From: Subtercola frigoramans
GTDB taxonomy: Bacteria; Actinomycetota; Actinomycetes; Actinomycetales; Microbacteriaceae
Reading direction: 5' to 3'
NCBI RefSeq assembly: GCF_016907385.1
Contig: NZ_JAFBBU010000001.1
Span: forward strand, 2,914,001-2,978,000
DNA: 64,000 bases
A program made the translations under genes and the position numbers. The stretch's first letter is position 1. The number at the start of each line of letters is the position of its first letter. The notes beneath the pieces were generated by a model. It had not been told where the DNA came from, did not search any database, and worked only from the letters and a program-made list of their open reading frames with translations. This document shows positions 1 through 64,000 of the stretch, in pieces.

Positions 1-223
1 GCGACACAGGGCGGGTTGAGCTGTGCCAGGTCGCCAGCAGGTAGGGTTCGTCGCCCAGAACGAACGCGGAGTATCGCGATCGCATGAGCCGTTCGGCGGT
101 GAGCGACGGCTGGGCCCCGGAGTGGGCAGGCGCGCAGCACTCACCGTAGGGCAGCCCGCTGAGGCACGGGCACCGGTCGGTCTCGGCCAGCTGCGGCCAT
201 GCGAAAGCGGGGGTGCCGGTCAT
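1..223 (-). CDS. YchJ/UPF0225-type SEC-C motif protein (3' end outside window)
   Basis: The reverse strand encodes the N-terminal part of a small metal-binding protein. A Cys-Pro-Cys, then Gly-x-x-Tyr-x-x-Cys-Cys SEC-C zinc-like motif lies near residues 16-29, and the Ala-Glu-Arg-Leu-Met-Arg-Ser-Arg-Tyr-Ser-Ala block typical of YchJ-like proteins follows. The ATG at 223 is preferred over the ATG at 229 because a GGAG at 232-235 is well spaced only for the inner one. The cellular role of this family is not well defined. The gene runs off the left edge and is divergent from the ParA gene. Confidence 0.8.
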   Translation of the reverse strand, partial: MTGTPAFAWPQLAETDRCPCLSGLPYGECCAPAHSGAQPSLTAERLMRSRYSAFVLGDEPYLLATWHSSTRPVS

Positions 224-368
224 CGTCATCCTCCAGAGCACAGACCAGCCCAGAATAGCCCGCCCACGGCGCGGTCCCCCCTGCATTGCGGTGAGCCAGC
301 AGTAGGTTCGTCACGTGAACGTTCGCTGAACGAGAGGCGAACACGCATCAAGCAACGGCGGGTGTCGC

Positions 369-1142
369 ATGAAGATCGTCGCGGTGTACAGCACCAAGGG
401 CGGAGTCGGCAAGACGACTGCGGCGGTGAACCTCGCCTGGGCCGCTTCGGAAGACTTCCGTGTGTTGCTCTGGGATCTCGATCCCCAGGGGGCCGCAACG
501 TTCCTCCTCGAGGTCAAGCCGAAACTCAAGGGAGGTGTCGACGGGCTCGTCGGGGGTAAGGTAGCGGCGAAGAGTGCCATCAAGGCGTCGGCATTCGAGC
601 GGCTCGATGTGCTGCCGGCCGACGCCAGTTACCGCGACCTCGACCTGGTGCTCGACCACGCGAAAGGGTCAACAAGTCGACTCTCGCGGATTCTGCAGAC
701 CGTCGCGAGCGACTACGACGTCGTCATTCTCGACTGCCCCCCGGGAGCATCGCTGGTCGCGTCGAATGCCGTCAATGCGGCAGACCTCGTCGTTGTGCCG
801 GTGGTGCCCTCGCCACTCTCCTTGCGTTCGCTGGAGCAGGTCACCGATTTCGTGTCGGGCTCCGCCAGTTCCGCACCCGTGCTCGGTTTTCTCTCCATGG
901 TCGACCGGCGAAAGACGCTTCACCGCGAAGCCGTGAGAGACCTACCACGCGACAGAGGTGTGGTCGTCAACGTCGTTGTGCCGTCGAGCGTCGTGATCGA
1001 GCGGATGGGAACCGAACGCTCACCTGTTGGGGTCTACGCACCTCGAACTGAATCCGCAAACGCATTCAGCGAACTCTGGGTGCGGGTGCAGTCCAACGTG
1101 AAGGCCACGAACAAGTCGAAGCCGCGCAAGCGTAAGCGCTGA
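369..1142 (+). CDS. ParA family ATPase
   Basis: This 257-residue protein is a deviant-Walker ATPase of the ParA/MinD group. It has a KGGVGKT P-loop at residues 10-16, an Asp-Leu-Asp-Pro-Gln-Gly switch at 36-41 and a hydrophobic Walker B ending in Asp-Cys-Pro-Pro-Gly near residue 120. The C-terminus is a short lysine/arginine-rich tail, compatible with nonspecific DNA binding. No ParB or parS-like partner is adjacent, so this is probably an orphan ParA-like protein that positions some cargo rather than the main chromosome partition ATPase. That role is inference; the family assignment is firm. Confidence 0.9.
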   Translation: MKIVAVYSTKGGVGKTTAAVNLAWAASEDFRVLLWDLDPQGAATFLLEVKPKLKGGVDGLVGGKVAAKSAIKASAFERLDVLPADASYRDLDLVLDHAKGSTSRLSRILQTVASDYDVVILDCPPGASLVASNAVNAADLVVVPVVPSPLSLRSLEQVTDFVSGSASSAPVLGFLSMVDRRKTLHREAVRDLPRDRGVVVNVVVPSSVVIERMGTERSPVGVYAPRTESANAFSELWVRVQSNVKATNKSKPRKRKR

Positions 1143-1193
1143 TCGGCGCTCGGCGATTGCACATGCGCCGCCCGACGATTCAAACTGCTCGAA

Positions 1194-1451
1194 TCAGACC
1201 AGCGGGTCGTCGCGGTCGATGGTGCGGCGTGAAACGTGCTCGCCGCTGACCGGATCGACCGCCGAGCGTGTCGTCATGGTGGTCTGGCGACGGCGGGTGA
1301 TGAAGACGATGCCGAGAATGATTCCCAGGACACCGGCCGCCATGAGAATGTAGCCGACGAGGTGCAGATCGATCCACGACACCTGCACGTCAACGGCGAA
1401 GGCGAGGATCGCCCCGATGACGAAGAGCACAATTCCTGATCCAAGACTCAT
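1194..1451 (-). CDS. DUF6458 family two-TM membrane protein
   Basis: This 85-residue protein has two hydrophobic segments (about residues 5-20 and 28-48) followed by a basic Arg-rich stretch and a polar C-terminus containing Asp-Pro-Val-Ser-Gly. The pattern matches the small actinobacterial DUF6458 membrane family. The frame stays open further upstream, but the ATG at 1451 is chosen because AAGGAGAACC sits at the correct distance before it and the hydrophobic N-terminus begins there. Function is unknown. Confidence 0.8.
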   Translation of the reverse strand: MSLGSGIVLFVIGAILAFAVDVQVSWIDLHLVGYILMAAGVLGIILGIVFITRRRQTTMTTRSAVDPVSGEHVSRRTIDRDDPLV

Positions 1452-1731
1452 GATGGTTCTCCTTGCTTCGTTCGCCTGACTGACATACTGCGGAGCAGCA
1501 GACCGACACGGCGTGCCTCGCTTGAGGACCCAGCGATCGTAACAACCCGACACCTGGCCGGGTATGGGGTTGACACGGGCCGGGGCCGGTGTCAAGCGGG
1601 CTCGCGCAGCTCGCGTCAGACGCGCGGATCAGTCACAATGACTACCGTGCGGGGAGGCCTTCCGGCCCGCTGGATCGACACGGACCACTCCGGGAGGCGC
1701 ACTCCCAGATCCGTCAATCAGAGGCAGAGTC

Positions 1732-3138
1732 ATGACAGAGGTCGGCACCGGCTGGACCGGCAGGACCCTCGCTGGCCGTTACGCCATCGTGCGTCGGATC
1801 GGTTCCGGCGGATTCTCCACCGTGTACGAAGCGCTCGACACCCAGTTGGGCCGAAAGGTCGCCGTCAAGCTCTTCAGCGCCGGCGAGGCACGCGATGACG
1901 GCCGGCGGCGGGGGGAGGTCGATGTGCTCGCCCGGCTGAATCATCCCAACCTGGTGACGATGTACGACGCTCACCTCGCGGGTGGCGACTCAGCGATCCC
2001 CAGCTTTCTCGTGATGGAGCTCATCGACGGGCTCGACCTACGCTCGGCCCTCGACAATGCGCGGGGCGCGGCGAGGCTCACCGGCGACCTCGTCGCCCAG
2101 ATCACCAGCGACATCGCCGAAGGCCTCTCTGCGATGCACGCCATCGGCATCGTGCATCGCGACCTGAAACCCGCGAACATCCTCCTGGCACCCACCGGGC
2201 TGCCCTCGCCCACTCATCGGGCGAAACTCGCCGATTTCGGAATCGCCTACCTCGTGGGTGCCGATCGCATGACGACGATCGGAACGGTCATCGGCACCGC
2301 CGCATACTTGAGCCCCGAACAGGCTTCGGGGGCGAAACCGGGCCCTGCGACCGACGTCTATGCGCTCGGTCTCGTCATCCTCGAGTGCCTCACTGGCAGG
2401 CGGGAGTATCCCGGCACGATCGTCGAATCGCTGAGCGCCCGCGCCTTCCGGGATCCTGTGGTCGGTGAGGGAATCCCGGCAAGCTGGATCACGCTGCTCA
2501 CCCAGATGACCGCACGCGACCCGGATGCCCGCCCGAGCGCCCTCGACGTGGCCGTGCGCGCACGGGGTGTCGCTGCAGACCTGGCCGGGTGGCAGCTCGT
2601 CACCGCCGCTGGAACTGCCGCAGGAGCGGGAACGATCAATGCCGCCACCGCGGCGATGCCGACACCCACGGTCAGAATGCCGAGCGAGCTTCTGCCCAGA
2701 GCGTCGAGCACAGCGTCAGACACGCGGGCGAACACCATGTCGAACACTGCGGCGACACAGAGACTCTCTGGTGCGGCAGAACTCCTCACCCAGGACCCGC
2801 CCACCCCACAGGGCAGACGCCGCGCTCCCCTTGTTGCCGCCGCCGTGCTCGTGTTGCTAGGCGGCGTGATCTGGGCCGGCACCAGTCTCGCTGGCTCGAA
2901 CGCATCCTCGGTGTCTGACCCGGCGCAGACCGGCGTCTCCGTTCCCACGGCTACACCCACTCCGACGCCTGAGACAACTGCACAGACCGCGACAGCGACC
3001 AATTCGCCGACGCCCGCTGAACAGACCGCGGCACCGGTCGACTCGACAACTCCCGCCGATGGTGGAACTTCGGGCAACAACGGAAACGGGAATGGCACCA
3101 ACGGTAACGGGAAGGACAAGGGTAAAGGGAAGGGCTGA
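1732..3138 (+). CDS. Transmembrane serine/threonine protein kinase (PknB-like)
   Basis: This 468-residue Hanks-type kinase has a glycine loop (GSGGFSTV, residues 24-31), the ATP-anchoring Lys46 in AVK, the catalytic loop HRDLKPAN (142-149), a DFG motif near 168 and a Ser-Pro-Glu-Gln activation/substrate motif. After the kinase domain a Ser/Thr/Pro-rich linker leads to one membrane segment (about residues 367-389). The tail is Thr/Pro-rich and ends in Gly/Asn/Lys repeats, so it is outside the cell. There are no PASTA repeats, so the external part is unlikely to be the muropeptide-sensing type. The gene stands alone, and its signal and substrates cannot be told from sequence. Confidence 0.92.
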   Translation: MTEVGTGWTGRTLAGRYAIVRRIGSGGFSTVYEALDTQLGRKVAVKLFSAGEARDDGRRRGEVDVLARLNHPNLVTMYDAHLAGGDSAIPSFLVMELIDGLDLRSALDNARGAARLTGDLVAQITSDIAEGLSAMHAIGIVHRDLKPANILLAPTGLPSPTHRAKLADFGIAYLVGADRMTTIGTVIGTAAYLSPEQASGAKPGPATDVYALGLVILECLTGRREYPGTIVESLSARAFRDPVVGEGIPASWITLLTQMTARDPDARPSALDVAVRARGVAADLAGWQLVTAAGTAAGAGTINAATAAMPTPTVRMPSELLPRASSTASDTRANTMSNTAATQRLSGAAELLTQDPPTPQGRRRAPLVAAAVLVLLGGVIWAGTSLAGSNASSVSDPAQTGVSVPTATPTPTPETTAQTATATNSPTPAEQTAAPVDSTTPADGGTSGNNGNGNGTNGNGKDKGKGKG

Positions 3139-3243
3139 ACCAGGCCTCACCCGAACGAAAACGGTGCGCCTGCCGGCCCCTAGCGGAGCCTCAGACACAC
3201 CGTCTCCGATGAGCCGTTCCTTGAGCTGTTCAGATGAACCGGG

Positions 3244-4599
3244 TCAGCGAACCGCGTTCACCGAGGCGTCGGTCGAGGCGGTTCCGTCGAGAATCGCCTG
3301 GACCCGGGCGCGCTCCGACTTGCCCCAGGTCTCACGAGTGACCAGCACACCGACCAGTCCGATCACGCCGACGAGCATGTAGAAGAGCGAGCCGCCCACC
3401 CAGCCGAACGTGGCTGCGAGTGCACCAGCGATGAACGGAGCGAACCCGGAGATGCTCGACGCGAGCTGGTAACCCAGCGAGACTCCCGAGTTGCGGGTGT
3501 TCGTGGGGAAGAGCTCTCCGAACCAGGCACCCTGCACGCCCGCCAGAGACGCCCAGATCAGGCTGATGCCGATGATGTAGGTGAGCACGATCAACGCCGG
3601 GTCTCCACCGTTGGTCAACAGGAACATGGGGAACCCGAAGGCGATCACGGCGATCGTGCCGATGAAGTACATCCGCTTGCGGCCGATGCGATCGGAGATC
3701 CAGCCTGAGGTGATCACAGCGGGGATAGCGATCACACAAGCGATGAGAAGGGCGAACAGTGTCGTCTGTTTGGCCTCCGGGTGATGCACGTTGATGTTCG
3801 ACAGCAGGAACGTCGCGACGATGTAGTACGCGCAGGATTCCACGATGCGCAGCGAGATGATCTGCACGATCGTGCGCCATCCCTTGCGAACGACCTCCTT
3901 GAGCGGGTTCTTCAGAATCTCACCCGCGATCTTGGCCTCCTTGAAGTCCGGGGACTCCTCGAGCTTCAGGCGAACGAACAGGCCGACGGCGATGAGCACT
4001 GCGCTGGCGAGGAACGGAATCCGCCACGCCCAATCGTTGCCCAGCTGGGCCGAGACCAGGAACACCACGGTGGCAAGGGCGATTCCTGTCGGACTCCCGG
4101 CCTGGGGAATGGCCGAATAGGCACCCTTGCTCCGCCAGGGAGCGTGCTCGAACGTCATCATGACGGCCCCTCCCCATTCGGCACCGTAGGCGAGACCCTG
4201 GATCAGGCGCACCGCAACGAGAATGAGCGGAGCGAGGAAGCCGATCTGCCCGTAGGTGGGCAGAAGACCGATGACGAACGTCGCCGAGCCCATCACCAGA
4301 AGCGAGGTGACGAGAACTGGCTTGCGCCCGTATTTGTCTCCGAGGTAGCCACCGATGGCCCCACCGAGCGGGCGTGCAAGGAACCCGACCCCGAAGGTCA
4401 GGAACGCGAGGAGCGTGCCGATGGTGGGGTCGGCCGAGGGAAAGAATGCCTTGCCGAAGTAGAGCGCAGATGCGGTTCCGAAGGCAAGGAAGTCGTAGTT
4501 CTCGATCATCGCGCCGGTGCCGGCAGCCAGAGCGGTCTTGAGTTTCTGTGGTGAGCCGAGAGCGGCTGTTCGCTGCTCCTCAGCGGTGAGTTGCGTCAT
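3244..4599 (-). CDS. MFS transporter, metabolite:H+ symporter type
   Basis: This 451-residue, 12-TM major facilitator carrier has the MHS-subfamily features: an N-terminal Met-Ile-Glu-Asn-Tyr-Asp-Phe membrane entry, the Gly-x-x-x-Asp-Lys-Tyr-Gly-Arg-Lys motif A loop between TM2 and TM3, and an equivalent Ser-Asp-Arg-Ile-Gly-Arg-Lys loop in the second half. Relatives (ShiA/ProP/KgtP-type) import organic acids or osmolytes. A strong AAAGGAG precedes the ATG. The gene lies just downstream of SDR, VOC and LysR genes on the same strand, which suggests uptake of the compound that cluster degrades. The exact substrate is not deducible. Confidence 0.88.
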   Translation of the reverse strand: MTQLTAEEQRTAALGSPQKLKTALAAGTGAMIENYDFLAFGTASALYFGKAFFPSADPTIGTLLAFLTFGVGFLARPLGGAIGGYLGDKYGRKPVLVTSLLVMGSATFVIGLLPTYGQIGFLAPLILVAVRLIQGLAYGAEWGGAVMMTFEHAPWRSKGAYSAIPQAGSPTGIALATVVFLVSAQLGNDWAWRIPFLASAVLIAVGLFVRLKLEESPDFKEAKIAGEILKNPLKEVVRKGWRTIVQIISLRIVESCAYYIVATFLLSNINVHHPEAKQTTLFALLIACVIAIPAVITSGWISDRIGRKRMYFIGTIAVIAFGFPMFLLTNGGDPALIVLTYIIGISLIWASLAGVQGAWFGELFPTNTRNSGVSLGYQLASSISGFAPFIAGALAATFGWVGGSLFYMLVGVIGLVGVLVTRETWGKSERARVQAILDGTASTDASVNAVR

Positions 4600-4695
4600 G
4601 CGTTGTATCTCCTTTGATCAGCATTACGTGCAGGGATGCGTCGCTGTGAACGAGAGGGACTGGTCGTCCGGCTGTCGGTCTGTGCGGGTTGGCGA

Positions 4696-4719
4696 CCTTG
4701 TCTATAGAGAATGACAAGG
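4696..4719. promoter_or_regulatory. Inverted repeat upstream of the MFS gene (candidate LysR-type box)
   Basis: A perfect 7-bp inverted repeat, CCTTGTC and GACAAGG, is separated by 10 bp. It lies about 100 bp upstream of the MFS start. Spacing and symmetry fit a LysR-type regulator site, and a LysR gene lies 1.4 kb away (6100-7032). Assignment to that regulator is inference. Confidence 0.45.
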
Positions 4720-4818
4720 CGATTGATTGATGTCTAATACCGAAACTTGCTGAAATTGAGACTCGATACAAATAAGTACTCAGCCACTACCGGATGGGCG
4801 CCCGAGCCCGTCCGAGAA

Positions 4819-5556
4819 TCAGATGTTGCGGCCACCCGAGATCTCGATGACGGTCCCTGTCAGGTACCGCGAGAGATCGCTGGCCAGGAACAGGACCACA
4901 TCGGCGACCTCGTCAGGCTCGCCGAATCGCCCGAGCGGAATTTCGGCCAAGCGCGCGGTCTTGACGTGGTCGGGCATGGATTCGATCATGGGCGTTCGAA
5001 TCAGCCCCGGCTGGATGGCATTGACGCGCACGCCCGCGAATCCGACCTCTTTCGCGGCCGCTTTCGACAGCCCGACGATGCCGGCCTTCGCCGCACTGTA
5101 GTTCGTCTGGCCGGCGTTGCCGACCTTGCCCGAGATGGATGACACGTTGATGATGGAGCCACCACCGTTGTCGCGCATCCAGTTCGCGGCGGCCCGCGTT
5201 CCCAGCCAGGTACCGCGCAGATGCACGTCGATCACCAGGTCGAAGTCCTCGACAGACATCTTGCGCATCGTTGCGTCGCGAGTGATGCCTGCGTTGTTGA
5301 CCCACACGTCGAGCCTGCCGAACTCGGTGACCGTCTTCGTCACCACGGTTTCGACGTCGTTCGGATCTGACGCACGTGCCACGACGCCGACAGCGGAGCC
5401 CGAAGAATCCAGCTCCGCGAGCGCCCTGTCCAATGCCTCCTGGGAGATGTCCGTGAGCACTACGCGAGCTCCCTCAGCCAGAAGGCGCCGGGACATCGCG
5501 AGACCGAGCCCGCCAGCCGCTCCAGTGATCACCGCGACTTTGCCCGCAACGATCAT
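4819..5556 (-). CDS. Short-chain dehydrogenase/reductase (FabG-like)
   Basis: This 245-residue classical SDR has a TGAAGGLG cofactor loop near residues 11-18, an Asp after strand 2 (VLTD, suggesting NAD(H) preference), NNAG near the middle, and the Ser-Tyr-x-x-x-Lys catalytic set (SSISGK then NYSAAKAG). It ends in the family-typical Gly-Gly-Arg tail. The ATG at 5556 overlaps the stop of the VOC gene by four bases (ATGA), so the two are translationally coupled. It probably oxidises or reduces an intermediate of the neighbouring pathway. The substrate is unknown. Confidence 0.9.
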   Translation of the reverse strand: MIVAGKVAVITGAAGGLGLAMSRRLLAEGARVVLTDISQEALDRALAELDSSGSAVGVVARASDPNDVETVVTKTVTEFGRLDVWVNNAGITRDATMRKMSVEDFDLVIDVHLRGTWLGTRAAANWMRDNGGGSIINVSSISGKVGNAGQTNYSAAKAGIVGLSKAAAKEVGFAGVRVNAIQPGLIRTPMIESMPDHVKTARLAEIPLGRFGEPDEVADVVLFLASDLSRYLTGTVIEISGGRNI

Positions 5557-6014
5557 GACGGCGAGGGAAGAGCATCGTCCTTCAGCTCGTGGATCTCGAT
5601 CATGTTGCCGGCCGGGTCGGTCAAAAAGATCTGGTACCAGCCCTTGACTGACCAGATTCCCCAATCGTCAAAGGGAATTCCGTTCTCGGTGAGCTGGGCT
5701 TTGACGGCCTCGATGTCGTCGGTGCGAAAAGCGAAGTGCCCAGCGATGAGCGGGTTGACCGAGTGCCCCTCCTGCGCAGCCAGATAGGGCTGGCGACGGG
5801 TCGCGTGCAGTTGCAGCTCGACAGGGTCGCCGGCGTTGAAGAACTTGGCGCCCTCGTCCCATTCCTCGTCACCGTCTGTGCCGTCATTGGCGCTGGTGGC
5901 GATCATGGGAGGGGAAGGCAGCAGTTCCAGACCCAGCGCATCCCGGTAGAACGCTGCCAGGGTGCCCATGTTGTCAGATGTGACGTTGACATGATGCAGT
6001 CGAAGAGTGGCCAT
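5553..6014 (-). CDS. VOC family protein (glyoxalase/extradiol dioxygenase fold)
   Basis: This 153-residue protein has two beta-alpha-beta-beta-beta modules typical of the vicinal oxygen chelate superfamily: an N-terminal Leu-His-His-Val-Asn-Val start with a metal-ligand His, and a C-terminal Asp-Pro-Ala-Gly-Asn-Met-Ile-Glu-Ile-His end with the metal-ligand Glu. The start at 6014 follows AAAGGA. It could be a lactoylglutathione lyase-like isomerase, an epimerase or a ring-cleavage dioxygenase. Co-transcription with an SDR and a LysR gene favours a catabolic role. The family is certain; the reaction is not. Confidence 0.85.
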   Translation of the reverse strand: MATLRLHHVNVTSDNMGTLAAFYRDALGLELLPSPPMIATSANDGTDGDEEWDEGAKFFNAGDPVELQLHATRRQPYLAAQEGHSVNPLIAGHFAFRTDDIEAVKAQLTENGIPFDDWGIWSVKGWYQIFLTDPAGNMIEIHELKDDALPSPS

Positions 6015-6099
6015 GAGTGTGTCCTTTCGTTGACTGATCTTTACAAGGCTCTTCCGTCGTGTCCAATACCCAATCAGGCTCGGAATAAGAGCGATACCA

Positions 6100-7032
6100 T
6101 CACAATCGCTGTACCACCTGCGGCACGGGCGACAGTGGATGTTCGGGCCGGGGCAACACGGAGTCAGCAACTCGAAGCACTGCATGTACGGCGGCGGAGG
6201 AGTTCTCCTCGTGCCAGGCCAGGGCAGATTGATACCGTTGCTGGATGCCTCGCAAGGGCACGTACACGACGCCCGGCTGCTGGATGTGCAGGCACGAGGA
6301 GATCGTGATGGTCACCCCCGCGCCGGCTGCGACGAAGGCATGGATCATGTAGGAGTCGGGGGCAGCGAGAACGATCCGAGGAGAGAATCCCGCGTCGTGG
6401 CAGACCTCCAGCATCACCGTGCGCACGAACGAGCCGGTGTCTGAGGGAAAACTGACGAACACGTCCTGCGACAGCTCTCCGACCTCGATGCTCTCCCGTT
6501 CGGCGAGCGGGTGGTCGGTGGGCAGGACCGCGTAGAGGGTCTCCTCCTCGAGCGCGCGATAGCGCAAGCCGGGGAAGGTGGTGGGGATCAGAACGAAGCC
6601 GATGTCGAGCTTTCGTTCGGCGACCTGGGTGAATGCCGTGCTCGTGTAGACCTGGCCTGCGAACACCAGCTCGATGTCGGGGTAGGCAGCACGAACACCG
6701 CGCATGAGCAGCGGCATCAGTTCCCTGCTCGTCGCCCCGACGAAGCCGATCGTCACGCGCCCGTACTCGCCCCGGCCCCCGGCCCGTGCCGCCCGCTCGG
6801 CATCGTTGGCAGCGTCGACCGCCGCCTTCGCCGGGCCAACCAGTGCGACACCGGCCGACGTCAACCGAACCGCGCGCGTGCTTCGCTCGAAGAGCGGCGT
6901 GCCCAGGTGCGTCTCGAGTTTTCGGATCAACTGACTCAGTGGCGGCTGGGCCATGTGAAGTCGTTCAGCGGCTCGGCCGAAATGGAGCTCTTCGGCAACC
7001 GCCAGAAAGGCTTTCAGATGTCGAAGCTCCAT
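6100..7032 (-). CDS. LysR family transcriptional regulator
   Basis: This 310-residue LTTR has the N-terminal winged helix (residues 1-60, with Leu-His-x-Ala-Gln-Pro-Pro-Leu-Ser recognition helix and the conserved Glu-Arg-Ser-Thr-Arg end). A periplasmic-binding-protein-like effector domain follows. The frame is open upstream, but AAGGGAG lies just before the ATG at 7032 and the canonical MELRHL start is there. The effector domain resembles regulators of aromatic or dicarboxylate catabolism (BenM/CatM type). It probably controls the VOC-SDR-MFS genes downstream and possibly the acyl-CoA dehydrogenase upstream. Confidence 0.92.
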   Translation of the reverse strand: MELRHLKAFLAVAEELHFGRAAERLHMAQPPLSQLIRKLETHLGTPLFERSTRAVRLTSAGVALVGPAKAAVDAANDAERAARAGGRGEYGRVTIGFVGATSRELMPLLMRGVRAAYPDIELVFAGQVYTSTAFTQVAERKLDIGFVLIPTTFPGLRYRALEEETLYAVLPTDHPLAERESIEVGELSQDVFVSFPSDTGSFVRTVMLEVCHDAGFSPRIVLAAPDSYMIHAFVAAGAGVTITISSCLHIQQPGVVYVPLRGIQQRYQSALAWHEENSSAAVHAVLRVADSVLPRPEHPLSPVPQVVQRL

Positions 7033-7156
7033 TGCATCTCCCTTGACAGCACCGTCGGCTTTACGAACCATAACTATATCAATAGGGTCAGGATTCATTG
7101 CCGATGGGCCACCAATACGGGCTGACACTCTCGCCAGCTACGGCGCTGCACAGGGA

Positions 7157-8341
7157 TCAGCTGAAAGCGGCGATACCCGTTATCTCGCGACCGATGATGA
7201 GTGACTGCATGGAGTCGGTTCCCTCGTAGGTGTGCACGACCTCCATATCGAGAAGATGCCGGGCCACGTGACGCTCCAGAAGCAGTCCATTCCCGCCGAG
7301 CATGTCCCGGGCTTCCCGGCAGATCTCCCTGGCCTTCTGTCCAGCGGCGAGCTTCGCCAGTGACGCTTGCGCGTTCGACAAGCGATTCTCATCCTGAAGC
7401 CGGGAGGCCCGAAGAACGAGAAGTCGCAGGCAGGTGAGGTCGCTGAGCATGTTCGCGAGCTTGTTCTGAACCAGCTGGAAACTGGCGATCGGTTTGCCGA
7501 ACTGCTTTCGCTCGAGCGAGTAGTCGCGGGCGATCTCGAAGGCAGCGATCGCGTGGCCCACCGCCTCCCAGGCCACGGTCGTGCGGGTCGACGACAGGAG
7601 CGCCGACACGTCGCGGAATGAATTCGCGTGGGGAAGCCGATTCTCAACCGGGATGCGGAGATCCTCGATCACGATGTCAGCCTGCCAGACGGCCCGCTTG
7701 GCGATCTTGCCTTCAATGACGGTCGGCCGGTAGCCGTCTGGATACTCGCCTGATGCCCGATCCAATACGAACCCCTTCACCTTGTCGTCGGCAACGTCTC
7801 GCGCCCAGATGATGACGATGTCGGCGACACTGCCCAGACCGATCCATCGCTTGTGGCCGTTGATGACCCATTCGTCGCCATCGAGTCGGGCCGTGGTCTC
7901 GAGACCGACGGAGTCCGACCCATGGTCGGGCTCGGTCAGCGCGAATGCGCCCAGCGACTCCAGGCGAGCCAGAGCGGGTAGCCATTTCTCCTTCTGTCCC
8001 TCGCTTCCGAAGCGATCAATCGAGCCCATCACGAGGCCGCTCTGCACGGCGTTGATCGTGTTCACCGAGCCGTCGCCCCGGGAGAGTTCCTGCGCGACGA
8101 TACCGGCCGCGGTTCTCGACATTCCCGGGCAGCCGTACCCGGTGATGGTGGTGCCGACGATCCCGAGTTCCCTCAGGCCGTCAAGCAACGACATCGGCAT
8201 GGTCGCCGCTTCCCAATGGTCATTGATCGAGGGAATGACGCGCGAAGCAACGAATTCGCGCACGCGATCCCCGATATCACGCTCGTCTTCCGTGAGGAGC
8301 GAAGCCACGTCGTAAAAGTCACTTGTTTCTTGGATGTCCAT
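7157..8341 (-). CDS. Acyl-CoA dehydrogenase (glutaryl-CoA dehydrogenase-like)
   Basis: This 394-residue flavoprotein carries the acyl-CoA dehydrogenase signatures: FALTEPDHGSD (FAD/substrate loop), an Arg-Lys-Gln-Phe-Gly-Lys-Pro block, DMLGGNG, and a C-terminal Thr-Tyr-Glu-Gly-Thr segment that holds the catalytic glutamate position. The Tyr-Glu-Gly-Thr-x-x-x-x-x-x-Ile-x-Gly-Arg end and the overall length fit the glutaryl-CoA dehydrogenase branch. It presumably introduces an alpha-beta double bond into an acyl-CoA. The MaoC hydratase divergently encoded next door would act on that product. The exact acyl chain is not known. Confidence 0.9.
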   Translation of the reverse strand: MDIQETSDFYDVASLLTEDERDIGDRVREFVASRVIPSINDHWEAATMPMSLLDGLRELGIVGTTITGYGCPGMSRTAAGIVAQELSRGDGSVNTINAVQSGLVMGSIDRFGSEGQKEKWLPALARLESLGAFALTEPDHGSDSVGLETTARLDGDEWVINGHKRWIGLGSVADIVIIWARDVADDKVKGFVLDRASGEYPDGYRPTVIEGKIAKRAVWQADIVIEDLRIPVENRLPHANSFRDVSALLSSTRTTVAWEAVGHAIAAFEIARDYSLERKQFGKPIASFQLVQNKLANMLSDLTCLRLLVLRASRLQDENRLSNAQASLAKLAAGQKAREICREARDMLGGNGLLLERHVARHLLDMEVVHTYEGTDSMQSLIIGREITGIAAFS

Positions 8342-8376
8342 ATCTCGTATATTTTCATCAGATTAGGTTGAAAACT

Positions 8377-8414
8377 ATATGCAATCGGCACTCAATTCAT
8401 AACTTTTTGCATAT
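8377..8414. promoter_or_regulatory. Inverted repeat in the divergent ACAD/MaoC promoter region
   Basis: Perfect 8-bp arms ATATGCAA (8377-8384) and TTGCATAT (8407-8414) are separated by 22 bp. They sit in an AT-rich 90-bp gap between the divergent starts at 8341 and 8433. Position and symmetry suggest an operator controlling both genes; the regulator is not identified. Confidence 0.5.
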
Positions 8415-8432
8415 GAATCGGAGGGGAACCAG

Positions 8433-8885
8433 ATGATGACGATCACGCCAGCGACACAGTTCGACGAACTGATCGGGGCACCACCACACCGTGGTTCCTG
8501 GTGGGCGATCGACCAGGAACGGATCGACGCCTTCGCCGCGGCAACCGGCGACCACCAGTGGCTGCATGTCGATCCGAAGCGAGCGGCCGACGGCCCCTAC
8601 GGGAGAACGATCGCTCATGGCTTTCTGGTTCTGTCATTGCTGCCCGCGATGACCGCGGAAGTTCTGGCCACGGAGGGCTTTTCGGCGATCATCAACTACG
8701 GGCTCGAGAAGGTCCGGTTCCCAGCGCCGGTGCTCGTTTCGGCGCGGATTCGTAACAGCCTGGCGCTGGACGGCGCGAGAGACACCGACAAGGGCATCCT
8801 TCTGACCGTCACACACACCGTGGAGATCGAGGGGCAGGATCGCCCGGCTTGCGTCGCTCAGCAGCTGCGGCTCCTTGCTCAGTAG
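8433..8885 (+). CDS. MaoC family dehydratase (enoyl-CoA hydratase-like)
   Basis: This 150-residue single hot-dog protein has the hydratase-2 motif: Asp-His-Gln-Trp-Leu-His-Val-Asp (catalytic Asp/His region), then Gly-Arg-Thr-Ile-Ala-His-Gly-Phe-Leu. GGAGGGG lies 8-10 bases before tandem ATGs at 8433 and 8436. The enzyme probably hydrates the enoyl-CoA made by the divergent acyl-CoA dehydrogenase. Some stand-alone MaoC proteins use other thioesters, so the substrate is open. Confidence 0.9.
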   Translation: MMTITPATQFDELIGAPPHRGSWWAIDQERIDAFAAATGDHQWLHVDPKRAADGPYGRTIAHGFLVLSLLPAMTAEVLATEGFSAIINYGLEKVRFPAPVLVSARIRNSLALDGARDTDKGILLTVTHTVEIEGQDRPACVAQQLRLLAQ

Positions 8886-9038
8886 GGCTCATCCAGTTTC
8901 ACGAGGACTGTCGATCAGGCGGACCTAGAGCTTTTTGGTTGCACACTGAGAAGCGATACGTCTTGGACCAGGCTGCAGGACGGCCCGTAGGGTGCAGGAA
9001 CCGAATGTCCTCTGACTTCGGAGTCGATTGAAACGGAA

Positions 9039-9935
9039 ATGAGTAGATTCTTGAGTGCTACGGCTGCAGACGACGACGTTCGCATCGGCTTCATCGGGAT
9101 AGGCGCCATGGGTCTGCCGATGGCACGGAACCTGCACGCAGCGGGGTTCCACGTGACAGCGGTCGACCCTTCTGAAAAGCAACGCGAGCTCGCAGCGGCG
9201 CTGGGAATCGCGACGGCAAGCAGCGTTTCAGCGCTGAGCGAGAGCACCCTGCTCATCATCATGGTTGCGAGCCCCAGCCAACTCCTCGGCCTGCTCGACG
9301 AAAGCTCGCTCTTCGGCGACGCCCCCCGCCTCCGTACCGCTGTCGTCACCTCGACGGTCGGCCCGACGGCCGTTCGGCAGTTCGCAGAGCGGGCCGCGGG
9401 CTACGGAGTCGACGTCATCGATCTCGCAGTGACCGGCGGGGTGGCAGGGGCGGCGAACGGTACCCTCACGCTGCTCACCGGGGCGCCCACCCCGACGATC
9501 GAACGCGTGCGCAGCGTGCTCGAAAACCTCGGGCGCATCACCGTCTGCGGCCAGAATCCGGGCGACGGTCAGGCCGTCAAACTCGTCAACAATCTCCTTG
9601 CCGCCGTCAATCTGGCGGCCGTCGCCGAGGCGATCAGATTTGCCAAAGGCATGGGGCTCGACCCGAAGAACGTCGTGAACCTTGTTCGAAATGGTGCAGC
9701 GGCATCCTGGATGCTCTCAGAACGCGGGCCCCGAATGGCCGTGCCGCGCGAAGAACGGGACTTCGACACCTTCGCGGCCATCTTCGCCAAAGACACCGCG
9801 CTGATCGCCGAAGTCGCCACGGAACAACGCACCTCGGTGCCCCTGCTCGACGTTGTGAAATCGCAGTTCGCAGAGGTCGTCACACTGGGCTGGGCCTCGG
9901 AAGACGACTCCTGCATCGTCGATCTCCCCCTCTGA
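9039..9935 (+). CDS. NAD(P)-dependent oxidoreductase, 3-hydroxyisobutyrate dehydrogenase family
   Basis: This 298-residue beta-hydroxyacid dehydrogenase has the Rossmann GFIGIGAMGLPMARNL motif near residues 17-32, the substrate loop Val-Thr-Gly-Gly-Val-x-Gly-Ala (the usual SGG is TGG here), and the catalytic Gly-Gln-Ala-Val-Lys-Leu-Val-Asn-Asn helix. The family reduces or oxidises 3-hydroxyacids such as 3-hydroxyisobutyrate or tartronate semialdehyde. It is the first gene of a tight four-gene run, six bases before the epimerase gene. The substrate is unassigned. Confidence 0.9.
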   Translation: MSRFLSATAADDDVRIGFIGIGAMGLPMARNLHAAGFHVTAVDPSEKQRELAAALGIATASSVSALSESTLLIIMVASPSQLLGLLDESSLFGDAPRLRTAVVTSTVGPTAVRQFAERAAGYGVDVIDLAVTGGVAGAANGTLTLLTGAPTPTIERVRSVLENLGRITVCGQNPGDGQAVKLVNNLLAAVNLAAVAEAIRFAKGMGLDPKNVVNLVRNGAAASWMLSERGPRMAVPREERDFDTFAAIFAKDTALIAEVATEQRTSVPLLDVVKSQFAEVVTLGWASEDDSCIVDLPL

Positions 9936-9941
9936 AGCCCG

Positions 9942-10868
9942 ATGAGGTTCTTCATCACCGGCGCAGGCGGGTACATCGGCGGGTCGGTGGCCGCAGTGCT
10001 GACCGCAAGCGGGCATGACGTCAGAGGACTGACTCGCACTGCCGACAAGGCGATGATCCTGAGCGACCGAGGAATCGACCCGGTGATCGGGTCGCTCGAC
10101 GACATCGACCTGATCAGACGCGAATCGACTGATGCCCAGGTCGTGATCAGTGCCGCAGACGCTGACCACCGGGCATCCGTGCGTGCAATGATCGACGGGC
10201 TCAGCGGGTCGGGTAGAGCCCTGATTCATACCAGTGGTGCCAGCATCGTCGGGGACGACGCCCGCGGAGAACCCGGCTCGGGAATGGTCTACGACGAAGA
10301 GACGCCCTTGGATGTGCAGCCGAAGAAGCGAGCCAGACATGCGATCGACACCATGGTGCTCGACTCCGCCAAACACGGGGTCAGGGCGGCCGTCGTGTGC
10401 CCGAGTCTCGTCTATGGGTACGGCAGAGGCGTCAATCCACGCAGCATCCAGGTCCCCTTTCTCGTCGACCAGGCCCGGGCCAGCGGAGTCGTCAGAGTGG
10501 TCGGCAGGGGCCTCAACCGCTGGTCGACCGTGCACATCGACGATCTGACCGACCTCTACCGGCTGGCCATCGAGGCCGCGCCAGCCGGTTCGTTCTACTT
10601 TGCAGAGAACGGCGAATCGTCATACGCAGAGATCGGCGAAGCCATCGCTGACAGCCTGGGCCTTCCGGGAGTACGGTCATGGGACCCCGATGAGGCAGCA
10701 GCGCAGTGGGGCGCCGCGCGCGCCTACTTCACGTTTGGAAGCAACAGCCGTGTGCGCGCCCTGCGTGCACGGCGAGAATTGGGCTGGAACCCGAGGTATG
10801 GTTCGGTTCTGCAGTGGATTCGGGAAGAGATCCCGAAAGATAAGGGAGTGAACACGCATGATTCTTGA
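9942..10868 (+). CDS. NAD-dependent epimerase/dehydratase (extended SDR)
   Basis: This 308-residue protein begins with the extended-SDR nucleotide loop (TGAGGYIG near residues 6-13). It lacks a clear Tyr-x-x-x-Lys dyad at the usual place; a Lys-Lys-Arg-Ala-Arg-His-Ala segment lies where YxxxK is expected, as in many atypical or NmrA-like SDRs. The C-terminal half has Trp-Ser-x-Val-His-Ile-Asp-Asp-Leu, typical of the epimerase family. It starts six bases after the preceding stop and overlaps the next gene by 11 bases, so it belongs to one operon. Catalytic activity should not be assumed. Confidence 0.85.
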   Translation: MRFFITGAGGYIGGSVAAVLTASGHDVRGLTRTADKAMILSDRGIDPVIGSLDDIDLIRRESTDAQVVISAADADHRASVRAMIDGLSGSGRALIHTSGASIVGDDARGEPGSGMVYDEETPLDVQPKKRARHAIDTMVLDSAKHGVRAAVVCPSLVYGYGRGVNPRSIQVPFLVDQARASGVVRVVGRGLNRWSTVHIDDLTDLYRLAIEAAPAGSFYFAENGESSYAEIGEAIADSLGLPGVRSWDPDEAAAQWGAARAYFTFGSNSRVRALRARRELGWNPRYGSVLQWIREEIPKDKGVNTHDS

Positions 10869-11160
10869 GGTTGCAGACATCCGCGCCCGCGAAGGACACC
10901 ACGACGAGTTCGAGGCCGCCGTGCGGCTGGGACTCGACACGGTTCTCTCGACGTCTCCGGGATTCGTCAGCTACGAGTTGAGGGCCGGCGTGGAATCGCC
11001 CGACCGCTACCTCCTGATGATCACGTGGAATGCACTCGAAGACCACACGGTCGGATTCCGTACCTCACCGCTCTACGAGCAGTGGAGCGCCATCGTCAGA
11101 CCGCACTTCGCAGAGCCCCCCTCAGTGGAGCACTTTCGGCTGGTTGCGAGCTCTGCGTAG
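10858..11160 (+). CDS. Antibiotic biosynthesis monooxygenase (ABM) domain protein
   Basis: This 100-residue ferredoxin-like protein has the ABM/quinol-monooxygenase pattern: an N-terminal hydrophobic strand, a Phe-Glu-Ala-Ala helix, Ser-x-Gly-Phe-Val-Ser-Tyr-Glu-Leu, and Arg-Tyr-Leu-Leu-Met-Ile-Thr-Trp. GGGAG precedes the ATG inside the end of the epimerase gene. The family oxygenates phenolic or quinol substrates or acts as a small heme/aldehyde-handling protein. Context suggests a step in the small-molecule pathway of this operon. Confidence 0.88.
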   Translation: MILEVADIRAREGHHDEFEAAVRLGLDTVLSTSPGFVSYELRAGVESPDRYLLMITWNALEDHTVGFRTSPLYEQWSAIVRPHFAEPPSVEHFRLVASSA

Positions 11161-11268
11161 CAGGCAGTTCACACGGTGTCACACGGCATTGCTGCGAGGC
11201 GATAGTCTCGACGAACACGTTCGGTTCACCTGAGAACACCGTGCTTCTGAGCGAGTCGTCGGAGAGGA

Positions 11269-11937
11269 ATGATGATTCCCACACCAGAGTCGTCGCCGCG
11301 TGAAGTGATCGGGCTGACGGCCACCGGCCCGGGGTCGCGTGGCCCGTACGCCAAGGGTCAAGCGCGGCGCCACCGGATCATCGCCGCCGCGTTCAAGGCG
11401 TTCGGCACAGTCGGATACAGGAACGCCAGTATGCAACAGATCGCCGACGACTGCGGCGTCACGCGGGCAGGACTGCTGCACCACTTCCCCACGAAGGAAT
11501 CCCTCCTGGAGGCTGTGCTCGATGAACGTGAATACCTCGCCGACCAGATGTTCTACAAAGATGGGCCGCCCGAGTTGGAAGACGGCGTGGAATACTTTCG
11601 CCGCCTTCTCCAGGTCATCGAACACAACTCACGCAATCCCGGCATCGTGAGTCTGTTCGCCGTCCTGTCTACCGAAGCCACCGACCCCGCTCATCCCGCA
11701 AACGCCTACTTCAAAGCGCGCTACGAACGAGCTCTTTCGCGCGTTCGCGACGCGATAACGAATCTCGCCGAACGTGACCTTATTCGTGAGGGCATCGACC
11801 CCCGGGGGATCGAGATCGACATCATCGCGCTGGCCGACGGGCTTCAGGTCCAGTGGCTCCTGGATCCGTCTACCGTCGATATGCCCCAGCGGCTGCGGGC
11901 GTTCCTGCAGGCCATCGTCACCGTACAGATTCCGTGA
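11269..11937 (+). CDS. TetR/AcrR family transcriptional regulator
   Basis: This 222-residue regulator has a TetR helix-turn-helix at about residues 33-78 (Ile-Ile-Ala-Ala-Ala-Phe ... Ala-Gly-Leu-Leu-His-His-Phe-Pro-Thr-Lys-Glu). The C-terminal ligand domain has a conserved Leu-Ala-Asp-Gly-Leu-Gln helix. It is the last gene after the HIBADH-epimerase-ABM run, 108 bases downstream, and is convergent with the GH3 gene 18 bases further on. It probably represses the cluster before it, but it has its own RBS (GAGAGG) and may be transcribed separately. Confidence 0.9.
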   Translation: MMIPTPESSPREVIGLTATGPGSRGPYAKGQARRHRIIAAAFKAFGTVGYRNASMQQIADDCGVTRAGLLHHFPTKESLLEAVLDEREYLADQMFYKDGPPELEDGVEYFRRLLQVIEHNSRNPGIVSLFAVLSTEATDPAHPANAYFKARYERALSRVRDAITNLAERDLIREGIDPRGIEIDIIALADGLQVQWLLDPSTVDMPQRLRAFLQAIVTVQIP

Positions 11938-11955
11938 CGACGGCCTTTCCAGGCA

Positions 11956-14208
11956 TCACTGCGCGCTGAGGAGCTGCTCCACGTCGTCGGCCGCGTAGGG
12001 AACTCCGGGCAGATCGACCAGCGTCGAAATGGGAATGGCGAGAACGTTCACCCGCCCGGCCTCCTCTGTGAGCAAGTCCCCGATGCGGGAACCGTAGCCG
12101 CCCCGTGACTGAACGAGTTCGTCCAACAGGGGGCCCACACTCGGGTGACTGGTGAACTCGCCGAGTGTCGAGAGTCCGTTCAGGGGAATTCGTTCGGCCA
12201 CCCCCGGCAAGTCGACACGAGCAGAGAACGGCAGGTCTCTCGAATTCGATCCGACGAAGATCGCCAGCTGCCCCACGAGCGGGACCCGTCGCTGCAGGGC
12301 CCTGCTCCACCGGGAGACGTCATCACGTTGCACCTGGATGTGCACGACCTCCTGCGCTCCAGGCTGCAGCTGCACCTTGGCCCAACCTTTGAGCTCGTGC
12401 GAAGCAGCGCCTGCGACGCCACGACCGCCCGCGTAGACCTGGACAACTTCCGACCCGATCCGCTTGCCCAGGTTCGTCACCGTCACGTCGACCGTGAAGG
12501 CGATCGGGTCGTCGACTGGATGCACCCGAATGTCGTGTGCGTCGTGCCGGAACGTCGTGTACGAGAGGCCAAAACCGAACGGATGATCGACCGGAATCGA
12601 ACGCGCGTCGTAATAGCGATAGCCCACAAACGTGCTCTCGCCGTAGACGACGACACTCTCTTCGCCCGGGAAACTCAGGTACGCGGGTGTGTCCGAGAGC
12701 CGTACAGGAATGGTCTCGGCCAGGCGCCCACCCGGCTCTGCCCCGAAGAGCACATCTGCAACTGCTTCGCCGTGAGCCTGGCCAGTGAGCCACATTTCGA
12801 GGATCGCCGAGACGTCACCCTTCCACGAAGCGGTCGTCACGACGGCCCCATTGCTGAGAATCACGACCAGGGGCAGCTCGAGACCTGCCAGCGCATCCAG
12901 GAGCTCCAGCTGAACAATCGGGAGCTCGATGGACGTTCGGTCCTGCCCTTCGGATTCGTGCGCATCCGGAAGCCCGAGAAACACCAGGGTTACGTCGGCC
13001 TGGCGCGCGGTTTCGACGGCATCGGCGATGAGCCGGGCATCCGGCTCATCGGAATCAAGCGGGTAGCCAGCTGCGAACGTCACAGTGCCACCAGCGGCCT
13101 CGATGCGCGATGCCAGCGCCTGGAGGCCGGTTGTCACGCTGATGGCATTCACACGCGAGCTGCCCGCGCCTTGATAACGGGGTGACCGGGCCAGCTCACC
13201 GATGACGGCGACATTCTGGACCACGCTGTCGTCCAACGGCAGGATGCCGTCGTTCTTCAGCAGCACAGCAGAATCGATCGCGGCACGGTGAACGAGCCGG
13301 TGATGTTCGTCGTAGTCGATCCCGGGCCCGTCGACTGGGGGTGCCGTCAGTTCGCCGAGTCGTCGGAGCCTCGCGGCAACGTCGTCGAGACGACTTCTGC
13401 TCACGGTTCCGGATGCAGCAGCTTCGGGGACTCTGGCGTCGGAGGGCTGGCCCGGCATCCGGAGGTCGAGCCCGGCATTCACGGCCTCGACGGGGTCGTG
13501 AACGGCACCCCAATCCGAGATGACGACGCCCTCGTAGCCCCACTCGGAGCGCAGGACCTCGGTGAGGAGCCAGTGGTTCTCCGAAGCGTAGACGCCGTTG
13601 ATCTTGTTGTAGGCAGACATGATGCTCCACGGTGTCGACTCCCGGAGCATGATCTGGAATGCGCGGAGGTAGATCTCCCTGATTGCGCTCTGGTCGATCT
13701 CCGCGCTGACGCGCATGCGGTCAGTCTCCTGGTTGTTCGCAGCGAAGTGCTTCGCACAGGCCGCCACAGCGGCCGACTGCAGCCCGTTCACCGCTGCAGC
13801 CGCGAGGACCCCAGCCAGGAGAGGGTCTTCGGAGTAATACTCGAAGTTCCTGCCGCACAAGGGGCTCCGCTTGATGTTGAGACCCGGGCCGAGCACCACG
13901 TCGACGCCCGCGGCTTTGGCCTCGCGCCCCAGCGCACGCCCGATCTCGCGGATCAGGCCGGTGTCCCAGGAGGAGGCGACCGTGACCGCGGGAGGGAAGC
14001 ACGTTGCTGGGGCGCTCCGCTCCAGCCCGAGATGATCAGGGTTCGCGTCGTCCTGCACCCGCAGGCCATGCGGGCCGTCGGCCATGCGGAGCGACCGCAC
14101 CCGGTGCGAGGGCAGAGCGGCTGAGGTCCAGTAGTCGACCCCCGTCGTGAGACTCGTCAGTTGTTCCACCGACGGGAGGGGTCGGTGTGCAGGTTCACCC
14201 TTCGACAT
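11956..14208 (-). CDS. Glycoside hydrolase family 3 beta-glucosidase-like enzyme
   Basis: This 750-residue GH3 enzyme has no signal peptide, so it is cytoplasmic. The catalytic barrel contains Lys-His-Phe-Ala-x-Asn-Asn-x-Glu and the nucleophile motif VISDWGAVHD (Asp near residue 230). The second alpha-beta domain holds the acid/base region near Glu-Ser-Glu-Gly-Gln-Asp-Arg. A C-terminal fibronectin-III-like domain follows (Pro-Phe-Gly-Phe-Gly-Leu-Ser-Tyr-Thr onward). The start codon directly abuts the stop of the upstream ABC ATPase gene. This makes it the last gene of a transporter operon and implies that imported beta-glycosides are hydrolysed inside the cell. Confidence 0.93.
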   Translation of the reverse strand: MSKGEPAHRPLPSVEQLTSLTTGVDYWTSAALPSHRVRSLRMADGPHGLRVQDDANPDHLGLERSAPATCFPPAVTVASSWDTGLIREIGRALGREAKAAGVDVVLGPGLNIKRSPLCGRNFEYYSEDPLLAGVLAAAAVNGLQSAAVAACAKHFAANNQETDRMRVSAEIDQSAIREIYLRAFQIMLRESTPWSIMSAYNKINGVYASENHWLLTEVLRSEWGYEGVVISDWGAVHDPVEAVNAGLDLRMPGQPSDARVPEAAASGTVSRSRLDDVAARLRRLGELTAPPVDGPGIDYDEHHRLVHRAAIDSAVLLKNDGILPLDDSVVQNVAVIGELARSPRYQGAGSSRVNAISVTTGLQALASRIEAAGGTVTFAAGYPLDSDEPDARLIADAVETARQADVTLVFLGLPDAHESEGQDRTSIELPIVQLELLDALAGLELPLVVILSNGAVVTTASWKGDVSAILEMWLTGQAHGEAVADVLFGAEPGGRLAETIPVRLSDTPAYLSFPGEESVVVYGESTFVGYRYYDARSIPVDHPFGFGLSYTTFRHDAHDIRVHPVDDPIAFTVDVTVTNLGKRIGSEVVQVYAGGRGVAGAASHELKGWAKVQLQPGAQEVVHIQVQRDDVSRWSRALQRRVPLVGQLAIFVGSNSRDLPFSARVDLPGVAERIPLNGLSTLGEFTSHPSVGPLLDELVQSRGGYGSRIGDLLTEEAGRVNVLAIPISTLVDLPGVPYAADDVEQLLSAQ

Positions 14209-15075
14209 TCAGGCACCCCCGCCTGGGCGTGTGGCACCCTGCGCATCGCTCTGTTCGCGCATCAGTTGCACCCGCGCTTGGCGACGTTCGAGCTGGGCAT
14301 CAGGGTCTGGAACAGGAGCGGCGAGGAAGAGGCGTTGGGTGTACGGGTGATGTGGATGCGAGGTCACCTGGTCGCCTTCGCCGTTCTCGACGATCTCGCC
14401 CCGGTAGACGACGGCCACGCGGTGGCTGACGTGCCTTACCACCGAGAGGTCGTGCGAGATGAAGAGGTAGGCGACTCCCGTGCGTTCCTGGATTTCGATG
14501 AAGAGATCGAGTACGCGCGCCTGGGTCGAGAGATCGAGCGCCGAGACTGGCTCGTCGCAGACGATGAGCTTCGGTTCGAGTGCCAACGCGCGAGCGATGG
14601 CTATTCTCTGTCGTTGGCCGCCGGAGAATTCCCGGGGAAGCCTCGTTCGCGCGTCGGAGGGCAGCCCCACACGATCGAGCAAGTCCTTGACCCTGGCCGA
14701 TGCCTCGCGTCGCGTGGCGCCGCGCGCCGACAGAGGTTCGCCGAGGATCGCCTCGATGTTCATCGACGGATTCAGCGACGAGTACGGGTCCTGGAAGACG
14801 ACCTGGATGTCCGCGGCAAGCGAGCGACGCGCCTTCTTGCCGAGGTGGCTGATGTCTCTGCCTTCGAACGCGATGCTTCCTCCCGAGACGGGAGCCAGGC
14901 CGAGCACCGCTCGTCCCAGGGTGCTCTTTCCTGAGCCGGATTCGCCGACCACACCCAGCGTCTCCCCGGGTCGAATGTCGAGGGAGACCCCCTTCAGGGC
15001 GTGGAAGGGCTTCGCACGGAACCCTTTGCCGGGATAGCTGACGTGCAGGTCGTTGACGGCGAGGAGTGTATTCAT
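14209..15075 (-). CDS. Dipeptide/oligopeptide-type ABC transporter ATP-binding protein (DppF-like)
   Basis: This 288-residue ATPase has Walker A GESGSGKS near residues 43-50, a Q-loop in Val-Phe-Gln-Asp-Pro-Tyr-Ser-Ser-Leu-Asn-Pro (the Dpp/Opp hallmark), the signature FSGGQRQR, and a Walker B with Cys-Asp-Glu-Pro-Val-Ser-Ala-Leu-Asp. The His switch lies in Phe-Ile-Ser-His-Asp. A C-terminal oligopeptide-transporter extension (His-Pro-Tyr-Thr-Gln-Arg-Leu) is present. The ATG overlaps the stop of the fused permease-ATPase gene by four bases. It powers the importer together with that second ATPase. Confidence 0.93.
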   Translation of the reverse strand: MNTLLAVNDLHVSYPGKGFRAKPFHALKGVSLDIRPGETLGVVGESGSGKSTLGRAVLGLAPVSGGSIAFEGRDISHLGKKARRSLAADIQVVFQDPYSSLNPSMNIEAILGEPLSARGATRREASARVKDLLDRVGLPSDARTRLPREFSGGQRQRIAIARALALEPKLIVCDEPVSALDLSTQARVLDLFIEIQERTGVAYLFISHDLSVVRHVSHRVAVVYRGEIVENGEGDQVTSHPHHPYTQRLFLAAPVPDPDAQLERRQARVQLMREQSDAQGATRPGGGA

Positions 15076-16946
15076 CGTGTGACACCTTTGCGAGGTTCCG
15101 CATACGGAGGGCGGGCTGGGCCATCCTCCAGAATCGCGTTCAGAAGGGATTGGGTGTACGGATGCGCGGGGCTCTTGAGGATCACACGCACAGGGCCCTG
15201 CTCCACGAAGTATCCCTCCTTCATGACGGTGACCCTGTCGCAGAGATCCGCCACGACACCGAAGTTGTGGGTGACGAGAAGCATCGCCATGCCTTGTTCT
15301 CGTTGAAGATCACGCAGTAGATCCAGTACCTCCGCCTGCACCGTCACATCCAGCGCCGTCGTCGGTTCGTCAGCGATGATGAGGTCGGGTTCGAGCGAGA
15401 CTGCCCCGGCGATAAGTACGCGCTGGGCCATCCCGCCTGAAATCTCGAAGGGATAGGAGTCGAAGGTCTTCCGCGGGTCGGGGATGCCGACACGCGAAAG
15501 AAGATCGAGCGACCGGGCGGTTGCCGCAGACCGGCTCAGCCCGAGCGTCTTCCTGAGCGGTTCGACCAGTTGGGACCCGATGGTCACCGAAGCATCGAGA
15601 TTCGACATGGGTTCCTGGGGAACGTAGCCGATACGCTTGCCCCGGAGTCGCTGGAGGGTGCGTTCCGACGCGGACTGCACTTCTGCGCCGTCGAAGATCA
15701 CAGTCCCCCCGGAGATATGGCCACCCGGAGGCAGCAGTCCAAGCACGGCGAAGGCCGTCTGGGTCTTCCCCGATCCGGATTCGCCAACGAGTCCGTGGAC
15801 TTCACCGGGACGGATGTCGAGACTGACACCGTGCACGACCTCCACCGATCCGCCGGCCGGTTGGTCGTACGACACCGTGAGCTTGCTGACCGAGAGAATA
15901 GGCTGTGACGCTTCTCGTCGGGAATGAGCGTCGTCGTCGTGGACGATGGCGGGGGCAACACGCGGCACGACACCGAACTGTTCGAAATCGTCGTCGGTGC
16001 CCCGCGTCGACATGCTCGTCGTGACAGCAGCGATGGACCCGGTCGCAGTGAGCACGGCACGCTTGCGGAGGCGTCGCACAATAGGCACTCTCTGCAACTC
16101 GTCACGCAGCAAGTTGGAAAACAGGGTCAGAGCGATGCACGTGAGTGCGATTGCCGCGATCGGCCAGACCATCAGCCACGGCGCGCTGTACATGTTCGAG
16201 AAGGCGTCGTTGAGCATGCCACCCCAGGTCGGCACACTCAGATCGCCCAGACCGAGGAACTCCAGCCCCGACTGGATGGCGATCGCGATGCTCATGACGA
16301 CTGCCGATTGAATCAGGATGGGAGCGCGCACCACCGACAGGATGTGCCGCCCGATGATGCGCAGGTCGGACAGGCCGGCCACTCGGGCGGCGTCGACGTA
16401 GAGTTCCCCGCGAACCGCACCCACCGCAGCGTAGACGAGCCGGAAGAATGCCGGCGCGAGCAGAATTCCGAAGATGACCATCGCGAGCCAGATCGTCGGG
16501 CCGAAGACTGCCCGTGCCGCGAGGAGCACCATGATGCCGGGGAGCGCCATGACCAGGGACGTCAGCCACGAAGCCACAAGGTCGAACCAACCACGGTAGT
16601 AGCTGGCGAGCAGACCCGCGATCACTCCGATCAGCAGGGCGGTGATCAGTGCCACGAGCGCCGCAGCGATGCTGGTCTGGGTGGCGACGAGCAAGCGCGA
16701 GAAGACGTCCCGGCCAGAACTGTCAGCGCCGAGCAGGTGGTCTGCACTCGGTGGAGCGAGGATGAGCTGTAAGGAGGCCTTGTTGGCGTCGAGCGGAGCA
16801 ATGAAGCGGCCGAAGATCGCGACGAGGCCGATGAGCGAGAGAAACGCGATCGTCGCAATTCCGACGGGGCGACGGACGACGCGACGAAGCAGTGTGGCGT
16901 TGGCGACCTGGCTCGGAGCGACTGTGGGGAGCGGAACGGCGGTCAT
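15072..16946 (-). CDS. Fused ABC permease (DppC-like) and ATP-binding protein (DppD-like)
   Basis: This 624-residue protein joins two transporter subunits. Residues about 1-290 form a DppC-type inner-membrane permease with the Leu-Gly-Ala-Asp-x-x-Gly-Arg-Asp signature and several membrane helices. A linker of about 60 residues leads to a DppD-type ATPase (about 350-610) with GESGSGKT, Val-Pro-Gln-Glu-Pro-Met-Ser-Asn-Leu, Ile-Ser-Gly-Gly-Met-Ala-Gln-Arg and Ala-Asp-Glu-Pro-Thr-Thr-Ala-Leu-Asp. The reading frame is continuous, so the fusion is real and not a missed stop. The same fusion occurs in other actinobacterial importers. Confidence 0.93.
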   Translation of the reverse strand: MTAVPLPTVAPSQVANATLLRRVVRRPVGIATIAFLSLIGLVAIFGRFIAPLDANKASLQLILAPPSADHLLGADSSGRDVFSRLLVATQTSIAAALVALITALLIGVIAGLLASYYRGWFDLVASWLTSLVMALPGIMVLLAARAVFGPTIWLAMVIFGILLAPAFFRLVYAAVGAVRGELYVDAARVAGLSDLRIIGRHILSVVRAPILIQSAVVMSIAIAIQSGLEFLGLGDLSVPTWGGMLNDAFSNMYSAPWLMVWPIAAIALTCIALTLFSNLLRDELQRVPIVRRLRKRAVLTATGSIAAVTTSMSTRGTDDDFEQFGVVPRVAPAIVHDDDAHSRREASQPILSVSKLTVSYDQPAGGSVEVVHGVSLDIRPGEVHGLVGESGSGKTQTAFAVLGLLPPGGHISGGTVIFDGAEVQSASERTLQRLRGKRIGYVPQEPMSNLDASVTIGSQLVEPLRKTLGLSRSAATARSLDLLSRVGIPDPRKTFDSYPFEISGGMAQRVLIAGAVSLEPDLIIADEPTTALDVTVQAEVLDLLRDLQREQGMAMLLVTHNFGVVADLCDRVTVMKEGYFVEQGPVRVILKSPAHPYTQSLLNAILEDGPARPPYAEPRKGVTR

Positions 16947-17884
16947 GAGAGTCTCACCTTCGGGTTGAGGCCTGCCTGGGCGATGTCGATGAGCAGGTTC
17001 ACGATGATCACGATGATGGCGGTGACGATCACGACTCCCATGACGACTGGGGTGTCGCTCTGCATGGCCGCCTGAACGGTGAGCTGGCCGATCCCTGGCA
17101 GGGCGAAGATCTGCTCGATGACCACAGCGCCGCCGAGCATCCCGACGAATTGCACAGAGAGCACGGCCAAAGCAGGTCCTCCGGCATTTCTCAGAACGTG
17201 GCGGTAGACGACGCGATTCGACGAGAGACCGCGGCTTCGAAGGGTACGAACGTAATCACGGGACAGGGCGTCGATGACCGAGCCACGGATCTGCTGGGAG
17301 ACCGTGGCGATCGCACCGAGCGACAGAGCGATCATCGGTAGCGTCACCGAGGCGATCCACGCCGGGAACGACACCGTCAACGGCACGAACCCGGTGGCTT
17401 TGAACCAACCGAGGTTGATCGCGAAGACCAGAACGAGAACGAGCGCCACGACGAAGTTCGGGATCGCGTAGCCGATCACTGAGACAACCTGCACGACCGA
17501 GTCGATCCACCCGCCCTTCCTGGCCGCAAGGACTCCGAGAAGCACCGAGACGATTGCCGCGAGCAGGACGGCGCCGATGACGATGGACAAGGTCACCGGG
17601 AGGCGGGTTGCGATGTCGATCGACACGGATTGGCTGGTGAACCACGACTTACCCAGCTGGCCGGTCAGCGCACCGCCGAGCCAGTCGAAGTACTGCACGA
17701 TGAACGGCCTGTCCAGCCCCAGCTGGTGGGCCTTCAGTGCGACCGTGTCTGCGGCGGCATTCTCCCCTAGAATCCGACGCGCGATGTCTCCGGCACCGAG
17801 ATAGAGCAGGGAGAAGGCAACGAACGAGACCGCGAACAGGAGCACGATTCCGGCCGCGATACGTCTGATGAGAAATGTGAGCAT
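16943..17884 (-). CDS. ABC transporter permease (DppB-like)
   Basis: This 313-residue inner-membrane protein has an N-terminal membrane helix and the binding-protein-dependent permease core, ending with the Glu-Gln-Ile-Phe-Ala-Leu-Pro-Gly-Ile-Gly motif that contacts the ATPase. Its stop overlaps the start of the fused permease-ATPase gene (ATGA). It pairs with the DppC-like half to form the membrane channel. The substrate class is probably oligosaccharide or glycoside rather than peptide, because a GH3 enzyme ends the operon; this is inference. Confidence 0.92.
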   Translation of the reverse strand: MLTFLIRRIAAGIVLLFAVSFVAFSLLYLGAGDIARRILGENAAADTVALKAHQLGLDRPFIVQYFDWLGGALTGQLGKSWFTSQSVSIDIATRLPVTLSIVIGAVLLAAIVSVLLGVLAARKGGWIDSVVQVVSVIGYAIPNFVVALVLVLVFAINLGWFKATGFVPLTVSFPAWIASVTLPMIALSLGAIATVSQQIRGSVIDALSRDYVRTLRSRGLSSNRVVYRHVLRNAGGPALAVLSVQFVGMLGGAVVIEQIFALPGIGQLTVQAAMQSDTPVVMGVVIVTAIIVIIVNLLIDIAQAGLNPKVRLS

Positions 17885-17905
17885 CGATCCGTCCGACTTT
17901 CAGGG

Positions 17906-17934
17906 GTCCGGTCCGCCTGTAGGGCGGACCGGAC
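17906..17934 (-). terminator. Perfect 12-bp stem-loop between binding-protein and permease genes
   Basis: Arms GTCCGGTCCGCC and GGCGGACCGGAC flank a 5-base loop. It lies between the stop of the solute-binding-protein gene (17950) and the permease start (17884). There is no T-run, so it may act as a partial attenuator or an mRNA-stabilising hairpin that raises binding-protein yield over permease. The effect is inferred from position. Confidence 0.6.
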
Positions 17935-17949
17935 AATATGTGTTTCTGC

Positions 17950-19479
17950 CTACTTCTGCTGGAAGTCGTACAGGTTCGGATAGACGTTCGTTGGGAGCAT
18001 CTTCACGGTGGTGTGGGCATCGGTGGCGATGCTGTTCTGCGGCCGGAAGAACGGCGCGAACCAGGCCTGGTCGACGATGTACTTGTTGAGTTCGGTTGCG
18101 GCTTGGTCTCTCTCGGTCTGCGTGCCGAACTGCATGGACTTCAGGTACCCATCGACCGTCGCATCCTGGTAGTGGAACGGATTCCAGGTCGCGGTCGGCG
18201 AGATCATGAACTGTGCGACCTGCCAGTCTCCGCCCTGCTCGAGATTGATGTACCCGGCCGGGTACTTCGCCGCGACCAGATCAGCGATGTAGTTGTTCCC
18301 GGCATCGGTGTAGTTGACGGTGATGCCGACATCACTGAACAACTGCTGGAGCAGGGTGTATGCCGCTGGCGGAATAGAGGGGCTGGTGGGCAGGTTGAGC
18401 GTGAACCCGCTGGCGTAGCCCGCTGTAGAGAGAAGCTGCTTCGCCTTAGCCGGGTCGTAGGAATACGTGCTGTCTAGCGCGGAATCGAAGGCGGTTGATC
18501 GCGAGGGGAACACCTGCTCGGTGACCGTGCCGGCACCCTTCTGCAATGCCTGCAGAAGACCTGGCCGGTCGAGAGCGTAGTTGATCGCCTGGCGGACCCG
18601 AACGTCTCCGAGCGCAGGAACCATCGTTCCGGCACGATCGAAGAGCAGAAGACCCCCGACGTTGATCTCTCCAGCGTTGACGGTCCAGCCTGACGCCTGC
18701 ACCTCGGCGAGGTTGAGGTTCGACGCCAGGCGCACACCGTTCGCCTCGCCGGATTTGATGATGTTCAGCGCAGCGGTCTGGTCGGCCACTGTGTTGACGA
18801 CTACCTTGTCATAATGCTGGATGGCGGGATCCCAGTAGTTCGGGTTCTTCGTGTACACGTAGCTCGTGCCGATCACCGTGGATGCGGTGTCCATGATGTA
18901 AGGCCCTGATCCGATCGGGTCTGTGGCAAGTGCTGCCGCATCGGCCGCGATCGCCTGTCCGCTCGCGATGAGGCCGGCCTCCCTCGTGAGGTACGTCACC
19001 AGGGCCGGGTCCGGGTCGGTGAGATTGATCACGACGGTCTGAGCATCAGGAGTGTCGATAGAGGCGACGTTCCGCAGTGCCGAAGCAGTGGATGATGTGC
19101 CGGCCTTGAATCGTTCGAGATTCGTCTTCACGACCTCAGACGTGAGGGCCGAGCCGTCGGAGAACTTCACGTCGTTGCGCAGAGTGAGCGTCAGCGCGGT
19201 GTTCGCATCGTTGTACTGCCAGGCGCTGGCAAGGAACGGCTTGATCGTGCCGTCTGCATCGGCCAGCAGAAGCGTGTCGTATGCCGCCTGGAAATACGGG
19301 GTCTGGTTCGCCCACTCGGCACCGGATGCATCCAGCGTCTTCGGCGCGACCGTTGCGACGAGCGTGAGGGTGCCTCCGGTGGCGCCGCTGCTGTCGCTTG
19401 TTGTTGGTGACCCAGAGCACGCACTGAGCGCTAGAACAGCTGCCAAGGCGAGGGCTGCTGTGACCTTCCTACGGAACAT
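17950..19479 (-). CDS. ABC transporter substrate-binding lipoprotein (SBP family 5)
   Basis: This 509-residue protein has a lipoprotein signal: a basic N-terminus (MFRRK), a hydrophobic helix and a Leu-Ser-Ala-Cys lipobox at about residue 22. The mature part has family-5 features, including Ala-Ser-Ala-Trp-Gln-Tyr-Asn-Asp followed by Asn-Asp-Val-Lys-Phe-Ser-Asp-Gly, and Ala-Leu-Asp-Arg-Pro. The frame extends further upstream, but AAGGAGG before the ATG at 19479 and the signal peptide fix the start. It captures substrate outside the membrane for the Dpp-type importer encoded downstream. Confidence 0.93.
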   Translation of the reverse strand: MFRRKVTAALALAAVLALSACSGSPTTSDSSGATGGTLTLVATVAPKTLDASGAEWANQTPYFQAAYDTLLLADADGTIKPFLASAWQYNDANTALTLTLRNDVKFSDGSALTSEVVKTNLERFKAGTSSTASALRNVASIDTPDAQTVVINLTDPDPALVTYLTREAGLIASGQAIAADAAALATDPIGSGPYIMDTASTVIGTSYVYTKNPNYWDPAIQHYDKVVVNTVADQTAALNIIKSGEANGVRLASNLNLAEVQASGWTVNAGEINVGGLLLFDRAGTMVPALGDVRVRQAINYALDRPGLLQALQKGAGTVTEQVFPSRSTAFDSALDSTYSYDPAKAKQLLSTAGYASGFTLNLPTSPSIPPAAYTLLQQLFSDVGITVNYTDAGNNYIADLVAAKYPAGYINLEQGGDWQVAQFMISPTATWNPFHYQDATVDGYLKSMQFGTQTERDQAATELNKYIVDQAWFAPFFRPQNSIATDAHTTVKMLPTNVYPNLYDFQQK

Positions 19480-19616
19480 TCTTTGTCCTCCTTCAGGACG
19501 CTTCACTGCGTCGATTCGCCACGCTAACACGAAAACAAGCATGACTGTAGGTTTTGGAGGACGCGATCTATACAGATTGGGAATGATTCCGGTTGTAGCC
19601 CGAATGGGTGTCGTTT

Positions 19617-20666
19617 CTAGCGGGTTGATCCGCTGGCGAAATGGAGCTGCGAGCGGGCCTCATCGAGGGTCTCCAAGATCTGCACGGTCTCGTCCAAGGA
19701 GTGAAGCGGCGACTCGGTGCGGCCCTCCCCCACGAAGGTCGCAAGCGCTGTCGCCTCCCACGAGAGCGCTTGGTAGAACGTCAGGCCCGAGCTGTCGGTC
19801 CAGGTCAGTCGCGGCCCATGCACCTCGTTGTCTCGCAGCGTCAACGACGTCGGCGTGTGGTGCGGGCCAGCCATCTCGATCCGGGCCTCCGACCCTCGAA
19901 TCGAGGCCGACGAGTCGGTGCGGGCGATGATCGAACTGATCAGAGTCGATTGTGCGTCGGCCCCGTGGCCGAGCACAACCGTCGAATACGCGTCGACCCC
20001 ACTCTGCGTCAATCCACCGATTGCCCGCACAGAAGTGGGAGCCCCGAGGATCATCGAATCCAGCTGAATCGGGTAGATCCCGAGATCGAGCAGCGCTCCT
20101 CCGCCCAGTTCGGGGCGATAGAGGCGATGCTCGGAATCGTACGGGATCGCCTGGCAGGACTCCGCCAACACCCCGCGTGGTTCCCCGAGCACACCATCGT
20201 CGACGAGCATCCTGATGACTGACGCCTGCGGCAGGTACCGGCTCCACATACCTTCCATGAGCAGGATGCCCTGCTGCCGCGCAGCCGCCACGAGCCTACG
20301 TGCGTCTGCGGCACTCGGAGCCAGGGGCTTCTCGACCAGCACATGCTTTCCCGCCGCAATGGCGAGGAGACCGAGCTCCACATGCATGGCCACCGGTGCA
20401 GCCACATACACGACGTCGATCTCCGGAGAATCCACCAGCTCCTCGTACGACGCGTAGACGCGATCGATGCCGAACTTGGCCGCGAATTCATCGGCTCTGC
20501 TGCGCGAACGCGAGGCGACTCCCGCGATCGTCTGGTTCGAGTGCTGCTGCACAGATTGGGCGAAAGCGGCCGCAATTCCACCCGGTGCGATGATGCCCCA
20601 ACGAAGTGTCGGCTCACCAGACCCGGGGAGAAAGGCCGCAGGTTCGGGAAACACGGAAGGAATCAT
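19617..20666 (-). CDS. Gfo/Idh/MocA family oxidoreductase
   Basis: This 349-residue NAD(P)-dependent enzyme has an N-terminal Rossmann fold (Trp-Gly-Ile-Ile-Ala-Pro-Gly-Gly-Ile-Ala). The family motif Gly-Lys-His-Val-Leu-Val-Glu-Lys-Pro-Leu contains the catalytic Lys region, and a Glu-Gly-Met-Trp-Ser-Arg-Tyr segment is typical of dihydrodiol/trans-dehydrogenase-like members. It is encoded 137 bases upstream of the substrate-binding-protein gene on the same strand. It probably oxidises a sugar or glycoside-derived substrate brought in by that importer. The exact substrate is unknown. Confidence 0.9.
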   Translation of the reverse strand: MIPSVFPEPAAFLPGSGEPTLRWGIIAPGGIAAAFAQSVQQHSNQTIAGVASRSRSRADEFAAKFGIDRVYASYEELVDSPEIDVVYVAAPVAMHVELGLLAIAAGKHVLVEKPLAPSAADARRLVAAARQQGILLMEGMWSRYLPQASVIRMLVDDGVLGEPRGVLAESCQAIPYDSEHRLYRPELGGGALLDLGIYPIQLDSMILGAPTSVRAIGGLTQSGVDAYSTVVLGHGADAQSTLISSIIARTDSSASIRGSEARIEMAGPHHTPTSLTLRDNEVHGPRLTWTDSSGLTFYQALSWEATALATFVGEGRTESPLHSLDETVQILETLDEARSQLHFASGSTR

Positions 20667-20797
20667 CTGTTCGGCCTCGTGATCGATCGTGAGCCACAGC
20701 AGGTCTGCTCGGCACGTACTCAGCCGAATATAAGGCGTTCTCCGGTCACAGGTGCAATCGGAATCGACCCCTAACGGGCATCCTCAGCGCTGTCACT

Positions 20798-21040
20798 GTG
20801 CTTCAGGAGCACCTCATCGGCCTCGTCTGGCCGGTCGGGGCCGATGACGCAAGCCGCGAACACCTTCTGTTGCGCGCGCAGATCGCGCTCGCAACGAGTC
20901 TGGGCGTCGTGCTGCTGCGATCATCGTCAGGGCTGGAACCCCTGTCGTCAGCAAGAGTGAATGAACTCAGCGATCCGCTGGGTGATGTACTCGCAGCCCT
21001 CCTGCAAAACCAATCTGTCGTGCGCGTCCACCCCACCTGA
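20798..21040 (+). pseudogene. Remnant of a TetR family regulator (C-terminal domain only)
   Basis: About 80 residues read like the C-terminal ligand domain of a TetR regulator: an Arg-Ala-Gln-Ile-Ala-Leu-Ala-Thr-Ser-Leu-Gly-Val-Val-Leu-Leu-Arg helix, Leu-Glu-Pro-Leu-Ser, and a final Leu-Ala-Ala-Leu-Leu-Gln helix. No DNA-binding helix-turn-helix is found upstream in this frame. The 404-base gap 20667-21070 therefore holds a probable 3' gene fragment and nothing else that I can support. The TetR assignment rests on pattern similarity only. Confidence 0.4.
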
Positions 21041-21070
21041 GTGCGTAATCGGGAACTGCCAGCGTGACAC

Positions 21071-21730
21071 TCAGCCCCAGATCTTCGCCGTGAGCGCAGC
21101 GAGCAGCCCGGGCGTTGCAACGTTCGCCTGGCTCACGTGAATGTAGACGTCGTCGCGAAGAAACGCCGTGTCGACAACTTCGACGTTGTACTTCGGGTCG
21201 GAGCTCACGAGTTGGCACGACGCCCCCGAGGCCTCAGACGTGCAGGCATATCCCTTGCCAGGCAAGCTGCTCAGGTACGCGTTCGCAACCGTCGGGTCGA
21301 CCGTTGCGACTTCGATCGCCATATTCGTGATGTCGGCCGTCGGGTCGCGCCAGACACACCGCAACTGCGTTGCCGCATACAACGTCTGGGCGAGGGTCGC
21401 TCCGCTTGCTGCCGGAGTCGGAGTAATAGACCCTGCCGGGAACGAGTACTGGGCGCCGGGCGTGCCGACAACTGCGGGGTCGTTCAGTGGCCAGGCCCCA
21501 AAGGAGTCGACGAACGGCGTCGAGGCAATCAGTACCGAGCAATCCGTCGGGATCGACACGGTCGAAGCGGCCGGCACCGCGCTCGCCGAGACGCTCGGCG
21601 CGGTCGGCGTGACACTCGGAACTATGGTTCCAGCTGCGCTCGAAGGGCCAGACGGTGGGGTGCTCCCCGCACAACCCGTGAGCGAAATGGCCAGAAGTGC
21701 CAAAGCAATGGCGAGCGGAAGCTTGTTCAT
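21071..21730 (-). CDS. Hypothetical lipoprotein
   Basis: This 219-residue protein begins with a classic lipoprotein signal (Met-Asn-Lys, hydrophobic stretch, Leu-Thr-Gly-Cys lipobox near residue 20). A Ser/Thr/Pro/Ala-rich linker of about 45 residues follows, then a globular domain with three or four cysteines. No enzyme motif is visible. The ATG at 21730 is chosen over the upstream in-frame ATG at 21766 because it places the signal peptide at the N-terminus. Such DUF-type lipoproteins are common in actinobacteria; function is unknown. Confidence 0.75.
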   Translation of the reverse strand: MNKLPLAIALALLAISLTGCAGSTPPSGPSSAAGTIVPSVTPTAPSVSASAVPAASTVSIPTDCSVLIASTPFVDSFGAWPLNDPAVVGTPGAQYSFPAGSITPTPAASGATLAQTLYAATQLRCVWRDPTADITNMAIEVATVDPTVANAYLSSLPGKGYACTSEASGASCQLVSSDPKYNVEVVDTAFLRDDVYIHVSQANVATPGLLAALTAKIWG

Positions 21731-21829
21731 GGGCACGCATTCTGAGCGATAGAAGTATTCACCCATAGTATTGCTCAGTTATCGTCGTCGGCTCAGTAGC
21801 TGCCATACGCGATTCGCGCGTGCACCCGG

Positions 21830-22684
21830 TCACCCGAGCCAGAACGATGCTATCTCCGCCGCGATGCTCTGACCGAGATCGCGACCGGCAAGCGCCGACG
21901 GCCTGCGCACGCCCGGGTCGAGCGGATTGGCACCAAATGCAGCGAGCGAGGCAACGTCGGCATAGACAACGTGCGCTCGGGACGGCGTAAGAGCGTCGAG
22001 TTCGGCCGGGCTGATCGAGAACCCGGCAGGGGTACGCTCAGCCTGCGGGATGAGCACCAGCACCGGGTCGAAACCGGCCGCTAGGTCAGCGTTGGCCATT
22101 GCGCGCACGCCACCGTCGATATAGCGGTGTCCAGCCAGTGGAACAACGGGCCAGACTCCCGGCACCGCCGAGCTCGCCTCGACCGCGTCGATGAGCGAGA
22201 CCCCAGAGGTGCGATCGAAGACGACCGGGACCCCTGTGTCGGCATCGACAGCAGTGATCCGGAGATCTCGGTCTGCCCAGGCCAGACCAGAGAGCCGCGC
22301 CTCGATCACATCACGCCGAATGTCACGGTCGATCGTCTCGGTGTTGACCGCGATTGCTCCGATTCTCCTGCGTGCGTCATCGGCCGAGCTCGCCTCGCTC
22401 CGAGCATCTGCCATGCTCGCCATGAACGAGACGAAGTCCACTTCGACGAAGACCTCAGCGTTCTTCTCCTCGAGTTGCCGGTCGAAAAGATACTGAAGGG
22501 ATGTTCCCGCAGCCAGGTGAGCCGCGACATTCGAGCCGGCCGAGGTGCCGATCAGCGTCGTCGGTGCGCCGATGATGCGCGCCGCCGCCTCGGGTTCGAC
22601 ATCCTGGATGCCAAGCAACAACCCCGTCTCCCAGGCGATCCCCGAGAGACCGCCGCCAGCAAGAACCAATGCACCATTTGTCAT
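21830..22684 (-). CDS. Patatin-like phospholipase family protein
   Basis: This 284-residue protein has all three patatin signatures: the oxyanion-hole Gly-Gly-Gly-Leu-Ser-Gly at about residues 10-15, the nucleophile elbow GTSAGS near residues 48-53, and the catalytic Asp in Tyr-Ile-Asp-Gly-Gly-Val. The Ser-Asp dyad is intact, so it should be an active acyl hydrolase on lipids or esters. No signal peptide is present. It stands 103 bases downstream of the sugar permease operon on the same strand, with no obvious functional tie. Confidence 0.92.
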   Translation of the reverse strand: MTNGALVLAGGGLSGIAWETGLLLGIQDVEPEAAARIIGAPTTLIGTSAGSNVAAHLAAGTSLQYLFDRQLEEKNAEVFVEVDFVSFMASMADARSEASSADDARRRIGAIAVNTETIDRDIRRDVIEARLSGLAWADRDLRITAVDADTGVPVVFDRTSGVSLIDAVEASSAVPGVWPVVPLAGHRYIDGGVRAMANADLAAGFDPVLVLIPQAERTPAGFSISPAELDALTPSRAHVVYADVASLAAFGANPLDPGVRRPSALAGRDLGQSIAAEIASFWLG

Positions 22685-22787
22685 ACCGTGACGTTATGTC
22701 GAGCTGGTGACATTGGGCTTGTTCGAGATACAGGCTTCGCCGCTCGGCACGACGTCACCGCCCTGGCCGGAGTCTCCTCAATGCACT

Positions 22788-23627
22788 CTATTTCACAGCT
22801 CCGGCCGAAAGTCCCTGCACGATGTTGCGTTGCACAAGCAGGAAGGCGATCAACACGGGCAGGGAAATGATGATTGACGCTGCCATGGCCTCGTTCCAGC
22901 GCACCTCAACGTTCGTGGCGAAGGCTTGCATTCCGACCGCTAGTGTTCGGGTGTCGGTGGTGGTCAGGACCGATGCGAAGAGCACCTCGCCCCAGGAATT
23001 CATGAAGGCGAACACACCCACTGCCACGATTCCGGGGCGCGCGATCGGGAGGATGACACGGATGAAGCCACCGAGCCTCGACGTGCCATCGATCATCGCG
23101 GCCTCCTCCAGCTCTTCGGGCATGGCCGCAAAGAATCCCATGAGCATCCAGATGGCAAAGGGAAGCGAGAACGTGAGGTAGGTGATGATGAGCCCGAGGT
23201 AACTGCCATTGAGTTGCAGCCCGATCGTACGTTGGATCTGGATGAACAGCAGATAAAGGGGCAGAAGAAACAGAATTCCCGGGAACATCTGCGTCGACAG
23301 CACGAGCAGGCTGAACGACCGCTGGCCCCGCCACTTCAGTCGGGTCAATGCGTAGGCCGCGATGATGGCGATGAGCAGAGACAGAACCGTTGCAGTCACC
23401 GACACGATGAGGCTGTTCGCGAAGTATTTCGCCAGTGGGATCGTGCGCCACATCGTGATGTACGGGTCGATCGTGAAGTGCTCTGGCAGCCAGGTCCACG
23501 GTCCCGACACATCCCGCAATGGCTTGAACGACGACGTGACGATCACATAGATCGGGAGGGCGGCGAACAGGAAGAGCACGGCGAGCACTATCGAGCGCAC
23601 GACCCGGAATGACGTTGTTTCACGCAT
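22788..23627 (-). CDS. Carbohydrate ABC transporter permease (MalG-like)
   Basis: This 279-residue, six-helix permease of the CUT1 type has the Glu-Ala-Ala-Met-Ile-Asp-Gly-Thr-Ser EAA loop (about residues 180-190) and an N-terminal Phe-x-x-Leu-Pro-Ile-Tyr-Val-Ile segment. The start overlaps the upstream permease stop by eight bases. It forms the channel with the MalF-like subunit. No dedicated ATPase gene is present nearby, so a shared MsiK-type ATPase elsewhere in the genome is likely, as is usual for actinobacterial CUT1 systems. Confidence 0.92.
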   Translation of the reverse strand: MRETTSFRVVRSIVLAVLFLFAALPIYVIVTSSFKPLRDVSGPWTWLPEHFTIDPYITMWRTIPLAKYFANSLIVSVTATVLSLLIAIIAAYALTRLKWRGQRSFSLLVLSTQMFPGILFLLPLYLLFIQIQRTIGLQLNGSYLGLIITYLTFSLPFAIWMLMGFFAAMPEELEEAAMIDGTSRLGGFIRVILPIARPGIVAVGVFAFMNSWGEVLFASVLTTTDTRTLAVGMQAFATNVEVRWNEAMAASIIISLPVLIAFLLVQRNIVQGLSAGAVK

Positions 23628-24606
23628 GAGTGGCTTTCTCCTTCGGCATGACCAGCCGTACGTAGATGATGGTGACGATCACCAGGAACACGAGGAGCAA
23701 CGTGCTCACTGCGGCACCGAGGCCGAAGTTCCACGTGCCGAACGAGAACTGGTAGATCAGAGGCGAAATCAGCTGGGCCTCTTTCGGTGACGAGATGCCG
23801 AACAACACGAACGGCACATTGAACTGGTTGAACGACGCCAGGAACATCAAGAGAATCAGCACGACGTTGGAGGCGCGGATCATCGGAAGAGTGACCCGGA
23901 AGAACGTCTTCATGCGTCCTGCGCCGTCGAGCGATGCTGCTTCATGTACCTCTGCGGGAACCGATTGCAGGGCAGCGAGTTGCAGCAGGAAGGCGAAGGG
24001 CCAGAGGCTCCACACCGACACGACGACAATGACGAAGAACGCTCCCGGCCCGACGAGCCAGAACGGGCGGTCAGACACAATATGCAGTTGATCGACCAGA
24101 ACCGAGTTGACGAGTCCATCTCGTTGGTTGAAGATGAACGCCCACGCGATCACACCGACGAAAGCGGGAATCGCGTAGGGAATGAGAAAGAACGTCCGAA
24201 AGAACGCCCGGCCGCGAAAGTTTGTCGACAGGTAGTAGGCCGCCGCGGTGCCCAGCATCCATGACAGGCCTACCACCAGAATCGTGTACACAATCGTTCG
24301 AAGCAGCGTCTCGAAGAACTGAGAACCGATTGCGCCCGCCGGGTCGAGACCTCGCATGTAGTTCTCGAGCCCGACGAACGGTGCCGCGATCCAGTTCCTG
24401 ATCGAGACTTGGTTCAACCGGATGAAGCTCGTGTAGATCCCCAGGAACATCGGGATGATATGAATGCTCAGCTCCGCGATCAGCGCTGGCAGTACGAGCA
24501 GGTAGGGCAGGAGGTTCCTGCGCGACCGGCGACGAGGAGGAGCTGGTGGCTCGATCGCGTCGGGCTTGCGTACCACCGGAGGCTTTGGAGATGTGGCTAC
24601 AGACAT
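23620..24606 (-). CDS. Sugar ABC transporter permease (MalF-like)
   Basis: This 328-residue permease has an Arg/Pro-rich cytoplasmic N-terminus, then six membrane helices. The EAA loop is Glu-Ala-Ala-Ser-Leu-Asp-Gly-Ala-Gly-Arg. AGAAGGAAG precedes the ATG. It lies 39 bases after the binding-protein gene and partners the MalG-like subunit. The operon order Gfo, binding protein, MalF, MalG indicates import and oxidation of a sugar or sugar alcohol. Confidence 0.92.
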   Translation of the reverse strand: MSVATSPKPPVVRKPDAIEPPAPPRRRSRRNLLPYLLVLPALIAELSIHIIPMFLGIYTSFIRLNQVSIRNWIAAPFVGLENYMRGLDPAGAIGSQFFETLLRTIVYTILVVGLSWMLGTAAAYYLSTNFRGRAFFRTFFLIPYAIPAFVGVIAWAFIFNQRDGLVNSVLVDQLHIVSDRPFWLVGPGAFFVIVVVSVWSLWPFAFLLQLAALQSVPAEVHEAASLDGAGRMKTFFRVTLPMIRASNVVLILLMFLASFNQFNVPFVLFGISSPKEAQLISPLIYQFSFGTWNFGLGAAVSTLLLVFLVIVTIIYVRLVMPKEKATHA

Positions 24607-24645
24607 GATCTTCCTTCTGAACGCAGTGGAAAGTGACGAAGGGGC

Positions 24646-25977
24646 CTACTGAGAGGCGGCCAGCTGTCCGTTGGCCGCATCGAGAATCGCCTGGATGTCG
24701 GCACGGGATGCGGATCCCGACGTTGCGGCCTTACTCATGATCTGTTTCATCGCGTCGCCGATCACTGTTTCCGCTTGCCCGGCGAGCGTGTTGAGCGGGT
24801 AGCCCGCGGCGGTGTTCTTGAGGATGGACTCAGACGTCGTGAACACCTCACTCTTGTCGACCTTGTCTGAGCCGAAAGCTGCACTGTTGGCTGGCAGGAT
24901 GTTCGGAAGTTTGACGGCCACGTCTACCTGGGTCGACTCGCTCGAGAGGAACTTGAGAAGCTGAAGCGATTCGTCACGGTGCTTCGTAGCACCGAAGACT
25001 CCGATGTTCACCCCGGCGATGTGCGTGGTGATCGGTTTTCCGGGAAGATTGTCGACCAGCGGAATCTGGGCGACCCCATAGTCAGCGAATTTGGCCTGGT
25101 CGAACGCGCCATTGGCGCCCGGAGCGAAGATCATTGCCGCCTTGCCATCGATGACGTTCTGGTATGTCGGACTGAAGGAGACGTCTTCCACGTTGGACGG
25201 TGACATCACCTTGTCGACATTCATCAAGTCGACGAACTGCTGCGCAGCATCGACCATCCCCGGAGCATTCAGGTTGGCCTTGCCCGCATCGGTGAAGAAG
25301 GGAGCATTGTTCTGTTCGCCGAATGCGAACATGGTGTGGGCCCACTCCTGGGCGAATCCCGCCGGGTAGCCGAAGCCCCACTGGTCGATCTGTCCATCGC
25401 CGTTCGTATCGAGCGTCAGCTTCTTCGCGTCGCTGACGAATTCGCTCCACGATGCCGGCGGAGCGGTGATTCCGGCAGCAGCAAAGAGCTTCTTGTTGTA
25501 CCACATCTGGGTGACTCCGGTGACCCACGGGATCATGGACGGGCCGCCTGTGTTGTCTCCGCCAGCGGCCTTGAGCGCGGTCGGAACGAACTGGCTGCTG
25601 CCTCCGATGCTGTCCATAGTCGAGTTGTCGAACTGTACGAAGGCGCCGGAGTCGGTCAGCGGGCTGACCCACGTCGTCCCCGTGCTGATGAGGTCGGGGC
25701 CTTCTCCTGCGGTGATCGCACCGAGGATCTTGTTGTAGTAGTCACCCCATGCGTTCACCTCCACATCGACCGAAATTCCGGTGTCTTTGGTGAACGGCGC
25801 AACAAGCGTCTTGTAGTAGTCGACGTCGTCAGCAATGCTGGCGCTCAGGTTCGGGGCCCACCATTTGAGCGTGACCGGTTCGTTCGAGGTGGATTGGCCT
25901 GTGCATCCGGTCAGTGCACCTGCGACGACGCCAAGCGTCGCCACAGCTGCGGCAATACGGGCAATTCGATGTTTCAT
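24646..25977 (-). CDS. Extracellular solute-binding lipoprotein (SBP family 1, sugar)
   Basis: This 443-residue protein has a lipoprotein signal with a Leu-Thr-Gly-Cys-Thr-Gly lipobox near residue 25. The family-1 sugar-binding features are a Leu-Lys-Trp-Trp-Ala-Pro-Asn start, Met-Ile-Pro-Trp-Val-Thr-Gly-Val-Thr-Gln-Met-Trp-Tyr-Asn-Lys and Gly-Lys-Ala-Ala-Met-Ile-Phe. AAAGGAGAGAG precedes the ATG. An Asp-Thr-Asn-Gly-Asp-Gly-Gln-Ile-Asp segment resembles a calcium-binding loop. It delivers its ligand to the two CUT1 permeases encoded directly downstream. Confidence 0.93.
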   Translation of the reverse strand: MKHRIARIAAAVATLGVVAGALTGCTGQSTSNEPVTLKWWAPNLSASIADDVDYYKTLVAPFTKDTGISVDVEVNAWGDYYNKILGAITAGEGPDLISTGTTWVSPLTDSGAFVQFDNSTMDSIGGSSQFVPTALKAAGGDNTGGPSMIPWVTGVTQMWYNKKLFAAAGITAPPASWSEFVSDAKKLTLDTNGDGQIDQWGFGYPAGFAQEWAHTMFAFGEQNNAPFFTDAGKANLNAPGMVDAAQQFVDLMNVDKVMSPSNVEDVSFSPTYQNVIDGKAAMIFAPGANGAFDQAKFADYGVAQIPLVDNLPGKPITTHIAGVNIGVFGATKHRDESLQLLKFLSSESTQVDVAVKLPNILPANSAAFGSDKVDKSEVFTTSESILKNTAAGYPLNTLAGQAETVIGDAMKQIMSKAATSGSASRADIQAILDAANGQLAASQ

Positions 25978-26019
25978 TTCTCTCTCCTTTGAGTGACTTT
26001 CGGGGGATGGTTCAGCGGG

Positions 26020-27141
26020 TCAGAGCCGCGCTTCGGTGGGACTCCAGCCAGCAGGTAGGACTGGAGACGGGGGGAAGGTGCTCTCGATGGTGACGACTCG
26101 CCCCTCGTCGTGCGAAGACGTAGCGATAGCAGCCATGACGTCGAGAACGTGAAGAGCTCGACGGCCGTCGACCACGAGCGGTTCGACGCCCCGAAGATGG
26201 CGGGCGAAGTTGACCACGCCTGGACCGATGACCACGGGAACGTCGCCGATCGGAAATTCCTGCCATTGCGTGCTGCCCGCGTCGAGCAGTGCAGAGGCCA
26301 GACTGACGCCATTGGGGTCAGGGGTGCGCAGGGTGGCCGTCGTACCGAAGATCTCCATCTGGCCACCCCGGTGGGAGGCAGAGTCGAACGTGAGCAGGAG
26401 CTGGGCGGTGATTCCTGAGGCGAATCCCAGGATCGCGGTCGTGAGCGAGGGAACTTCGACCGGGAATGTCTGCCCCGAAAGCGGCCCGCTGCCGATGGTG
26501 CGCTCGAGTGATTTTCGTGTTCCGCGACCGACGACGTCAGTGATCGGGCCGAGCGCTGCGACAAGCGCAGTCAGGTAGTACGGGCCGATGTCGAACAGCG
26601 GACCGCCGCCGGGAGCATAGAGGAACTGTGGGCGAGGGTGCCAGATCTCGGGGCCCGCCAAGACAGCTTCACATCGGGCGAAGACAATGTCGCCGATTCC
26701 GCCATCAGCAACGAGCCGGAGAGCAGACTGGAATTCACTCCCGAGAGTGATGTCAGGCGCGCTGCCGATTACGACACTGTTCGCAGCAGCGGCCGCAAGG
26801 ATGGCCCTTCCGCCGTCGACATCTGCCGAGAGTGGTTTCTCACTGTAGACGTGCTTTGATCTCGAGATGGCAGCCAGCGATACAGCTGTGTGCGCCGCCG
26901 GAGGCGTGAGGTTGAGAATCACTTCGATGTCAGGATCATCGAGAGCTTCTTCAGGCACGCCGTGACGTGCAATACCGTACTTACCCGCCTGCGCTGCCGC
27001 TCGGTCGGGGTGCCTGTCTGTCACGATCTGCACGTCGACGTCGGGATACGCGCTGAGCGAAGACAGGTACATGTCACTGACGGAGCCCGCTCCGATGACT
27101 CCGATACGCACGGGGCCGGACGATTGCTGTGATTCGGTCAT
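26020..27141 (-). CDS. Gfo/Idh/MocA family oxidoreductase
   Basis: This 373-residue enzyme has the Rossmann motif Ile-Gly-Val-Ile-Gly-Ala-Gly-Ser-Val-Ser-Asp-Met-Tyr at residues 13-25, the Glu-Lys-Pro-Leu catalytic lysine motif, and the C-terminal beta-sheet domain with Gly-Gly-Gly-Pro-Leu-Phe-Asp-Ile-Gly-Pro-Tyr-Tyr. It is the first gene of the CUT1 operon, 42 bases before the binding-protein gene. It most likely oxidises the imported sugar (inositol-, glucoside- or similar-type substrate), but the substrate is not deducible. It is only distantly similar to the other Gfo protein at 19617-20666. Confidence 0.92.
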   Translation of the reverse strand: MTESQQSSGPVRIGVIGAGSVSDMYLSSLSAYPDVDVQIVTDRHPDRAAAQAGKYGIARHGVPEEALDDPDIEVILNLTPPAAHTAVSLAAISRSKHVYSEKPLSADVDGGRAILAAAAANSVVIGSAPDITLGSEFQSALRLVADGGIGDIVFARCEAVLAGPEIWHPRPQFLYAPGGGPLFDIGPYYLTALVAALGPITDVVGRGTRKSLERTIGSGPLSGQTFPVEVPSLTTAILGFASGITAQLLLTFDSASHRGGQMEIFGTTATLRTPDPNGVSLASALLDAGSTQWQEFPIGDVPVVIGPGVVNFARHLRGVEPLVVDGRRALHVLDVMAAIATSSHDEGRVVTIESTFPPSPVLPAGWSPTEARL

Positions 27142-27409
27142 GAGATGTTCCGATCGTTGAGCAACGCATGAGCTGACTGCATGATCTCCCGTTCGCTTCG
27201 TTGCGTGCTGGTGCTTGTGTGGAGGCCGGTGGTCGGCGACGTACTGAACCTAACTGGGCTTCTCGGGCCGTTCAACGCATGTAATGTGCTTTTCGAGCAC
27301 AGAAGTCCGCTGCAAGAGGCATGACGAACGTCACATGCAAATTGGTTCCCCACAACGCGCTGATTCTGGTAACCCCAGGGAGCGGGCCCGGGGATTCGAC
27401 AGCGTCTCG

Positions 27410-27802
27410 TTAGAGCTCTTGACTGATTTCGATCGAGCCGCGGTCAAGCATCTCCTGGACTTCGACGACGCGCCCGGCTTCGTCGAAGGTGAAGAGGCAC
27501 CAGATCGTGATCGGTGGCCTGCCGGCAAAGTCGAGGTCGAGCAGAGCAAGAACCCTGTCCGAATCAGCCAGTGCCTCTATCTCCGCACGTATTCCATACG
27601 GCGGGCGGGTCTCGAACTTCTCACGGGTCACACCCTCGAGATCAGCAATACCCGAGACGGTCGCCTCGACCCCGATCGTCGGAAACGTCTGAAGCCCGTC
27701 TTCGTGCCACAGACTCACCCAGGTAGGCAGGTCGCGGTCGCGCTCCGCCTGGTAGAAGCGTTGCACGGTGGCCAGATTGCGGGCCTGGATGGCAGTGAGC
27801 AT
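27410..27802 (-). CDS. SnoaL-like/NTF2-like domain protein
   Basis: This 130-residue protein has the cone-shaped NTF2-like pattern: an N-terminal helix with Val-Gln-Arg-Phe-Tyr-Gln-Ala-Glu-Arg-Asp, Leu-Trp-His-Glu-Asp-Gly, and C-terminal Ile-Trp-Cys-Leu-Phe-Thr-Phe-Asp-Glu-Ala-Gly-Arg-Val-Val. Members include polyketide cyclases, isomerases and limonene-epoxide-hydrolase-like enzymes, and many have no assigned reaction. GGAGG is well spaced for the ATG at 27802, less so for the ATG at 27808. The gene stands alone. Confidence 0.8.
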   Translation of the reverse strand: MLTAIQARNLATVQRFYQAERDRDLPTWVSLWHEDGLQTFPTIGVEATVSGIADLEGVTREKFETRPPYGIRAEIEALADSDRVLALLDLDFAGRPPITIWCLFTFDEAGRVVEVQEMLDRGSIEISQEL

Positions 27803-28005
27803 CGGCATTTCCTCCAGTGGGTCCATGCACACGGTAGCCCTGGGCCCTGCGCACGTTCAACGCCCGATTTCATCCGGCTAAAGACGATATTCCGTGACAA
27901 CGGACTCTCTGCGCGGACAATGCCCTTTCTGCGCGCGCATTCACGGGGCCGGTGCGAACGATGTCGTTCGGGTTCGCGATCTTGCCGGGCCCCGCGGCCG
28001 CTGCG

Positions 28006-28989
28006 TCAGGCGGGCACGCTGCGGCCGATCAGCCCTTCCAGTCGCGCGTAACTCGTCTCCATTCCGTCGGTCATGCCTGTCGCGAGAACGGCGTCACGCT
28101 GTTCAAGGTTCGCGTACGTGATGACGAGCGTGAGCAGCGTGCCCGTCTCCACGGGCGTGAGCGTGAGCTCGTTGCGTGTCGCCGGGAAGTCGGTGCCGAT
28201 CATCGCCTCGGTCGTCACCGCACGGTTCGGCGCTTCGGATTCGAGCAGCTCGCCCGTGAACCCGAAGCCCTGGCCGCCGCCGTCGGGCTCCCACTCATAG
28301 CGGTATGTGTCCCCCACGTTCGTAGCGATCTCGCAGACCGGCATGGTCCACCCGTCTGGGCCGAGAAGCCACTGCTTCATCAGCTCGGCGTCGGTGTGCG
28401 CGCGCCAGACCTCGTCGATCGGGCCCCGAATGACCCGGGCAACGCGCACCTGCGTGTCACTGAGGAGCTGGGCATCCACAGCCCGTTCAGCGGCGAAGGC
28501 CGCAAGGTCGGCGAGCACGGCATCGATCTGCGACATCGCCTCTCGCATGCCCTCGAGCATGCCCATCTCGACAAGCTGTTCGAGTTGTTCAATTGAGGCG
28601 AATCTCGCGACGCTCGTCATTCGCGAGCCGGTGTCTGTCGCCTCGAAGGTCAGCGTCATGCGGGTGGAAGGGAGCTCAGTGTTCGGAGCGCCGGTCGCAT
28701 CGGCGAACCAGTCGATGACCTCGAATGACGTGTCGGGCGTGAGCGCTTCCCACTCCCAGCACCCGTAGTGCTCGTCGCCGGTCGGCCCGGTCATCTTGTA
28801 GACGCTGCGGCCGCCCGGCACGGCGTCGTGACGGAGGAAGGTGGCGGGGTAGGTTGGCGGCCCCCAGAAGCGCTCGATCTGGCGAGGGTCGAGATACGCT
28901 TCCCACAGCCGACGCAGCGGGGCTGCAAAGTCGGCGACGATGGTGATGGTGAGCTGGTCGAGGTCTTTCTCGACGGTTGTTACGGGCAT
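28006..28989 (-). CDS. Tandem SRPBCC (AHSA1-type) domain protein
   Basis: This 327-residue protein contains two activator-of-Hsp90-like START folds in tandem. The first (about residues 10-150) begins with Pro-Leu-Arg-Arg-Leu-Trp-Glu-Ala-Tyr and has Phe-Trp-Gly-Pro-Pro; the second (about 175-315) begins with Gly-Pro-Ile-Asp-Glu-Val-Trp-Arg-Ala-His-Thr and has Lys-Gln-Trp-Leu-Leu-Gly-Pro-Asp-Gly-Trp. Both resemble the usual single-domain partners of ArsR-type regulators. It starts two bases after the ArsR stop, so the two form one operon. The bound ligand is unknown. Confidence 0.88.
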   Translation of the reverse strand: MPVTTVEKDLDQLTITIVADFAAPLRRLWEAYLDPRQIERFWGPPTYPATFLRHDAVPGGRSVYKMTGPTGDEHYGCWEWEALTPDTSFEVIDWFADATGAPNTELPSTRMTLTFEATDTGSRMTSVARFASIEQLEQLVEMGMLEGMREAMSQIDAVLADLAAFAAERAVDAQLLSDTQVRVARVIRGPIDEVWRAHTDAELMKQWLLGPDGWTMPVCEIATNVGDTYRYEWEPDGGGQGFGFTGELLESEAPNRAVTTEAMIGTDFPATRNELTLTPVETGTLLTLVITYANLEQRDAVLATGMTDGMETSYARLEGLIGRSVPA

Positions 28990-28991
28990 GA

Positions 28992-29399
28992 TCAGCCTTT
29001 CTCATTCTCATTGGATTTCTTGTTTTCGAGCTTCGGATGCTCGCGCACGGGTTCTTCGTTCTGGGCAGGTTCGCCGAGCAGGGCATCGAGGCGGTCGATC
29101 CTCGAGCGCCAGAGTTGCTCGAACTGGTCGAGCAGGCGCTGCGCCTGGCGGATGCGGTCGGGCGCGCCCCGCACCATCCGTTCCCGCCCGCGCGCTTCTT
29201 TCGTCACGAGACTCGCCTCCTCCAGCACGGCCACGTGCTTCTGCACGGCCGCAAATGACATGTCGTACGATTCTGCGAGCTGCGACACCGAGACCTCGTC
29301 GACGAGCGTTCGGCGAACAATGTCGCGCCGCGTCGCGTCGGCGAGGGCCCGGAAGATGCGGTTCACCTCTTCGTCTGTGAGTTCAGTATCTACAACCAT
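28992..29399 (-). CDS. ArsR family transcriptional regulator
   Basis: This 135-residue winged-helix protein has the ArsR core (Ile-Phe-Arg-Ala-Leu-Ala-Asp-Ala-Thr-Arg-Arg-Asp-Ile-Val) and a recognition helix in Ser-Phe-Ala-Ala-Val-Gln-Lys-His-Val-Ala-Val-Leu. No metal-binding Cys cluster is present. It belongs to the group that pairs with SRPBCC proteins. The charged tail is rich in Glu and Lys. The start codon lies inside an 18-bp palindrome that overlaps its own promoter, which points to autorepression. Confidence 0.92.
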   Translation of the reverse strand: MVVDTELTDEEVNRIFRALADATRRDIVRRTLVDEVSVSQLAESYDMSFAAVQKHVAVLEEASLVTKEARGRERMVRGAPDRIRQAQRLLDQFEQLWRSRIDRLDALLGEPAQNEEPVREHPKLENKKSNENEKG

Positions 29400-29436
29400 T
29401 TGGTTGTATGTTAGCCGCGTTGCAGCGTTCGCGCAA
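29391..29436 (-). promoter_or_regulatory. ArsR-SRPBCC promoter with overlapping palindromic operator
   Basis: On the reverse strand a -35 TTGCGC (29431-29436), a 17-bp spacer and a -10 TAACAT (29408-29413) are seen. The palindrome TACAACCATTTGGTTGTA (29391-29408) has 8-bp arms, touches the -10 and includes the ATG. Transcription would begin at or within a base or two of the ATG, so the mRNA is probably leaderless. Elements are read directly; the leaderless start is inferred. Confidence 0.7.
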
Positions 29437-29665
29437 GCGGCTCACCGAGTCAGATCACGCGGCATGTTTGCCAGCGCCCGGCGTGCATAACACCGGGGTC
29501 GGGGTGCACCGGGGTCGGGGAACGTCACCGCATGCTAACGGCGAAGACCGCCCCTAGCGAGGCCCCGTGCTTCCTGACGCTGTTCGTGGACATCGGCGAG
29601 AGGCAGGCATACCGTGGGGAAGGAGGCCCCCCACAACGGGGGCCTTGGAATCAAGGAGGATTCAC

Positions 29666-30880
29666 GTGTCAGCGAACAGAGCAGTTGCGTACAAAGAACC
29701 CGGCAAGGTCGAGGTCATCGATACCGACTACCCCACCTTCGAGCTGAAAGACGGGCCGGGAGTGAACCCGGCGAACATCGGTCGTAAGGTGCCGCATGGG
29801 GCGATCATCCGTACCGTCGCCACGAACATCTGCGGGTCGGACCAGCACATGGTTCGAGGCCGCACCACGGCTCCTGCGAACCTCGTGCTGGGGCACGAGA
29901 TCACGGGCGAGGTGGTCGAAGTCGGGCCCGGCGTCGAGTTCGTCAAGGTCGGCGACATCGTCTCGGTTCCCTTCAACATCGCGTGCGGTCGCTGTCGCAA
30001 CTGCAAGGAGCGAAAGACGGGCATCTGCCTGAACGTGAATCCCGACCGGCCGGGCAGCGCGTATGGCTACGTCGACATGGGCGGCTGGGTGGGCGGCCAA
30101 GCCGAATACGTGCTCGTGCCCTACGCCGACTGGAACCTCCTCGTCTTTCCCGACCGCGACCAGGCCCTCGAGAAGATCATGGACCTCACAATGCTCTCCG
30201 ACATCTTTCCGACGGGATTCCACGGTGCCGTGACCGCCGGCGTCGGTGTCGGCTCCACCGTCTACGTCGCTGGCGCGGGCCCCGTCGGGCTCGCCGCGGC
30301 AACTTCTGCGATGCTCCTCGGCGCGGCGGCCGTCATCGTCGGCGACATGAACGCCGATCGACTCGCGCAGGCCAAGAGTTTCGGATGCGAGACGATCGAC
30401 CTGTCATCCGGCGAGATCGCCGACCAGATCGAGCAGATCCTCGGGGTTCCCGAAGTCGACTGCGGCATCGACGCCGTCGGCTTCGAGGCCAAGGGGCACC
30501 ACGGCGGAGAAGAGGCGCCCGCAACCGTGCTCAATTCGCTGATGGATATCACTGCGGCTGGCGGGGCCATGGGCATCCCGGGCCTATATGTGACCGGAGA
30601 CCCGGGCGGCATCGACGAGGCGGCCAAGAAGGGCTCACTGTCGCTCAGCCTCGGCACCGGATGGGCGAAGTCCCTGTCGTTCACGACCGGCCAGTGCCCC
30701 GTCATGAAGTACAACCGAGGGCTCATGATGGCGATCCTCTACGAAAGGGTGCACATCGGCAAGAACGTGAATGCGAAGGCGATCTCCCTTGAGGATGCTC
30801 CGCGGGGGTACGCCGAATTCGATGCCGGTGCCGCAACGAAGTACGTCCTCAACCCGAACGGCTACCTCGACGCCGCGTAG
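29666..30880 (+). CDS. fdhA: Glutathione-independent formaldehyde dehydrogenase-like zinc alcohol dehydrogenase
   Basis: This 404-residue enzyme has catalytic-zinc residues in Asn-Ile-Cys-Gly-Ser-Asp-Gln-His and Gly-His-Glu-Ile-Thr-Gly-Glu. A four-Cys structural zinc loop follows (Cys-Gly-Arg-Cys-Arg-Asn-Cys ... Gly-Ile-Cys). The Rossmann loop is Gly-Ala-Gly-Pro-Val-Gly-Leu. The insertions and the Ser-Ala-Tyr-Gly-Tyr-Val-Asp-Met-Gly-Gly-Trp stretch match the FdhA group that dismutates or oxidises formaldehyde with tightly bound NAD. The GTG at 29666 follows AAGGAGGA, so the longer open frame is not used. It is monocistronic, with a terminator behind it. Confidence 0.88.
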   Translation: MSANRAVAYKEPGKVEVIDTDYPTFELKDGPGVNPANIGRKVPHGAIIRTVATNICGSDQHMVRGRTTAPANLVLGHEITGEVVEVGPGVEFVKVGDIVSVPFNIACGRCRNCKERKTGICLNVNPDRPGSAYGYVDMGGWVGGQAEYVLVPYADWNLLVFPDRDQALEKIMDLTMLSDIFPTGFHGAVTAGVGVGSTVYVAGAGPVGLAAATSAMLLGAAAVIVGDMNADRLAQAKSFGCETIDLSSGEIADQIEQILGVPEVDCGIDAVGFEAKGHHGGEEAPATVLNSLMDITAAGGAMGIPGLYVTGDPGGIDEAAKKGSLSLSLGTGWAKSLSFTTGQCPVMKYNRGLMMAILYERVHIGKNVNAKAISLEDAPRGYAEFDAGAATKYVLNPNGYLDAA

Positions 30881-30888
30881 GCACTGAC

Positions 30889-30922
30889 GTGTGCCGTCGC
30901 ACCGTGGGGTGCGACGGCACAC
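30889..30922 (+). terminator. Strong hairpin downstream of fdhA
   Basis: A perfect 15-bp stem (GTGTGCCGTCGCACC paired with its complement) with a 4-base loop begins nine bases after the fdhA stop. No T-run follows, which is common for GC-rich actinobacterial terminators. Confidence 0.8.
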
Positions 30923-31171
30923 ATCGCGAGGAGGGTGCGTCGATTGCTACGAGGCCAGTCGCATACGGAATACCTAATGGCTGGTCGCTGCTTGGCGCGG
31001 CTCGCCAAAATTGGCCCGACACACTTTTTCGAGGTCGGCGAAAGTGATGTTCTGAGGTTGATGCCTCATCCTGCTGATGATCCGGTCGAGCGACGTCACA
31101 CGAATATCGGTGCCATGAGCGGCACCATTACTTCAAGCCGCGCGTCAGTGCATCCAACGCCGTTCGGCCGC

Positions 31172-31302
31172 TCAGTGCAGCAGCTGCCGAAGCCCGGTAA
31201 CGACGGCGGCACCGATTGCCGCAGCGTACCGGTCACGGCATCTGACCAGGCATCCCAGCCGGGGTCGTCATGAAGGTCCCGCACCAGCGTGACCACGGAG
31301 AC
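31172..31302 (-). pseudogene. Frameshifted C-terminal fragment of an unidentified protein
   Basis: In reverse, one frame reads Val-Val-Thr-Leu-Val-Arg-Asp-Leu-His-Asp-Asp-Pro-Gly-Trp-Asp-Ala-Trp-Ser-Asp-Ala-Val. After loss of one base the next frame continues Asp-Arg-Tyr-Ala-Ala-Ala-Ile-Gly-Ala-Ala-Val-Val and ends at a stop. Restoring one G would give a continuous protein-like C-terminus. I do not recognise the family. It abuts the truncated DUF4436 gene, and the rest of the gap 30923-31171 shows nothing I can support. Confidence 0.4.
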
Positions 31303-31666
31303 AGGCAAGCACTCGCTGCCGACAGTGGAGATCACAGCCAGGCGTTCCGCGAGCATCGTCGCGTTCGGAATCGTGCTGCTCGTGTTGATGGCGGTGCTCC
31401 CCGTGCTGGTGCTGTTTCTTGCGCTGAGGGCCAACACCGGCCGCCGCAAGGTCGAGGCCACGCTCACCAGCTGGATCGGCGCCATGCTCTTCGCCATCAT
31501 CCCGCTGCGCACCTTCCTGCCCGGGTCGCCTCCGGTTGGCTCCTGGATCGACTACCTCGTCGTGCTCTGGGTGATCGTTGGCCTCGTCACGGGGCTCGCC
31601 ATCTACGTGCTCGCGATAGATCGCTGGGGCACGAGGCGTGCTTCAGACTCAAACCGCTCAGGTTAG
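31289..31666 (+). pseudogene. Truncated DUF4436 family membrane protein (C-terminal part)
   Basis: The 125-residue reading frame matches the last third of DUF4436 membrane proteins. It has Ser-Ala-Ser-Ile-Val-Ala-Phe-Gly-Ile-Val, a first membrane helix, then Ser-Trp-Ile-Gly-Ala-Met-Leu-Phe-Ala-Ile-Ile-Pro-Leu-Arg, Pro-Gly-Ser-Pro-Pro-x-Gly and two further helices. The roughly 150-200 upstream residues of the family are absent; instead the DNA belongs to a different gene remnant on the other strand. The GTG start has no good RBS. It is probably a dead gene end, though the membrane segment might still be translated. Confidence 0.6.
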
Positions 31667-31707
31667 GCTGGCGCACTGCCACAAGCGGCCGCCGAGCGCG
31701 CAAGCCC

Positions 31708-32145
31708 ATGCCCCCGCCATCAGCTTGGGAACGGTCATCCGGTAGCGCAGTTCAGATTGAATGTGTAGCCGCCGTCGGAGACAAACCTGTCTTTGCCTAC
31801 ATCGCCACGCTCCCCCAACCACAACGAAGCATCGCCGAGTCGATCGACACCATTGCCGCCCAGACACTCCCCGACCTTCAAAGATCCGTGAAGTGGGGCA
31901 TGGCCTACTACGGGGTCGGCGACGGCTGGTGCCTCAGCTCCGGCGCCTTCGCCACTCACGTCAAGCTCATGTTCTTCAACGGGGCGACCCTGCTCGACCC
32001 GATGCCGCCCGTGACTCCGGTCGGTATGGGCAAAGCGACGCGCGGCGTCGAACTCAAAAGTCTGGGCGACCTCGACGAGGCCCAGGTCGCCGAATGGATG
32101 CGACAGATCACCTCAGTGCCTGGGGTTGGCGGCAAGCGACGGTAA
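31708..32145 (+). CDS. DUF1801 (YdhG-like) family protein
   Basis: This 145-residue frame has the DUF1801 pattern: Tyr-Ile-Ala-Thr-Leu-Pro-Gln-Pro-Gln-Arg, Val-Lys-Trp-Gly-Met-Ala-Tyr-Tyr, Ala-Phe-Ala-Thr-His-Val-Lys-Leu-Met-Phe-Phe-Asn-Gly-Ala, and a C-terminal Leu-Asp-Glu-Ala-Gln-Val. The family has an iron-chaperone/frataxin-like fold. The first 25 residues (Pro/Ser-rich) look unlike the family and no RBS is seen, so the true start may have been lost or changed. It lies next to other gene fragments. Confidence 0.65.
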   Translation: MPPPSAWERSSGSAVQIECVAAVGDKPVFAYIATLPQPQRSIAESIDTIAAQTLPDLQRSVKWGMAYYGVGDGWCLSSGAFATHVKLMFFNGATLLDPMPPVTPVGMGKATRGVELKSLGDLDEAQVAEWMRQITSVPGVGGKRR

Positions 32146-32236
32146 GCCCTCGAGCTTCCCGTCGGTGGCGAGCCCCCGGATGCTCGTTGCTCACTTGCGC
32201 GCCAGCCGATGCCCGAAGCTCGCTAGTCTCGCTCTG

Positions 32237-33487
32237 TCAGAAGTGAGTGGACCCGTAGACCGACGCGACCGGCGCAAGCAGAACGCGAACGCGAAGGGCC
32301 GCGTTCGGAGTGTGTTGCACGAGCTGCCCTGCCGCGGCAAGCGTCACCGCGTCGACACCGCCAAGGTAGAGCGAGCCGAGCGTTGGCGCCTCGACAGAGA
32401 CGTCGGGTGCGGCCGAATCGTCGCGAGTCACCGTCGCCCGACCGTCCGCCACGGCGAGCCGGTACGTTCCGTCGGCGTAACCCAGAGCATCCGTGACCTG
32501 CAGAACCATCGACCCTGAACCGACATATGCCCGCGCCTCGAATGCCGCCACGACGTCGAGTACGCGAATCCACAGCCAATCTTCGAGCCCCGTCAGCGCG
32601 AGCGAACGCCAGTCGGCAACCGCCCAGCGCAGCGGATCGTCGGCAGGTGCGGCCTCCCACTCGATGCGTTCGACCAGGTCGACGGATGCGAGAAACTCCC
32701 ACAGGCCCAGATACGCGTTGTCGTCTGCTGCCACGAGATCGATCACCTCGAGTGTGTGCGGCGCTGTGTCCCATCCCTTGAACAGGTACGACACGTAACC
32801 GTCGACCTGCCCGGCCTCGTCGTAGTGCGCAGCCGCATAGACGCCCGGGTTCGCGTCGTCTTTCTCGGTGGCCGCGCCCATGACACGGTTCCAGGTCGCT
32901 GCGTGGCGATCGACCGAGCCGGGATGCGCCGCGTGGAAGGCCGCGAACACCTTCGGGCCCAGGGTGGTGAGGTCGGCGGCCTCGATCAACTCGCACCGGC
33001 CGCGGGGTTCGCCGAGCATCCGGAACCGCGTGTCAGTGGTGAGGGCGACGTGGCTGACCCAGGTCGCAACGCCGAAGCCGAACCGCCGGTAGATCGTGGC
33101 CTCCGACACCGTGAGGGCAGCAATCGCCATGCCCGCGGCGGCAGCCCCACGCAAATGGTCGGTCATCATGCGGCGCAGAATGCCGTTGCGGCGGTGGGTG
33201 GGCCGCACGGTGACGTTGGAGACGAGGCTGACCGGCAGAAGCGTGTTCGGCCCGACGTTCAGGGTGCTTTCGAAGGCGGAGAACGTCGCCACCAGCTCGT
33301 CGCCGCGGTAAGCGCCGGTGAGTTGGCGTCGGTCTGTGACGAGATGGTCGGCCGTCCGCGCAAGCTGCTCGTCGGTCGCTCGCGTGTCGTGAAAACCGCG
33401 GCGTTCGGCCTGGATCCAGGTATTCGTCCCCGGGTCGGCGGCCGCGGCGGGGAAGGTTCGGAAGCTGTAATCGTCGGTGGAGCCCAT
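32237..33487 (-). CDS. Eis-like GNAT N-acetyltransferase
   Basis: This 416-residue protein has the three-part Eis architecture: an N-terminal GNAT domain with Val-Thr-Val-Arg-Pro-Thr-His-Arg-Arg-Asn-Gly-Ile-Leu-Arg (acetyl-CoA pyrophosphate loop), a second degenerate GNAT half, and a C-terminal SCP2-like domain. It ends in a C-terminal Phe, matching the free carboxylate that acts in catalysis in Eis. It probably acetylates amines, possibly aminoglycosides. The start at 33487 is chosen because homologous sequence begins there, although the frame is open to 33637. The RBS is weak. Confidence 0.88.
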   Translation of the reverse strand: MGSTDDYSFRTFPAAAADPGTNTWIQAERRGFHDTRATDEQLARTADHLVTDRRQLTGAYRGDELVATFSAFESTLNVGPNTLLPVSLVSNVTVRPTHRRNGILRRMMTDHLRGAAAAGMAIAALTVSEATIYRRFGFGVATWVSHVALTTDTRFRMLGEPRGRCELIEAADLTTLGPKVFAAFHAAHPGSVDRHAATWNRVMGAATEKDDANPGVYAAAHYDEAGQVDGYVSYLFKGWDTAPHTLEVIDLVAADDNAYLGLWEFLASVDLVERIEWEAAPADDPLRWAVADWRSLALTGLEDWLWIRVLDVVAAFEARAYVGSGSMVLQVTDALGYADGTYRLAVADGRATVTRDDSAAPDVSVEAPTLGSLYLGGVDAVTLAAAGQLVQHTPNAALRVRVLLAPVASVYGSTHF

Positions 33488-33599
33488 GGTTCTAAGGTAG
33501 CGGGGCGCCCGCGTCGCGCAGCTCTGCCGCCTCGGTATCACCGAGCATCTAGCTCCGGATGCTCGACAACTGCCCTGGCGGATACGAATGTTCGCCGAA

Positions 33600-35159
33600 C
33601 TATTCCGCGGCGGCAGCAACCTTCGCCGCGACGTCAAGAAACGACGGCTGATCGCCCGATGCCAATGGAGGGCCCGGAAACGGTGGGTCGGGAAGCTCCC
33701 ACACTTCGCCGACCCGGAGAATGCGTAGGTGTATGCCTTCGATCGCGGCGACCCCCGAATCGACTATCGCATTTGTCGCACGAAGGTACCTATCTGCCGA
33801 CTCCAGACTGCTGAACTCACCAGTGGCAACCCAATGTTGAGCACGCTCCAGTACGCGATACAGCGTCTCTACGCCGTTTCCCGCCGTCGCCCTGGTCAAC
33901 CCAGACAGGTACTCATTGCGAAGAACTGTGGGAATGATGATCCGATGCATGTTGTGCGGCACGAGTTCACCGTTCATCGCAACCCGAGCCGAGCGACCGT
34001 TACCGTCGACGAACGGATGCACTTCACTGACCATGAACATCACGTACGCCGCGCGCTGAAAGGGGTCAGTCAGCGCCTGCCCTTCCTCCCATCCCGCGCG
34101 CAGGGTGCCGGGAACCTGCGCCGGTTCAACGAACCTCGTCATGCCGGCCTGATTGGCTTGGACTTTCCACTGGCCCGGGAGCTTGTCTGGGTGGGCGGCC
34201 ATCATCACGCGGTGGCGGTCTCGCAGAGCATCCATAAACTCGTCTGCAATCGTGAATTCCTGAGACATCTCTGCGTGAGACGAGACGATCTCCCACGTGG
34301 AGCGAATGTCGTGGGCATCTTCAGGTTTTCCCACATCGGCATCGTCGAATACGACACGTTTCGCCTCATCGACGGTCAAGGTTGACCCTTCGATGTAGTT
34401 CGAAAAGTACGCCTCGTAAAAGGGCACGTACGACGAGCGAGCGACATCGTCGACAAATCGTTGCACTAGCGGCATGCGCTGCAGATCGGCGGCGACCTGG
34501 CGAAAGAGCGCAACACGAGCAGAATCGAAGCTTTCACCTCGTTGCGCTGCACTCAATGCTCGCGATCCGGTCGCTACGGTTGGCCCAAGCCCGCGGGCTG
34601 CGTCGACGTACCTGCGAATCGCCGCCACGGCGATGGTATTCGCGTCACGTGAGATCTCATCGAGCATGTTGTCGATCTGGCGAGGAGTAGAGGTTGTGAC
34701 GATCTGGGCAACCTTGTCGTGTAGTTCGTCCATCGTCAGCCGACGGTTGATGGCGGCAGGGCGGCCCCTCTGCTCGGCGTTGTCGATGAGCGCACGGGTT
34801 CGACTCGATCCGAACAGTTGACCAGACCTGTCAAGTGGCACGTCATCAGACCGACGGTTCTCCGTTCGGCCGTCTGGATAGACCGTCAACCCGGGCAGTA
34901 CAAGCGGGGATCGGCTCGGATGCGATACGAACAGTCGACCGGCGATCGGTCGCAGATCGAAGGCGCTCCGGTCTGCAATGACAGCGGTAGGCAACATCCG
35001 CCCGACGATCTCTCGCCAGTGCCGCTCGACGACCTTCTCCAGACTGTCCCGAATTTCGTCGGTCCATACCCCTCGAGCTACGGGGACGATGTTCCCGCTG
35101 GCGATCCGACGAGCACGCGCGCTCGCAGAGCTGAACGCATCTGCGAATAAGATAGCCAC
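33600..35159 (-). CDS. Fic family protein with N-terminal AbiEi-like regulator domain
   Basis: This 519-residue protein has a Fic domain with the active-site loop HPFVDGNGRSAR (His381), intact for AMP-transfer chemistry. Its own inhibitory helix Ser-Asn-Tyr-Ile-Glu-Gly (Ser253, Glu257) makes it a class II, self-inhibited Fic. Residues 1 to about 110 look like a winged-helix AbiEi-type antitoxin domain: Ala-Arg-Arg-Ile-Ala-Ser-Gly-Asn-Ile-Val-Pro-Val-Ala-Arg-Gly-Val-Trp and a following Ala-Asp-Arg-Ser-Ala strand. A GTG start follows GGAG. Four operator-like repeats lie immediately upstream, which supports DNA binding by the N-terminal domain and autoregulation. The domain call is by pattern only. 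Confidence 0.82.
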   Translation of the reverse strand: MAILFADAFSSASARARRIASGNIVPVARGVWTDEIRDSLEKVVERHWREIVGRMLPTAVIADRSAFDLRPIAGRLFVSHPSRSPLVLPGLTVYPDGRTENRRSDDVPLDRSGQLFGSSRTRALIDNAEQRGRPAAINRRLTMDELHDKVAQIVTTSTPRQIDNMLDEISRDANTIAVAAIRRYVDAARGLGPTVATGSRALSAAQRGESFDSARVALFRQVAADLQRMPLVQRFVDDVARSSYVPFYEAYFSNYIEGSTLTVDEAKRVVFDDADVGKPEDAHDIRSTWEIVSSHAEMSQEFTIADEFMDALRDRHRVMMAAHPDKLPGQWKVQANQAGMTRFVEPAQVPGTLRAGWEEGQALTDPFQRAAYVMFMVSEVHPFVDGNGRSARVAMNGELVPHNMHRIIIPTVLRNEYLSGLTRATAGNGVETLYRVLERAQHWVATGEFSSLESADRYLRATNAIVDSGVAAIEGIHLRILRVGEVWELPDPPFPGPPLASGDQPSFLDVAAKVAAAAE

Positions 35160-35173
35160 GCTTTACTCCGGTC

Positions 35174-35297
35174 AGTACTCTGCGTAATTAGGGCCCCGAG
35201 AAGTCGGATCGGTTACTTCTCTGCATAAATACTACCGCCCTTCGGTCACTTGTCTGCATAAAAGTAGGGGCAGCGACTACTTTCCCGCGTAAAAGTC
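35174..35297. repeat. Four 19-bp operator-like direct repeats upstream of the AbiEi-Fic gene
   Basis: Copies begin at 35174, 35215, 35248 and 35279. They share the core TCTGCRTAA, with consensus ACTTSTCTGCATAAAAGT; the outer ACTT and AAGT are complementary. Centre spacings are 41, 33 and 31 bp, close to whole helical turns, so proteins would bind one DNA face. They lie 15-140 bp before the GTG at 35159. Confidence 0.65.
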
Positions 35298-35320
35298 TCG
35301 GCTTCGATGGCGGAGCGTCC

Positions 35321-36342
35321 TTAGAAACCGAAACGTGGAATGAACCGCCCCAGGTACTCCCCCAGCCCCTCATCCTGCACGAACACGTACGTCCCCCGAA
35401 TCCCGCGCGTCAGCAGCACCGCATACACATTGCGAACAAAACGCAGCAGGTCCTCGTCGCTGTACACCACCCCGAGCTGGCGGTTGTTCTCCTTACCCTT
35501 CGTATCGAAGTACGACCCCCGATCGACGAACAGCTGCCCAGCGACCGGGTCGTACCGCAGATCCCGCCCGATGATCACCCCGGCATAGTTCAGGTCGTAC
35601 CCCTGCACCGTGTGAATCGACCCGACCTCCTCAAGCGACCCCGGCGACGCGATCCAGTCGGTCTGCGTGCTGTTCCACCGCAGCTGCACCCCATCGATCT
35701 CGATGTCGAACGCGGCGCGATCGCCGCGGCTCTTCCACTCCCACGCATGCCCGGCAAGAAGACGCGAAAGGCCCACCTCAACATCCCGCGCCCTGACCGC
35801 CGCCTGCATCGCCGCAACGCTGTCGAACATGCGAAAGTCGTACCCCTCGAAGTCCTGTGGATGCACAGCCTCACCCAACACGAACGCCGACGTGTGACCC
35901 CCGCCGAGCATCCGCCTCACATACCCGACGTAGTCGTCGCCAGCAGCAACCCGCATTTGCGACATCAGCGGATACAACCGCCCACCAGCCCGAGCCGACC
36001 CCACCAACTCCTCGAGCAACTCCGAAGGAACATCCGCCGGCCGAACGCTCTGCGCAGCATCCACCAGAACGATCTGATGCCGACTGCGCGCCTTGATCCA
36101 GTCGAGCTGGGTCTTCGACGTGTCATCGCTGCCGAACAGCGTCTCCGTGATCTCACGAAACTTGCGGTTCTGCACCCCCGACGACTCATTCGCCCGCTGA
36201 TTGAGCCGATGCGCCTCATCGACGAGCAGCAGATCGAAGACCTTCTCGCTCTCCCCGACCTCGAACGCCGTCATCACCATGTCAGGATGCAACCCCGGCG
36301 TCTTTCGAAACACTTTCTTGATCGACTCCCGCAACGACTGCT
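35321..36342 (-). pseudogene. 3' part of a split DUF2075 helicase-like gene
   Basis: This is the C-terminal half of a GIY-YIG/DUF2075 superfamily-1-like NTPase. The frame starts inside the left 121-bp repeat and contains Walker B (Leu-Leu-Leu-Val-Asp-Glu-Ala-His-Arg), Val-Asp-Ala-Ala-Gln-Ser-Val, Ser-Gln-Met-Arg (motif IV-like), His-Thr-Val-Gln-Gly-Tyr-Asp (motif V) and a final Val-Leu-Leu-Thr-Arg-Gly-Ile-Arg-Gly-Thr (motif VI) region. A TAG lies in frame just above the first possible start (TTG at 36334), so it has no proper start. Walker A is in the other fragment at 40041-40943. Alone it cannot be an ATPase. Confidence 0.88.
36222..36342. repeat. Left 121-bp direct repeat (DUF2075 duplication)
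   Basis: This segment matches 40048-40168 at 119 of 121 positions. It codes for the Ser-Ile-Lys-Lys-Val-Phe-Arg-Lys to Walker B stretch of the DUF2075 protein. One mismatch changes Lys to Arg; the other is silent. Confidence 0.95.
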
Positions 36343-36352
36343 ACCGCAAGAG

Positions 36353-36811
36353 TCACGCCGGTCGAACATAGAGGTAGCGACTAACTACTCGAGTGGGCGA
36401 CGAGACGCCACTGACGATCGTCTCTGGCGCGAGCGTCGCCGACTCTCCCGAAAGGTCGAGTTCGATACTCACGCCCCCGTTCGCAAACGCGGCCGGTGAC
36501 ACGCATGCTGCCGCCGCAGATGGATGATCGGCAGCTCTAATCGCAACGAGACAGATATTGCCGCTCGAGTCGACGGCCGCCCAATAACGAGCCTCACCCG
36601 AGTCGCCAACGAATCTCGAACTCGACAGATCTGCCCGCGCCTCAAATCCGACCAGACCCGGCAGAGCGTCTTGGTCATCCGCGGGTTCACTGAACAGCGG
36701 GAGCGCTCGCTGAGCATCGGTTTGTGATGAAGCACATCCCGTCAACCCGGCCAGGAGTACCGCAGTTCCCAAACGCAGTGCCAGCGGAGCCCGACCAGTC
36801 AACCGCAGCAC
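36353..36811 (-). CDS. Hypothetical lipoprotein, paralogue of the 36936 protein
   Basis: This 152-residue protein has a lipoprotein signal (Leu-Ala-Gly-Leu-Thr-Gly-Cys near residue 26). Its core is Tyr-Trp-Ala-Ala-Val-Asp-Ser-Ser-Gly-Asn-Ile-Cys-Leu-Val, then Ala-Ala-Ala-Cys-Val-Ser-Pro-Ala-Ala-Phe-Ala-Asn-Gly-Gly. The same pattern, with both cysteines, occurs in the divergently encoded protein at 36936. A GTG start is used. It lies just inside the left repeat. No function is recognisable; a surface-exposed or immunity-like role is possible but unproven. Confidence 0.7.
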   Translation of the reverse strand: MLRLTGRAPLALRLGTAVLLAGLTGCASSQTDAQRALPLFSEPADDQDALPGLVGFEARADLSSSRFVGDSGEARYWAAVDSSGNICLVAIRAADHPSAAAACVSPAAFANGGVSIELDLSGESATLAPETIVSGVSSPTRVVSRYLYVRPA

Positions 36812-36935
36812 CTACCCGCCCTCTCATCACCCACATCAGAAAAACTTCGTCACTTCGTTGATTAATTCTCAGCTTAGGGTTTAGGGTTCATCCGGGTCAA
36901 CTCAGCGCCCGCCAGCACAATGGAAAGGTTCAACG

Positions 36936-37574
36936 ATGAATCCAGAATCCCTCGAGCAAACACCCGCCAGGAACACCTTCAGCAGACGAAAGGCCGCCAT
37001 TGCCGCTTCGCTGTGTGGAGTAGCGCTCACCGCGGTAGTCTCGTTGGCACCTTCAGCCGTTTCGGCATCCTCGCCAGACCCGGTCGAGACCTGGAAGCCT
37101 GTTCTTGGTCTCATTGCGACATCTCAGGGTCAGCTGGATCATCTGCCGAGTTACCTCGTCTCGGGCGAGCAGGCGTTCGAGAGTGTCGATTTCTCGACGA
37201 CTCACGCGCTCGGCTCGACAAACGGCACGAAGCTCTGGGCGGCACTCAGCCCTGACGGCAGACTCTGCGTGATTGTTGACATGAATGACTCGGTGCAACT
37301 TGCTGGTCTGAGTTGCAGCACTCCTGAAGAGTTCGCGACAGCGGGCCTGGGCATACAGGTCGCCGATCGTTCAAAGGCGGTGCAGGCATACCTCCTCCCC
37401 GACGGCTACGTGAATTCCTCTCATCCAGAACTGATTCCTGTCGGCACGAATGTCGTAGTCGCCGACCCCTATGCCGGCCAAGCCAACAAACTGACACTCA
37501 GCCCTGGCCAGAATTCCGCGCCAGCCAGCGCGCCCATCACGCTCCTGGCGTTTCCGGCTCCGGAGGCGTTCTAG
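36936..37574 (+). CDS. Hypothetical secreted/membrane-anchored protein
   Basis: This 212-residue protein has a cytoplasmic N-terminus with Arg-Arg-Lys, one membrane or signal segment (about residues 20-44, ending Ala-Val-Ser-Ala) and an external domain. The domain has Leu-Trp-Ala-Ala-Leu-Ser-Pro-Asp-Gly-Arg-Leu-Cys-Val-Ile and Leu-Ser-Cys-Ser-Thr-Pro-Glu-Glu-Phe-Ala-Thr-Ala-Gly, which match the lipoprotein encoded divergently at 36353-36811. GGAAAGG precedes the ATG by seven bases. It is the first gene of a three-gene run with two further secreted proteins. Function unknown. Confidence 0.75.
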   Translation: MNPESLEQTPARNTFSRRKAAIAASLCGVALTAVVSLAPSAVSASSPDPVETWKPVLGLIATSQGQLDHLPSYLVSGEQAFESVDFSTTHALGSTNGTKLWAALSPDGRLCVIVDMNDSVQLAGLSCSTPEEFATAGLGIQVADRSKAVQAYLLPDGYVNSSHPELIPVGTNVVVADPYAGQANKLTLSPGQNSAPASAPITLLAFPAPEAF

Positions 37575-37578
37575 ATCA

Positions 37579-37950
37579 ATGACTCGACGACACACAAGCT
37601 CAATCGTTCCCGCTTCCTGCATTGCAGCGTTGGCAATAACGGCAGCGCTCTTCGGCGCCGGCTCGTCGCTCTCTGCTGCTGCGAGCGGCAGATCGAACTA
37701 CTATTCGGGCTCGAGCTTCTACAACGAGACGCACTTCACTAATCGGGTAGCAACGACCGGTGGAATCGTGGGCGTCGACGGCGGAGGCCTGATCGCCCGC
37801 TTCACCACGCAGGGATGGGGCTCCGCAAGCGGGGTCGGCTTCGTGGAGGCGACTCATTCGCGCGTCTCGAACACGCGTCAGTACTGCATGTGGACCCTCG
37901 GCGGCTACATCGCTGGCTCTGCCACTCTCGACTGCGAATACAAGAACTAG
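37579..37950 (+). CDS. Small secreted protein, two-cysteine family (copy 1)
   Basis: This 123-residue protein has a Sec signal peptide (Arg-Arg, hydrophobic stretch, Ala-Ala-Ala-Ser-Gly around residue 35). The mature part of about 85 residues is rich in Gly, Ser, Thr and Tyr. It shares with the next gene the pattern Tyr-x-Ser-Gly, Asn-Glu, Thr-Gly-Gly, His-Ser-Arg-x-x-Asn, Tyr-Cys-x-Trp and Leu-x-Cys-x-Tyr, so the two cysteines probably form a disulphide. It starts five bases after the preceding stop. No known toxin or enzyme motif is present. Confidence 0.75.
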   Translation: MTRRHTSSIVPASCIAALAITAALFGAGSSLSAAASGRSNYYSGSSFYNETHFTNRVATTGGIVGVDGGGLIARFTTQGWGSASGVGFVEATHSRVSNTRQYCMWTLGGYIAGSATLDCEYKN

Positions 37951-37959
37951 GAGACTCTT

Positions 37960-38337
37960 ATGCCAAAAAACGCCAGCACTTCGACAGACCGCCAACGCAC
38001 AATCACGTCCCTTGCAGCGTCTCTAGTTGTTATTGCCTCGGTAGTCGGCGCGGTCCCTATGGCCGCCTACGCTTCATCTCAGTATTGGAGCGGTTACACC
38101 ATCGAGAACGAGATCAAGTCCCCTGGGCATCCAAGCATCACGGGAGGAACCGGCACCGAGTACGCAACGCTCCTCTACTCGAATGTCACCACGTCGGGCT
38201 ACGGCACCGTGACGTCCGGCAGCGGCGCCACGATTGTTCACTCACGAACGACGAATCTGCATTACTGCCAGTGGCGTGACGAGCTCGATATCTTCGTCGG
38301 AGGCACGAACCGACTCACCTGTTCGTACTTCGGGTGA
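37960..38337 (+). CDS. Small secreted protein, two-cysteine family (copy 2)
   Basis: This 125-residue protein has a signal peptide (hydrophobic residues about 17-35, Ala-Tyr-Ala-Ser cleavage region) and a mature domain paralogous to the preceding gene, including His-Ser-Arg-Thr-Thr-Asn-Leu-His-Tyr-Cys-Gln-Trp and the terminal Leu-Thr-Cys-Ser-Tyr. AGGAG lies before the ATG, nine bases after the previous stop. The pair arose by duplication and divergence. A bacteriocin-like or surface role is possible, but neither is shown by the sequence. Confidence 0.75.
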   Translation: MPKNASTSTDRQRTITSLAASLVVIASVVGAVPMAAYASSQYWSGYTIENEIKSPGHPSITGGTGTEYATLLYSNVTTSGYGTVTSGSGATIVHSRTTNLHYCQWRDELDIFVGGTNRLTCSYFG

Positions 38338-38388
38338 CTAGGGCAAGCAGACGAATCAGGGGACGCTAGGCGACGAAAGAGCCGCTCC

Positions 38389-39696
38389 CTAATGTTCGCC
38401 GCTCGAGTCATTCTGCTCGGTCAGTTCCATGGTGTTCGCCGGCTTCTTCTTCGATTTGAACAGCCCCGCAACACCTCCGCCGACTGAGCCAGCGGCACCG
38501 GCGATCGCGCTGCCGGCACCCTTGACGGCAGTGAGGGCTCGAGGCTCATCGGGTATGCCGTCTCCGTCGATATCGATGCTCTGAAAGGAACGCCCAACAG
38601 TGCCAGCCGCAGTTGCGACTCCGGTGCTAGCCGCAACGGCAGTGTTGGCGACGCCTCCTCCGATACTGGTGGCAGTGCCAGTGATCCAGGTTCCAGTGGA
38701 CTTTGCAGCCTCCTCCAAAGCCGCGATTGCACGATTCGGCTCGCTGTCGACGTCGTCCTCAAGCACTTCCTTCTCAGGCACAATCAGGTGCGCAGGGAAT
38801 ACATCGGGCGCAGGAGTGAATGCCGCCCGCGAAGCTGCGACAACGTCTCGGCCGAACACAAATCGCGCAACGCCCCCCACGACAGCGCCAACCCCATATT
38901 CGACGGCCGCCTGTTGTTTTCCTGAAAGGCCAGCGCGCACCGTGTCCAGTTGACCTGTCTGAATGGTGCGAACGAGACTCTGCGCAGCCCCCGCCGGCAA
39001 GGTGTCGGCCAGCGTATTTGCCCAATGCGACCAGTCTTCGCGGCCATCGGCGATGCTCTTGCTCAGGCTGACTGTATTGTCCGTCGAGACAGTCGCGACG
39101 TCCGCAGCCATGATGGCAATCTGCTCCTGACCGACTCGTTCGTTTGACAGCCCGTAGACGAGGGTGAAGGCCTGATCGTGATCCAGGTTCATTCCGTGGA
39201 TGTCGGCGATGGCAAGCGCGAAGACCGCTGTAATCTCGAACTGCAATTGCTGGTCTCCCGCGGGGATGAGCGCCACTACTCGCTGAGCCCCGGTTGTCGC
39301 GACACCCAGCGCCATGCCTTTGGCTGCCGCCTTCGCCGCCTCTTTCGCCGCGCTTTTCGCAACCTGCTTGCCTGCCTGTTTGGCAGCATGCTGGCCTGCT
39401 GCTTTTGCACCGCTCGCCGCGGCCCCACCTAAAGGAATGAGGCTGATATCGATATTTGCGGCAATTGCTCCGGCAGCGATGACAGCGCCAGCTGTGCTGA
39501 TCGAGGTGGTGTAGTGGCGTTCGAGTATCCGGATGATCTCGGCAGGGGTTGCTTCCGGATTCCGTCGGCGTAGCCGCATGACGTACTTTCGTGCGATCGA
39601 GTGTCTGGCACCGATCGCCTTCGCGATCTCGCGAACCGCGTCGTCTTCGACGAGTTCCGCTTCAAACACGACATCATCGCTGTCGATATCAGACAC
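38389..39696 (-). CDS. Large Ala/Gly-rich hypothetical protein with HTH-like N-terminus and Ca-loop
   Basis: This 435-residue protein starts at a GTG preceded by GGGGGA (an upstream ATG at 39729 has no RBS). Residues 15-60 contain a helical, Arg-rich segment (His-Ser-Ile-Ala-Arg-Lys-Tyr-Val-Met-Arg-Leu-Arg-Arg-Arg). Hydrophobic Ala/Gly-rich helices follow, some amphipathic with Lys every three to four residues. Near residue 385 an Asp-Ile-Asp-Gly-Asp-Gly-Ile-Pro-Asp-Glu loop resembles an EF-hand/dockerin-like calcium site. The charged tail has Lys-Ser-Lys-Lys-Lys. It may be a peripheral membrane protein. It is convergent with the secreted-protein genes. Confidence 0.7.
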   Translation of the reverse strand: MSDIDSDDVVFEAELVEDDAVREIAKAIGARHSIARKYVMRLRRRNPEATPAEIIRILERHYTTSISTAGAVIAAGAIAANIDISLIPLGGAAASGAKAAGQHAAKQAGKQVAKSAAKEAAKAAAKGMALGVATTGAQRVVALIPAGDQQLQFEITAVFALAIADIHGMNLDHDQAFTLVYGLSNERVGQEQIAIMAADVATVSTDNTVSLSKSIADGREDWSHWANTLADTLPAGAAQSLVRTIQTGQLDTVRAGLSGKQQAAVEYGVGAVVGGVARFVFGRDVVAASRAAFTPAPDVFPAHLIVPEKEVLEDDVDSEPNRAIAALEEAAKSTGTWITGTATSIGGGVANTAVAASTGVATAAGTVGRSFQSIDIDGDGIPDEPRALTAVKGAGSAIAGAAGSVGGGVAGLFKSKKKPANTMELTEQNDSSGEH

Positions 39697-39833
39697 TGTT
39701 ATTCCCCCTGTATTGCGCGCATCCAGCATCGGACGACTATCGCCGCATCATTTACGCGTAACGCGATCAACCCTTATTGTGTGAGTTCGCTCACCCAGTC
39801 TCCCCGACAGCGGGACTTTCCCCAACATTTCGA

Positions 39834-40037
39834 TCAGGCAGGGGCACCGCCAGCGACTAGTCCGGCGATCTCCACAACGTGGGGAACGAGGTCATCGAGG
39901 TGCTTGATCCCAACGTGCCGGCGCTCGCTGACGCGCTCCCCGACCTTGGTCGTAGTGTTGAAGATCTTGCGTTCGGAGACGCCAGTCAATGCCGTCGTCC
40001 TAGCGAAAGGATCGCATGGCTTCGCATCATCTGTCAT
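39834..40037 (-). CDS. Small hypothetical ORF at the right end of the insert
   Basis: This is a 67-residue frame with ATG at 40037, ten bases inside the right repeat boundary. The composition is plausible for a protein (mixed charged residues, C-terminal hydrophobic helix) but no RBS and no recognisable domain are seen. It may be a gene fragment cut during insertion. The rest of the gap 39697-40040 shows nothing I can support. Confidence 0.3.
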   Translation of the reverse strand: MTDDAKPCDPFARTTALTGVSERKIFNTTTKVGERVSERRHVGIKHLDDLVPHVVEIAGLVAGGAPA

Positions 40038-40040
40038 CCG

Positions 40041-40943
40041 CTATTCAACGAGCAGCAGATCGAAGACCCTCTCGCTCTCCCCGACCTCGAACGCCGTCAT
40101 CACCATGTCAGGATGCAACCCCGGCGTCTTTCGAAACACCTTCTTGATCGACTCCCGCAACGACTGCTGCGGCACCACCAGCCCGAACGACAGCCCCGCC
40201 AAAAGCTCCGGATACCCCCCAACGAAGAACTCCGCGAACAACGAATCACTGTCGAACTCCTGCGCCGGCGGTGCCTGCTGAATATCGACCAGCAACTTCA
40301 GCATGTAGATCGCAATCACGGTCTTGCCGGTGCCCGGCTCCCCCTGAATCACCGACGTACTCGTCGCCGTCGACTCCAGATCAGCGAACAGCCCCTCGAG
40401 AATCCCCTCGACCGCGACCGCCTGATCCTGCGTCAAAGCCTTGAACGGCGACAGCTTGAACAGGTCACTGTTCTCGATCTCAGGAATGCTCCGGATGAAC
40501 ACACCATCGCTCTTCAGCTGCTCAAAAACCTGCTCGAAACTCTCCCGGTACCGCTCCCGCTCGTAATACTCCGACTCGGTGATGCCGTCGTTGCGATTGA
40601 GCACCTGATACACGCCATCGCCCGCGAGCATCCGGATCAGGTACGACTCCAAATCAAGACACACTGACTTGTTGAACGTCTCATCGATGATCACCCTCAC
40701 CGTCGTCAAGTGCTTCTTCGCGTCAGAGTCGAGGTGCTGACGTATCCGTGCAGCGGCGTTCAGCGATTCGCCGACATACACGTCGCTGACGTTTTGATTC
40801 CGGATGCTCGGCCGCCCTCGAACCGCACCCGCATTGTCGAGCACATAAACCACAGGCCAGTTCTTATTGCGGCGATCAAGCGGTGCCCAGGCGCTGATCT
40901 CTTCGCTCGTTAGCCCAAACGACGTGATGTCAAAGGGCGTCAT
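40041..40943 (-). pseudogene. 5' part of a split GIY-YIG/DUF2075 helicase-like gene
   Basis: This 300-residue fragment holds an N-terminal GIY-YIG-type nuclease domain (Pro-Val-Val-Tyr-Val-Leu and Asp-Val-Tyr-Val-Gly-Glu-Ser, about residues 28-65, with a downstream Leu-Glu-Ser-Tyr-Leu-Ile) and then Walker A GEPGTGKT near residue 201. It ends in Walker B: Leu-Leu-Leu-Val followed by Glu and a stop, exactly at the end of the right 121-bp repeat. The missing part is at 35321-36342. The start overlaps the MazG-like gene by 14 bases, so it is the second gene of that operon. Protein made from it would lack ATPase function but could keep the nuclease domain. Confidence 0.9.
40048..40168. repeat. Right 121-bp direct repeat (DUF2075 duplication)
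   Basis: This is the second copy of the segment at 36222-36342, with 119 of 121 bases identical and in the same orientation. Identity ends sharply at both edges: flanking bases on the outer side are the native gene, those on the inner side are insert. Confidence 0.95.
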
Positions 40944-41250
40944 ACTTCGCGCTTCGCCCTCGTGACTTCTCGACCGGATACTTCTCGCGCGTGATGGCCA
41001 GCTTGTCGCGCACTATCTGATCTGGATCCGCCCCGATCCGCTGCGCAAGAAGCATGCAATATGTCAAAACGTCAGCCAGCTCTTCACGCACACGCTCGAC
41101 GTCAGCCTCAGCGCTCCATTGGAAGCACTCCAGCAACTCCCCTGCCTCGATCGCGATGCTCTTCGCGAGGTTCTCCGGGCTGTGGAACTGCGCCCAGTCC
41201 CGTTCTGCGACAAACGCGGCGAGCTCGTCCTGAAGCGACCAAACGACCAT
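40930..41250 (-). CDS. MazG-like nucleotide pyrophosphohydrolase
   Basis: This 106-residue all-alpha NTP pyrophosphohydrolase has the MazG/RS21-C6 pattern: Phe-His-Ser-Pro-Glu-Asn-Leu-Ala-Lys-Ser-Ile, then Glu-Ala-Gly-Glu-Leu-Leu-Glu-Cys-Phe-Gln-Trp (Mg-binding glutamates) and Glu-Glu-Leu-Ala-Asp-Val-Leu-Thr-Tyr. It would convert (d)NTPs to monophosphates. The gene overlaps the DUF2075 gene start by 14 bases, an association seen in other bacteria near defence genes. Here the partner is broken, while MazG itself appears intact. Confidence 0.9.
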   Translation of the reverse strand: MVVWSLQDELAAFVAERDWAQFHSPENLAKSIAIEAGELLECFQWSAEADVERVREELADVLTYCMLLAQRIGADPDQIVRDKLAITREKYPVEKSRGRSAKYDAL

Positions 41251-41358
41251 GCCGTCACACTAGCAGCGCAGCGCGCCCGCCTAACCCTGGGCCTGGCCCG
41301 TGAATGCAACGGCTAGCGGGACGTACTCACCAACGGCTCAAGGCAAGACTCGATACAT

Positions 41359-41562
41359 CTACTCGTTCCCGGACCTCTTTATAGCCATTGCGACGCCGTG
41401 TGGTCCGAGACCAGTCAATTCCTGAACCTGAACCCACGTCGCACCGTCGGCTAGCGCTGAACGCATTCGTTCATCTCGGATTCTCATGAGCCGCTCACGC
41501 TCCTGAGTTGCTTTTCGAAGAGCCTCAACCGCCTCGCGGAGTAGGCGAACCGATTCTTCCAT
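41359..41562 (-). CDS. Small HTH-like protein
   Basis: This 67-residue protein has a charged coiled-coil-like N-terminal half (residues 1-38, rich in Arg and Glu). A short helix-turn-helix-like second half follows (Gly-Ala-Thr-Trp-Val-Gln-Val-Gln-Glu-Leu-Thr-Gly-Leu-Gly). It is divergent from another small gene across a promoter with a 6-bp palindrome. It may be the regulator of that pair. No RBS is evident; a TATAGT six bases before the ATG suggests a leaderless message. Confidence 0.55.
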   Translation of the reverse strand: MEESVRLLREAVEALRKATQERERLMRIRDERMRSALADGATWVQVQELTGLGPHGVAMAIKRSGNE

Positions 41563-41592
41563 GAAGCCACTATACAGACTGAGAAATTATCA

Positions 41593-41607
41593 CTATAATC
41601 GTTATAG
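41593..41607. promoter_or_regulatory. Palindromic operator and -10 element between divergent small genes
   Basis: CTATAA-TCG-TTATAG is a perfect 6-bp inverted repeat. It overlaps TATAAT (41594-41599), a consensus -10 for the gene at 41630, with a weak TATACA -35 17 bp upstream (41571-41576). A repressor here would block RNA polymerase. Confidence 0.6.
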
Positions 41608-41629
41608 CATCAACTAAGAGGAGCTACAA

Positions 41630-41851
41630 ATGTCTGCGATGCCGAGCGGCACCTTCGCGCTACCACCCGTCGATGATCTTCAGACGCTGGCATTCGAGCT
41701 TCGCAAAGATCATTTCGAGCTCATCGACGGGCTATTCCCCCTCGAAGTCGTAGCCCATGTCATGGCGGCAATCATCGCTCTCGAGGCAATCGTTCAGATT
41801 TTGAGGGCTCAAGGCTGGCCAGAAGAATCTGCAAGTGAGTCAAAAGCCTGA
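41630..41851 (+). CDS. Small hypothetical protein upstream of the R-M genes
   Basis: This 73-residue protein begins with a strong AAGAGGAG RBS. It has no known domain: a Pro-rich start, an acidic helix and a hydrophobic helix (about residues 40-62). It precedes the methyltransferase gene by 90 bases on the same strand and could be co-transcribed. It does not look like a typical C-protein, since no helix-turn-helix is visible. Confidence 0.6.
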   Translation: MSAMPSGTFALPPVDDLQTLAFELRKDHFELIDGLFPLEVVAHVMAAIIALEAIVQILRAQGWPEESASESKA

Positions 41852-41941
41852 GCCCAGATTGGTCGAATTTGGGCTTGCCCGAAGCGCCTGCCAAGGCGGT
41901 CTGCCATTCCAAGTTACAGTGTCAGAAGTACCTGGCATGGT

Positions 41942-42955
41942 GTGCTGGTGATCAAAATTACGGAGCAAGAATTGACGTACTCGAGCCTCAGCGTTCTAGA
42001 AATCTGCGCGGGAGCGGGCGGCCAGTCTTCCGGTCTCGAAAAAGCCGGATTTCGTCACGAGCTCGCGGTCGAAATCGACAAAGATGCTGCCGCCACACTC
42101 CGATTGAATCGCCCTGAATGGGACGTCCACGAGGGCGACGTCCGCGAAGTTGACGGAAAGAAGTATCGAGGAATTGATCTTCTCGCCGGTGGCGTTCCTT
42201 GCCCGCCGTTCAGCATGGCCGGCAAACAGTTGGGTGCAGACGACGAGCGAGACCTCTTCCCTGAAGCCATCCGCTTAGTTGGAGAAGCTAGGCCAGCCGC
42301 GGTGATGCTTGAAAACGTACGCGGACTTGCATCTCCACGGTTCACTCCGTACCGCGAATCGATCCTCGATCAGTTGTCCAAGCTTGGTTACCGGGCAGAC
42401 TGGCAACTTCTTTATAGTTCGGAGTTTGGGGTGCCGCAGTTGCGCCCGAGATTCATTCTTGTGGCTATAAAGGGCGCAAAATTTGACGAATTCGAATGGC
42501 CCGGTGCGGTTGGAAGTCCAAAGCTGGTGGGAGAGACTTTGCTCCCTTTGATGAAAGCCAACGGATGGCAAGGCGCAAATGCGTGGGCGAAACGAGCTGC
42601 CAGCATTGCCCCCACTGTCGTTGGCGGATCCAAAAAACACGGTGGCGCGGACCTAGGCCCGACTCGGGCAAAAAAGGCTTGGCTCGCTCTAGGCATTGAC
42701 GGAAAGGGGATCGCGGATGAAGCTCCGTCGGCTGAGCATCCCGCCACCCACATTCCTCGCTTGACTAACCCAATGGTTGCGCTCGTCCAAGGCTTTGACC
42801 CTGAATGGTCATTCGCTGGAAGGAAAACTTCGACGTATCGCCAGATTGGAAACGCATTTCCACCTCCTGTAGCACGCGGGGTGGGAACATCCATCGGGCG
42901 TGCTCTCGGAGTTACCGCGCTGAAGACCGAACGCGCATTGCGCATAGTCGCCTAG
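41942..42955 (+). CDS. DNA (cytosine-5-)-methyltransferase of a type II R-M system
   Basis: This 337-residue m5C methyltransferase has motif I (Cys-Ala-Gly-Ala-Gly-Gly), motif IV with the catalytic Pro-Cys (Cys87), motif VI Glu-Asn-Val-Arg-Gly, motif VIII Gly-Val-Pro-Gln-Leu-Arg-Pro-Arg and motif X Gln-Ile-Gly-Asn-Ala-Phe-Pro-Pro-Pro-Val-Ala. The target-recognition region between VIII and X is short. A GTG start (41942 or 41948) is used. It protects host DNA against the NaeI-like nuclease encoded 22 bases downstream, so its site is probably GCCGGC; this is inferred from the partner. Confidence 0.93.
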   Translation: MLVIKITEQELTYSSLSVLEICAGAGGQSSGLEKAGFRHELAVEIDKDAAATLRLNRPEWDVHEGDVREVDGKKYRGIDLLAGGVPCPPFSMAGKQLGADDERDLFPEAIRLVGEARPAAVMLENVRGLASPRFTPYRESILDQLSKLGYRADWQLLYSSEFGVPQLRPRFILVAIKGAKFDEFEWPGAVGSPKLVGETLLPLMKANGWQGANAWAKRAASIAPTVVGGSKKHGGADLGPTRAKKAWLALGIDGKGIADEAPSAEHPATHIPRLTNPMVALVQGFDPEWSFAGRKTSTYRQIGNAFPPPVARGVGTSIGRALGVTALKTERALRIVA

Positions 42956-42977
42956 CCGCGGTCGGCAGGACGTTACA

Positions 42978-43910
42978 GTGCAGCTCGACGATCTCGGAGG
43001 CGATCCTGGCCTTGAGTTTGTGATTGACGCATTCAAACGAGCCGATCCGACTGGCGAACGCGCTGGGCGCATTTTTCGTGCCACCTTCGATCAGCTTTAC
43101 GATGGGCAGCGGACCGGCCGATACCGCTGGGATCAATTGTTCAAGACTGAGAAGACCCACTATGGGACATTGATTGAAATCAACCTTCGTCGGGAGTTCG
43201 ACGACATTCTCGATGACGGCGAGGTTCTCGACTTTAGGGTCTCTGACTACGAGCTGGACTGCAAGTACTCGTTTCGGTTCGGCGGCTGGATGATACCGCC
43301 AGAGTGTTTTGACCAGCTCCTGCTGGTAGCAACCGCGAACGATCAGACATCTGAGTGGGGGCTTGGGGTTGTGCGAGCTTCCGAGGCGCATCGTCGACGC
43401 GGCGTAAATAGGGACGGCAAAAGTGGGCTCAGCAAGCTTGGCACCACAAATATTCATTGGCTGCATTGGGGCGCGGAGCTCCCGCCAAACGTCTTACTCC
43501 AAGTGCCGGTTGAGGTACAAGATGCCATCTTTCGACCGACATCTGGGCAACAACGAGTGAACCAGCTATTTCGGCTCGTGTCAGGGCGCAGGATAGGGAG
43601 AAATACAGTCGCGACGGTAGCGCAACAAGATGATTACATGAAACGTGTCCGAGAAAATGGCGGCGCCCGCTCCGCTCTCGCGCCCGAGGGTTTCATCATT
43701 CCAGGCGGCGATTTTGAAAGTCACCGAATGATTGCTCGGCGTTTGGGCGCCGAGGTCCCACAGCCAGGAGAATTCGTCAGCATACGGCTCGTACCCGCAA
43801 GTGAAGATGATCCGTTCGTGGTCGAGCTGGATGGCATGCGTTGGCGCACCGGCGGCGCAAATGAGTGGAAAGGATCTCGCGCGCCTTCGCTACCCACGAC
43901 GCGACGCTAG
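42978..43910 (+). CDS. NaeI family type IIE restriction endonuclease
   Basis: This 310-residue protein aligns along its length with NaeI: Asp-Gln-Leu-Tyr-Asp-Gly-Gln-Arg-Thr-Gly-Arg, Lys-Thr-Glu-Lys-Thr-His-x-Gly-Thr-Leu-x-Glu-Ile-Asn-Leu, the catalytic Asp-Cys-Lys (Asp94, Lys96), Trp-Met-x-Pro-Pro-Glu, and in the C-terminal effector-DNA (Topo) domain Thr-Val-Ala-Gln-Gln-Asp-Asp-x-Met-Lys-Arg-Val-Arg. NaeI needs two GCCGGC copies, one as allosteric effector. The active site is complete. A GTG start follows the methyltransferase gene closely, so the pair form one unit. Confidence 0.93.
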   Translation: MQLDDLGGDPGLEFVIDAFKRADPTGERAGRIFRATFDQLYDGQRTGRYRWDQLFKTEKTHYGTLIEINLRREFDDILDDGEVLDFRVSDYELDCKYSFRFGGWMIPPECFDQLLLVATANDQTSEWGLGVVRASEAHRRRGVNRDGKSGLSKLGTTNIHWLHWGAELPPNVLLQVPVEVQDAIFRPTSGQQRVNQLFRLVSGRRIGRNTVATVAQQDDYMKRVRENGGARSALAPEGFIIPGGDFESHRMIARRLGAEVPQPGEFVSIRLVPASEDDPFVVELDGMRWRTGGANEWKGSRAPSLPTTRR

Positions 43911-44000
43911 GCACATCGTTTTTGCTGCGAGAACTTCCGTACTGAAATTCGACAAAGCGATTCCTGTGTGCCGGAAGTTCCTGAAACAATTCGATGTGAT

Positions 44001-44216
44001 TCAGGAGCGGAACCCAACATAGTCAACCTTGAGTACCTGGTTGACGAACTGCCCCTTCGACGAAGACCTGACGAACTCTTCCCACACATGCTCTGGGACA
44101 CCTGGATATCTGTAGGCGCCGGATGACCGAAAAACAACCCAGACTTCCTCATACTGTTGGTCATAACCAATAGCTTCTACGTTGGAGCTTTCGGGAGTCG
44201 AGATCATCTCAGGCAT
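44001..44216 (-). CDS. KTSC domain protein
   Basis: This 71-residue protein matches the KTSC fold pattern: Ser-Asn-Val-Glu-Ala-Ile-Gly-Tyr-Asp, Val-Trp-Val-Val-Phe-Arg-Ser-Ser-Gly-Ala-Tyr-Arg-Tyr, Val-Pro-Glu-His-Val-Trp, and Ser-Ser-Lys-Gly-Gln-Phe-Val-Asn-Gln. KTSC domains occur alone or attached to lysyl-tRNA synthetase-like and other enzymes, and their biochemical role is not settled. The start is two bases after the HerA stop, so it is the third gene of the SIR2-HerA operon. Confidence 0.85.
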   Translation of the reverse strand: MPEMISTPESSNVEAIGYDQQYEEVWVVFRSSGAYRYPGVPEHVWEEFVRSSSKGQFVNQVLKVDYVGFRS

Positions 44217-44218
44217 GT

Positions 44219-46042
44219 CTAACCTTGTCCTTCAATTCGTTTCGCGAGTTCTTGCGAGCGCCAGCCGACTATAGCCTCGGTATAGCCAGCGGTGGTCGGC
44301 CGCTGCAAGAGCCAACTTTCGGGTAACTGTGGATCGTCGCCAACAGGGCGGTTCGGTGCACGCGAGACGCGAACACGCGAAGGTATCTGAAGCGCCTCGC
44401 CCAAAATTAGGCACTCGCCGGTTCGAAGCGAAGGCAGCAAGGCGGTCAGGTTGCCCAGATCATCGGGTACCGTGGAGGAAACTGCCGATCTGTCTGCCGC
44501 GTTTGTCAACCGGAGAGCGATCATCGAGCCGCACTGACTTAATATGGTGGGGTCGATGTCAGACGGCCTCTGCGTCACCACCATCAGACCGACTCCGTAT
44601 TTTCTTCCTTCCCTGGCGATTCGGTTGCAGATGCGAGAGCTCGTTGTGCCTGACCCGATCGGCACAAACCTATGCGCCTCATCCAATACGACCAGTAGCG
44701 GCTGGTTCTTTCCGCCAACGTCGAGGTTCATTCCCCAGAAGAGGGCCTCGTAGATGACCGTCAGCATAGCTCCTACGACCGTGTCCAAGACCTCCGGCGG
44801 GAGACCAGACACATCCAGCACGGTAACTGCATTGTCATGTCCAATCCAGGCTGCGATGAGACCGTCGAGGTCGTTGGTTATCCGGCCCTCCAGGCTTGCG
44901 TGATAGCCGTCCGAGCTACCAAACATGAAGGAAAAGCGTGGATCGAGAAGCCTGTTCCGAAGAAACTCGAGTTGTCGTGCAATCCCACGACGTTGCTTGT
45001 TCAGAAAGGGCGAACCACTTCCGATAGCTGCAGCCGGAAACTCTGCGGCCAGCAATCGTTCGGCATCGCCAGCGTGTAACGCGATGGATTCTGATGAAGG
45101 CGTCTGACTCGGATCGGTAAATGTCACATCTTCGTTGCGTCTCAGCTCGAACCATAACCTTCGCAAGCTGAAGGGAATCGGCGAGTCGGCGCTAACTGTT
45201 TCATCGGGAGGAGGCACATCCAATAGGGCAGCAGCTTCCAACTTCAAGCCTCGTACTTTGTCTCGAATGTACTCTGAGACCGACTCACTCATTGGCCCGA
45301 ATGACAGCCGACTCATTTCCTCGAAGCCAAGTGCCCAATAGGGAACACGTAACCCACCAACACTTCCCACCTGGGCTGACAGCTTAGTGAATGACCCGGG
45401 CAACAACGCGGAGGAGTATTCGCCGTGAGGATCGATGACGAGAACTCTTGCCGAGAGCAATGGACTGCTTGTTATACCTCGAAGCAAAACAGCCATCAAA
45501 TTTGACTTGCCTGACCCTGTTGAACCCACCACACACGCGTGTCTGGTGACTAACGAAGCAAGGTCAATTTCAGCTGGGATGTCGGGCGCGCCAGCGATAT
45601 GGCCGATTGATATGCTCGACCCGCTCAATTGCTTGCCTGAATAGATAGTTCGCATGTCGTCCGACGTGACGAGGTGTACTTCGTCACCGACCGTCGGATA
45701 TTGGCCGACCCCTCGTTCGAATTTTCTCTCTACAGACTCGCCGAATAGCACTATCGTCATCCATCGGTATCCGGAAAGCTCAGAGTCGGACATTGCCGAG
45801 CCATGTTGGTTATCCGTGCCCGGTCGCAACAAGTCGGCTCCAACCTGGGTACATACTCCAAAGAGTTGCGTGTAACCGAGCGGGATACGAACAAAATTAC
45901 CTATCTGTCCTATTCGATGCGAGGCGCCATCCACCATCACGAGCGTGGTGGGGACATCTCGAAGGCGAACCAAGACCTCTGAGCCTCGAACAGAACTCAC
46001 CTGGCCGATGAAGGTCGCAGAGGCAAGACGTTGCGCCTTCAT
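44219..46042 (-). CDS. HerA-like ATPase (DUF87) of a SIR2-HerA defence system
   Basis: This 607-residue hexameric-type ATPase has an N-terminal beta-barrel (HAS-barrel-like, residues about 1-110), Walker A GSTGSGKS near residue 172, Walker B Val-Val-Leu-Asp-Glu-Ala-His-Arg-Phe, and Arg-Ile-Ala-Arg-Glu-Gly-Arg-Lys-Tyr-Gly-Val-Gly-Leu with Thr-Gln-Arg-Pro (arginine finger and sensor). All motifs are intact. It overlaps the SIR2 gene by four bases. In known SIR2-HerA systems the two proteins assemble and the complex combines nuclease/ATPase and NADase activity during phage attack. Confidence 0.92.
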   Translation of the reverse strand: MKAQRLASATFIGQVSSVRGSEVLVRLRDVPTTLVMVDGASHRIGQIGNFVRIPLGYTQLFGVCTQVGADLLRPGTDNQHGSAMSDSELSGYRWMTIVLFGESVERKFERGVGQYPTVGDEVHLVTSDDMRTIYSGKQLSGSSISIGHIAGAPDIPAEIDLASLVTRHACVVGSTGSGKSNLMAVLLRGITSSPLLSARVLVIDPHGEYSSALLPGSFTKLSAQVGSVGGLRVPYWALGFEEMSRLSFGPMSESVSEYIRDKVRGLKLEAAALLDVPPPDETVSADSPIPFSLRRLWFELRRNEDVTFTDPSQTPSSESIALHAGDAERLLAAEFPAAAIGSGSPFLNKQRRGIARQLEFLRNRLLDPRFSFMFGSSDGYHASLEGRITNDLDGLIAAWIGHDNAVTVLDVSGLPPEVLDTVVGAMLTVIYEALFWGMNLDVGGKNQPLLVVLDEAHRFVPIGSGTTSSRICNRIAREGRKYGVGLMVVTQRPSDIDPTILSQCGSMIALRLTNAADRSAVSSTVPDDLGNLTALLPSLRTGECLILGEALQIPSRVRVSRAPNRPVGDDPQLPESWLLQRPTTAGYTEAIVGWRSQELAKRIEGQG

Positions 46043-47235
46043 TCTTGACCGGCTAGCTGATCAAGAAGTGCACAGAATTTCACAAAATCTCCAATGAGTA
46101 GCCGCCCGTTCTCGAGGTCCCTCGGGGCTCCGTCGGTCGCCTCAGGAAGTTCGAATAGTCCGTGCAACCGAAGCTCCAGCTCAACTACGTCATGCGGTTT
46201 CCAGGATCCGGTCCGACCCCCGATTATGGCCATGGTCGGGCCAAAGACAAGCACGTTTGACGAGGACTTTGCAGTTGCGTACAACGCGCTCTCCGGCGAA
46301 ACATCGTCAAAGCACAGGGCGAATAGATGAAGCCTGGGATTGTTTCTGAGGGCCTCAAATACGATCTCGTTGATGTGCTGATCGCCAAAGGAATACCCTG
46401 CAGATACCAAGACTCCGTCTTCGCGTTTGTCCAAGACGTCGCGAAGCCGATCGAGCATTGCGACATACGGCTGCTTTCGCGACTCGTCATATTTGAGAAC
46501 TGACGGCAGGATCATCTCTCCGGATTCAATCTCCTGACCTCTGACAATCGAGCTTCCCGATTCGCCGACCTCTCTTGACGCCCACGTTACAGACCCATGA
46601 ACCTTCCAAATCTTTGTCCAATCGGACGTACCTGAAGGGGAGTCAAACCTCAGGCCGGCGGGATAAAAGAATGGTTGGAATGCTCCTGCGAATCCATCGA
46701 ACGTAGGAACCCGTTCGTCTTCCAACGCGCGCTCAAAAAGCGTGTCGTAATTTGTAGTGAACAGCTCGACGGCGTGCAATCGGTCGATACGTTGAATCCA
46801 TCGCGCGAACGAGTGATGTGGGAGGTTTCTCGGATACCGTTCGGCGGCCGGGCGAACCAATCTGGAAATAGTCGTCCGGATCACTTTCTCGAGTTGCGCA
46901 ATCTCATGCTTATCGAGACCGGCGAGGGTATCGCCCTCAAGAATCGCTCCCTGCATTTGGCGGACGAACGATAGGAAATCCTCAATCGTCTGCTTAGCGG
47001 GGGGCAGACCTTGGGAAATCGATTCCCAAGCCTGCGCGAACTTTTCGCCTTGTGCACGGACTGCAGCTTCGCAACCTGAAGTCAGACCGGCTACGAGCGG
47101 AATAAGTGGAGCACCATCAAGACCAACGACTGCTCCTGAGGTGCCGGCTCCAAACAGGAATGAAATCAGCTTGTCCCCGGACGCCAAATGATCCCTCAAT
47201 TTCGCGATTTCTCGAACGGGGTCAAAAGTCAACAC
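46039..47235 (-). CDS. SIR2 family NAD-consuming effector
   Basis: This 398-residue protein has the sirtuin-like NADase motifs: Leu-Phe-Gly-Ala-Gly-Thr-Ser near residue 30, Thr-Thr-Asn-Tyr-Asp-Thr-Leu-Phe-Glu-Arg-Ala, and the catalytic His in Lys-Val-His-Gly-Ser-Val near residue 215. There is no zinc-binding deacetylase insert, so NAD breakdown rather than deacetylation is expected. It starts with GTG and its stop overlaps the HerA start (ATGA). In defence systems such proteins deplete NAD upon infection and stop phage growth by abortive infection. Confidence 0.92.
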   Translation of the reverse strand: MLTFDPVREIAKLRDHLASGDKLISFLFGAGTSGAVVGLDGAPLIPLVAGLTSGCEAAVRAQGEKFAQAWESISQGLPPAKQTIEDFLSFVRQMQGAILEGDTLAGLDKHEIAQLEKVIRTTISRLVRPAAERYPRNLPHHSFARWIQRIDRLHAVELFTTNYDTLFERALEDERVPTFDGFAGAFQPFFYPAGLRFDSPSGTSDWTKIWKVHGSVTWASREVGESGSSIVRGQEIESGEMILPSVLKYDESRKQPYVAMLDRLRDVLDKREDGVLVSAGYSFGDQHINEIVFEALRNNPRLHLFALCFDDVSPESALYATAKSSSNVLVFGPTMAIIGGRTGSWKPHDVVELELRLHGLFELPEATDGAPRDLENGRLLIGDFVKFCALLDQLAGQE

Positions 47236-47420
47236 GCGAACTCGATTCTCGACTTCAACTCAAATTTCATAAGTAAGCATGAGAATACTGTCTTGTGCTT
47301 TCGACTTGGCAGATAGACATACCACGGGGCTGACACCCAGAGCGACAAACACTTCAGTTAGCACACAGCCATCCCGCGGCGAACAAACGTTAGAACTGTG
47401 GGCTGTCAGATTAGAACGTT

Positions 47421-48260
47421 TTAGTTCAAATCCGCGTCGTCAGAGTACGTACGCACTGCGAACCACTCGAGGTCGTTAACGAATAGATACTGTGCGCCGT
47501 CTGGTGCATTGCGAAGCTTTCCCATGTAGGCAAAAAAACTACCCGTTAGATCTTCAAGTTCGCTATGACCCACCATTTCGAGCAATGCTTCGAGGTCATC
47601 GTCATCCCTGATAACTATGGTGGGCGACCCGCGACCGGTATTCAGCCAAGCACCGCCGCCATTCTTTGCTCGCGGGAATCTAATGGTGCCCCAATAGACA
47701 CGAAGGCGGTTCCGGTGCTTGCCTTCAACGTCCTTTAGGTGAACACATCCCGCTCGCACCGATTGCCGGCTGTCATCCGACATGACTAAGAGGGTTTGGC
47801 TTCGTCGAAACTCTTCACGAAGCACTAGCTGGCGAAGCAGCCGGGCGAAGTTCATCGACGACACTCGAGCCGTGCCACTTCCACGGCGGATATAACGTAC
47901 GGCGGAGCCATTGATACTCGCCTCCGCCTCCTCATCATGACGAACGTGACGGATCGTGCGGTCTCTGTTTGGTTCTATCCGGAAGACATTGCCCGCATTG
48001 ATTTGCTCATCAATGTCGTCGAGAGCAGCGCCCCCGCCGTCTTCCGTCACCAACGATGCAAGCTCGCAATTCTCGCGGTGCGGTCGGGCACCGAAGCATG
48101 CTCGCCGACCGTTTCGGGCTTCCCGAATGAAGTACGCATCTGCCTCGCATGCGGTACAGACGAGCGACTCTCTGAGTTCGCCGCGCTCCCCCGACGGCAG
48201 GAGGGCGAAAGTATTGGCCGAAAACGTAACGCCTCGGGTCTTGCTCAGTGCTTCATCCAT
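47421..48260 (-). CDS. Hypothetical protein with a Cys/His metal-binding-like motif
   Basis: This 279-residue protein is unrecognised. Residues 35-66 contain Cys-Thr-Ala-Cys, then Cys-Phe-Gly-Ala-Arg-Pro-His-Arg-Glu-Asn-Cys, a plausible zinc site. A mixed alpha/beta body ends in Phe-Phe-Ala-Tyr-Met-Gly-Lys-Leu and Phe-Val-Asn-Asp-Leu-Glu-Trp-Phe. It lies 12 bases downstream of a frameshifted gene on the same strand and 185 bases upstream of the SIR2 gene, inside the defence region. It may be a defence component, but nothing in the sequence proves it. Confidence 0.7.
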   Translation of the reverse strand: MDEALSKTRGVTFSANTFALLPSGERGELRESLVCTACEADAYFIREARNGRRACFGARPHRENCELASLVTEDGGGAALDDIDEQINAGNVFRIEPNRDRTIRHVRHDEEAEASINGSAVRYIRRGSGTARVSSMNFARLLRQLVLREEFRRSQTLLVMSDDSRQSVRAGCVHLKDVEGKHRNRLRVYWGTIRFPRAKNGGGAWLNTGRGSPTIVIRDDDDLEALLEMVGHSELEDLTGSFFAYMGKLRNAPDGAQYLFVNDLEWFAVRTYSDDADLN

Positions 48261-48272
48261 AGGATCGATCCC

Positions 48273-48865
48273 TCAGTGAGTTAACCGAAGGAAATCTCGA
48301 GCAAGACTTTCGAGCCATTCGTCCGCCCCATCGTCGGCAAACGAAACGGCGGGGCTGACCTCGCTCCGGCGCATGTCTACGAATACCTGTTGAACGCTTG
48401 AGAAGGCGTTGTCTCGAGAAAGCAGATGACGTACCACCGATACTGTCGCGGCACTGAGTTGTTCCTTATTAACCAAACGCATACCGCCTCCCCATGCCCA
48501 TCGGCCCAGCGTTCGGTGAACAGGGGGTGCACGCGAATAGAGAGCCCGTCGAGCTCAACGCGTTTGCTGGCCAATGTTGCGAACGAAGCCTCTTTCCAGC
48601 GATTGGAAACGTCGCCCCAATGATCGCTAATCGCCTCAAAACTTGGACGACGAAGTGCCGGAGCCGATATAGCGACTTCTCGAAGCGCAGAACCATCGCG
48701 ACTGGTTTTGCGGTCTCGCGATATGGCTTGACGCATCGGACGCCAGAAGTCGGTGGCCGGATCGTATTCACTGCTGGCCTGTTCAGCGATCTGTCGAGCG
48801 AGCCGCGGCCGAGCGCTCGCCGAGGCATTCGTGAATTTGACGAATGCGTTCAACCCGATCTCCAT
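48273..48865 (-). pseudogene. Frameshifted hypothetical gene (two overlapping frames)
   Basis: The first frame starts at ATG 48865 and gives about 130 protein-like residues, ending near Gly-His-Gly-Glu-Ala-Val-Cys-Val-Trp before turning into unlikely sequence that stops at 48377. A second frame (48482 down to 48273) reads Leu-Val-Asn-Lys-Glu-Gln-Leu-Ser-Ala-Ala-Thr and ends in Asp-Phe-Leu-Arg-Leu-Thr-His. Joined near 48485 they make one protein of about 195 residues. A GGGGAGG lies before the ATG of the second frame, so separate translation is also possible. Family unknown; a sequencing error could also explain it. Confidence 0.6.
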
Positions 48866-48867
48866 GC

Positions 48868-49035
48868 TCAAATTTCCCTACGCGCACATTGGAACGGCAC
48901 ACCGTTCGTCTTGTTTTTCATGAACCATCCAGTCGTAGTCTCGAGCTTCGTAGAAGTACCGGTACTCGAATCGGATGATTGCGAACGCCCTCGAAGAGCA
49001 CCCAGGCTGTACCCGTTGCCAGTCGTTTTCACCAC
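48868..49035 (-). CDS. Small hypothetical protein, first gene of the unknown operon
   Basis: A GTG-initiated frame of 55 residues has GGAAGG nine bases upstream and ends two bases before the ATG of the frameshifted gene. It is Ser/Thr/Gly-rich with a Trp-Phe-Met-Lys-Asn-Lys stretch and one Cys. The tight coupling is the main reason to call it. It fills most of the gap 48866-49177; the remaining 140 bases hold the divergent promoter region for the XRE gene. Confidence 0.4.
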   Translation of the reverse strand: MVKTTGNGYSLGALRGRSQSSDSSTGTSTKLETTTGWFMKNKTNGVPFQCARREI

Positions 49036-49177
49036 AAACTTCACCCTTCCAAGTGTTCTAGTAACAAAACAATAGCTCGATACTAACACACCGTTTCAGT
49101 AGCACAACATAAACCGTAAATGGGTTACGCTTGAAAATAATGAGCACTCATCCTGACGCTCGCCAATTGGAGAGATC

Positions 49178-49549
49178 ATGCCCGAGTCCGTCATCGATGT
49201 CGCCGCGCTTGCAAGTGCGGCAGAAGGCCGAGTGAAGGCCGACAAGATCTCTTGGCGACAAGCTGCGGGCCAAATAGGCGTTAGTCCATCCTTGTTGACG
49301 CGCCTTCGCAACGACCAACGTCCCGACCTAGACGCCTTCGCTCTTATTGTTCGATGGCTGAGATTGCCGGCTGACCAATTCCTGATTGACCCGGAAGAGC
49401 TTGCAACGCGCGAAGAGCCGGAACTGAGCTCATCGATCAACGCCCTGCTCCGCGCCCGAAGTGATCTGGACGACCAAGACAAGCAGTATCTGACGAGCAT
49501 TCTCGCGTCAGGGCTGGAGCACTTTCGGCAAACTAGGAAGACAAACTAG
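49178..49549 (+). CDS. XRE family HTH transcriptional regulator
   Basis: This 123-residue protein has a Cro/C1-type helix-turn-helix (Ser-Trp-Arg-Gln-Ala-Ala-Gly-Gln-Ile-Gly-Val-Ser-Pro-Ser-Leu-Leu-Thr-Arg-Leu, about residues 25-45). A helical tail follows. GGAGAG precedes the ATG. It sits ten bases before a split ImmA-like metallopeptidase gene. Such pairs (as in ICEBs1 ImmR-ImmA) regulate mobile elements by proteolysis of the repressor. The regulator should still work, but without its peptidase it may be constitutively repressing. Confidence 0.9.
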   Translation: MPESVIDVAALASAAEGRVKADKISWRQAAGQIGVSPSLLTRLRNDQRPDLDAFALIVRWLRLPADQFLIDPEELATREEPELSSSINALLRARSDLDDQDKQYLTSILASGLEHFRQTRKTN

Positions 49550-49559
49550 GCGGCAATCG

Positions 49560-49799
49560 ATGAACAAGGCCGCTCTCAGTCGGCTCGCTATGGCGGTTCG
49601 AGCAGACTTTGAAGTGTCGCAGAACGAGCCGTTCGATCCAATGGAATGGTCAAAGGAAAACGGCATTCCCTTCATCTCAATTCGTGACTTCACCGCGGAT
49701 GCCGCTGCCTTGCGACGCTTTCTGGAAGAGAAGCCCCGAGTCTGGTCAGCGGCCCTCCTCCGGGATGGGCGAAGGCATTTAGTTATCTATAACCCTGAG
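49560..49799 (+). pseudogene. ImmA/IrrE metallopeptidase gene, 5' part (split by IS)
   Basis: The first 80 codons of an ImmA/IrrE-type protein run from Met-Asn-Lys-Ala-Ala-Leu to Val-Ile-Tyr-Asn-Pro-Glu. The frame then meets the IS end and stops two codons later (49805). Removing the IS and one CCTGAG copy joins Asn-Pro-Glu to Arg-Ser-Leu-Glu in the fragment at 51903, giving one 184-residue protein. The zinc motif lies in that second part, so this part alone is inactive. Confidence 0.9.
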
Positions 49800-49867
49800 T
49801 GTTAACGCCGACTGAAAACAGGGCCAGTACTGCCAACTGAAAACAGGGCCACCAACCACTATGGAAG

Positions 49868-51834
<1,967 letters not shown>

Positions 51835-51902
51835 ACAAACCACGTGGCCCTGTTTTCAGTTGGCAACCGTGGCCCCATATTGAGTTGGCGTTAACACCTG
51901 AG

Positions 51903-52217
51903 AGAAGTTTGGAGCGTATTCGATCCGATCTAACACACGAGGTAGCTCATTTTGAGGCGGAACACGATCCATCCGAAGCTTGGACCGACGAAAGTGGGCG
52001 CTGCGGAGGGACCACGAAGGAGCAAGAGATAGAGGCCGCGGAGCTCGCAGGAGCAATCCTCATACCCCACGAAAGTGCCAAGCGTGCCGCAATGCGTGGC
52101 ATCGATGCAACCGCCATCGCGCTCCGTTACCAGGTCAGTCTAGAAATGGCTGAGTGGCGAATGAGGATGAGTGGCGGATACGAAATCCGCCGACACTCAC
52201 AAAGTAAGCGTGTGTAG
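51903..52217 (+). pseudogene. ImmA/IrrE metallopeptidase gene, 3' part (split by IS)
   Basis: This is the continuation of the gene at 49560. It holds the zinc-binding His-Glu-Val-Ala-His motif with the third ligand region Glu-Ile-Glu-Ala-Ala-Glu-Leu-Ala-Gly-Ala-Ile-Leu-Ile-Pro, and a C-terminal segment Tyr-Gln-Val-Ser-Leu-Glu-Met-Ala-Glu-Trp-Arg-Met, all as in ImmA/IrrE peptidases. The fragment has no start of its own. The IS insertion is the only visible lesion. Confidence 0.9.
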
Positions 52218-52515
52218 CGCGCCTGACATGACGCTCGCATCTGGCCCCAATTGAAACACGCGTGACCGAGGGTTAAGGAATAGTTTCTTCCCCATCGAAG
52301 TCCGTCCTCCTGAATAGTGCGGAATTCGTTCGATAACGAGTCGTGGCGAACGGGCAGCCGGGTGGTGGCCTGACGAAGATTGCCAGAGCTGTGCTTGCAA
52401 ATTTGCCTCGAAAACTTCGTAACGAACCCGATCGCGGAGGATACTCGCGGCCCAAGGTAGAAAAATCACTTGTCACCTGATTTACTTTCATATAGTTACG
52501 AGAGCTGGGGGCTCA

Positions 52516-53055
52516 ATGGTTAACGACGCATCGGTGCCTGATTACGAAACTCTTGTGGACAGATCATTTGTCTACAATTCCGAGTACTTGGAGTCGCAAG
52601 AGTGGCGGGCGAGCCCATTCGAATGGTTGCTTGGGGTTCCTTCCGCCACTCAGGGCAAGATCGCACGACAGTTGGTCCAGGACTGGGCACTGTCATTCGG
52701 TATGGATTCGTACCAGATCACAGACCACTACCAACGTTATGTTGTCGTCAATGAGGCCCGGATTCAGGTGAAGATGTCGACGCTATGGGCTAGCGGCGAG
52801 TACAAATTTCAGCAAATCCGGGATCAAGAATTTGACTTCTTGCTATGCCTCGGCGTGTCACCCAATGACGTACACGCCTGGCTCATTCCTAAAGAGGAAC
52901 TCGCCACTCACGTGATCGGAATCTCTGGCCAGCACACTGGCGCCGCTGCTCGCGAAACGTCTTGGTTGAAGGTGATTCCTGGGCGAGCAGCGCTGTGGCT
53001 GAGAGATTATGGAGACCAGCTCGCCGATGTTCGGTCACTCCTTCAAGAGATCTGA
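52516..53055 (+). CDS. PD-(D/E)XK-like nuclease candidate
   Basis: This 179-residue protein has an Arg-Ile-Gln-Val-Lys-Met-Ser-Thr-Leu-Trp strand (like a Q-x-K variant of the ExK active site) followed by Tyr-Lys-Phe-Gln-Gln-Ile-Arg-Asp-Gln and Phe-Asp-Phe-Leu-Leu-Cys-Leu-Gly-Val. This layout resembles small restriction-enzyme-like folds. Upstream acidic residues could complete the site. GGGGGC precedes the ATG. The gene stands alone between the broken ImmA gene and an SSB remnant; the 298-base gap before it shows nothing else. Nuclease activity is inferred from pattern only. Confidence 0.6.
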   Translation: MVNDASVPDYETLVDRSFVYNSEYLESQEWRASPFEWLLGVPSATQGKIARQLVQDWALSFGMDSYQITDHYQRYVVVNEARIQVKMSTLWASGEYKFQQIRDQEFDFLLCLGVSPNDVHAWLIPKEELATHVIGISGQHTGAAARETSWLKVIPGRAALWLRDYGDQLADVRSLLQEI

Positions 53056-53156
53056 TAGGACCGAGGCTGATAGCGCAGAATTCCGCCACCCAGTTGGGAA
53101 CCTGCCAATGCCAACCATCGCCGACATTCTGACAATCGCCTGAATCGAGCTTGCTG

Positions 53157-53528
53157 ATGGCTCGACGCTCGATTGTGAAGCAAGCGCAAGCACTGCCGCA
53201 AATCTATTGTTTGCGTCGCGCACAGCTCCGGACATCCATTCGCCTAGGTCTTGCACGCGGGAACGAGCAGACTGCGCCGGGCAAGAAGGGGCAGCGGAAG
53301 GCTCAAGTTGTGCCGTGGTGCGATGTTGTTTGCGACGGGGAGCTGGCGTCTAACGTTCTCGACAGCCTGGTTGAAGGTGACTATGTGGTTGTTGAGGGGG
53401 AACTGCGCGTGCATCGGTTGTATCCGGTTGACGATGGGCGCGACTCGGCGATGGTGTCGGTGCGCGCGGAGAGCGTGGGGCTCGACCTGCGGCGCGGGGT
53501 TGCGAAGTTTCTGCGGGTGGAGCGGTGA
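53157..53528 (+). pseudogene. Truncated single-stranded DNA-binding (SSB) protein
   Basis: The C-terminal 80 residues fit an OB-fold SSB: Arg-Leu-Gly-Leu-Ala-Arg-Gly-Asn, Val-Pro-Trp-Cys-Asp-Val-Val, Leu-Ala-Ser-Asn-Val-Leu-Asp-Ser-Leu-Val-Glu-Gly-Asp-Tyr-Val-Val-Val-Glu-Gly and Val-Gly-Leu-Asp-Leu-Arg-Arg-Gly. The first 35 residues are unlike the SSB N-terminal strand, and the acidic SSB tail is absent. It is probably a damaged copy left from a mobile element. The ATG at 53157 is only the first possible start. Confidence 0.55.
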
Positions 53529-53781
53529 GGGAGAGCTCATTCCGAAGGTGGGCGCCATCGTCTCGACGATTGAGCCAGTCATGCGGTATGCGTTCAACGA
53601 TCCCGGCGGAGTGCGAACCGCCGAAAGTTCAAGGCTGCGCTCAGTGCTGCGGGGCATCCGGTCGCTAAGCAGACGCTTGTGGAGAGAACATCCGCTCAGA
53701 CAAAGAATCGATAGATGCTCGACCCTTGCCCGGGGTGAGAGCTTATGATGGGAACGAGATCAGGATGAGGAGGTGGCACGA

Positions 53782-53967
53782 ATGGCCAAGTTGAAGAAGA
53801 GTATTAGCGCCCAGCGACTGAGTGACTCTGCGCTGAAGTCGACTATGAAGACGATGAGAATTGAGGGCCGAATGCCCCTCGTCGCGCCTCAGGCAATCAC
53901 GTCTAGTCGTCACGACCACTCTGTGGTCGACGCATTCAAGCCCGCGGCACGCCACTCGGTTGGCTGA
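53782..53967 (+). CDS. Class I Fic antitoxin-like protein
   Basis: This 61-residue, basic N-terminal protein has Thr24-Met-Arg-Ile-Glu28-Gly29, a match to the (S/T)xxxE(G/N) inhibitory helix of Fic antitoxins such as VbhA. In that family the Glu blocks ATP gamma-phosphate placement in the partner Fic. GAGGAGG lies eight bases before the ATG (a GTG nine bases earlier is less likely). The stop overlaps the Fic start by eight bases, so antitoxin is made first and translation is coupled. Function is inferred from motif and context. Confidence 0.72.
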   Translation: MAKLKKSISAQRLSDSALKSTMKTMRIEGRMPLVAPQAITSSRHDHSVVDAFKPAARHSVG

Positions 53968-54562
53968 GTACCGCAACCCTTACTACGACACTCCGATTTC
54001 ACCGGAGGACGAGGATTCGTTCGTTCAGGGCGTTCATTTCGAGACCAAAGCTGACCTCTACGAAGCTGAGGCCACTGCGCTCTACGAGGTGCGTTTCGAA
54101 CTCTATCGAGCCATCCAGGACGACGAGCTCTCTGCCCACGATTTGACGCAGCCCAACTCGCTCGAAACCCTTCACCGCGAGATCAATAAGTCGATCTGGC
54201 AGTGGGCGGGGATGTTGCGGAAGACGGGTTTGAGTATTGGGATCGACCCGCGACTGATCAGGCAGGAACTGTATCAGCAGCTCGACACCCTGCAGTGGCG
54301 GGTCGACAACATGGATATGCACGGGCTTTCGCCGGAGGCCGTCGCGATGGGTGCTCACCACACGATGGTGTGGATTCATCCCTTTGTTGACGGCAACGGC
54401 AGGTCTACTCGCCTTTACGCCGATCTGCTGTTGTTCGCGCTTACTGGCGACCGGGTGTTCGAGTGGAGTGAAGACCCTCTGTACTACGCGGCGCTGAAGC
54501 GCGCCGATTCGAGTCGCGATGTGAGTGAGCTGCTTGAGATCGTCGGGGTCGAAGTTCTCTAG
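53960..54562 (+). CDS. Fic family AMP-transferase toxin
   Basis: This 200-residue compact Fic protein has the active-site loop HPFVDGNGRSTR (His140). A Trp-Gln-Trp-Ala-Gly-Met-Leu-Arg-Lys-Thr-Gly-Leu-Ser-Ile-Gly-Ile-Asp helix is similar to the mobile-mystery-protein-B/Fic group. It has no internal (S/T)xxxE(G/N) helix, which is instead in the upstream small protein. The TTG start at 53960 overlaps the antitoxin stop and has no RBS. It likely AMPylates a host target and blocks growth when the antitoxin is lost. Confidence 0.82.
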   Translation: MAEYRNPYYDTPISPEDEDSFVQGVHFETKADLYEAEATALYEVRFELYRAIQDDELSAHDLTQPNSLETLHREINKSIWQWAGMLRKTGLSIGIDPRLIRQELYQQLDTLQWRVDNMDMHGLSPEAVAMGAHHTMVWIHPFVDGNGRSTRLYADLLLFALTGDRVFEWSEDPLYYAALKRADSSRDVSELLEIVGVEVL

Positions 54563-54961
54563 ACGCAAAGCGCGGCCCGTTTGTGGTGAGTCGATCGCAA
54601 TGACGAGATGTCTCGCTAGAGGCGTGGCCCCGAGCATCCATTCGGCTCATCTATAGGTCGCGGACGAACACACTGCGCCTCAGTCAACGGGCGAGAGACG
54701 GCTCATACGAGCGAGCGCTTTCGGTCATCTAATCGCCAGGTCATTTCTCGTGGCAAGATGAGTTATCCTTAGTGATAACAGACCTCGCTAGGGCTAGAGC
54801 GCAACCTTTCCCCAAGACCGGCGGGCTTTTCCTTGTAAGCGGACATCGATAGAAAGCAACTCTTCTCATTTTCAAAAACGCTCTGACCTTATCTCGACAG
54901 GTCGAAGCAATGAAGTCTCCAACTACACAGAAGTGATGATTTACCGAGAAGGGTCCGTGTC
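54563..54961. other. Intergenic region with a palindromic motif and no gene
   Basis: About 400 bases between the Fic gene and the next small gene show no convincing reading frame on either strand. The inner part is AT-rich and contains a 6-bp palindrome at 54762-54779. Promoters for the downstream gene probably lie here. Confidence 0.5.
54762..54779. promoter_or_regulatory. Inverted repeat, candidate operator for the 54962 gene
   Basis: GTTATC-CTTAGT-GATAAC has perfect 6-bp arms with a 6-bp centre. It lies 180 bp before the ATG at 54962. AT-rich palindromes like this are common operators of toxin-antitoxin or phage-type repressors, but no cognate protein is identified. Confidence 0.4.
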
Positions 54962-55375
54962 ATGAGCGAACTAGGAGTCTTGCTGGCAGCAGAGGGCGAT
55001 GCGGCCGAGGCAGCCGAAAATTCGTTGGACGCACCTGAGCGAACGAACGTAAAGGTGACTCGTGGGTGTTCAACTCGCGATGGGCAACTATTCAGTGATG
55101 AGGAGAGAATGAATGTGCACAAAGTAATTCAAACAAGCGCTCTATCCGGTCGCATCGCCGAGGGCAAAGCCGACCCGATTACCGCCGAAGAGCGCGCGAT
55201 TGTTGGCGAACTTCGGGCGTCGTACGAGAAGCGTTTTGGTCACGGAAAAAGCCACAGTGCGGATACCCACCGGACGCGTTTCAACTCAGAAGAAGAAGAA
55301 GAAGAAGAAGAAGAAGAGAGAGCGAACGCCGACGCAGACGAGCTCATTCGACTAGGGCAGGAGATGGGCACCTGA
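54962..55375 (+). CDS. Hypothetical acidic protein with poly-Glu tract
   Basis: This 137-residue protein has a strongly acidic C-terminal half. A (GAA)9 plus GAG tract encodes ten consecutive Glu residues (about residues 110-119). The middle has Asp-Glu-Glu-Arg-Met-Asn-Val-His-Lys-Val-Ile and Thr-Ala-Glu-Glu-Arg-Ala-Ile, suggesting helices, but no domain is recognisable. AGAAGG lies before the ATG. The gene stands alone. The triplet tract can change length without breaking the frame, so the acidic linker may vary between strains. Confidence 0.55.
   Translation: MSELGVLLAAEGDAAEAAENSLDAPERTNVKVTRGCSTRDGQLFSDEERMNVHKVIQTSALSGRIAEGKADPITAEERAIVGELRASYEKRFGHGKSHSADTHRTRFNSEEEEEEEEEERANADADELIRLGQEMGT
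55289..55315 (+). repeat. (GAA)9 microsatellite inside a coding region
   Basis: Nine uninterrupted GAA triplets are followed by GAG. Such a simple repeat is unusual in GC-rich actinobacterial coding DNA. It is in frame and codes only for Glu. Confidence 0.95.
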
Positions 55376-55458
55376 TTGATGACGCGCATCTCGTGCTGTT
55401 CATCTATCGACGCGTCGAGAAAGTCGATCATGGGTCTCGGCGAAGCCCATGCCCGCAG

Positions 55459-55638
55459 CTACGCGGCAATATGAAGCGTAGCGACGATTTCGTAGGCGGG
55501 CACGGCGTGATTGAGGAGCATGTTGCCCAGTTGCTTGGCGGCGTCCCCAATTACGCCCTCGGGTCGCTCTGGCCAATCGATCAGCGCGACGGCCGGGTCT
55601 GACACTCGGTCTTCGCGAGAATCACTTTCGGAACTCAC
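55459..55638 (-). CDS. Small hypothetical protein, second gene of a two-gene operon
   Basis: This 59-residue frame begins with GTG at 55638 and overlaps the stop of the preceding gene by four bases (GTGA). AGGAGAG lies five bases before it. The sequence has an acidic Ser-rich start, Asp-Trp-Pro-Glu-Arg-Pro and a hydrophobic helix. The good RBS and coupling support a real gene, although no family is recognised. It may be the partner of the 120-residue protein. Confidence 0.55.
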   Translation of the reverse strand: MSSESDSREDRVSDPAVALIDWPERPEGVIGDAAKQLGNMLLNHAVPAYEIVATLHIAA

Positions 55639-55997
55639 TGATTCTCTCCTGAACACTCAGGGGTCGCCGCCGAATTTCGTCTGGCACTGAATTCGAAGGT
55701 GTTTCGATCGGTCATCCGCTCGCCATTCGCCCAGACATGCAGGCCCGCGTCGAGATTTGCCAACCCGCGTACCAATTGAGCGTCGTCCGTTACTCGGTAT
55801 GCATTCAAGTCGGCGGGAACATGGCCCAGCGCGACGTCGACTGCTTCAGCTGATCCAAGAGCAGCTTCGAGTAGCGCGCGTCCGGAGTCGACTCCATTGC
55901 CGCGAACGACGACGACGTCAGACGCGATTTCGAAGCGCTCGGCCCATGTACAGAGCTGTTCGTCACACTTCTCTTCGAAATCGGAACACTCGGTCAT
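55635..55997 (-). CDS. Hypothetical protein, first gene of a two-gene operon
   Basis: This 120-residue protein has AAGGGATGCGAA before the ATG. It has three or four Cys near the N-terminus, then Ser-Asp-Val-Val-Val-Val-Arg-Gly-Asn-Gly-Val-Asp and an alanine-rich helix ending Leu-Asn-Ala-Tyr. No motif is recognised. The four-base overlap with a small second gene gives a toxin-antitoxin-like layout, but nothing else supports that role. Confidence 0.6.
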   Translation of the reverse strand: MTECSDFEEKCDEQLCTWAERFEIASDVVVVRGNGVDSGRALLEAALGSAEAVDVALGHVPADLNAYRVTDDAQLVRGLANLDAGLHVWANGERMTDRNTFEFSARRNSAATPECSGENQ

Positions 55998-56131
55998 TTC
56001 GCATCCCTTCGGTAGATGCCTGTCGGCGAGATTGAAGCCCGTTCTGGGTAGTCAACCGTCGAGACTTTGCGGGAAAGCGCATGTTCCAAACTAGTCTCGA
56101 GGTTTAATCAACTATAGCCTAGGGTTTGGAC

Positions 56132-56293
56132 ATGGACTTCATTCCCGGGACCATCTCCGAAGCGCTCGCTGAGCTATTGGTCGTAGGCGGAATCCCATGC
56201 ATCTTGCTTTTCGCTCCGACTTCAGGGCAGTCCATCGTCGCCGCCTGCCAGGGTGCCGAGCGAGCCGAGCAGCATTCCGGAGGCACAGATTGA
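56132..56293 (+). CDS. Small hydrophobic protein
   Basis: This 53-residue protein has one hydrophobic segment (about residues 8-30, Ala-Glu-Leu-Leu-Val-Val-Gly-Gly-Ile-Pro-Cys-Ile-Leu-Leu-Phe) and a short polar tail. The stop overlaps the TTG start of the next small membrane protein by four bases (TTGA). A GGAGG inside its end serves that next gene. The pair is therefore likely translated together. Function is unknown; a holin-like role cannot be excluded. Confidence 0.5.
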   Translation: MDFIPGTISEALAELLVVGGIPCILLFAPTSGQSIVAACQGAERAEQHSGGTD

Positions 56294-56559
56294 CGAAACA
56301 ATTGAGGCCGAGCGTCGTCTTACGGTGGGGAATTGCGACCGCGGTCGGAGGATCACTGTTCGTGATAGTCACTCCGATGGTGATCGACTGGATGTTCTTC
56401 AGCGGCGCGACGGGAGACTGGCGCAGCGTGCAAGCTGTCGTCGAAGTGGTTCTGCGCACGGTCGCCAGCGTATTGGCCCCACTCGGTGCCGCCCTCATCG
56501 CGGCCGCCGTCGTGATGACGTACATCGAGCAGCGAGAAAGAATCACTGATGGACATTGA
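56290..56559 (+). CDS. Small two-TM membrane protein
   Basis: This 89-residue protein begins with TTG at 56290 after GGAGG. Two hydrophobic segments (about residues 15-36 and 50-75) are separated by an Asp-Trp-Arg loop, with a charged C-terminus. No family is recognised. The four-base overlap with the preceding small protein points to one operon, and an HTH protein follows 45 bases downstream. Confidence 0.55.
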   Translation: MTKQLRPSVVLRWGIATAVGGSLFVIVTPMVIDWMFFSGATGDWRSVQAVVEVVLRTVASVLAPLGAALIAAAVVMTYIEQRERITDGH

Positions 56560-56604
56560 GCCGCGAAACACACGCCCCCACGAGCGAAACCGACTGATCT
56601 GATC

Positions 56605-57123
56605 GTGCCGATCTATGAGTTCGTTGCGACACTTGACCGGGCGATAGACGATGAGGACTACGACGAGCTGTTCGACTCCGGGCTTGACGACATTACGCCT
56701 GCAACCGAGCAGGGTATCGGCATCCTCATGGTGACGCGCAGCGCCGAGTCGCTCATTGCTGCAATCGTGAGCGTTGTCGAAGATGCCCGCGAAGCCGGTT
56801 TTGTTGTCACAGGTGTGAAAGACGAAGACCTCGTTTCGCTCAAGACGATTGCTACACGCCTTGGTCGAAGCTACGAATCGTTGCGGTTGCTCGCAATAGG
56901 CAAGCGGGGGCCGGGCGGCTTCCCCCCGTCGCTCTCGTCTGACGGATGGTCGCTGTATTCCTGGGCAGCCGTGTCGAAGTGGCTCAATACGAATAATTAC
57001 GCGAATCTGGATCCGGCAAGCATCGATCACCTCGCGCTCGTCGCAGCCGACCATCTTCTTCAAGCACGATCGCTCGTGGATGCCCCCACTTTCGAGACGC
57101 TTGCTCCACTCACCGCAGCGTGA
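56605..57123 (+). CDS. Helix-turn-helix domain protein
   Basis: This 172-residue protein has an N-terminal acidic region and a central helix-turn-helix (Val-Ser-Leu-Lys-Thr-Ile-Ala-Thr-Arg-Leu-Gly-Arg-Ser-Tyr-Glu-Ser-Leu-Arg, about residues 76-95). A wing with Gly-Gly-Phe-Pro-Pro and Trp-Ser-Leu-Tyr-Ser-Trp-Ala-Ala-Val-Ser-Lys-Trp-Leu follows, as in MerR/excisionase-like binding domains. A GTG start without clear RBS is used. It follows two small membrane genes and may regulate them. Confidence 0.65.
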   Translation: MPIYEFVATLDRAIDDEDYDELFDSGLDDITPATEQGIGILMVTRSAESLIAAIVSVVEDAREAGFVVTGVKDEDLVSLKTIATRLGRSYESLRLLAIGKRGPGGFPPSLSSDGWSLYSWAAVSKWLNTNNYANLDPASIDHLALVAADHLLQARSLVDAPTFETLAPLTAA

Positions 57124-57228
57124 TTCACTCAGACAGCGACCAGCTGCAGGACATCGACCCGCGCCCTAAGCTCTAGCCATGAGACTCCCCCAGAGTAGTT
57201 CAGGGGCTCAAATCCCGCTCGCCCGCAG

Positions 57229-58077
57229 CTACGAAAGCCCGAGAATCCCTGCCAAGCGGCGAAACGCCTCGTAGACGTCCTCGCCCGGCGCGTGGATGAG
57301 CTGAACCGTCACGGTGTCGGCGCCGTTGTCGAGGTGTGCGCCGAGGCGGGCGCGGATGGTGTCGTCGTCGCCCGAGACGATGATCTCGTCGACGAAATGG
57401 TCGCTGCCGGCGCCAGCCACGTCGTCATCGCTGAAGCCCATGCGGCCGAAGTTCGTGACGTAGTTACGCATGCGCAGGTAGTTGTGCAGCGACGCGCGTC
57501 CCACTTCCCTGGCGACCTGCGGGTTGGGGCTCAGCACGACGTGCTGTTCGGTTGCAAGCAGGGCGTCGCCGAGAAGCTCGCGAGCGCCGCGATTGAATTC
57601 GGGCGTGACGAGATAGGGATGCGCGCCCGCCGTACGCTCGGCAGCGAGCCTCAGCACGCGCGGGCCCAGGGCCGCGAGTACCAGCTCGTCACGGGGAACG
57701 CCGGCGGCATCCAGAGCGTCGAGGTAACGCACGAGGGGCTCGAAGGGGCGGGCGGCGTCTTGGCCGGACGCTTCAGGATGCCCGACGCCGACGCCGAGCA
57801 GGAAGCGACCGGGGTGCTTCTCGGCAATGCGGCGATACGACGCAACAACGACGACCGGATCGGTCGCCCAGATGTTGACGATGCCGGTTGCGACGGTGAT
57901 GTGCTCGGTCGCGTCGAGCAGTTCTTCGATCAGAACGAGGTCACCAGAGGGAGAACCACCCACCCAGATCGACCCGAAGCCGAGGTGTTCGAGGTGGGCG
58001 GCGAGCGGCCCGTCGAGGTCGGAGCCCTGTCGCCAGATGCCGTAGGAGCCGAGCCTCTTCGTCCATGAAGGTGTCAT
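57229..58077 (-). CDS. LLM class F420-dependent oxidoreductase (TIGR03620-like)
   Basis: This 282-residue luciferase-like monooxygenase-fold enzyme has Gly-Phe-Gly-Ser-Ile-Trp-Val-Gly-Gly-Ser near residue 32, Ala-Thr-Gly-Ile-Val-Asn-Ile-Trp (F420-binding), Leu-Gly-Val-Gly-Val-Gly-His-Pro-Glu, and Pro-Asn-Pro-Gln-Val-Ala-Arg. This pattern matches the actinobacterial TIGR03620 group that uses deazaflavin F420. The reaction is unknown. It marks the return to normal chromosome right of the defence island. Confidence 0.88.
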   Translation of the reverse strand: MTPSWTKRLGSYGIWRQGSDLDGPLAAHLEHLGFGSIWVGGSPSGDLVLIEELLDATEHITVATGIVNIWATDPVVVVASYRRIAEKHPGRFLLGVGVGHPEASGQDAARPFEPLVRYLDALDAAGVPRDELVLAALGPRVLRLAAERTAGAHPYLVTPEFNRGARELLGDALLATEQHVVLSPNPQVAREVGRASLHNYLRMRNYVTNFGRMGFSDDDVAGAGSDHFVDEIIVSGDDDTIRARLGAHLDNGADTVTVQLIHAPGEDVYEAFRRLAGILGLS

Positions 58078-58304
58078 GAGGGAGCCAACGCACGAACGGG
58101 GTGAGATGTTCCGCTAGAACGCGAGCGCGCCTGCAATGGTTTGCGCTTCCATACCCTGTACGCCCTGACAGAGTGCGGCGCGCTCCGAGAACGAACGTGC
58201 AGGGCCCGTGGTGCCCGTGAGGACGCACGGACTAACGATGATGCTGACAAGCTCATTGGGAACGGCCGTGCACTGCCCGCACGGGAAGCAGTATTCTGAT
58301 CGCG

Positions 58305-59930
58305 ATGACCAGAAAGCCACGAGACCACGACGGTGCCAGCGCAGAGAGCGGCGGGTCGAAAGACGACAAATCGACCGAGGACTTCGTCGCGCGACTCTTG
58401 GCTGCCTCTGAGGGTGTCGACCCGAGAGAGCTGCTTCACCAGCTCTCCGGTCTCGCCATGGAGGCCAGAACTCCCGCAGCGAAAGCATTCGAGCTACCAG
58501 CGCGACCCGATAGCCCCGTGCGATTTCAGCTTCGTGCGGACCTCGTCGGTTCGAAGCCACCGATCTGGCGGCGGCTGGTCATTCCGGGCGATTTCACGAT
58601 GGCCGACGTTCACGATGTGATGCAGGAGGCTTTCGGCTGGACCAACAGCCACCTCCATCGATTTGATCTCGGCGCCGCGTATTCGCGCGACCTGCCGGGC
58701 ATCGTGATGCAATACGAGATCGATGAGGGCGACGGTGGCATTCTCGAATCCACCGTCACGCTTGATCAGCTCGTCAGTGCTCCCGGCGATGCCTTCACAT
58801 ACACCTACGATTTCGGCGACGACTGGAGACATCGCATCGTCGTCGAGAAAGTCGAGCCGATCGAAGTCGAGTCACCGGATTCCCAACCGGCCAGCTGTCT
58901 TGCGGCACGTCGCAACGGTCCCCCCGAGGATATCGGGGGCATCCACTCATTTGATGAACTACTCGCCGCAGCACAGGAGCCCAGCGAAAACCAGGAGGAA
59001 TGGGTCAGGGAGCACCTCGAGCACTATGGCACCGATCTGCTCGAACAGGCAGAGCGACCGGTCGATATCGTGGACCTCAACGTGCGTCTTCAGTCGATCA
59101 GCGCGGCACGAACGATTCGGGGGTGGTTGGCCGAGCATCCATCGCCATTGGCAGGTCTGATACTTGGAACTCTCAACGACGACGCCAGCCGGTACGCGAT
59201 GCGACTTCTCGCGGGTTGCGGAATCGACGATCTCCAGGCCCCCAGCGAGGCTGACGCCGCCCGCGCGACCGCCGTTGTCAGAACGTTTCTGTCGTTCATT
59301 CCACCCGAAGGGATCTCTTTGACGGCAGCAGGCTACCTTCCACCGTCGGTGGTCATGGAAATGATGGCGCAGCTCGACCCTCACAAGCAGTGGTTAGGTG
59401 AGGCCAACCGTGAGATCGCAACAACTCCGCTGCTCGCCCTGCGATCCGTCGTCTCGGCGTTGGGGCTGACGCGGGTGCGAAAGGGGCAGTTCGCGCTCAC
59501 TGCGGCCGGAGCGAAGGTCGCGAACGATCCCCGAGCGCTCTGGCACCACATCGCCAAGCGTCTGCCCGTCGAGAAGACAGGGTGGTCTCGCGACGTCGGC
59601 ATGCTGTTGCTTTTGCTCGTCGGAGGGCACGAGGGTAGTGAGGTCGACGAGTCGTCAACCTCAGGCACGCTGTTGGATGCTGCGGCAGGCCCTGCCGCAG
59701 TGGCAACGCTGTTCAGCGAGCTCGACTGGTTGACCATGGCCGCAGGGTGGCACTTCGAACACACGAATTCGTACAGTCGGTCGCGTGCCTACAGCGGCGT
59801 GAGAGACACTGCCGATGTACTGACCTGGGCCGCAACCGGCGAACTATTCAGCAGGCGAGGAACAGGTACTGAAACTCTGTTCAGCGAGTGGGCCCGACGT
59901 CTCGCGCAAGCCGCGTTGCTCGAATGGTGA
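58305..59930 (+). CDS. Plasmid pRiA4b ORF-3 family protein
   Basis: This 541-residue protein has the pRiA4b ORF-3 domain at residues about 70-215: Val-Arg-Phe-Gln-Leu-Arg, Pro-Pro-Ile-Trp-Arg-Arg-Leu-Val-Ile-Pro, Met-Gln-Glu-Ala-Phe-Gly-Trp-Thr-Asn-Ser-His-Leu-His, Tyr-Thr-Tyr-Asp-Phe-Gly-Asp-Asp-Trp-Arg-His and Pro-Pro-Glu-Asp-Ile-Gly-Gly. Some 300 extra C-terminal residues, mostly helical, are unlike the short plasmid form but are seen in chromosomal relatives. Function is unknown; the family is widespread and sometimes near mobile DNA. Confidence 0.88.
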   Translation: MTRKPRDHDGASAESGGSKDDKSTEDFVARLLAASEGVDPRELLHQLSGLAMEARTPAAKAFELPARPDSPVRFQLRADLVGSKPPIWRRLVIPGDFTMADVHDVMQEAFGWTNSHLHRFDLGAAYSRDLPGIVMQYEIDEGDGGILESTVTLDQLVSAPGDAFTYTYDFGDDWRHRIVVEKVEPIEVESPDSQPASCLAARRNGPPEDIGGIHSFDELLAAAQEPSENQEEWVREHLEHYGTDLLEQAERPVDIVDLNVRLQSISAARTIRGWLAEHPSPLAGLILGTLNDDASRYAMRLLAGCGIDDLQAPSEADAARATAVVRTFLSFIPPEGISLTAAGYLPPSVVMEMMAQLDPHKQWLGEANREIATTPLLALRSVVSALGLTRVRKGQFALTAAGAKVANDPRALWHHIAKRLPVEKTGWSRDVGMLLLLLVGGHEGSEVDESSTSGTLLDAAAGPAAVATLFSELDWLTMAAGWHFEHTNSYSRSRAYSGVRDTADVLTWAATGELFSRRGTGTETLFSEWARRLAQAALLEW

Positions 59931-60043
59931 CACGGCTTCCGCTGCACTACGGCAGAAAATGGGCGGTGGCGTAAGATGTTCGAGGTTCTGCAGCGGGGAC
60001 CGTAGATCGAGGATCTCGGGCGGAACTGCAGCTTGTAAAGACG

Positions 60044-60077
60044 CTTACCGACACTTTAAGCCAGAAGTGTCGGTAAG
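60044..60077. promoter_or_regulatory. Perfect 13-bp palindrome upstream of a Fic gene
   Basis: CTTACCGACACTT and AAGTGTCGGTAAG flank an 8-bp centre. The right arm reaches the RBS (AAGGTGG) of the Fic gene whose GTG is at 60086. A protein bound here would block transcription or translation start. It is the longest perfect operator-like palindrome I noticed in the window. Confidence 0.7.
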
Positions 60078-60085
60078 GTGGATTC

Positions 60086-61318
60086 GTGTCGACAGATTCG
60101 CCTCAGCCATCGATAACTATTCCTCGCGCTGCGACCGAAGCGCATCTCTGGCGACCGCAAGCACGAGACCTCTTTTCGAACGCCGAAGTCGCACGGCAGA
60201 CCGGACCGTACGAGTCGACGATCCCGGCCAGAATCGCAGCGTGGTCTCCCGAGTTGTCTGCAGCCGATGTAGCCAACGTTCTGGAGGCATCCCAGGCCCT
60301 CTCGAGCTTCGACCACTACGCCCTGAGCCGCCTTGGGAGGGAGAATCCGGCACTTGCGCCAATGTCGGCAATCCTGTTGAGAACAGAGAGCGCGTCGAGC
60401 TCGCAGATCGAGCAGCTGACGACGTCTGCCAGGCAGCTTGCTCTGGCAGAAATCGATGAGGGAAACACGGCGAACGCGGGCACGGTTATTGGCAACGTGC
60501 GCGCGATGGAAGCCGCGTTGCGGTTCTCCGACAGTCTCGATCAAACCAGCATTCTCGCAATGCATCACGAGCTTTTGAGTCGCCAGACGGGCCTGGAGCA
60601 CGAAGCGGGAAGACTTCGAACACAGCTCGTCTGGATCGGCAACCGTGACACGGCAGGGCCTCGAGGCGCTGAGTTCATCGCGCCCCAACACGAACTCATT
60701 CCCGATGCAATCGCAGACCTTATCGACTTCATGCGTCGCGACGACGTACCCACTCTGGTGCAGATCGCCGTGGCACACGCCCAATTCGAGACGATTCACC
60801 CGTTCATCGACGGCAATGGTCGCACGGGCCGGGCGCTGGCGCAGGCGCTGTTGCGCAACAAGGGTCTCGCGACCCAGGTCACCGTTCCCATCTCTGCAGG
60901 GCTCTTGACCGATACCGAGCGGTACTTCAGCGCGCTCACCGCCTACCGCGGGGGCGATGCGGCACCGATTGTGAGGCACTTTGCTGACGCTTCACGCTAT
61001 GCCGCAGTCACGGGACTAAAGCTGGTCGACGATCTCTACGACCAGGTCGAGAAATCTCGGGAGAAGTTGCGGGGGCTGCGCCCGCAATCTGCGGGTTGGC
61101 AGATTCTTCCGCGTTTGATTGGTCAGCCCGTGGTAAACACACGGTACCTCGGGGCGGCGCTGGGGCTCAACGACGTCACGGCCGTCCGCGCACTCACCGC
61201 CCTGACAGATCGCGGCGTGCTCCGGGAACGCACGGGTCAGGCCCGCAACCGCGTCTGGCAGCACGACGGGATACTCGATGTGCTCGATGCCTATGCCGCG
61301 AGCATCCACAGGCCGTGA
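60086..61318 (+). CDS. Fic family protein (class II-like) with C-terminal winged helix
   Basis: This 410-residue Fic protein has HPFIDGNGRTGR (His238), intact. The N-terminal inhibitory helix is Ser105-Ser-Gln-Ile-Glu109-Gln; the residue after Glu is Gln where family members usually have Gly or Asn. The C-terminal part (about residues 335-400) resembles a winged helix: Asn-Thr-Arg-Tyr-Leu-Gly-Ala-Ala-Leu-Gly-Leu-Asn-Asp-Val-Thr-Ala-Val-Arg-Ala. A GTG start follows AAGGTGG. The upstream palindrome suggests self-regulation by this domain. The target of AMPylation is unknown. Confidence 0.9.
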   Translation: MSTDSPQPSITIPRAATEAHLWRPQARDLFSNAEVARQTGPYESTIPARIAAWSPELSAADVANVLEASQALSSFDHYALSRLGRENPALAPMSAILLRTESASSSQIEQLTTSARQLALAEIDEGNTANAGTVIGNVRAMEAALRFSDSLDQTSILAMHHELLSRQTGLEHEAGRLRTQLVWIGNRDTAGPRGAEFIAPQHELIPDAIADLIDFMRRDDVPTLVQIAVAHAQFETIHPFIDGNGRTGRALAQALLRNKGLATQVTVPISAGLLTDTERYFSALTAYRGGDAAPIVRHFADASRYAAVTGLKLVDDLYDQVEKSREKLRGLRPQSAGWQILPRLIGQPVVNTRYLGAALGLNDVTAVRALTALTDRGVLRERTGQARNRVWQHDGILDVLDAYAASIHRP

Positions 61319-61408
61319 GCCTTGCGGCCAGGCGTTGAAAGTGTACGGTGTTTACATGAGACCTTCGGCAGTGGCGCCTTCGTTGGTTCTCGCACGGGAG
61401 GTTTCCGC

Positions 61409-62029
61409 ATGACACGTCGCAAGTCGGTCACAGTGACGCCGGTACGCGTCGCCACGCTTCTCGCCGGGGAGGAGCGGATGCCCGTCTACGTGCACGTCAT
61501 CGAGCATCCAGACGGTCGGGTGCTCGTCGACACGGGAATGACCGAACTTCATCCCGCGGTCGCCGACATGGACCCTCGCCTGGAGCCGCTGACCGAGCAG
61601 AGCATCGAGCTCGACAGCATCACCGCGGTCGTCAACACGCACCTTCACTTCGACCACTGCGGCGGCAACCACTTGTTCGCGGGGCAGCCGGTGTACGTGC
61701 AACGCCAGGAGCTGCAGGATGCGCGCACGCTCAACGACTACACGATCCGTGAGTGGGTGGATGCTGCGGGGGTGACCTACATCGAAGTCGAGGGTGAGTT
61801 CGAGCTGCTGCCGGGGGTTCGACTGCTGCCGGCGCCCGGCCACACGCGCGGCTCGCAGATCGTGGTCGTCGAGACCGAGGAGGGCCCCGTCGTGATCGCG
61901 GGCGACACGGCGGTCTGGTTCGGCGAGTTGGACGAGCCGGTCACAGAGGGCCAGCGACTCATCCGCTCGCTCAACCCGCGCCAAGTGTGGCTCGCCCACG
62001 TCGCCGAGCCATGGTCGGCCGGGTCGTAG
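61409..62029 (+). CDS. MBL fold metallo-hydrolase (lactonase-like)
   Basis: This 206-residue protein has the metallo-beta-lactamase motif Thr-His-Leu-His-Phe-Asp-His-Cys-Gly-Gly-Asn, later His in Pro-Ala-Pro-Gly-His-Thr-Arg-Gly-Ser, and Gly-Asp-Thr-Ala-Val. Together with the Val-Asp-Thr-Gly-Met start this resembles N-acyl-homoserine lactonase-type hydrolases. GGGAGG seven bases before the ATG at 61409 decides the start; an upstream ATG at 61357 and the frame start at 61322 are not used. Substrate not determinable. Confidence 0.9.
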   Translation: MTRRKSVTVTPVRVATLLAGEERMPVYVHVIEHPDGRVLVDTGMTELHPAVADMDPRLEPLTEQSIELDSITAVVNTHLHFDHCGGNHLFAGQPVYVQRQELQDARTLNDYTIREWVDAAGVTYIEVEGEFELLPGVRLLPAPGHTRGSQIVVVETEEGPVVIAGDTAVWFGELDEPVTEGQRLIRSLNPRQVWLAHVAEPWSAGS

Positions 62030-62084
62030 AACAGCACCGTGGCTTGCGTCCGAACTCCAGCGCTGCTCAGGTTCGCAATGAACC

Positions 62085-62684
62085 TCAGGCGTAGGTGGGT
62101 CGACCCTTGGTTCGGTAGGTCTGCGCGAGCACACCAGTCGGGAAGGCCTTCGACTCGACGAGTTCGAGCGCGAAGTCCCTGCCCTGCTGCGGGAAGAGCC
62201 GGAGCCCGTCGCCGACGATGACAGGGCACACAATGAGGTTGATCTCGTCGACGAGCTCGTTTTCGAGCAGCCACCGGGCGAGCATCCCGCTGCCCACGAC
62301 GACGAGTTCGCCACCCGGTCGAGCCTTCAGTTCCCGGATGCCCGCAGCGATGTCACCCGAGATCACCGTCGTATTCGCCCACTCCGGTTCGGTCAGAGAG
62401 TTCGACACGACGTACTTGGGCCGCGGGTTCATCGCCGCGGAGAACGGGTTCGAGTCGTCGGCCTGCCCTCCCCAGTACTGCGCGAACAGGCTGTATGTCT
62501 TGCGCCCGAGCAGAAATGCGTCTGCGCGCTGCCACGTACTCACGATGTAGGCGAACGACTCCGCATCGCCGGTAGGGATGGCCCAGCCACCCCGCGCGAA
62601 GCCCGGGTCGAGTTCGTCGTCGTTGCCGCCGTTGGCCTGCATCACTCCGTCGACACTGACCTGTATCGAGATCGTCAGGTTCAT
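62085..62684 (-). CDS. Dihydrofolate reductase family protein (RibD C-terminal-like)
   Basis: This 199-residue protein has the DHFR-like/RibD-C fold pattern: Ser-Ile-Gln-Val-Ser-Val-Asp-Gly-Val, Leu-Leu-Gly-Arg-Lys-Thr-Tyr, Tyr-Val-Val-Ser-Asn-Ser-Leu, Val-Val-Gly-Ser-Gly-Met-Leu-Ala-Arg-Trp and Glu-Ile-Asn-Leu-Ile-Val-Cys-Pro-Val. Such stand-alone NADPH-dependent reductases are common in actinobacteria; true folate reduction is unlikely. The start at 62684 follows AAAGG. Confidence 0.9.
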   Translation of the reverse strand: MNLTISIQVSVDGVMQANGGNDDELDPGFARGGWAIPTGDAESFAYIVSTWQRADAFLLGRKTYSLFAQYWGGQADDSNPFSAAMNPRPKYVVSNSLTEPEWANTTVISGDIAAGIRELKARPGGELVVVGSGMLARWLLENELVDEINLIVCPVIVGDGLRLFPQQGRDFALELVESKAFPTGVLAQTYRTKGRPTYA

Positions 62685-62800
62685 GATCGCCTTTCCCTGC
62701 CCTTGGCCGATGGTGCCTTCAGTAGGACTGGTAACAGCATCGACGACGTTCGACCAGAAACGCAATCGATTCGCCCAGCCGCGGGTGCAGGCGAAAGGCC

Positions 62801-64000
62801 TCAGATGTCGATGTCGCTGCCCATGGTCACGGTGCGGCTGGCCGGCAGCGCGAATCGCGCAGCAGGGTTCGCCGCATTCTGCGCGAGAGCCGCGAACAGG
62901 CTCTTGCGCCAGGCGACCATGCCGGGGGCACGAGTCGTGCGAATGGCCCCCCGCGAGACGAAGTATGACGCAGTTTCGAGCTGCTTGGGCCGCAGATCGA
63001 GCACGTCAAGCGTGCAGGCCCTGCGAAGCGCCCGAGGGATGTTCGGGGTGTCGGAGAACCCGAAGCGGATCTTGAGGTGGTCGATGTCATCGTCGGAGTA
63101 CCCGAGGTCGTGGTACTCGAAGGCCTCCTTCGGGTCGATGTGCGGCACGTTCTCGATGACGACCGTGACAACGATGACGCGCTTGTGCATGACGTTGTTG
63201 CGCTCGACGTTCGCCCTCAGTGCCAGCGGGGTCGAATCGCGGTTCGGGTGCAGGAAGATCGCCACGCCGGGCACTCGCTGAATCTTGCGGGCACGCACGT
63301 CTTTCACGAAGTCGGGGAGCGAGCCTTCCTTTTTCAGCCGCCCGAGAATCACCAGTTGACGCCCGCGCCTCCATGTCGTCATGACGACGATCACTGCGAG
63401 CGCGACGATCAGCGGCACCCAGCCGCCGTGCAGGATCTTCGACAGGTTTGCACTGAGAAACGTCAGTTCGAGGCCGCCGAAGACGAGCGCAGTGATCCCG
63501 ATCTTCCACCAGCCCCAGCCCCACAGCCGCGGGGCGACGAGCAACAGCAGAAGAGTGTCCACAACGAGAGCGCCGGTGACCGACACCCCATAGGCGGTGG
63601 CTAGGGCTGCGGATGATCGGAACACGAGCATCACCGTCATCACCCCCACAAAAAGCAGGGTGTTCACGGCTGGTAGGTACACCTGGCCGCCCTCGTGCTC
63701 TGAGGTGTGGCGCACCGTCAGCGGCGGAAGCAGCCCGAGCTGCACGGCCTGCCGCGTCAGCGAGAAGGCACCGGAGATCACGGCCTGGCTCGCGATCACG
63801 GTCGCGGCCGTTGCGAGGATCACCATCGGCAGCCGCGCCCAGTCGGGGAACAGTAAGAAGAAGGGGTTGGAGCGGGCATCCGGATTCTGCAGGATCAGCG
63901 CCGCCTGCCCAAGGTAGTTCAGCACCAGAGAGGGGAAGACGAGAAAGAACCATGCCCGGCGAATGGGAGGGCGACCGAAGTGCCCCATGTCTGCGTAGAG
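62801..64000 (-). CDS. kup: KUP-type potassium transporter (5' end outside window)
   Basis: Residues visible begin at Leu-Tyr-Ala-Asp-Met-Gly-His-Phe-Gly, a conserved KUP stretch. Membrane helices, a Ser-Glu-His-Glu-Gly-Gly-Gln-Val-Tyr-Leu-Pro-Ala-Val-Asn loop and a long cytoplasmic C-terminus with Pro-Gly-Val-Ala-Ile-Phe-Leu-His and His-Lys-Arg-Val-Ile-Val-Val-Thr follow. This is a high-affinity K+:H+ symporter. The stop at 62801 is in the window; the first third of the gene lies beyond the right edge. Confidence 0.92.
   Translation of the reverse strand, partial: LYADMGHFGRPPIRRAWFFLVFPSLVLNYLGQAALILQNPDARSNPFFLLFPDWARLPMVILATAATVIASQAVISGAFSLTRQAVQLGLLPPLTVRHTSEHEGGQVYLPAVNTLLFVGVMTVMLVFRSSAALATAYGVSVTGALVVDTLLLLLVAPRLWGWGWWKIGITALVFGGLELTFLSANLSKILHGGWVPLIVALAVIVVMTTWRRGRQLVILGRLKKEGSLPDFVKDVRARKIQRVPGVAIFLHPNRDSTPLALRANVERNNVMHKRVIVVTVVIENVPHIDPKEAFEYHDLGYSDDDIDHLKIRFGFSDTPNIPRALRRACTLDVLDLRPKQLETASYFVSRGAIRTTRAPGMVAWRKSLFAALAQNAANPAARFALPASRTVTMGSDIDI

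What the first reader, a model, noticed from the sequence alone, without database searches (positions are those of the whole stretch)
36222..40168. DUF2075 helicase gene split by a 3.7-kb insert between 121-bp direct repeats
The N-half (40041-40943) and C-half (35321-36342) of one GIY-YIG/DUF2075 gene lie 3.7 kb apart. Both ends carry the same 121-bp gene segment (119/121 identical), and removing the insert and one copy gives a single intact frame of about 600 codons. The break falls between Walker A and Walker B, so the enzyme is off while the insert is present. No recombinase is visible. The layout could allow RecA-mediated loss and gene restoration, making it a possible switch or an undescribed integrating circle.
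Basis: partly seen in the sequence, partly recalled or inferred. Interest (0 to 1): 0.78.

Follow-up and report, generated by a model that had tools for sequence, protein, structure and literature searches.

The report
Split helicase gene, recombination scar
In a Subtercola bacterium a helicase gene is cut in two by a 3.7-kb block of other genes that is bracketed by a short repeated piece of the helicase gene; related species carry similar broken and partly duplicated copies, so it looks like a scar of DNA exchange in a fast-changing region, not a dedicated switch.

Summary
The window (a Subtercola chromosome) carries the N-half (40041-40943) and C-half (35321-36342) of one GIY-YIG/PF09848 helicase gene, 3.7 kb apart, sharing a 121-bp segment (119/121). 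Without the block and one copy the frame is open for 599 codons. An uninterrupted gene, 93% and 88% identical in DNA to the two parts, lies in the same neighbourhood in relative G300.

The switch or new-circle reading gains no support. Of 12 Subtercola genomes, 6 have the helicase and 5 of these, the window included, carry extra truncated helicase pieces within about 10 kb, with different cargo, break points and repeat lengths. Repeats of at least 85% identity more than 1 kb apart number 14 in 210 kb of these islands and 0 in 400 kb of control regions. No tyrosine or serine recombinase lies in the window.

Best reading: an insertion-duplication (merodiploid) scar of acquired DNA, anchored by homology in the helicase gene, in a hypervariable defence island. 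Collapse of two tandem MazG-helicase modules is a serious rival. RecA-mediated loss of the block, restoring the gene, remains possible and untested. Ordinary in kind, mildly interesting for its recurrence.

The parts
40041..40943 (-). N-half of the GIY-YIG/PF09848 helicase, 300 aa, ends in a stop just inside the insert
   Evidence: 96% aa identical to the G300 protein over 300 residues
40048..40168 (.). repeat copy at the N-half
36343..40047 (.). insert (cargo block)
   Evidence: single copy in the genome
38389..39729 (-). EcsC-like protein, 446 aa
   Evidence: no Pfam match; 616 relatives, mostly called hypothetical, two of the 120 listed called EcsC family
37960..38337 (+). small exported-looking protein, 125 aa
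   Evidence: no relative but itself at E 1e-3; 31% identical to the next one
37579..37950 (+). small exported-looking protein, 123 aa
36936..37574 (+). exported-looking protein, 212 aa
   Evidence: distant relatives in 17 other family genomes of 299
36353..36811 (-). lipoprotein-like protein, 152 aa, ends 10 bp from the repeat
   Evidence: 28% identical to the 212-aa protein over 76 residues
36222..36342 (.). repeat copy at the C-half
35321..36342 (-). C-half of the helicase, frame open
   Evidence: PF09848 190 bits; 87% aa identical to the G300 protein
40930..41250 (-). MazG-like gene directly upstream; partner in the two-gene module
   Evidence: PF12643 70.6 bits; found beside the helicase in 28 of the 29 family loci L003-L031, not in L024; homology to G300 ends at 41268
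32237..33637 (-). GNAT acetyltransferase gene that marks the island edge
   Evidence: PF13527, PF17668, PF13530; 94-95% DNA identity in G300, G301, G286, G090

Best explanation
The split helicase is an insertion-duplication (merodiploid) scar. DNA acquired by the cell, carrying a cargo block joined to a stretch of the same helicase gene, recombined into the resident gene of a MazG-helicase module at the edge of a hypervariable defence island. This left the N-terminal part, the cargo, and an overlapping C-terminal part, with the 121-bp overlap as direct repeat. Shown: the two halves, the repeat, the uninterrupted gene in a relative in the same neighbourhood, and further cases of the same architecture in the genus. 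Inferred: that incoming DNA was paired by RecA at the helicase, that its other end joined by further homology or by end joining (a Ku gene is present), and that the helicase is now inactive. RecA could in principle delete the block again, as a passive consequence of any such repeat.
For: Repeat and frame. Uninterrupted gene with MazG in G300, about 5 kb from the same GNAT gene: 92.8% (w40045-41268) and 88.1% (w35336-36348) DNA identity. 5 of the 6 helicase-bearing Subtercola genomes (12 searched) have further helicase pieces: window 130 bp 96.2%; G153 424 bp 94.1% and 268 bp 88.4%; G299 197 bp 96.4%; G300 214 bp 90.7%, 151 bp 92.1%, 72 bp 81.9%; G301 446 bp 94.4%; all direct. G007 serves as empty site for G153: its gene end plus the stretch after it (743 bp) matches G153's second piece and what follows it, 92.5%, while G153's first piece is followed by 3.3 kb of cargo. 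G153's pieces are no closer to its own gene (94.3%, 88.9%) than to the G007 and G299 alleles (95.0/95.9%, 90.0/90.4%), so they are not recent copies of it. In the six Subtercola helicase loci none of 27 other ORFs of 300 aa or more has such a shard (my tally, the window's own N-half left out). Repeats of at least 85%: 16 in 209,898 bases of islands, 7 of them helicase, against 2 in 400,000 control bases; more than 1 kb apart 14 against 0. Ku gene present.
Against: The window's two copies differ at 2 of 121 sites and share a change not seen in G300, so they may be copies of one allele instead of resident plus foreign; G299's and G301's pieces also lean to their own gene. No donor molecule and no second genome with this cargo at helicase repeats was found. 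Outside Subtercola only L048 and L049, fetched because they had several matches, and one weak case (L147) were seen among 63 loci, so the preference may belong to the island and not to the gene. Other stretches of the islands are repeated too. Counting repeats of any identity, islands (24 direct in 210 kb) exceed controls (31 in 400 kb, 13 of them in one region) only slightly.
Confidence: 0.55

Rival explanations
1. Collapse of two tandem MazG-helicase modules: the N-half is the start of module 1, the C-half the end of module 2, the block is what lay between or moved in; two truncations happened to leave a 40-codon overlap.
For: G300 and G301 share an ABC-transporter block (3382 bp, 90.7%) that is followed, before the same GNAT gene, by remnants of a second module: helicase residues 14-72 and 230-302 in G300, MazG start and helicase C-end in G301. 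G153 has three helicase pieces and a duplicated flank (838 bp, 85%). A 100-bp MazG remnant lies next to the GNAT gene in G090, where no helicase was found.
Against: No second MazG remnant was found in window 26-64 kb. The two halves cover the gene once with a short overlap and both frames are open. The larger divergence of the C-half from G300 (87.9% aa against 96.3%) looked like two origins, but the intact metagenome protein P0122 shows the same contrast to G300, so it is no evidence.
Confidence: 0.28
2. A reversible, selected switch: RecA-mediated loss and regain of the block turns the helicase on and off in the population.
For: The frame is exactly restored on loss; 121 bp is enough for RecA (recalled); both frames are still open. 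RecA-driven copy-number switching between repeats is known in Burkholderia thailandensis (PMC9946442, abstract and outline read).
Against: The arrangement is not conserved: every other Subtercola case has another site, length and cargo. Loss would be one-way unless the circle comes back. No population data.
Confidence: 0.04
3. Site-specific or transposon-like element moved by a recombinase elsewhere in the genome.
For: The genome has 7 tyrosine- and 3 serine-recombinase hits. G301's N-part loses homology exactly at w40168, where the window's C copy begins.
Against: No recombinase in the window; no inverted repeats of 20 nt or more in 34000-42500; repeats in the genus have no fixed site or length.
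Confidence: 0.05
4. Assembly artefact.
For: A repeat longer than short reads could misjoin; the reads are not held.
Against: Single-contig genome; similar structures in other, independently assembled genomes; the insert carries genes that are single in this genome.
Confidence: 0.03

Closest known systems
Merodiploids made by natural transformation (Streptococcus pneumoniae; PMC3784515, abstract and passages read)
   Same: Partial duplication bordered by repeats that arises when imported DNA pairs at homologous stretches and crosses over unequally.
   Different: There the duplications span about 100-900 kb and were made in the laboratory; here a 121-bp gene segment surrounds other genes, and DNA uptake was not shown.
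Homology-facilitated illegitimate recombination (PMC3240628, start of abstract seen in a listing)
   Same: Foreign DNA enters with one end joined by homology and the other without.
   Different: That process was not shown here; the outer junctions of the acquired DNA are not known.
RecA-dependent duplication switch of Burkholderia thailandensis (PMC9946442, abstract and outline read)
   Same: Direct repeats let RecA gain or lose a segment.
   Different: There IS elements border a 208.6-kb region and both states coexist; here the repeat is a gene segment and only one state is known.
GIY-YIG/DUF2075 (PF09848, SLFN-g3) helicases with a MazG-like neighbour in Microbacteriaceae
   Same: Domain content and gene order of the module.
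   Different: In the window the gene is split; function of the module is not established (weak PADLOC matches only).

Membership tests
Insertion-duplication / merodiploid scar | other DNA flanked by direct repeats of a host gene segment | tested here: met
Insertion-duplication / merodiploid scar | uninterrupted homologue in the same neighbourhood of a relative | tested here: met
   G300
Insertion-duplication / merodiploid scar | a donor carrying cargo joined to a helicase stretch | tested here: inconclusive
   none found in family genomes, plasmids or phages
Insertion-duplication / merodiploid scar | dependence on RecA | not testable with these tools
   needs an experiment
Site-specific integrative element | recombinase gene in or beside the element | tested here: not met
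Site-specific integrative element | same attachment site in relatives | tested here: not met
   other break points in G153, G299, G300; G301 N-part ends at the edge of the window repeat
Transposon | terminal inverted repeats and short target duplication of fixed length | tested here: not met
   no inverted repeats, 121-bp direct repeat
Programmed RecA switch | arrangement conserved in relatives | tested here: not met
Programmed RecA switch | both states in one population | not testable with these tools
   no reads or cultures
GIY-YIG/PF09848 helicase | GIY-YIG domain and PF09848 domain in one frame | tested here: met
   the two halves hold one each; the uninterrupted G300 protein holds PF09848 (215 bits) with GIY-YIG just under cut-off (21.8 of 22.6 bits)

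The most novel reading that the evidence does not exclude
MazG-helicase modules in Subtercola act as portable homology, a landing pad through which defence and other cargo blocks are captured, excised as recombinase-free circles and re-inserted by the host's RecA alone; the window holds one such block where its excision would rebuild the helicase.
Probability: 0.12. Interest if true: 0.6.

Novelty: new member of a known kind. Interest (0 to 1): 0.3.

Why it matters
If the landing-pad reading were right, it would show how recombinase-free defence cargo can enter and leave genomes by ordinary homologous recombination, with one accessory gene as the shared address. As it stands it is a clear natural example of partial-gene merodiploidy in a defence island, with empty-site relatives and a control, and a warning that a split gene with direct repeats need not be a switch.

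Tried and rejected
(1) Two origins of the halves, from their different divergence to G300: dropped, because intact P0122 shows the same contrast. (2) Helicase-specific targeting across the family: not claimed; of 69 loci examined 8 had extra helicase pieces: 5 Subtercola, L048 and L049 (fetched because they had several matches) and a weak L147; 26 of 399 other ORFs of 300 aa or more also had some repeat, one of them the window's own N-half, the rest at 66-93% identity. (3) Cargo as a known mobile block: no match of w36100-40300 in plasmids or phages, EcsC-like protein not on plasmids, no genome contigs relative by pattern, though common by protein search. (4) A link of the EcsC-like gene with the helicase: near it in G031 and, as a distant relative, in G070, but of the 6 other family genomes with a strong match (over 300 bits) only G031 has a helicase match. 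(5) A defence label for the helicase: weak PADLOC matches only, 29 bits at best. (6) Literature: the library holds no paper with DUF2075 and defense, nor with Schlafen, GIY-YIG, bacteria and helicase together; the one hit for three of DUF2075, GIY-YIG, helicase, MazG lacks DUF2075. Searches gave nothing used.

Full report
What was checked. The repeat core is 36222-36342 and 40048-40168, 119 of 121 identical; the flanks with one copy give 599 codons including the stop and no internal stop. The N-half holds GIY-YIG and the P-loop, the C-half most of PF09848 with the DEAH-type motif (motif names recalled). The genome is one contig of 3,679,597 bases and the stretch 35321-40943 occurs in it once.

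The module. A MazG-like gene lies beside the helicase in 28 of the 29 family loci L003-L031. Of 299 family genomes 88 match the C-half; 72 of these 88 have a match above 300 bits in an open frame of 575-701 codons, a few marked with a stop (my count). In G300 the uninterrupted gene with MazG lies about 5 kb from the GNAT gene that borders the window's island (1.7 kb there), 92.8% and 88.1% identical over the two parts.

The pattern in the genus. Of 12 Subtercola genomes 6 have the helicase; 5 of these, the window included, have extra truncated pieces, G007 has not. Pairs by self-comparison: window 130 bp 96.2%; G153 424 bp 94.1% and 268 bp 88.4%; G299 197 bp 96.4%; G300 214 bp 90.7%, 151 bp 92.1%, 72 bp 81.9%; G301 446 bp 94.4%; all direct. 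Cargo between pieces differs: HD-CE and TPR proteins in G153, an Mrr_N/AAA protein and a HepT-like one in G299, an ABC transporter (label from sequence, recalled) in G300, a ThsA-like SIR2 protein and a ThiC-like piece in G301. G007 is the empty site for G153.

Where the pieces come from. G153's two pieces are no closer to its own gene than to the G007 and G299 alleles; G299's and G301's lean to their own gene; G300's are undecided. In the window each copy has one private change and both share one absent from G300, which fits a copy of its own gene or a conspecific donor.

Is the helicase special? In the six Subtercola helicase loci none of 27 other ORFs of at least 300 aa had a shard (my tally). 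In the wider islands other stretches are repeated as well. Repeats of at least 50 bp and 85% identity: 16 in 209,898 bases (11 slightly overlapping windows, 7 genomes), 7 of them helicase, against 2 in 400,000 bases of 20 control regions from two genomes; more than 1 kb apart, 14 against 0. The islands were picked for the helicase or the GNAT gene, so the helicase share is ascertained. Repeats of any identity hardly differ: 24 direct and 1 inverted in the islands, 31 direct and 4 inverted in the controls, 13 of the direct ones in one region. The process thus belongs to the island, with the helicase taking a large part.

Two ways to the same end. G300 and G301 share an ABC block with the same ends (3382 bp, 90.7%), followed by different remnants of a second MazG-helicase module before the GNAT gene. 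Tandem modules therefore probably existed in this clade, and collapse of two modules is a serious rival for the window. I had taken the larger divergence of the C-half as support for it, but an intact metagenome protein shows the same contrast. I keep insertion-duplication first because the halves cover the gene once, with a short, 98% identical overlap, open frames and no second MazG remnant.

Mechanism. Inferred: incoming DNA with cargo joined to a helicase stretch pairs with the resident gene through RecA; the other end joins by further homology or by end joining. The genome has Ku. Both routes are known in kind: unequal crossing-over of imported DNA in S. pneumoniae (PMC3784515, abstract and passages) and homology-facilitated illegitimate recombination (PMC3240628, start of abstract in a listing). 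Whether Subtercola takes up DNA was not tested.

Against a dedicated element or switch. None of the genome's 7 tyrosine- and 3 serine-recombinase hits lies in the window; no inverted repeats of 20 nt or more around the block; sites and lengths vary. One coincidence stays unexplained: G301's N-part loses homology at w40168, exactly where the window's C copy begins.

Cargo. An EcsC-like protein common in Actinobacteria and two pairs of small exported-looking proteins. No relation to the helicase was found: of the six family genomes with a strong EcsC-like match only G031 has a helicase nearby, intact.

Verdict. A real structure and an ordinary kind of event, notable for its recurrence in one gene of one genus. 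Loss of the block with repair of the gene is possible for any such repeat and is untested.

Noticed in passing
window 36353-38337: The insert encodes two pairs of small exported-looking proteins, alike within each pair (123/125 aa, 31%; 152/212 aa, 28% locally); the 125-aa one found no relative but itself.
   Followed up: partly
window 41942-47235: Defence cluster beside the module: cytosine methylase, NaeI-type endonuclease, HerA and SIR2 proteins; a methylase-NaeI pair (60% and 49%) also lies beside helicase fragments in L048.
   Followed up: partly
window 53227-53529: Stretch resembling an SSB-like gene (label by eye) that matches two or more places each in the islands of G300, G301 and G286.
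   Followed up: partly
L057 2743-17434: In G031 a MazG-helicase module sits between divergent direct copies (72-84%) of a multi-gene flank that includes EcsC-like genes.
   Followed up: partly
L081 8526-11906 and L082 10986-14366: ABC-transporter block with the same ends in two Subtercola genomes but different helicase or MazG remnants at its sides, in L082 within 3 bp.
   Followed up: partly
window 49799-51897: IS21-type istA/istB pair with 54-bp inverted ends, 83%.
   Followed up: no
window 33600-35159 and 53861-54562: Two Fic-domain proteins in the island, one next to the helicase C-half.
   Followed up: no
L082 7884 (window 40168): G301's helicase N-part stops matching at the very base where the window's C-side repeat copy begins; chance or a shared break point.
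   Followed up: partly
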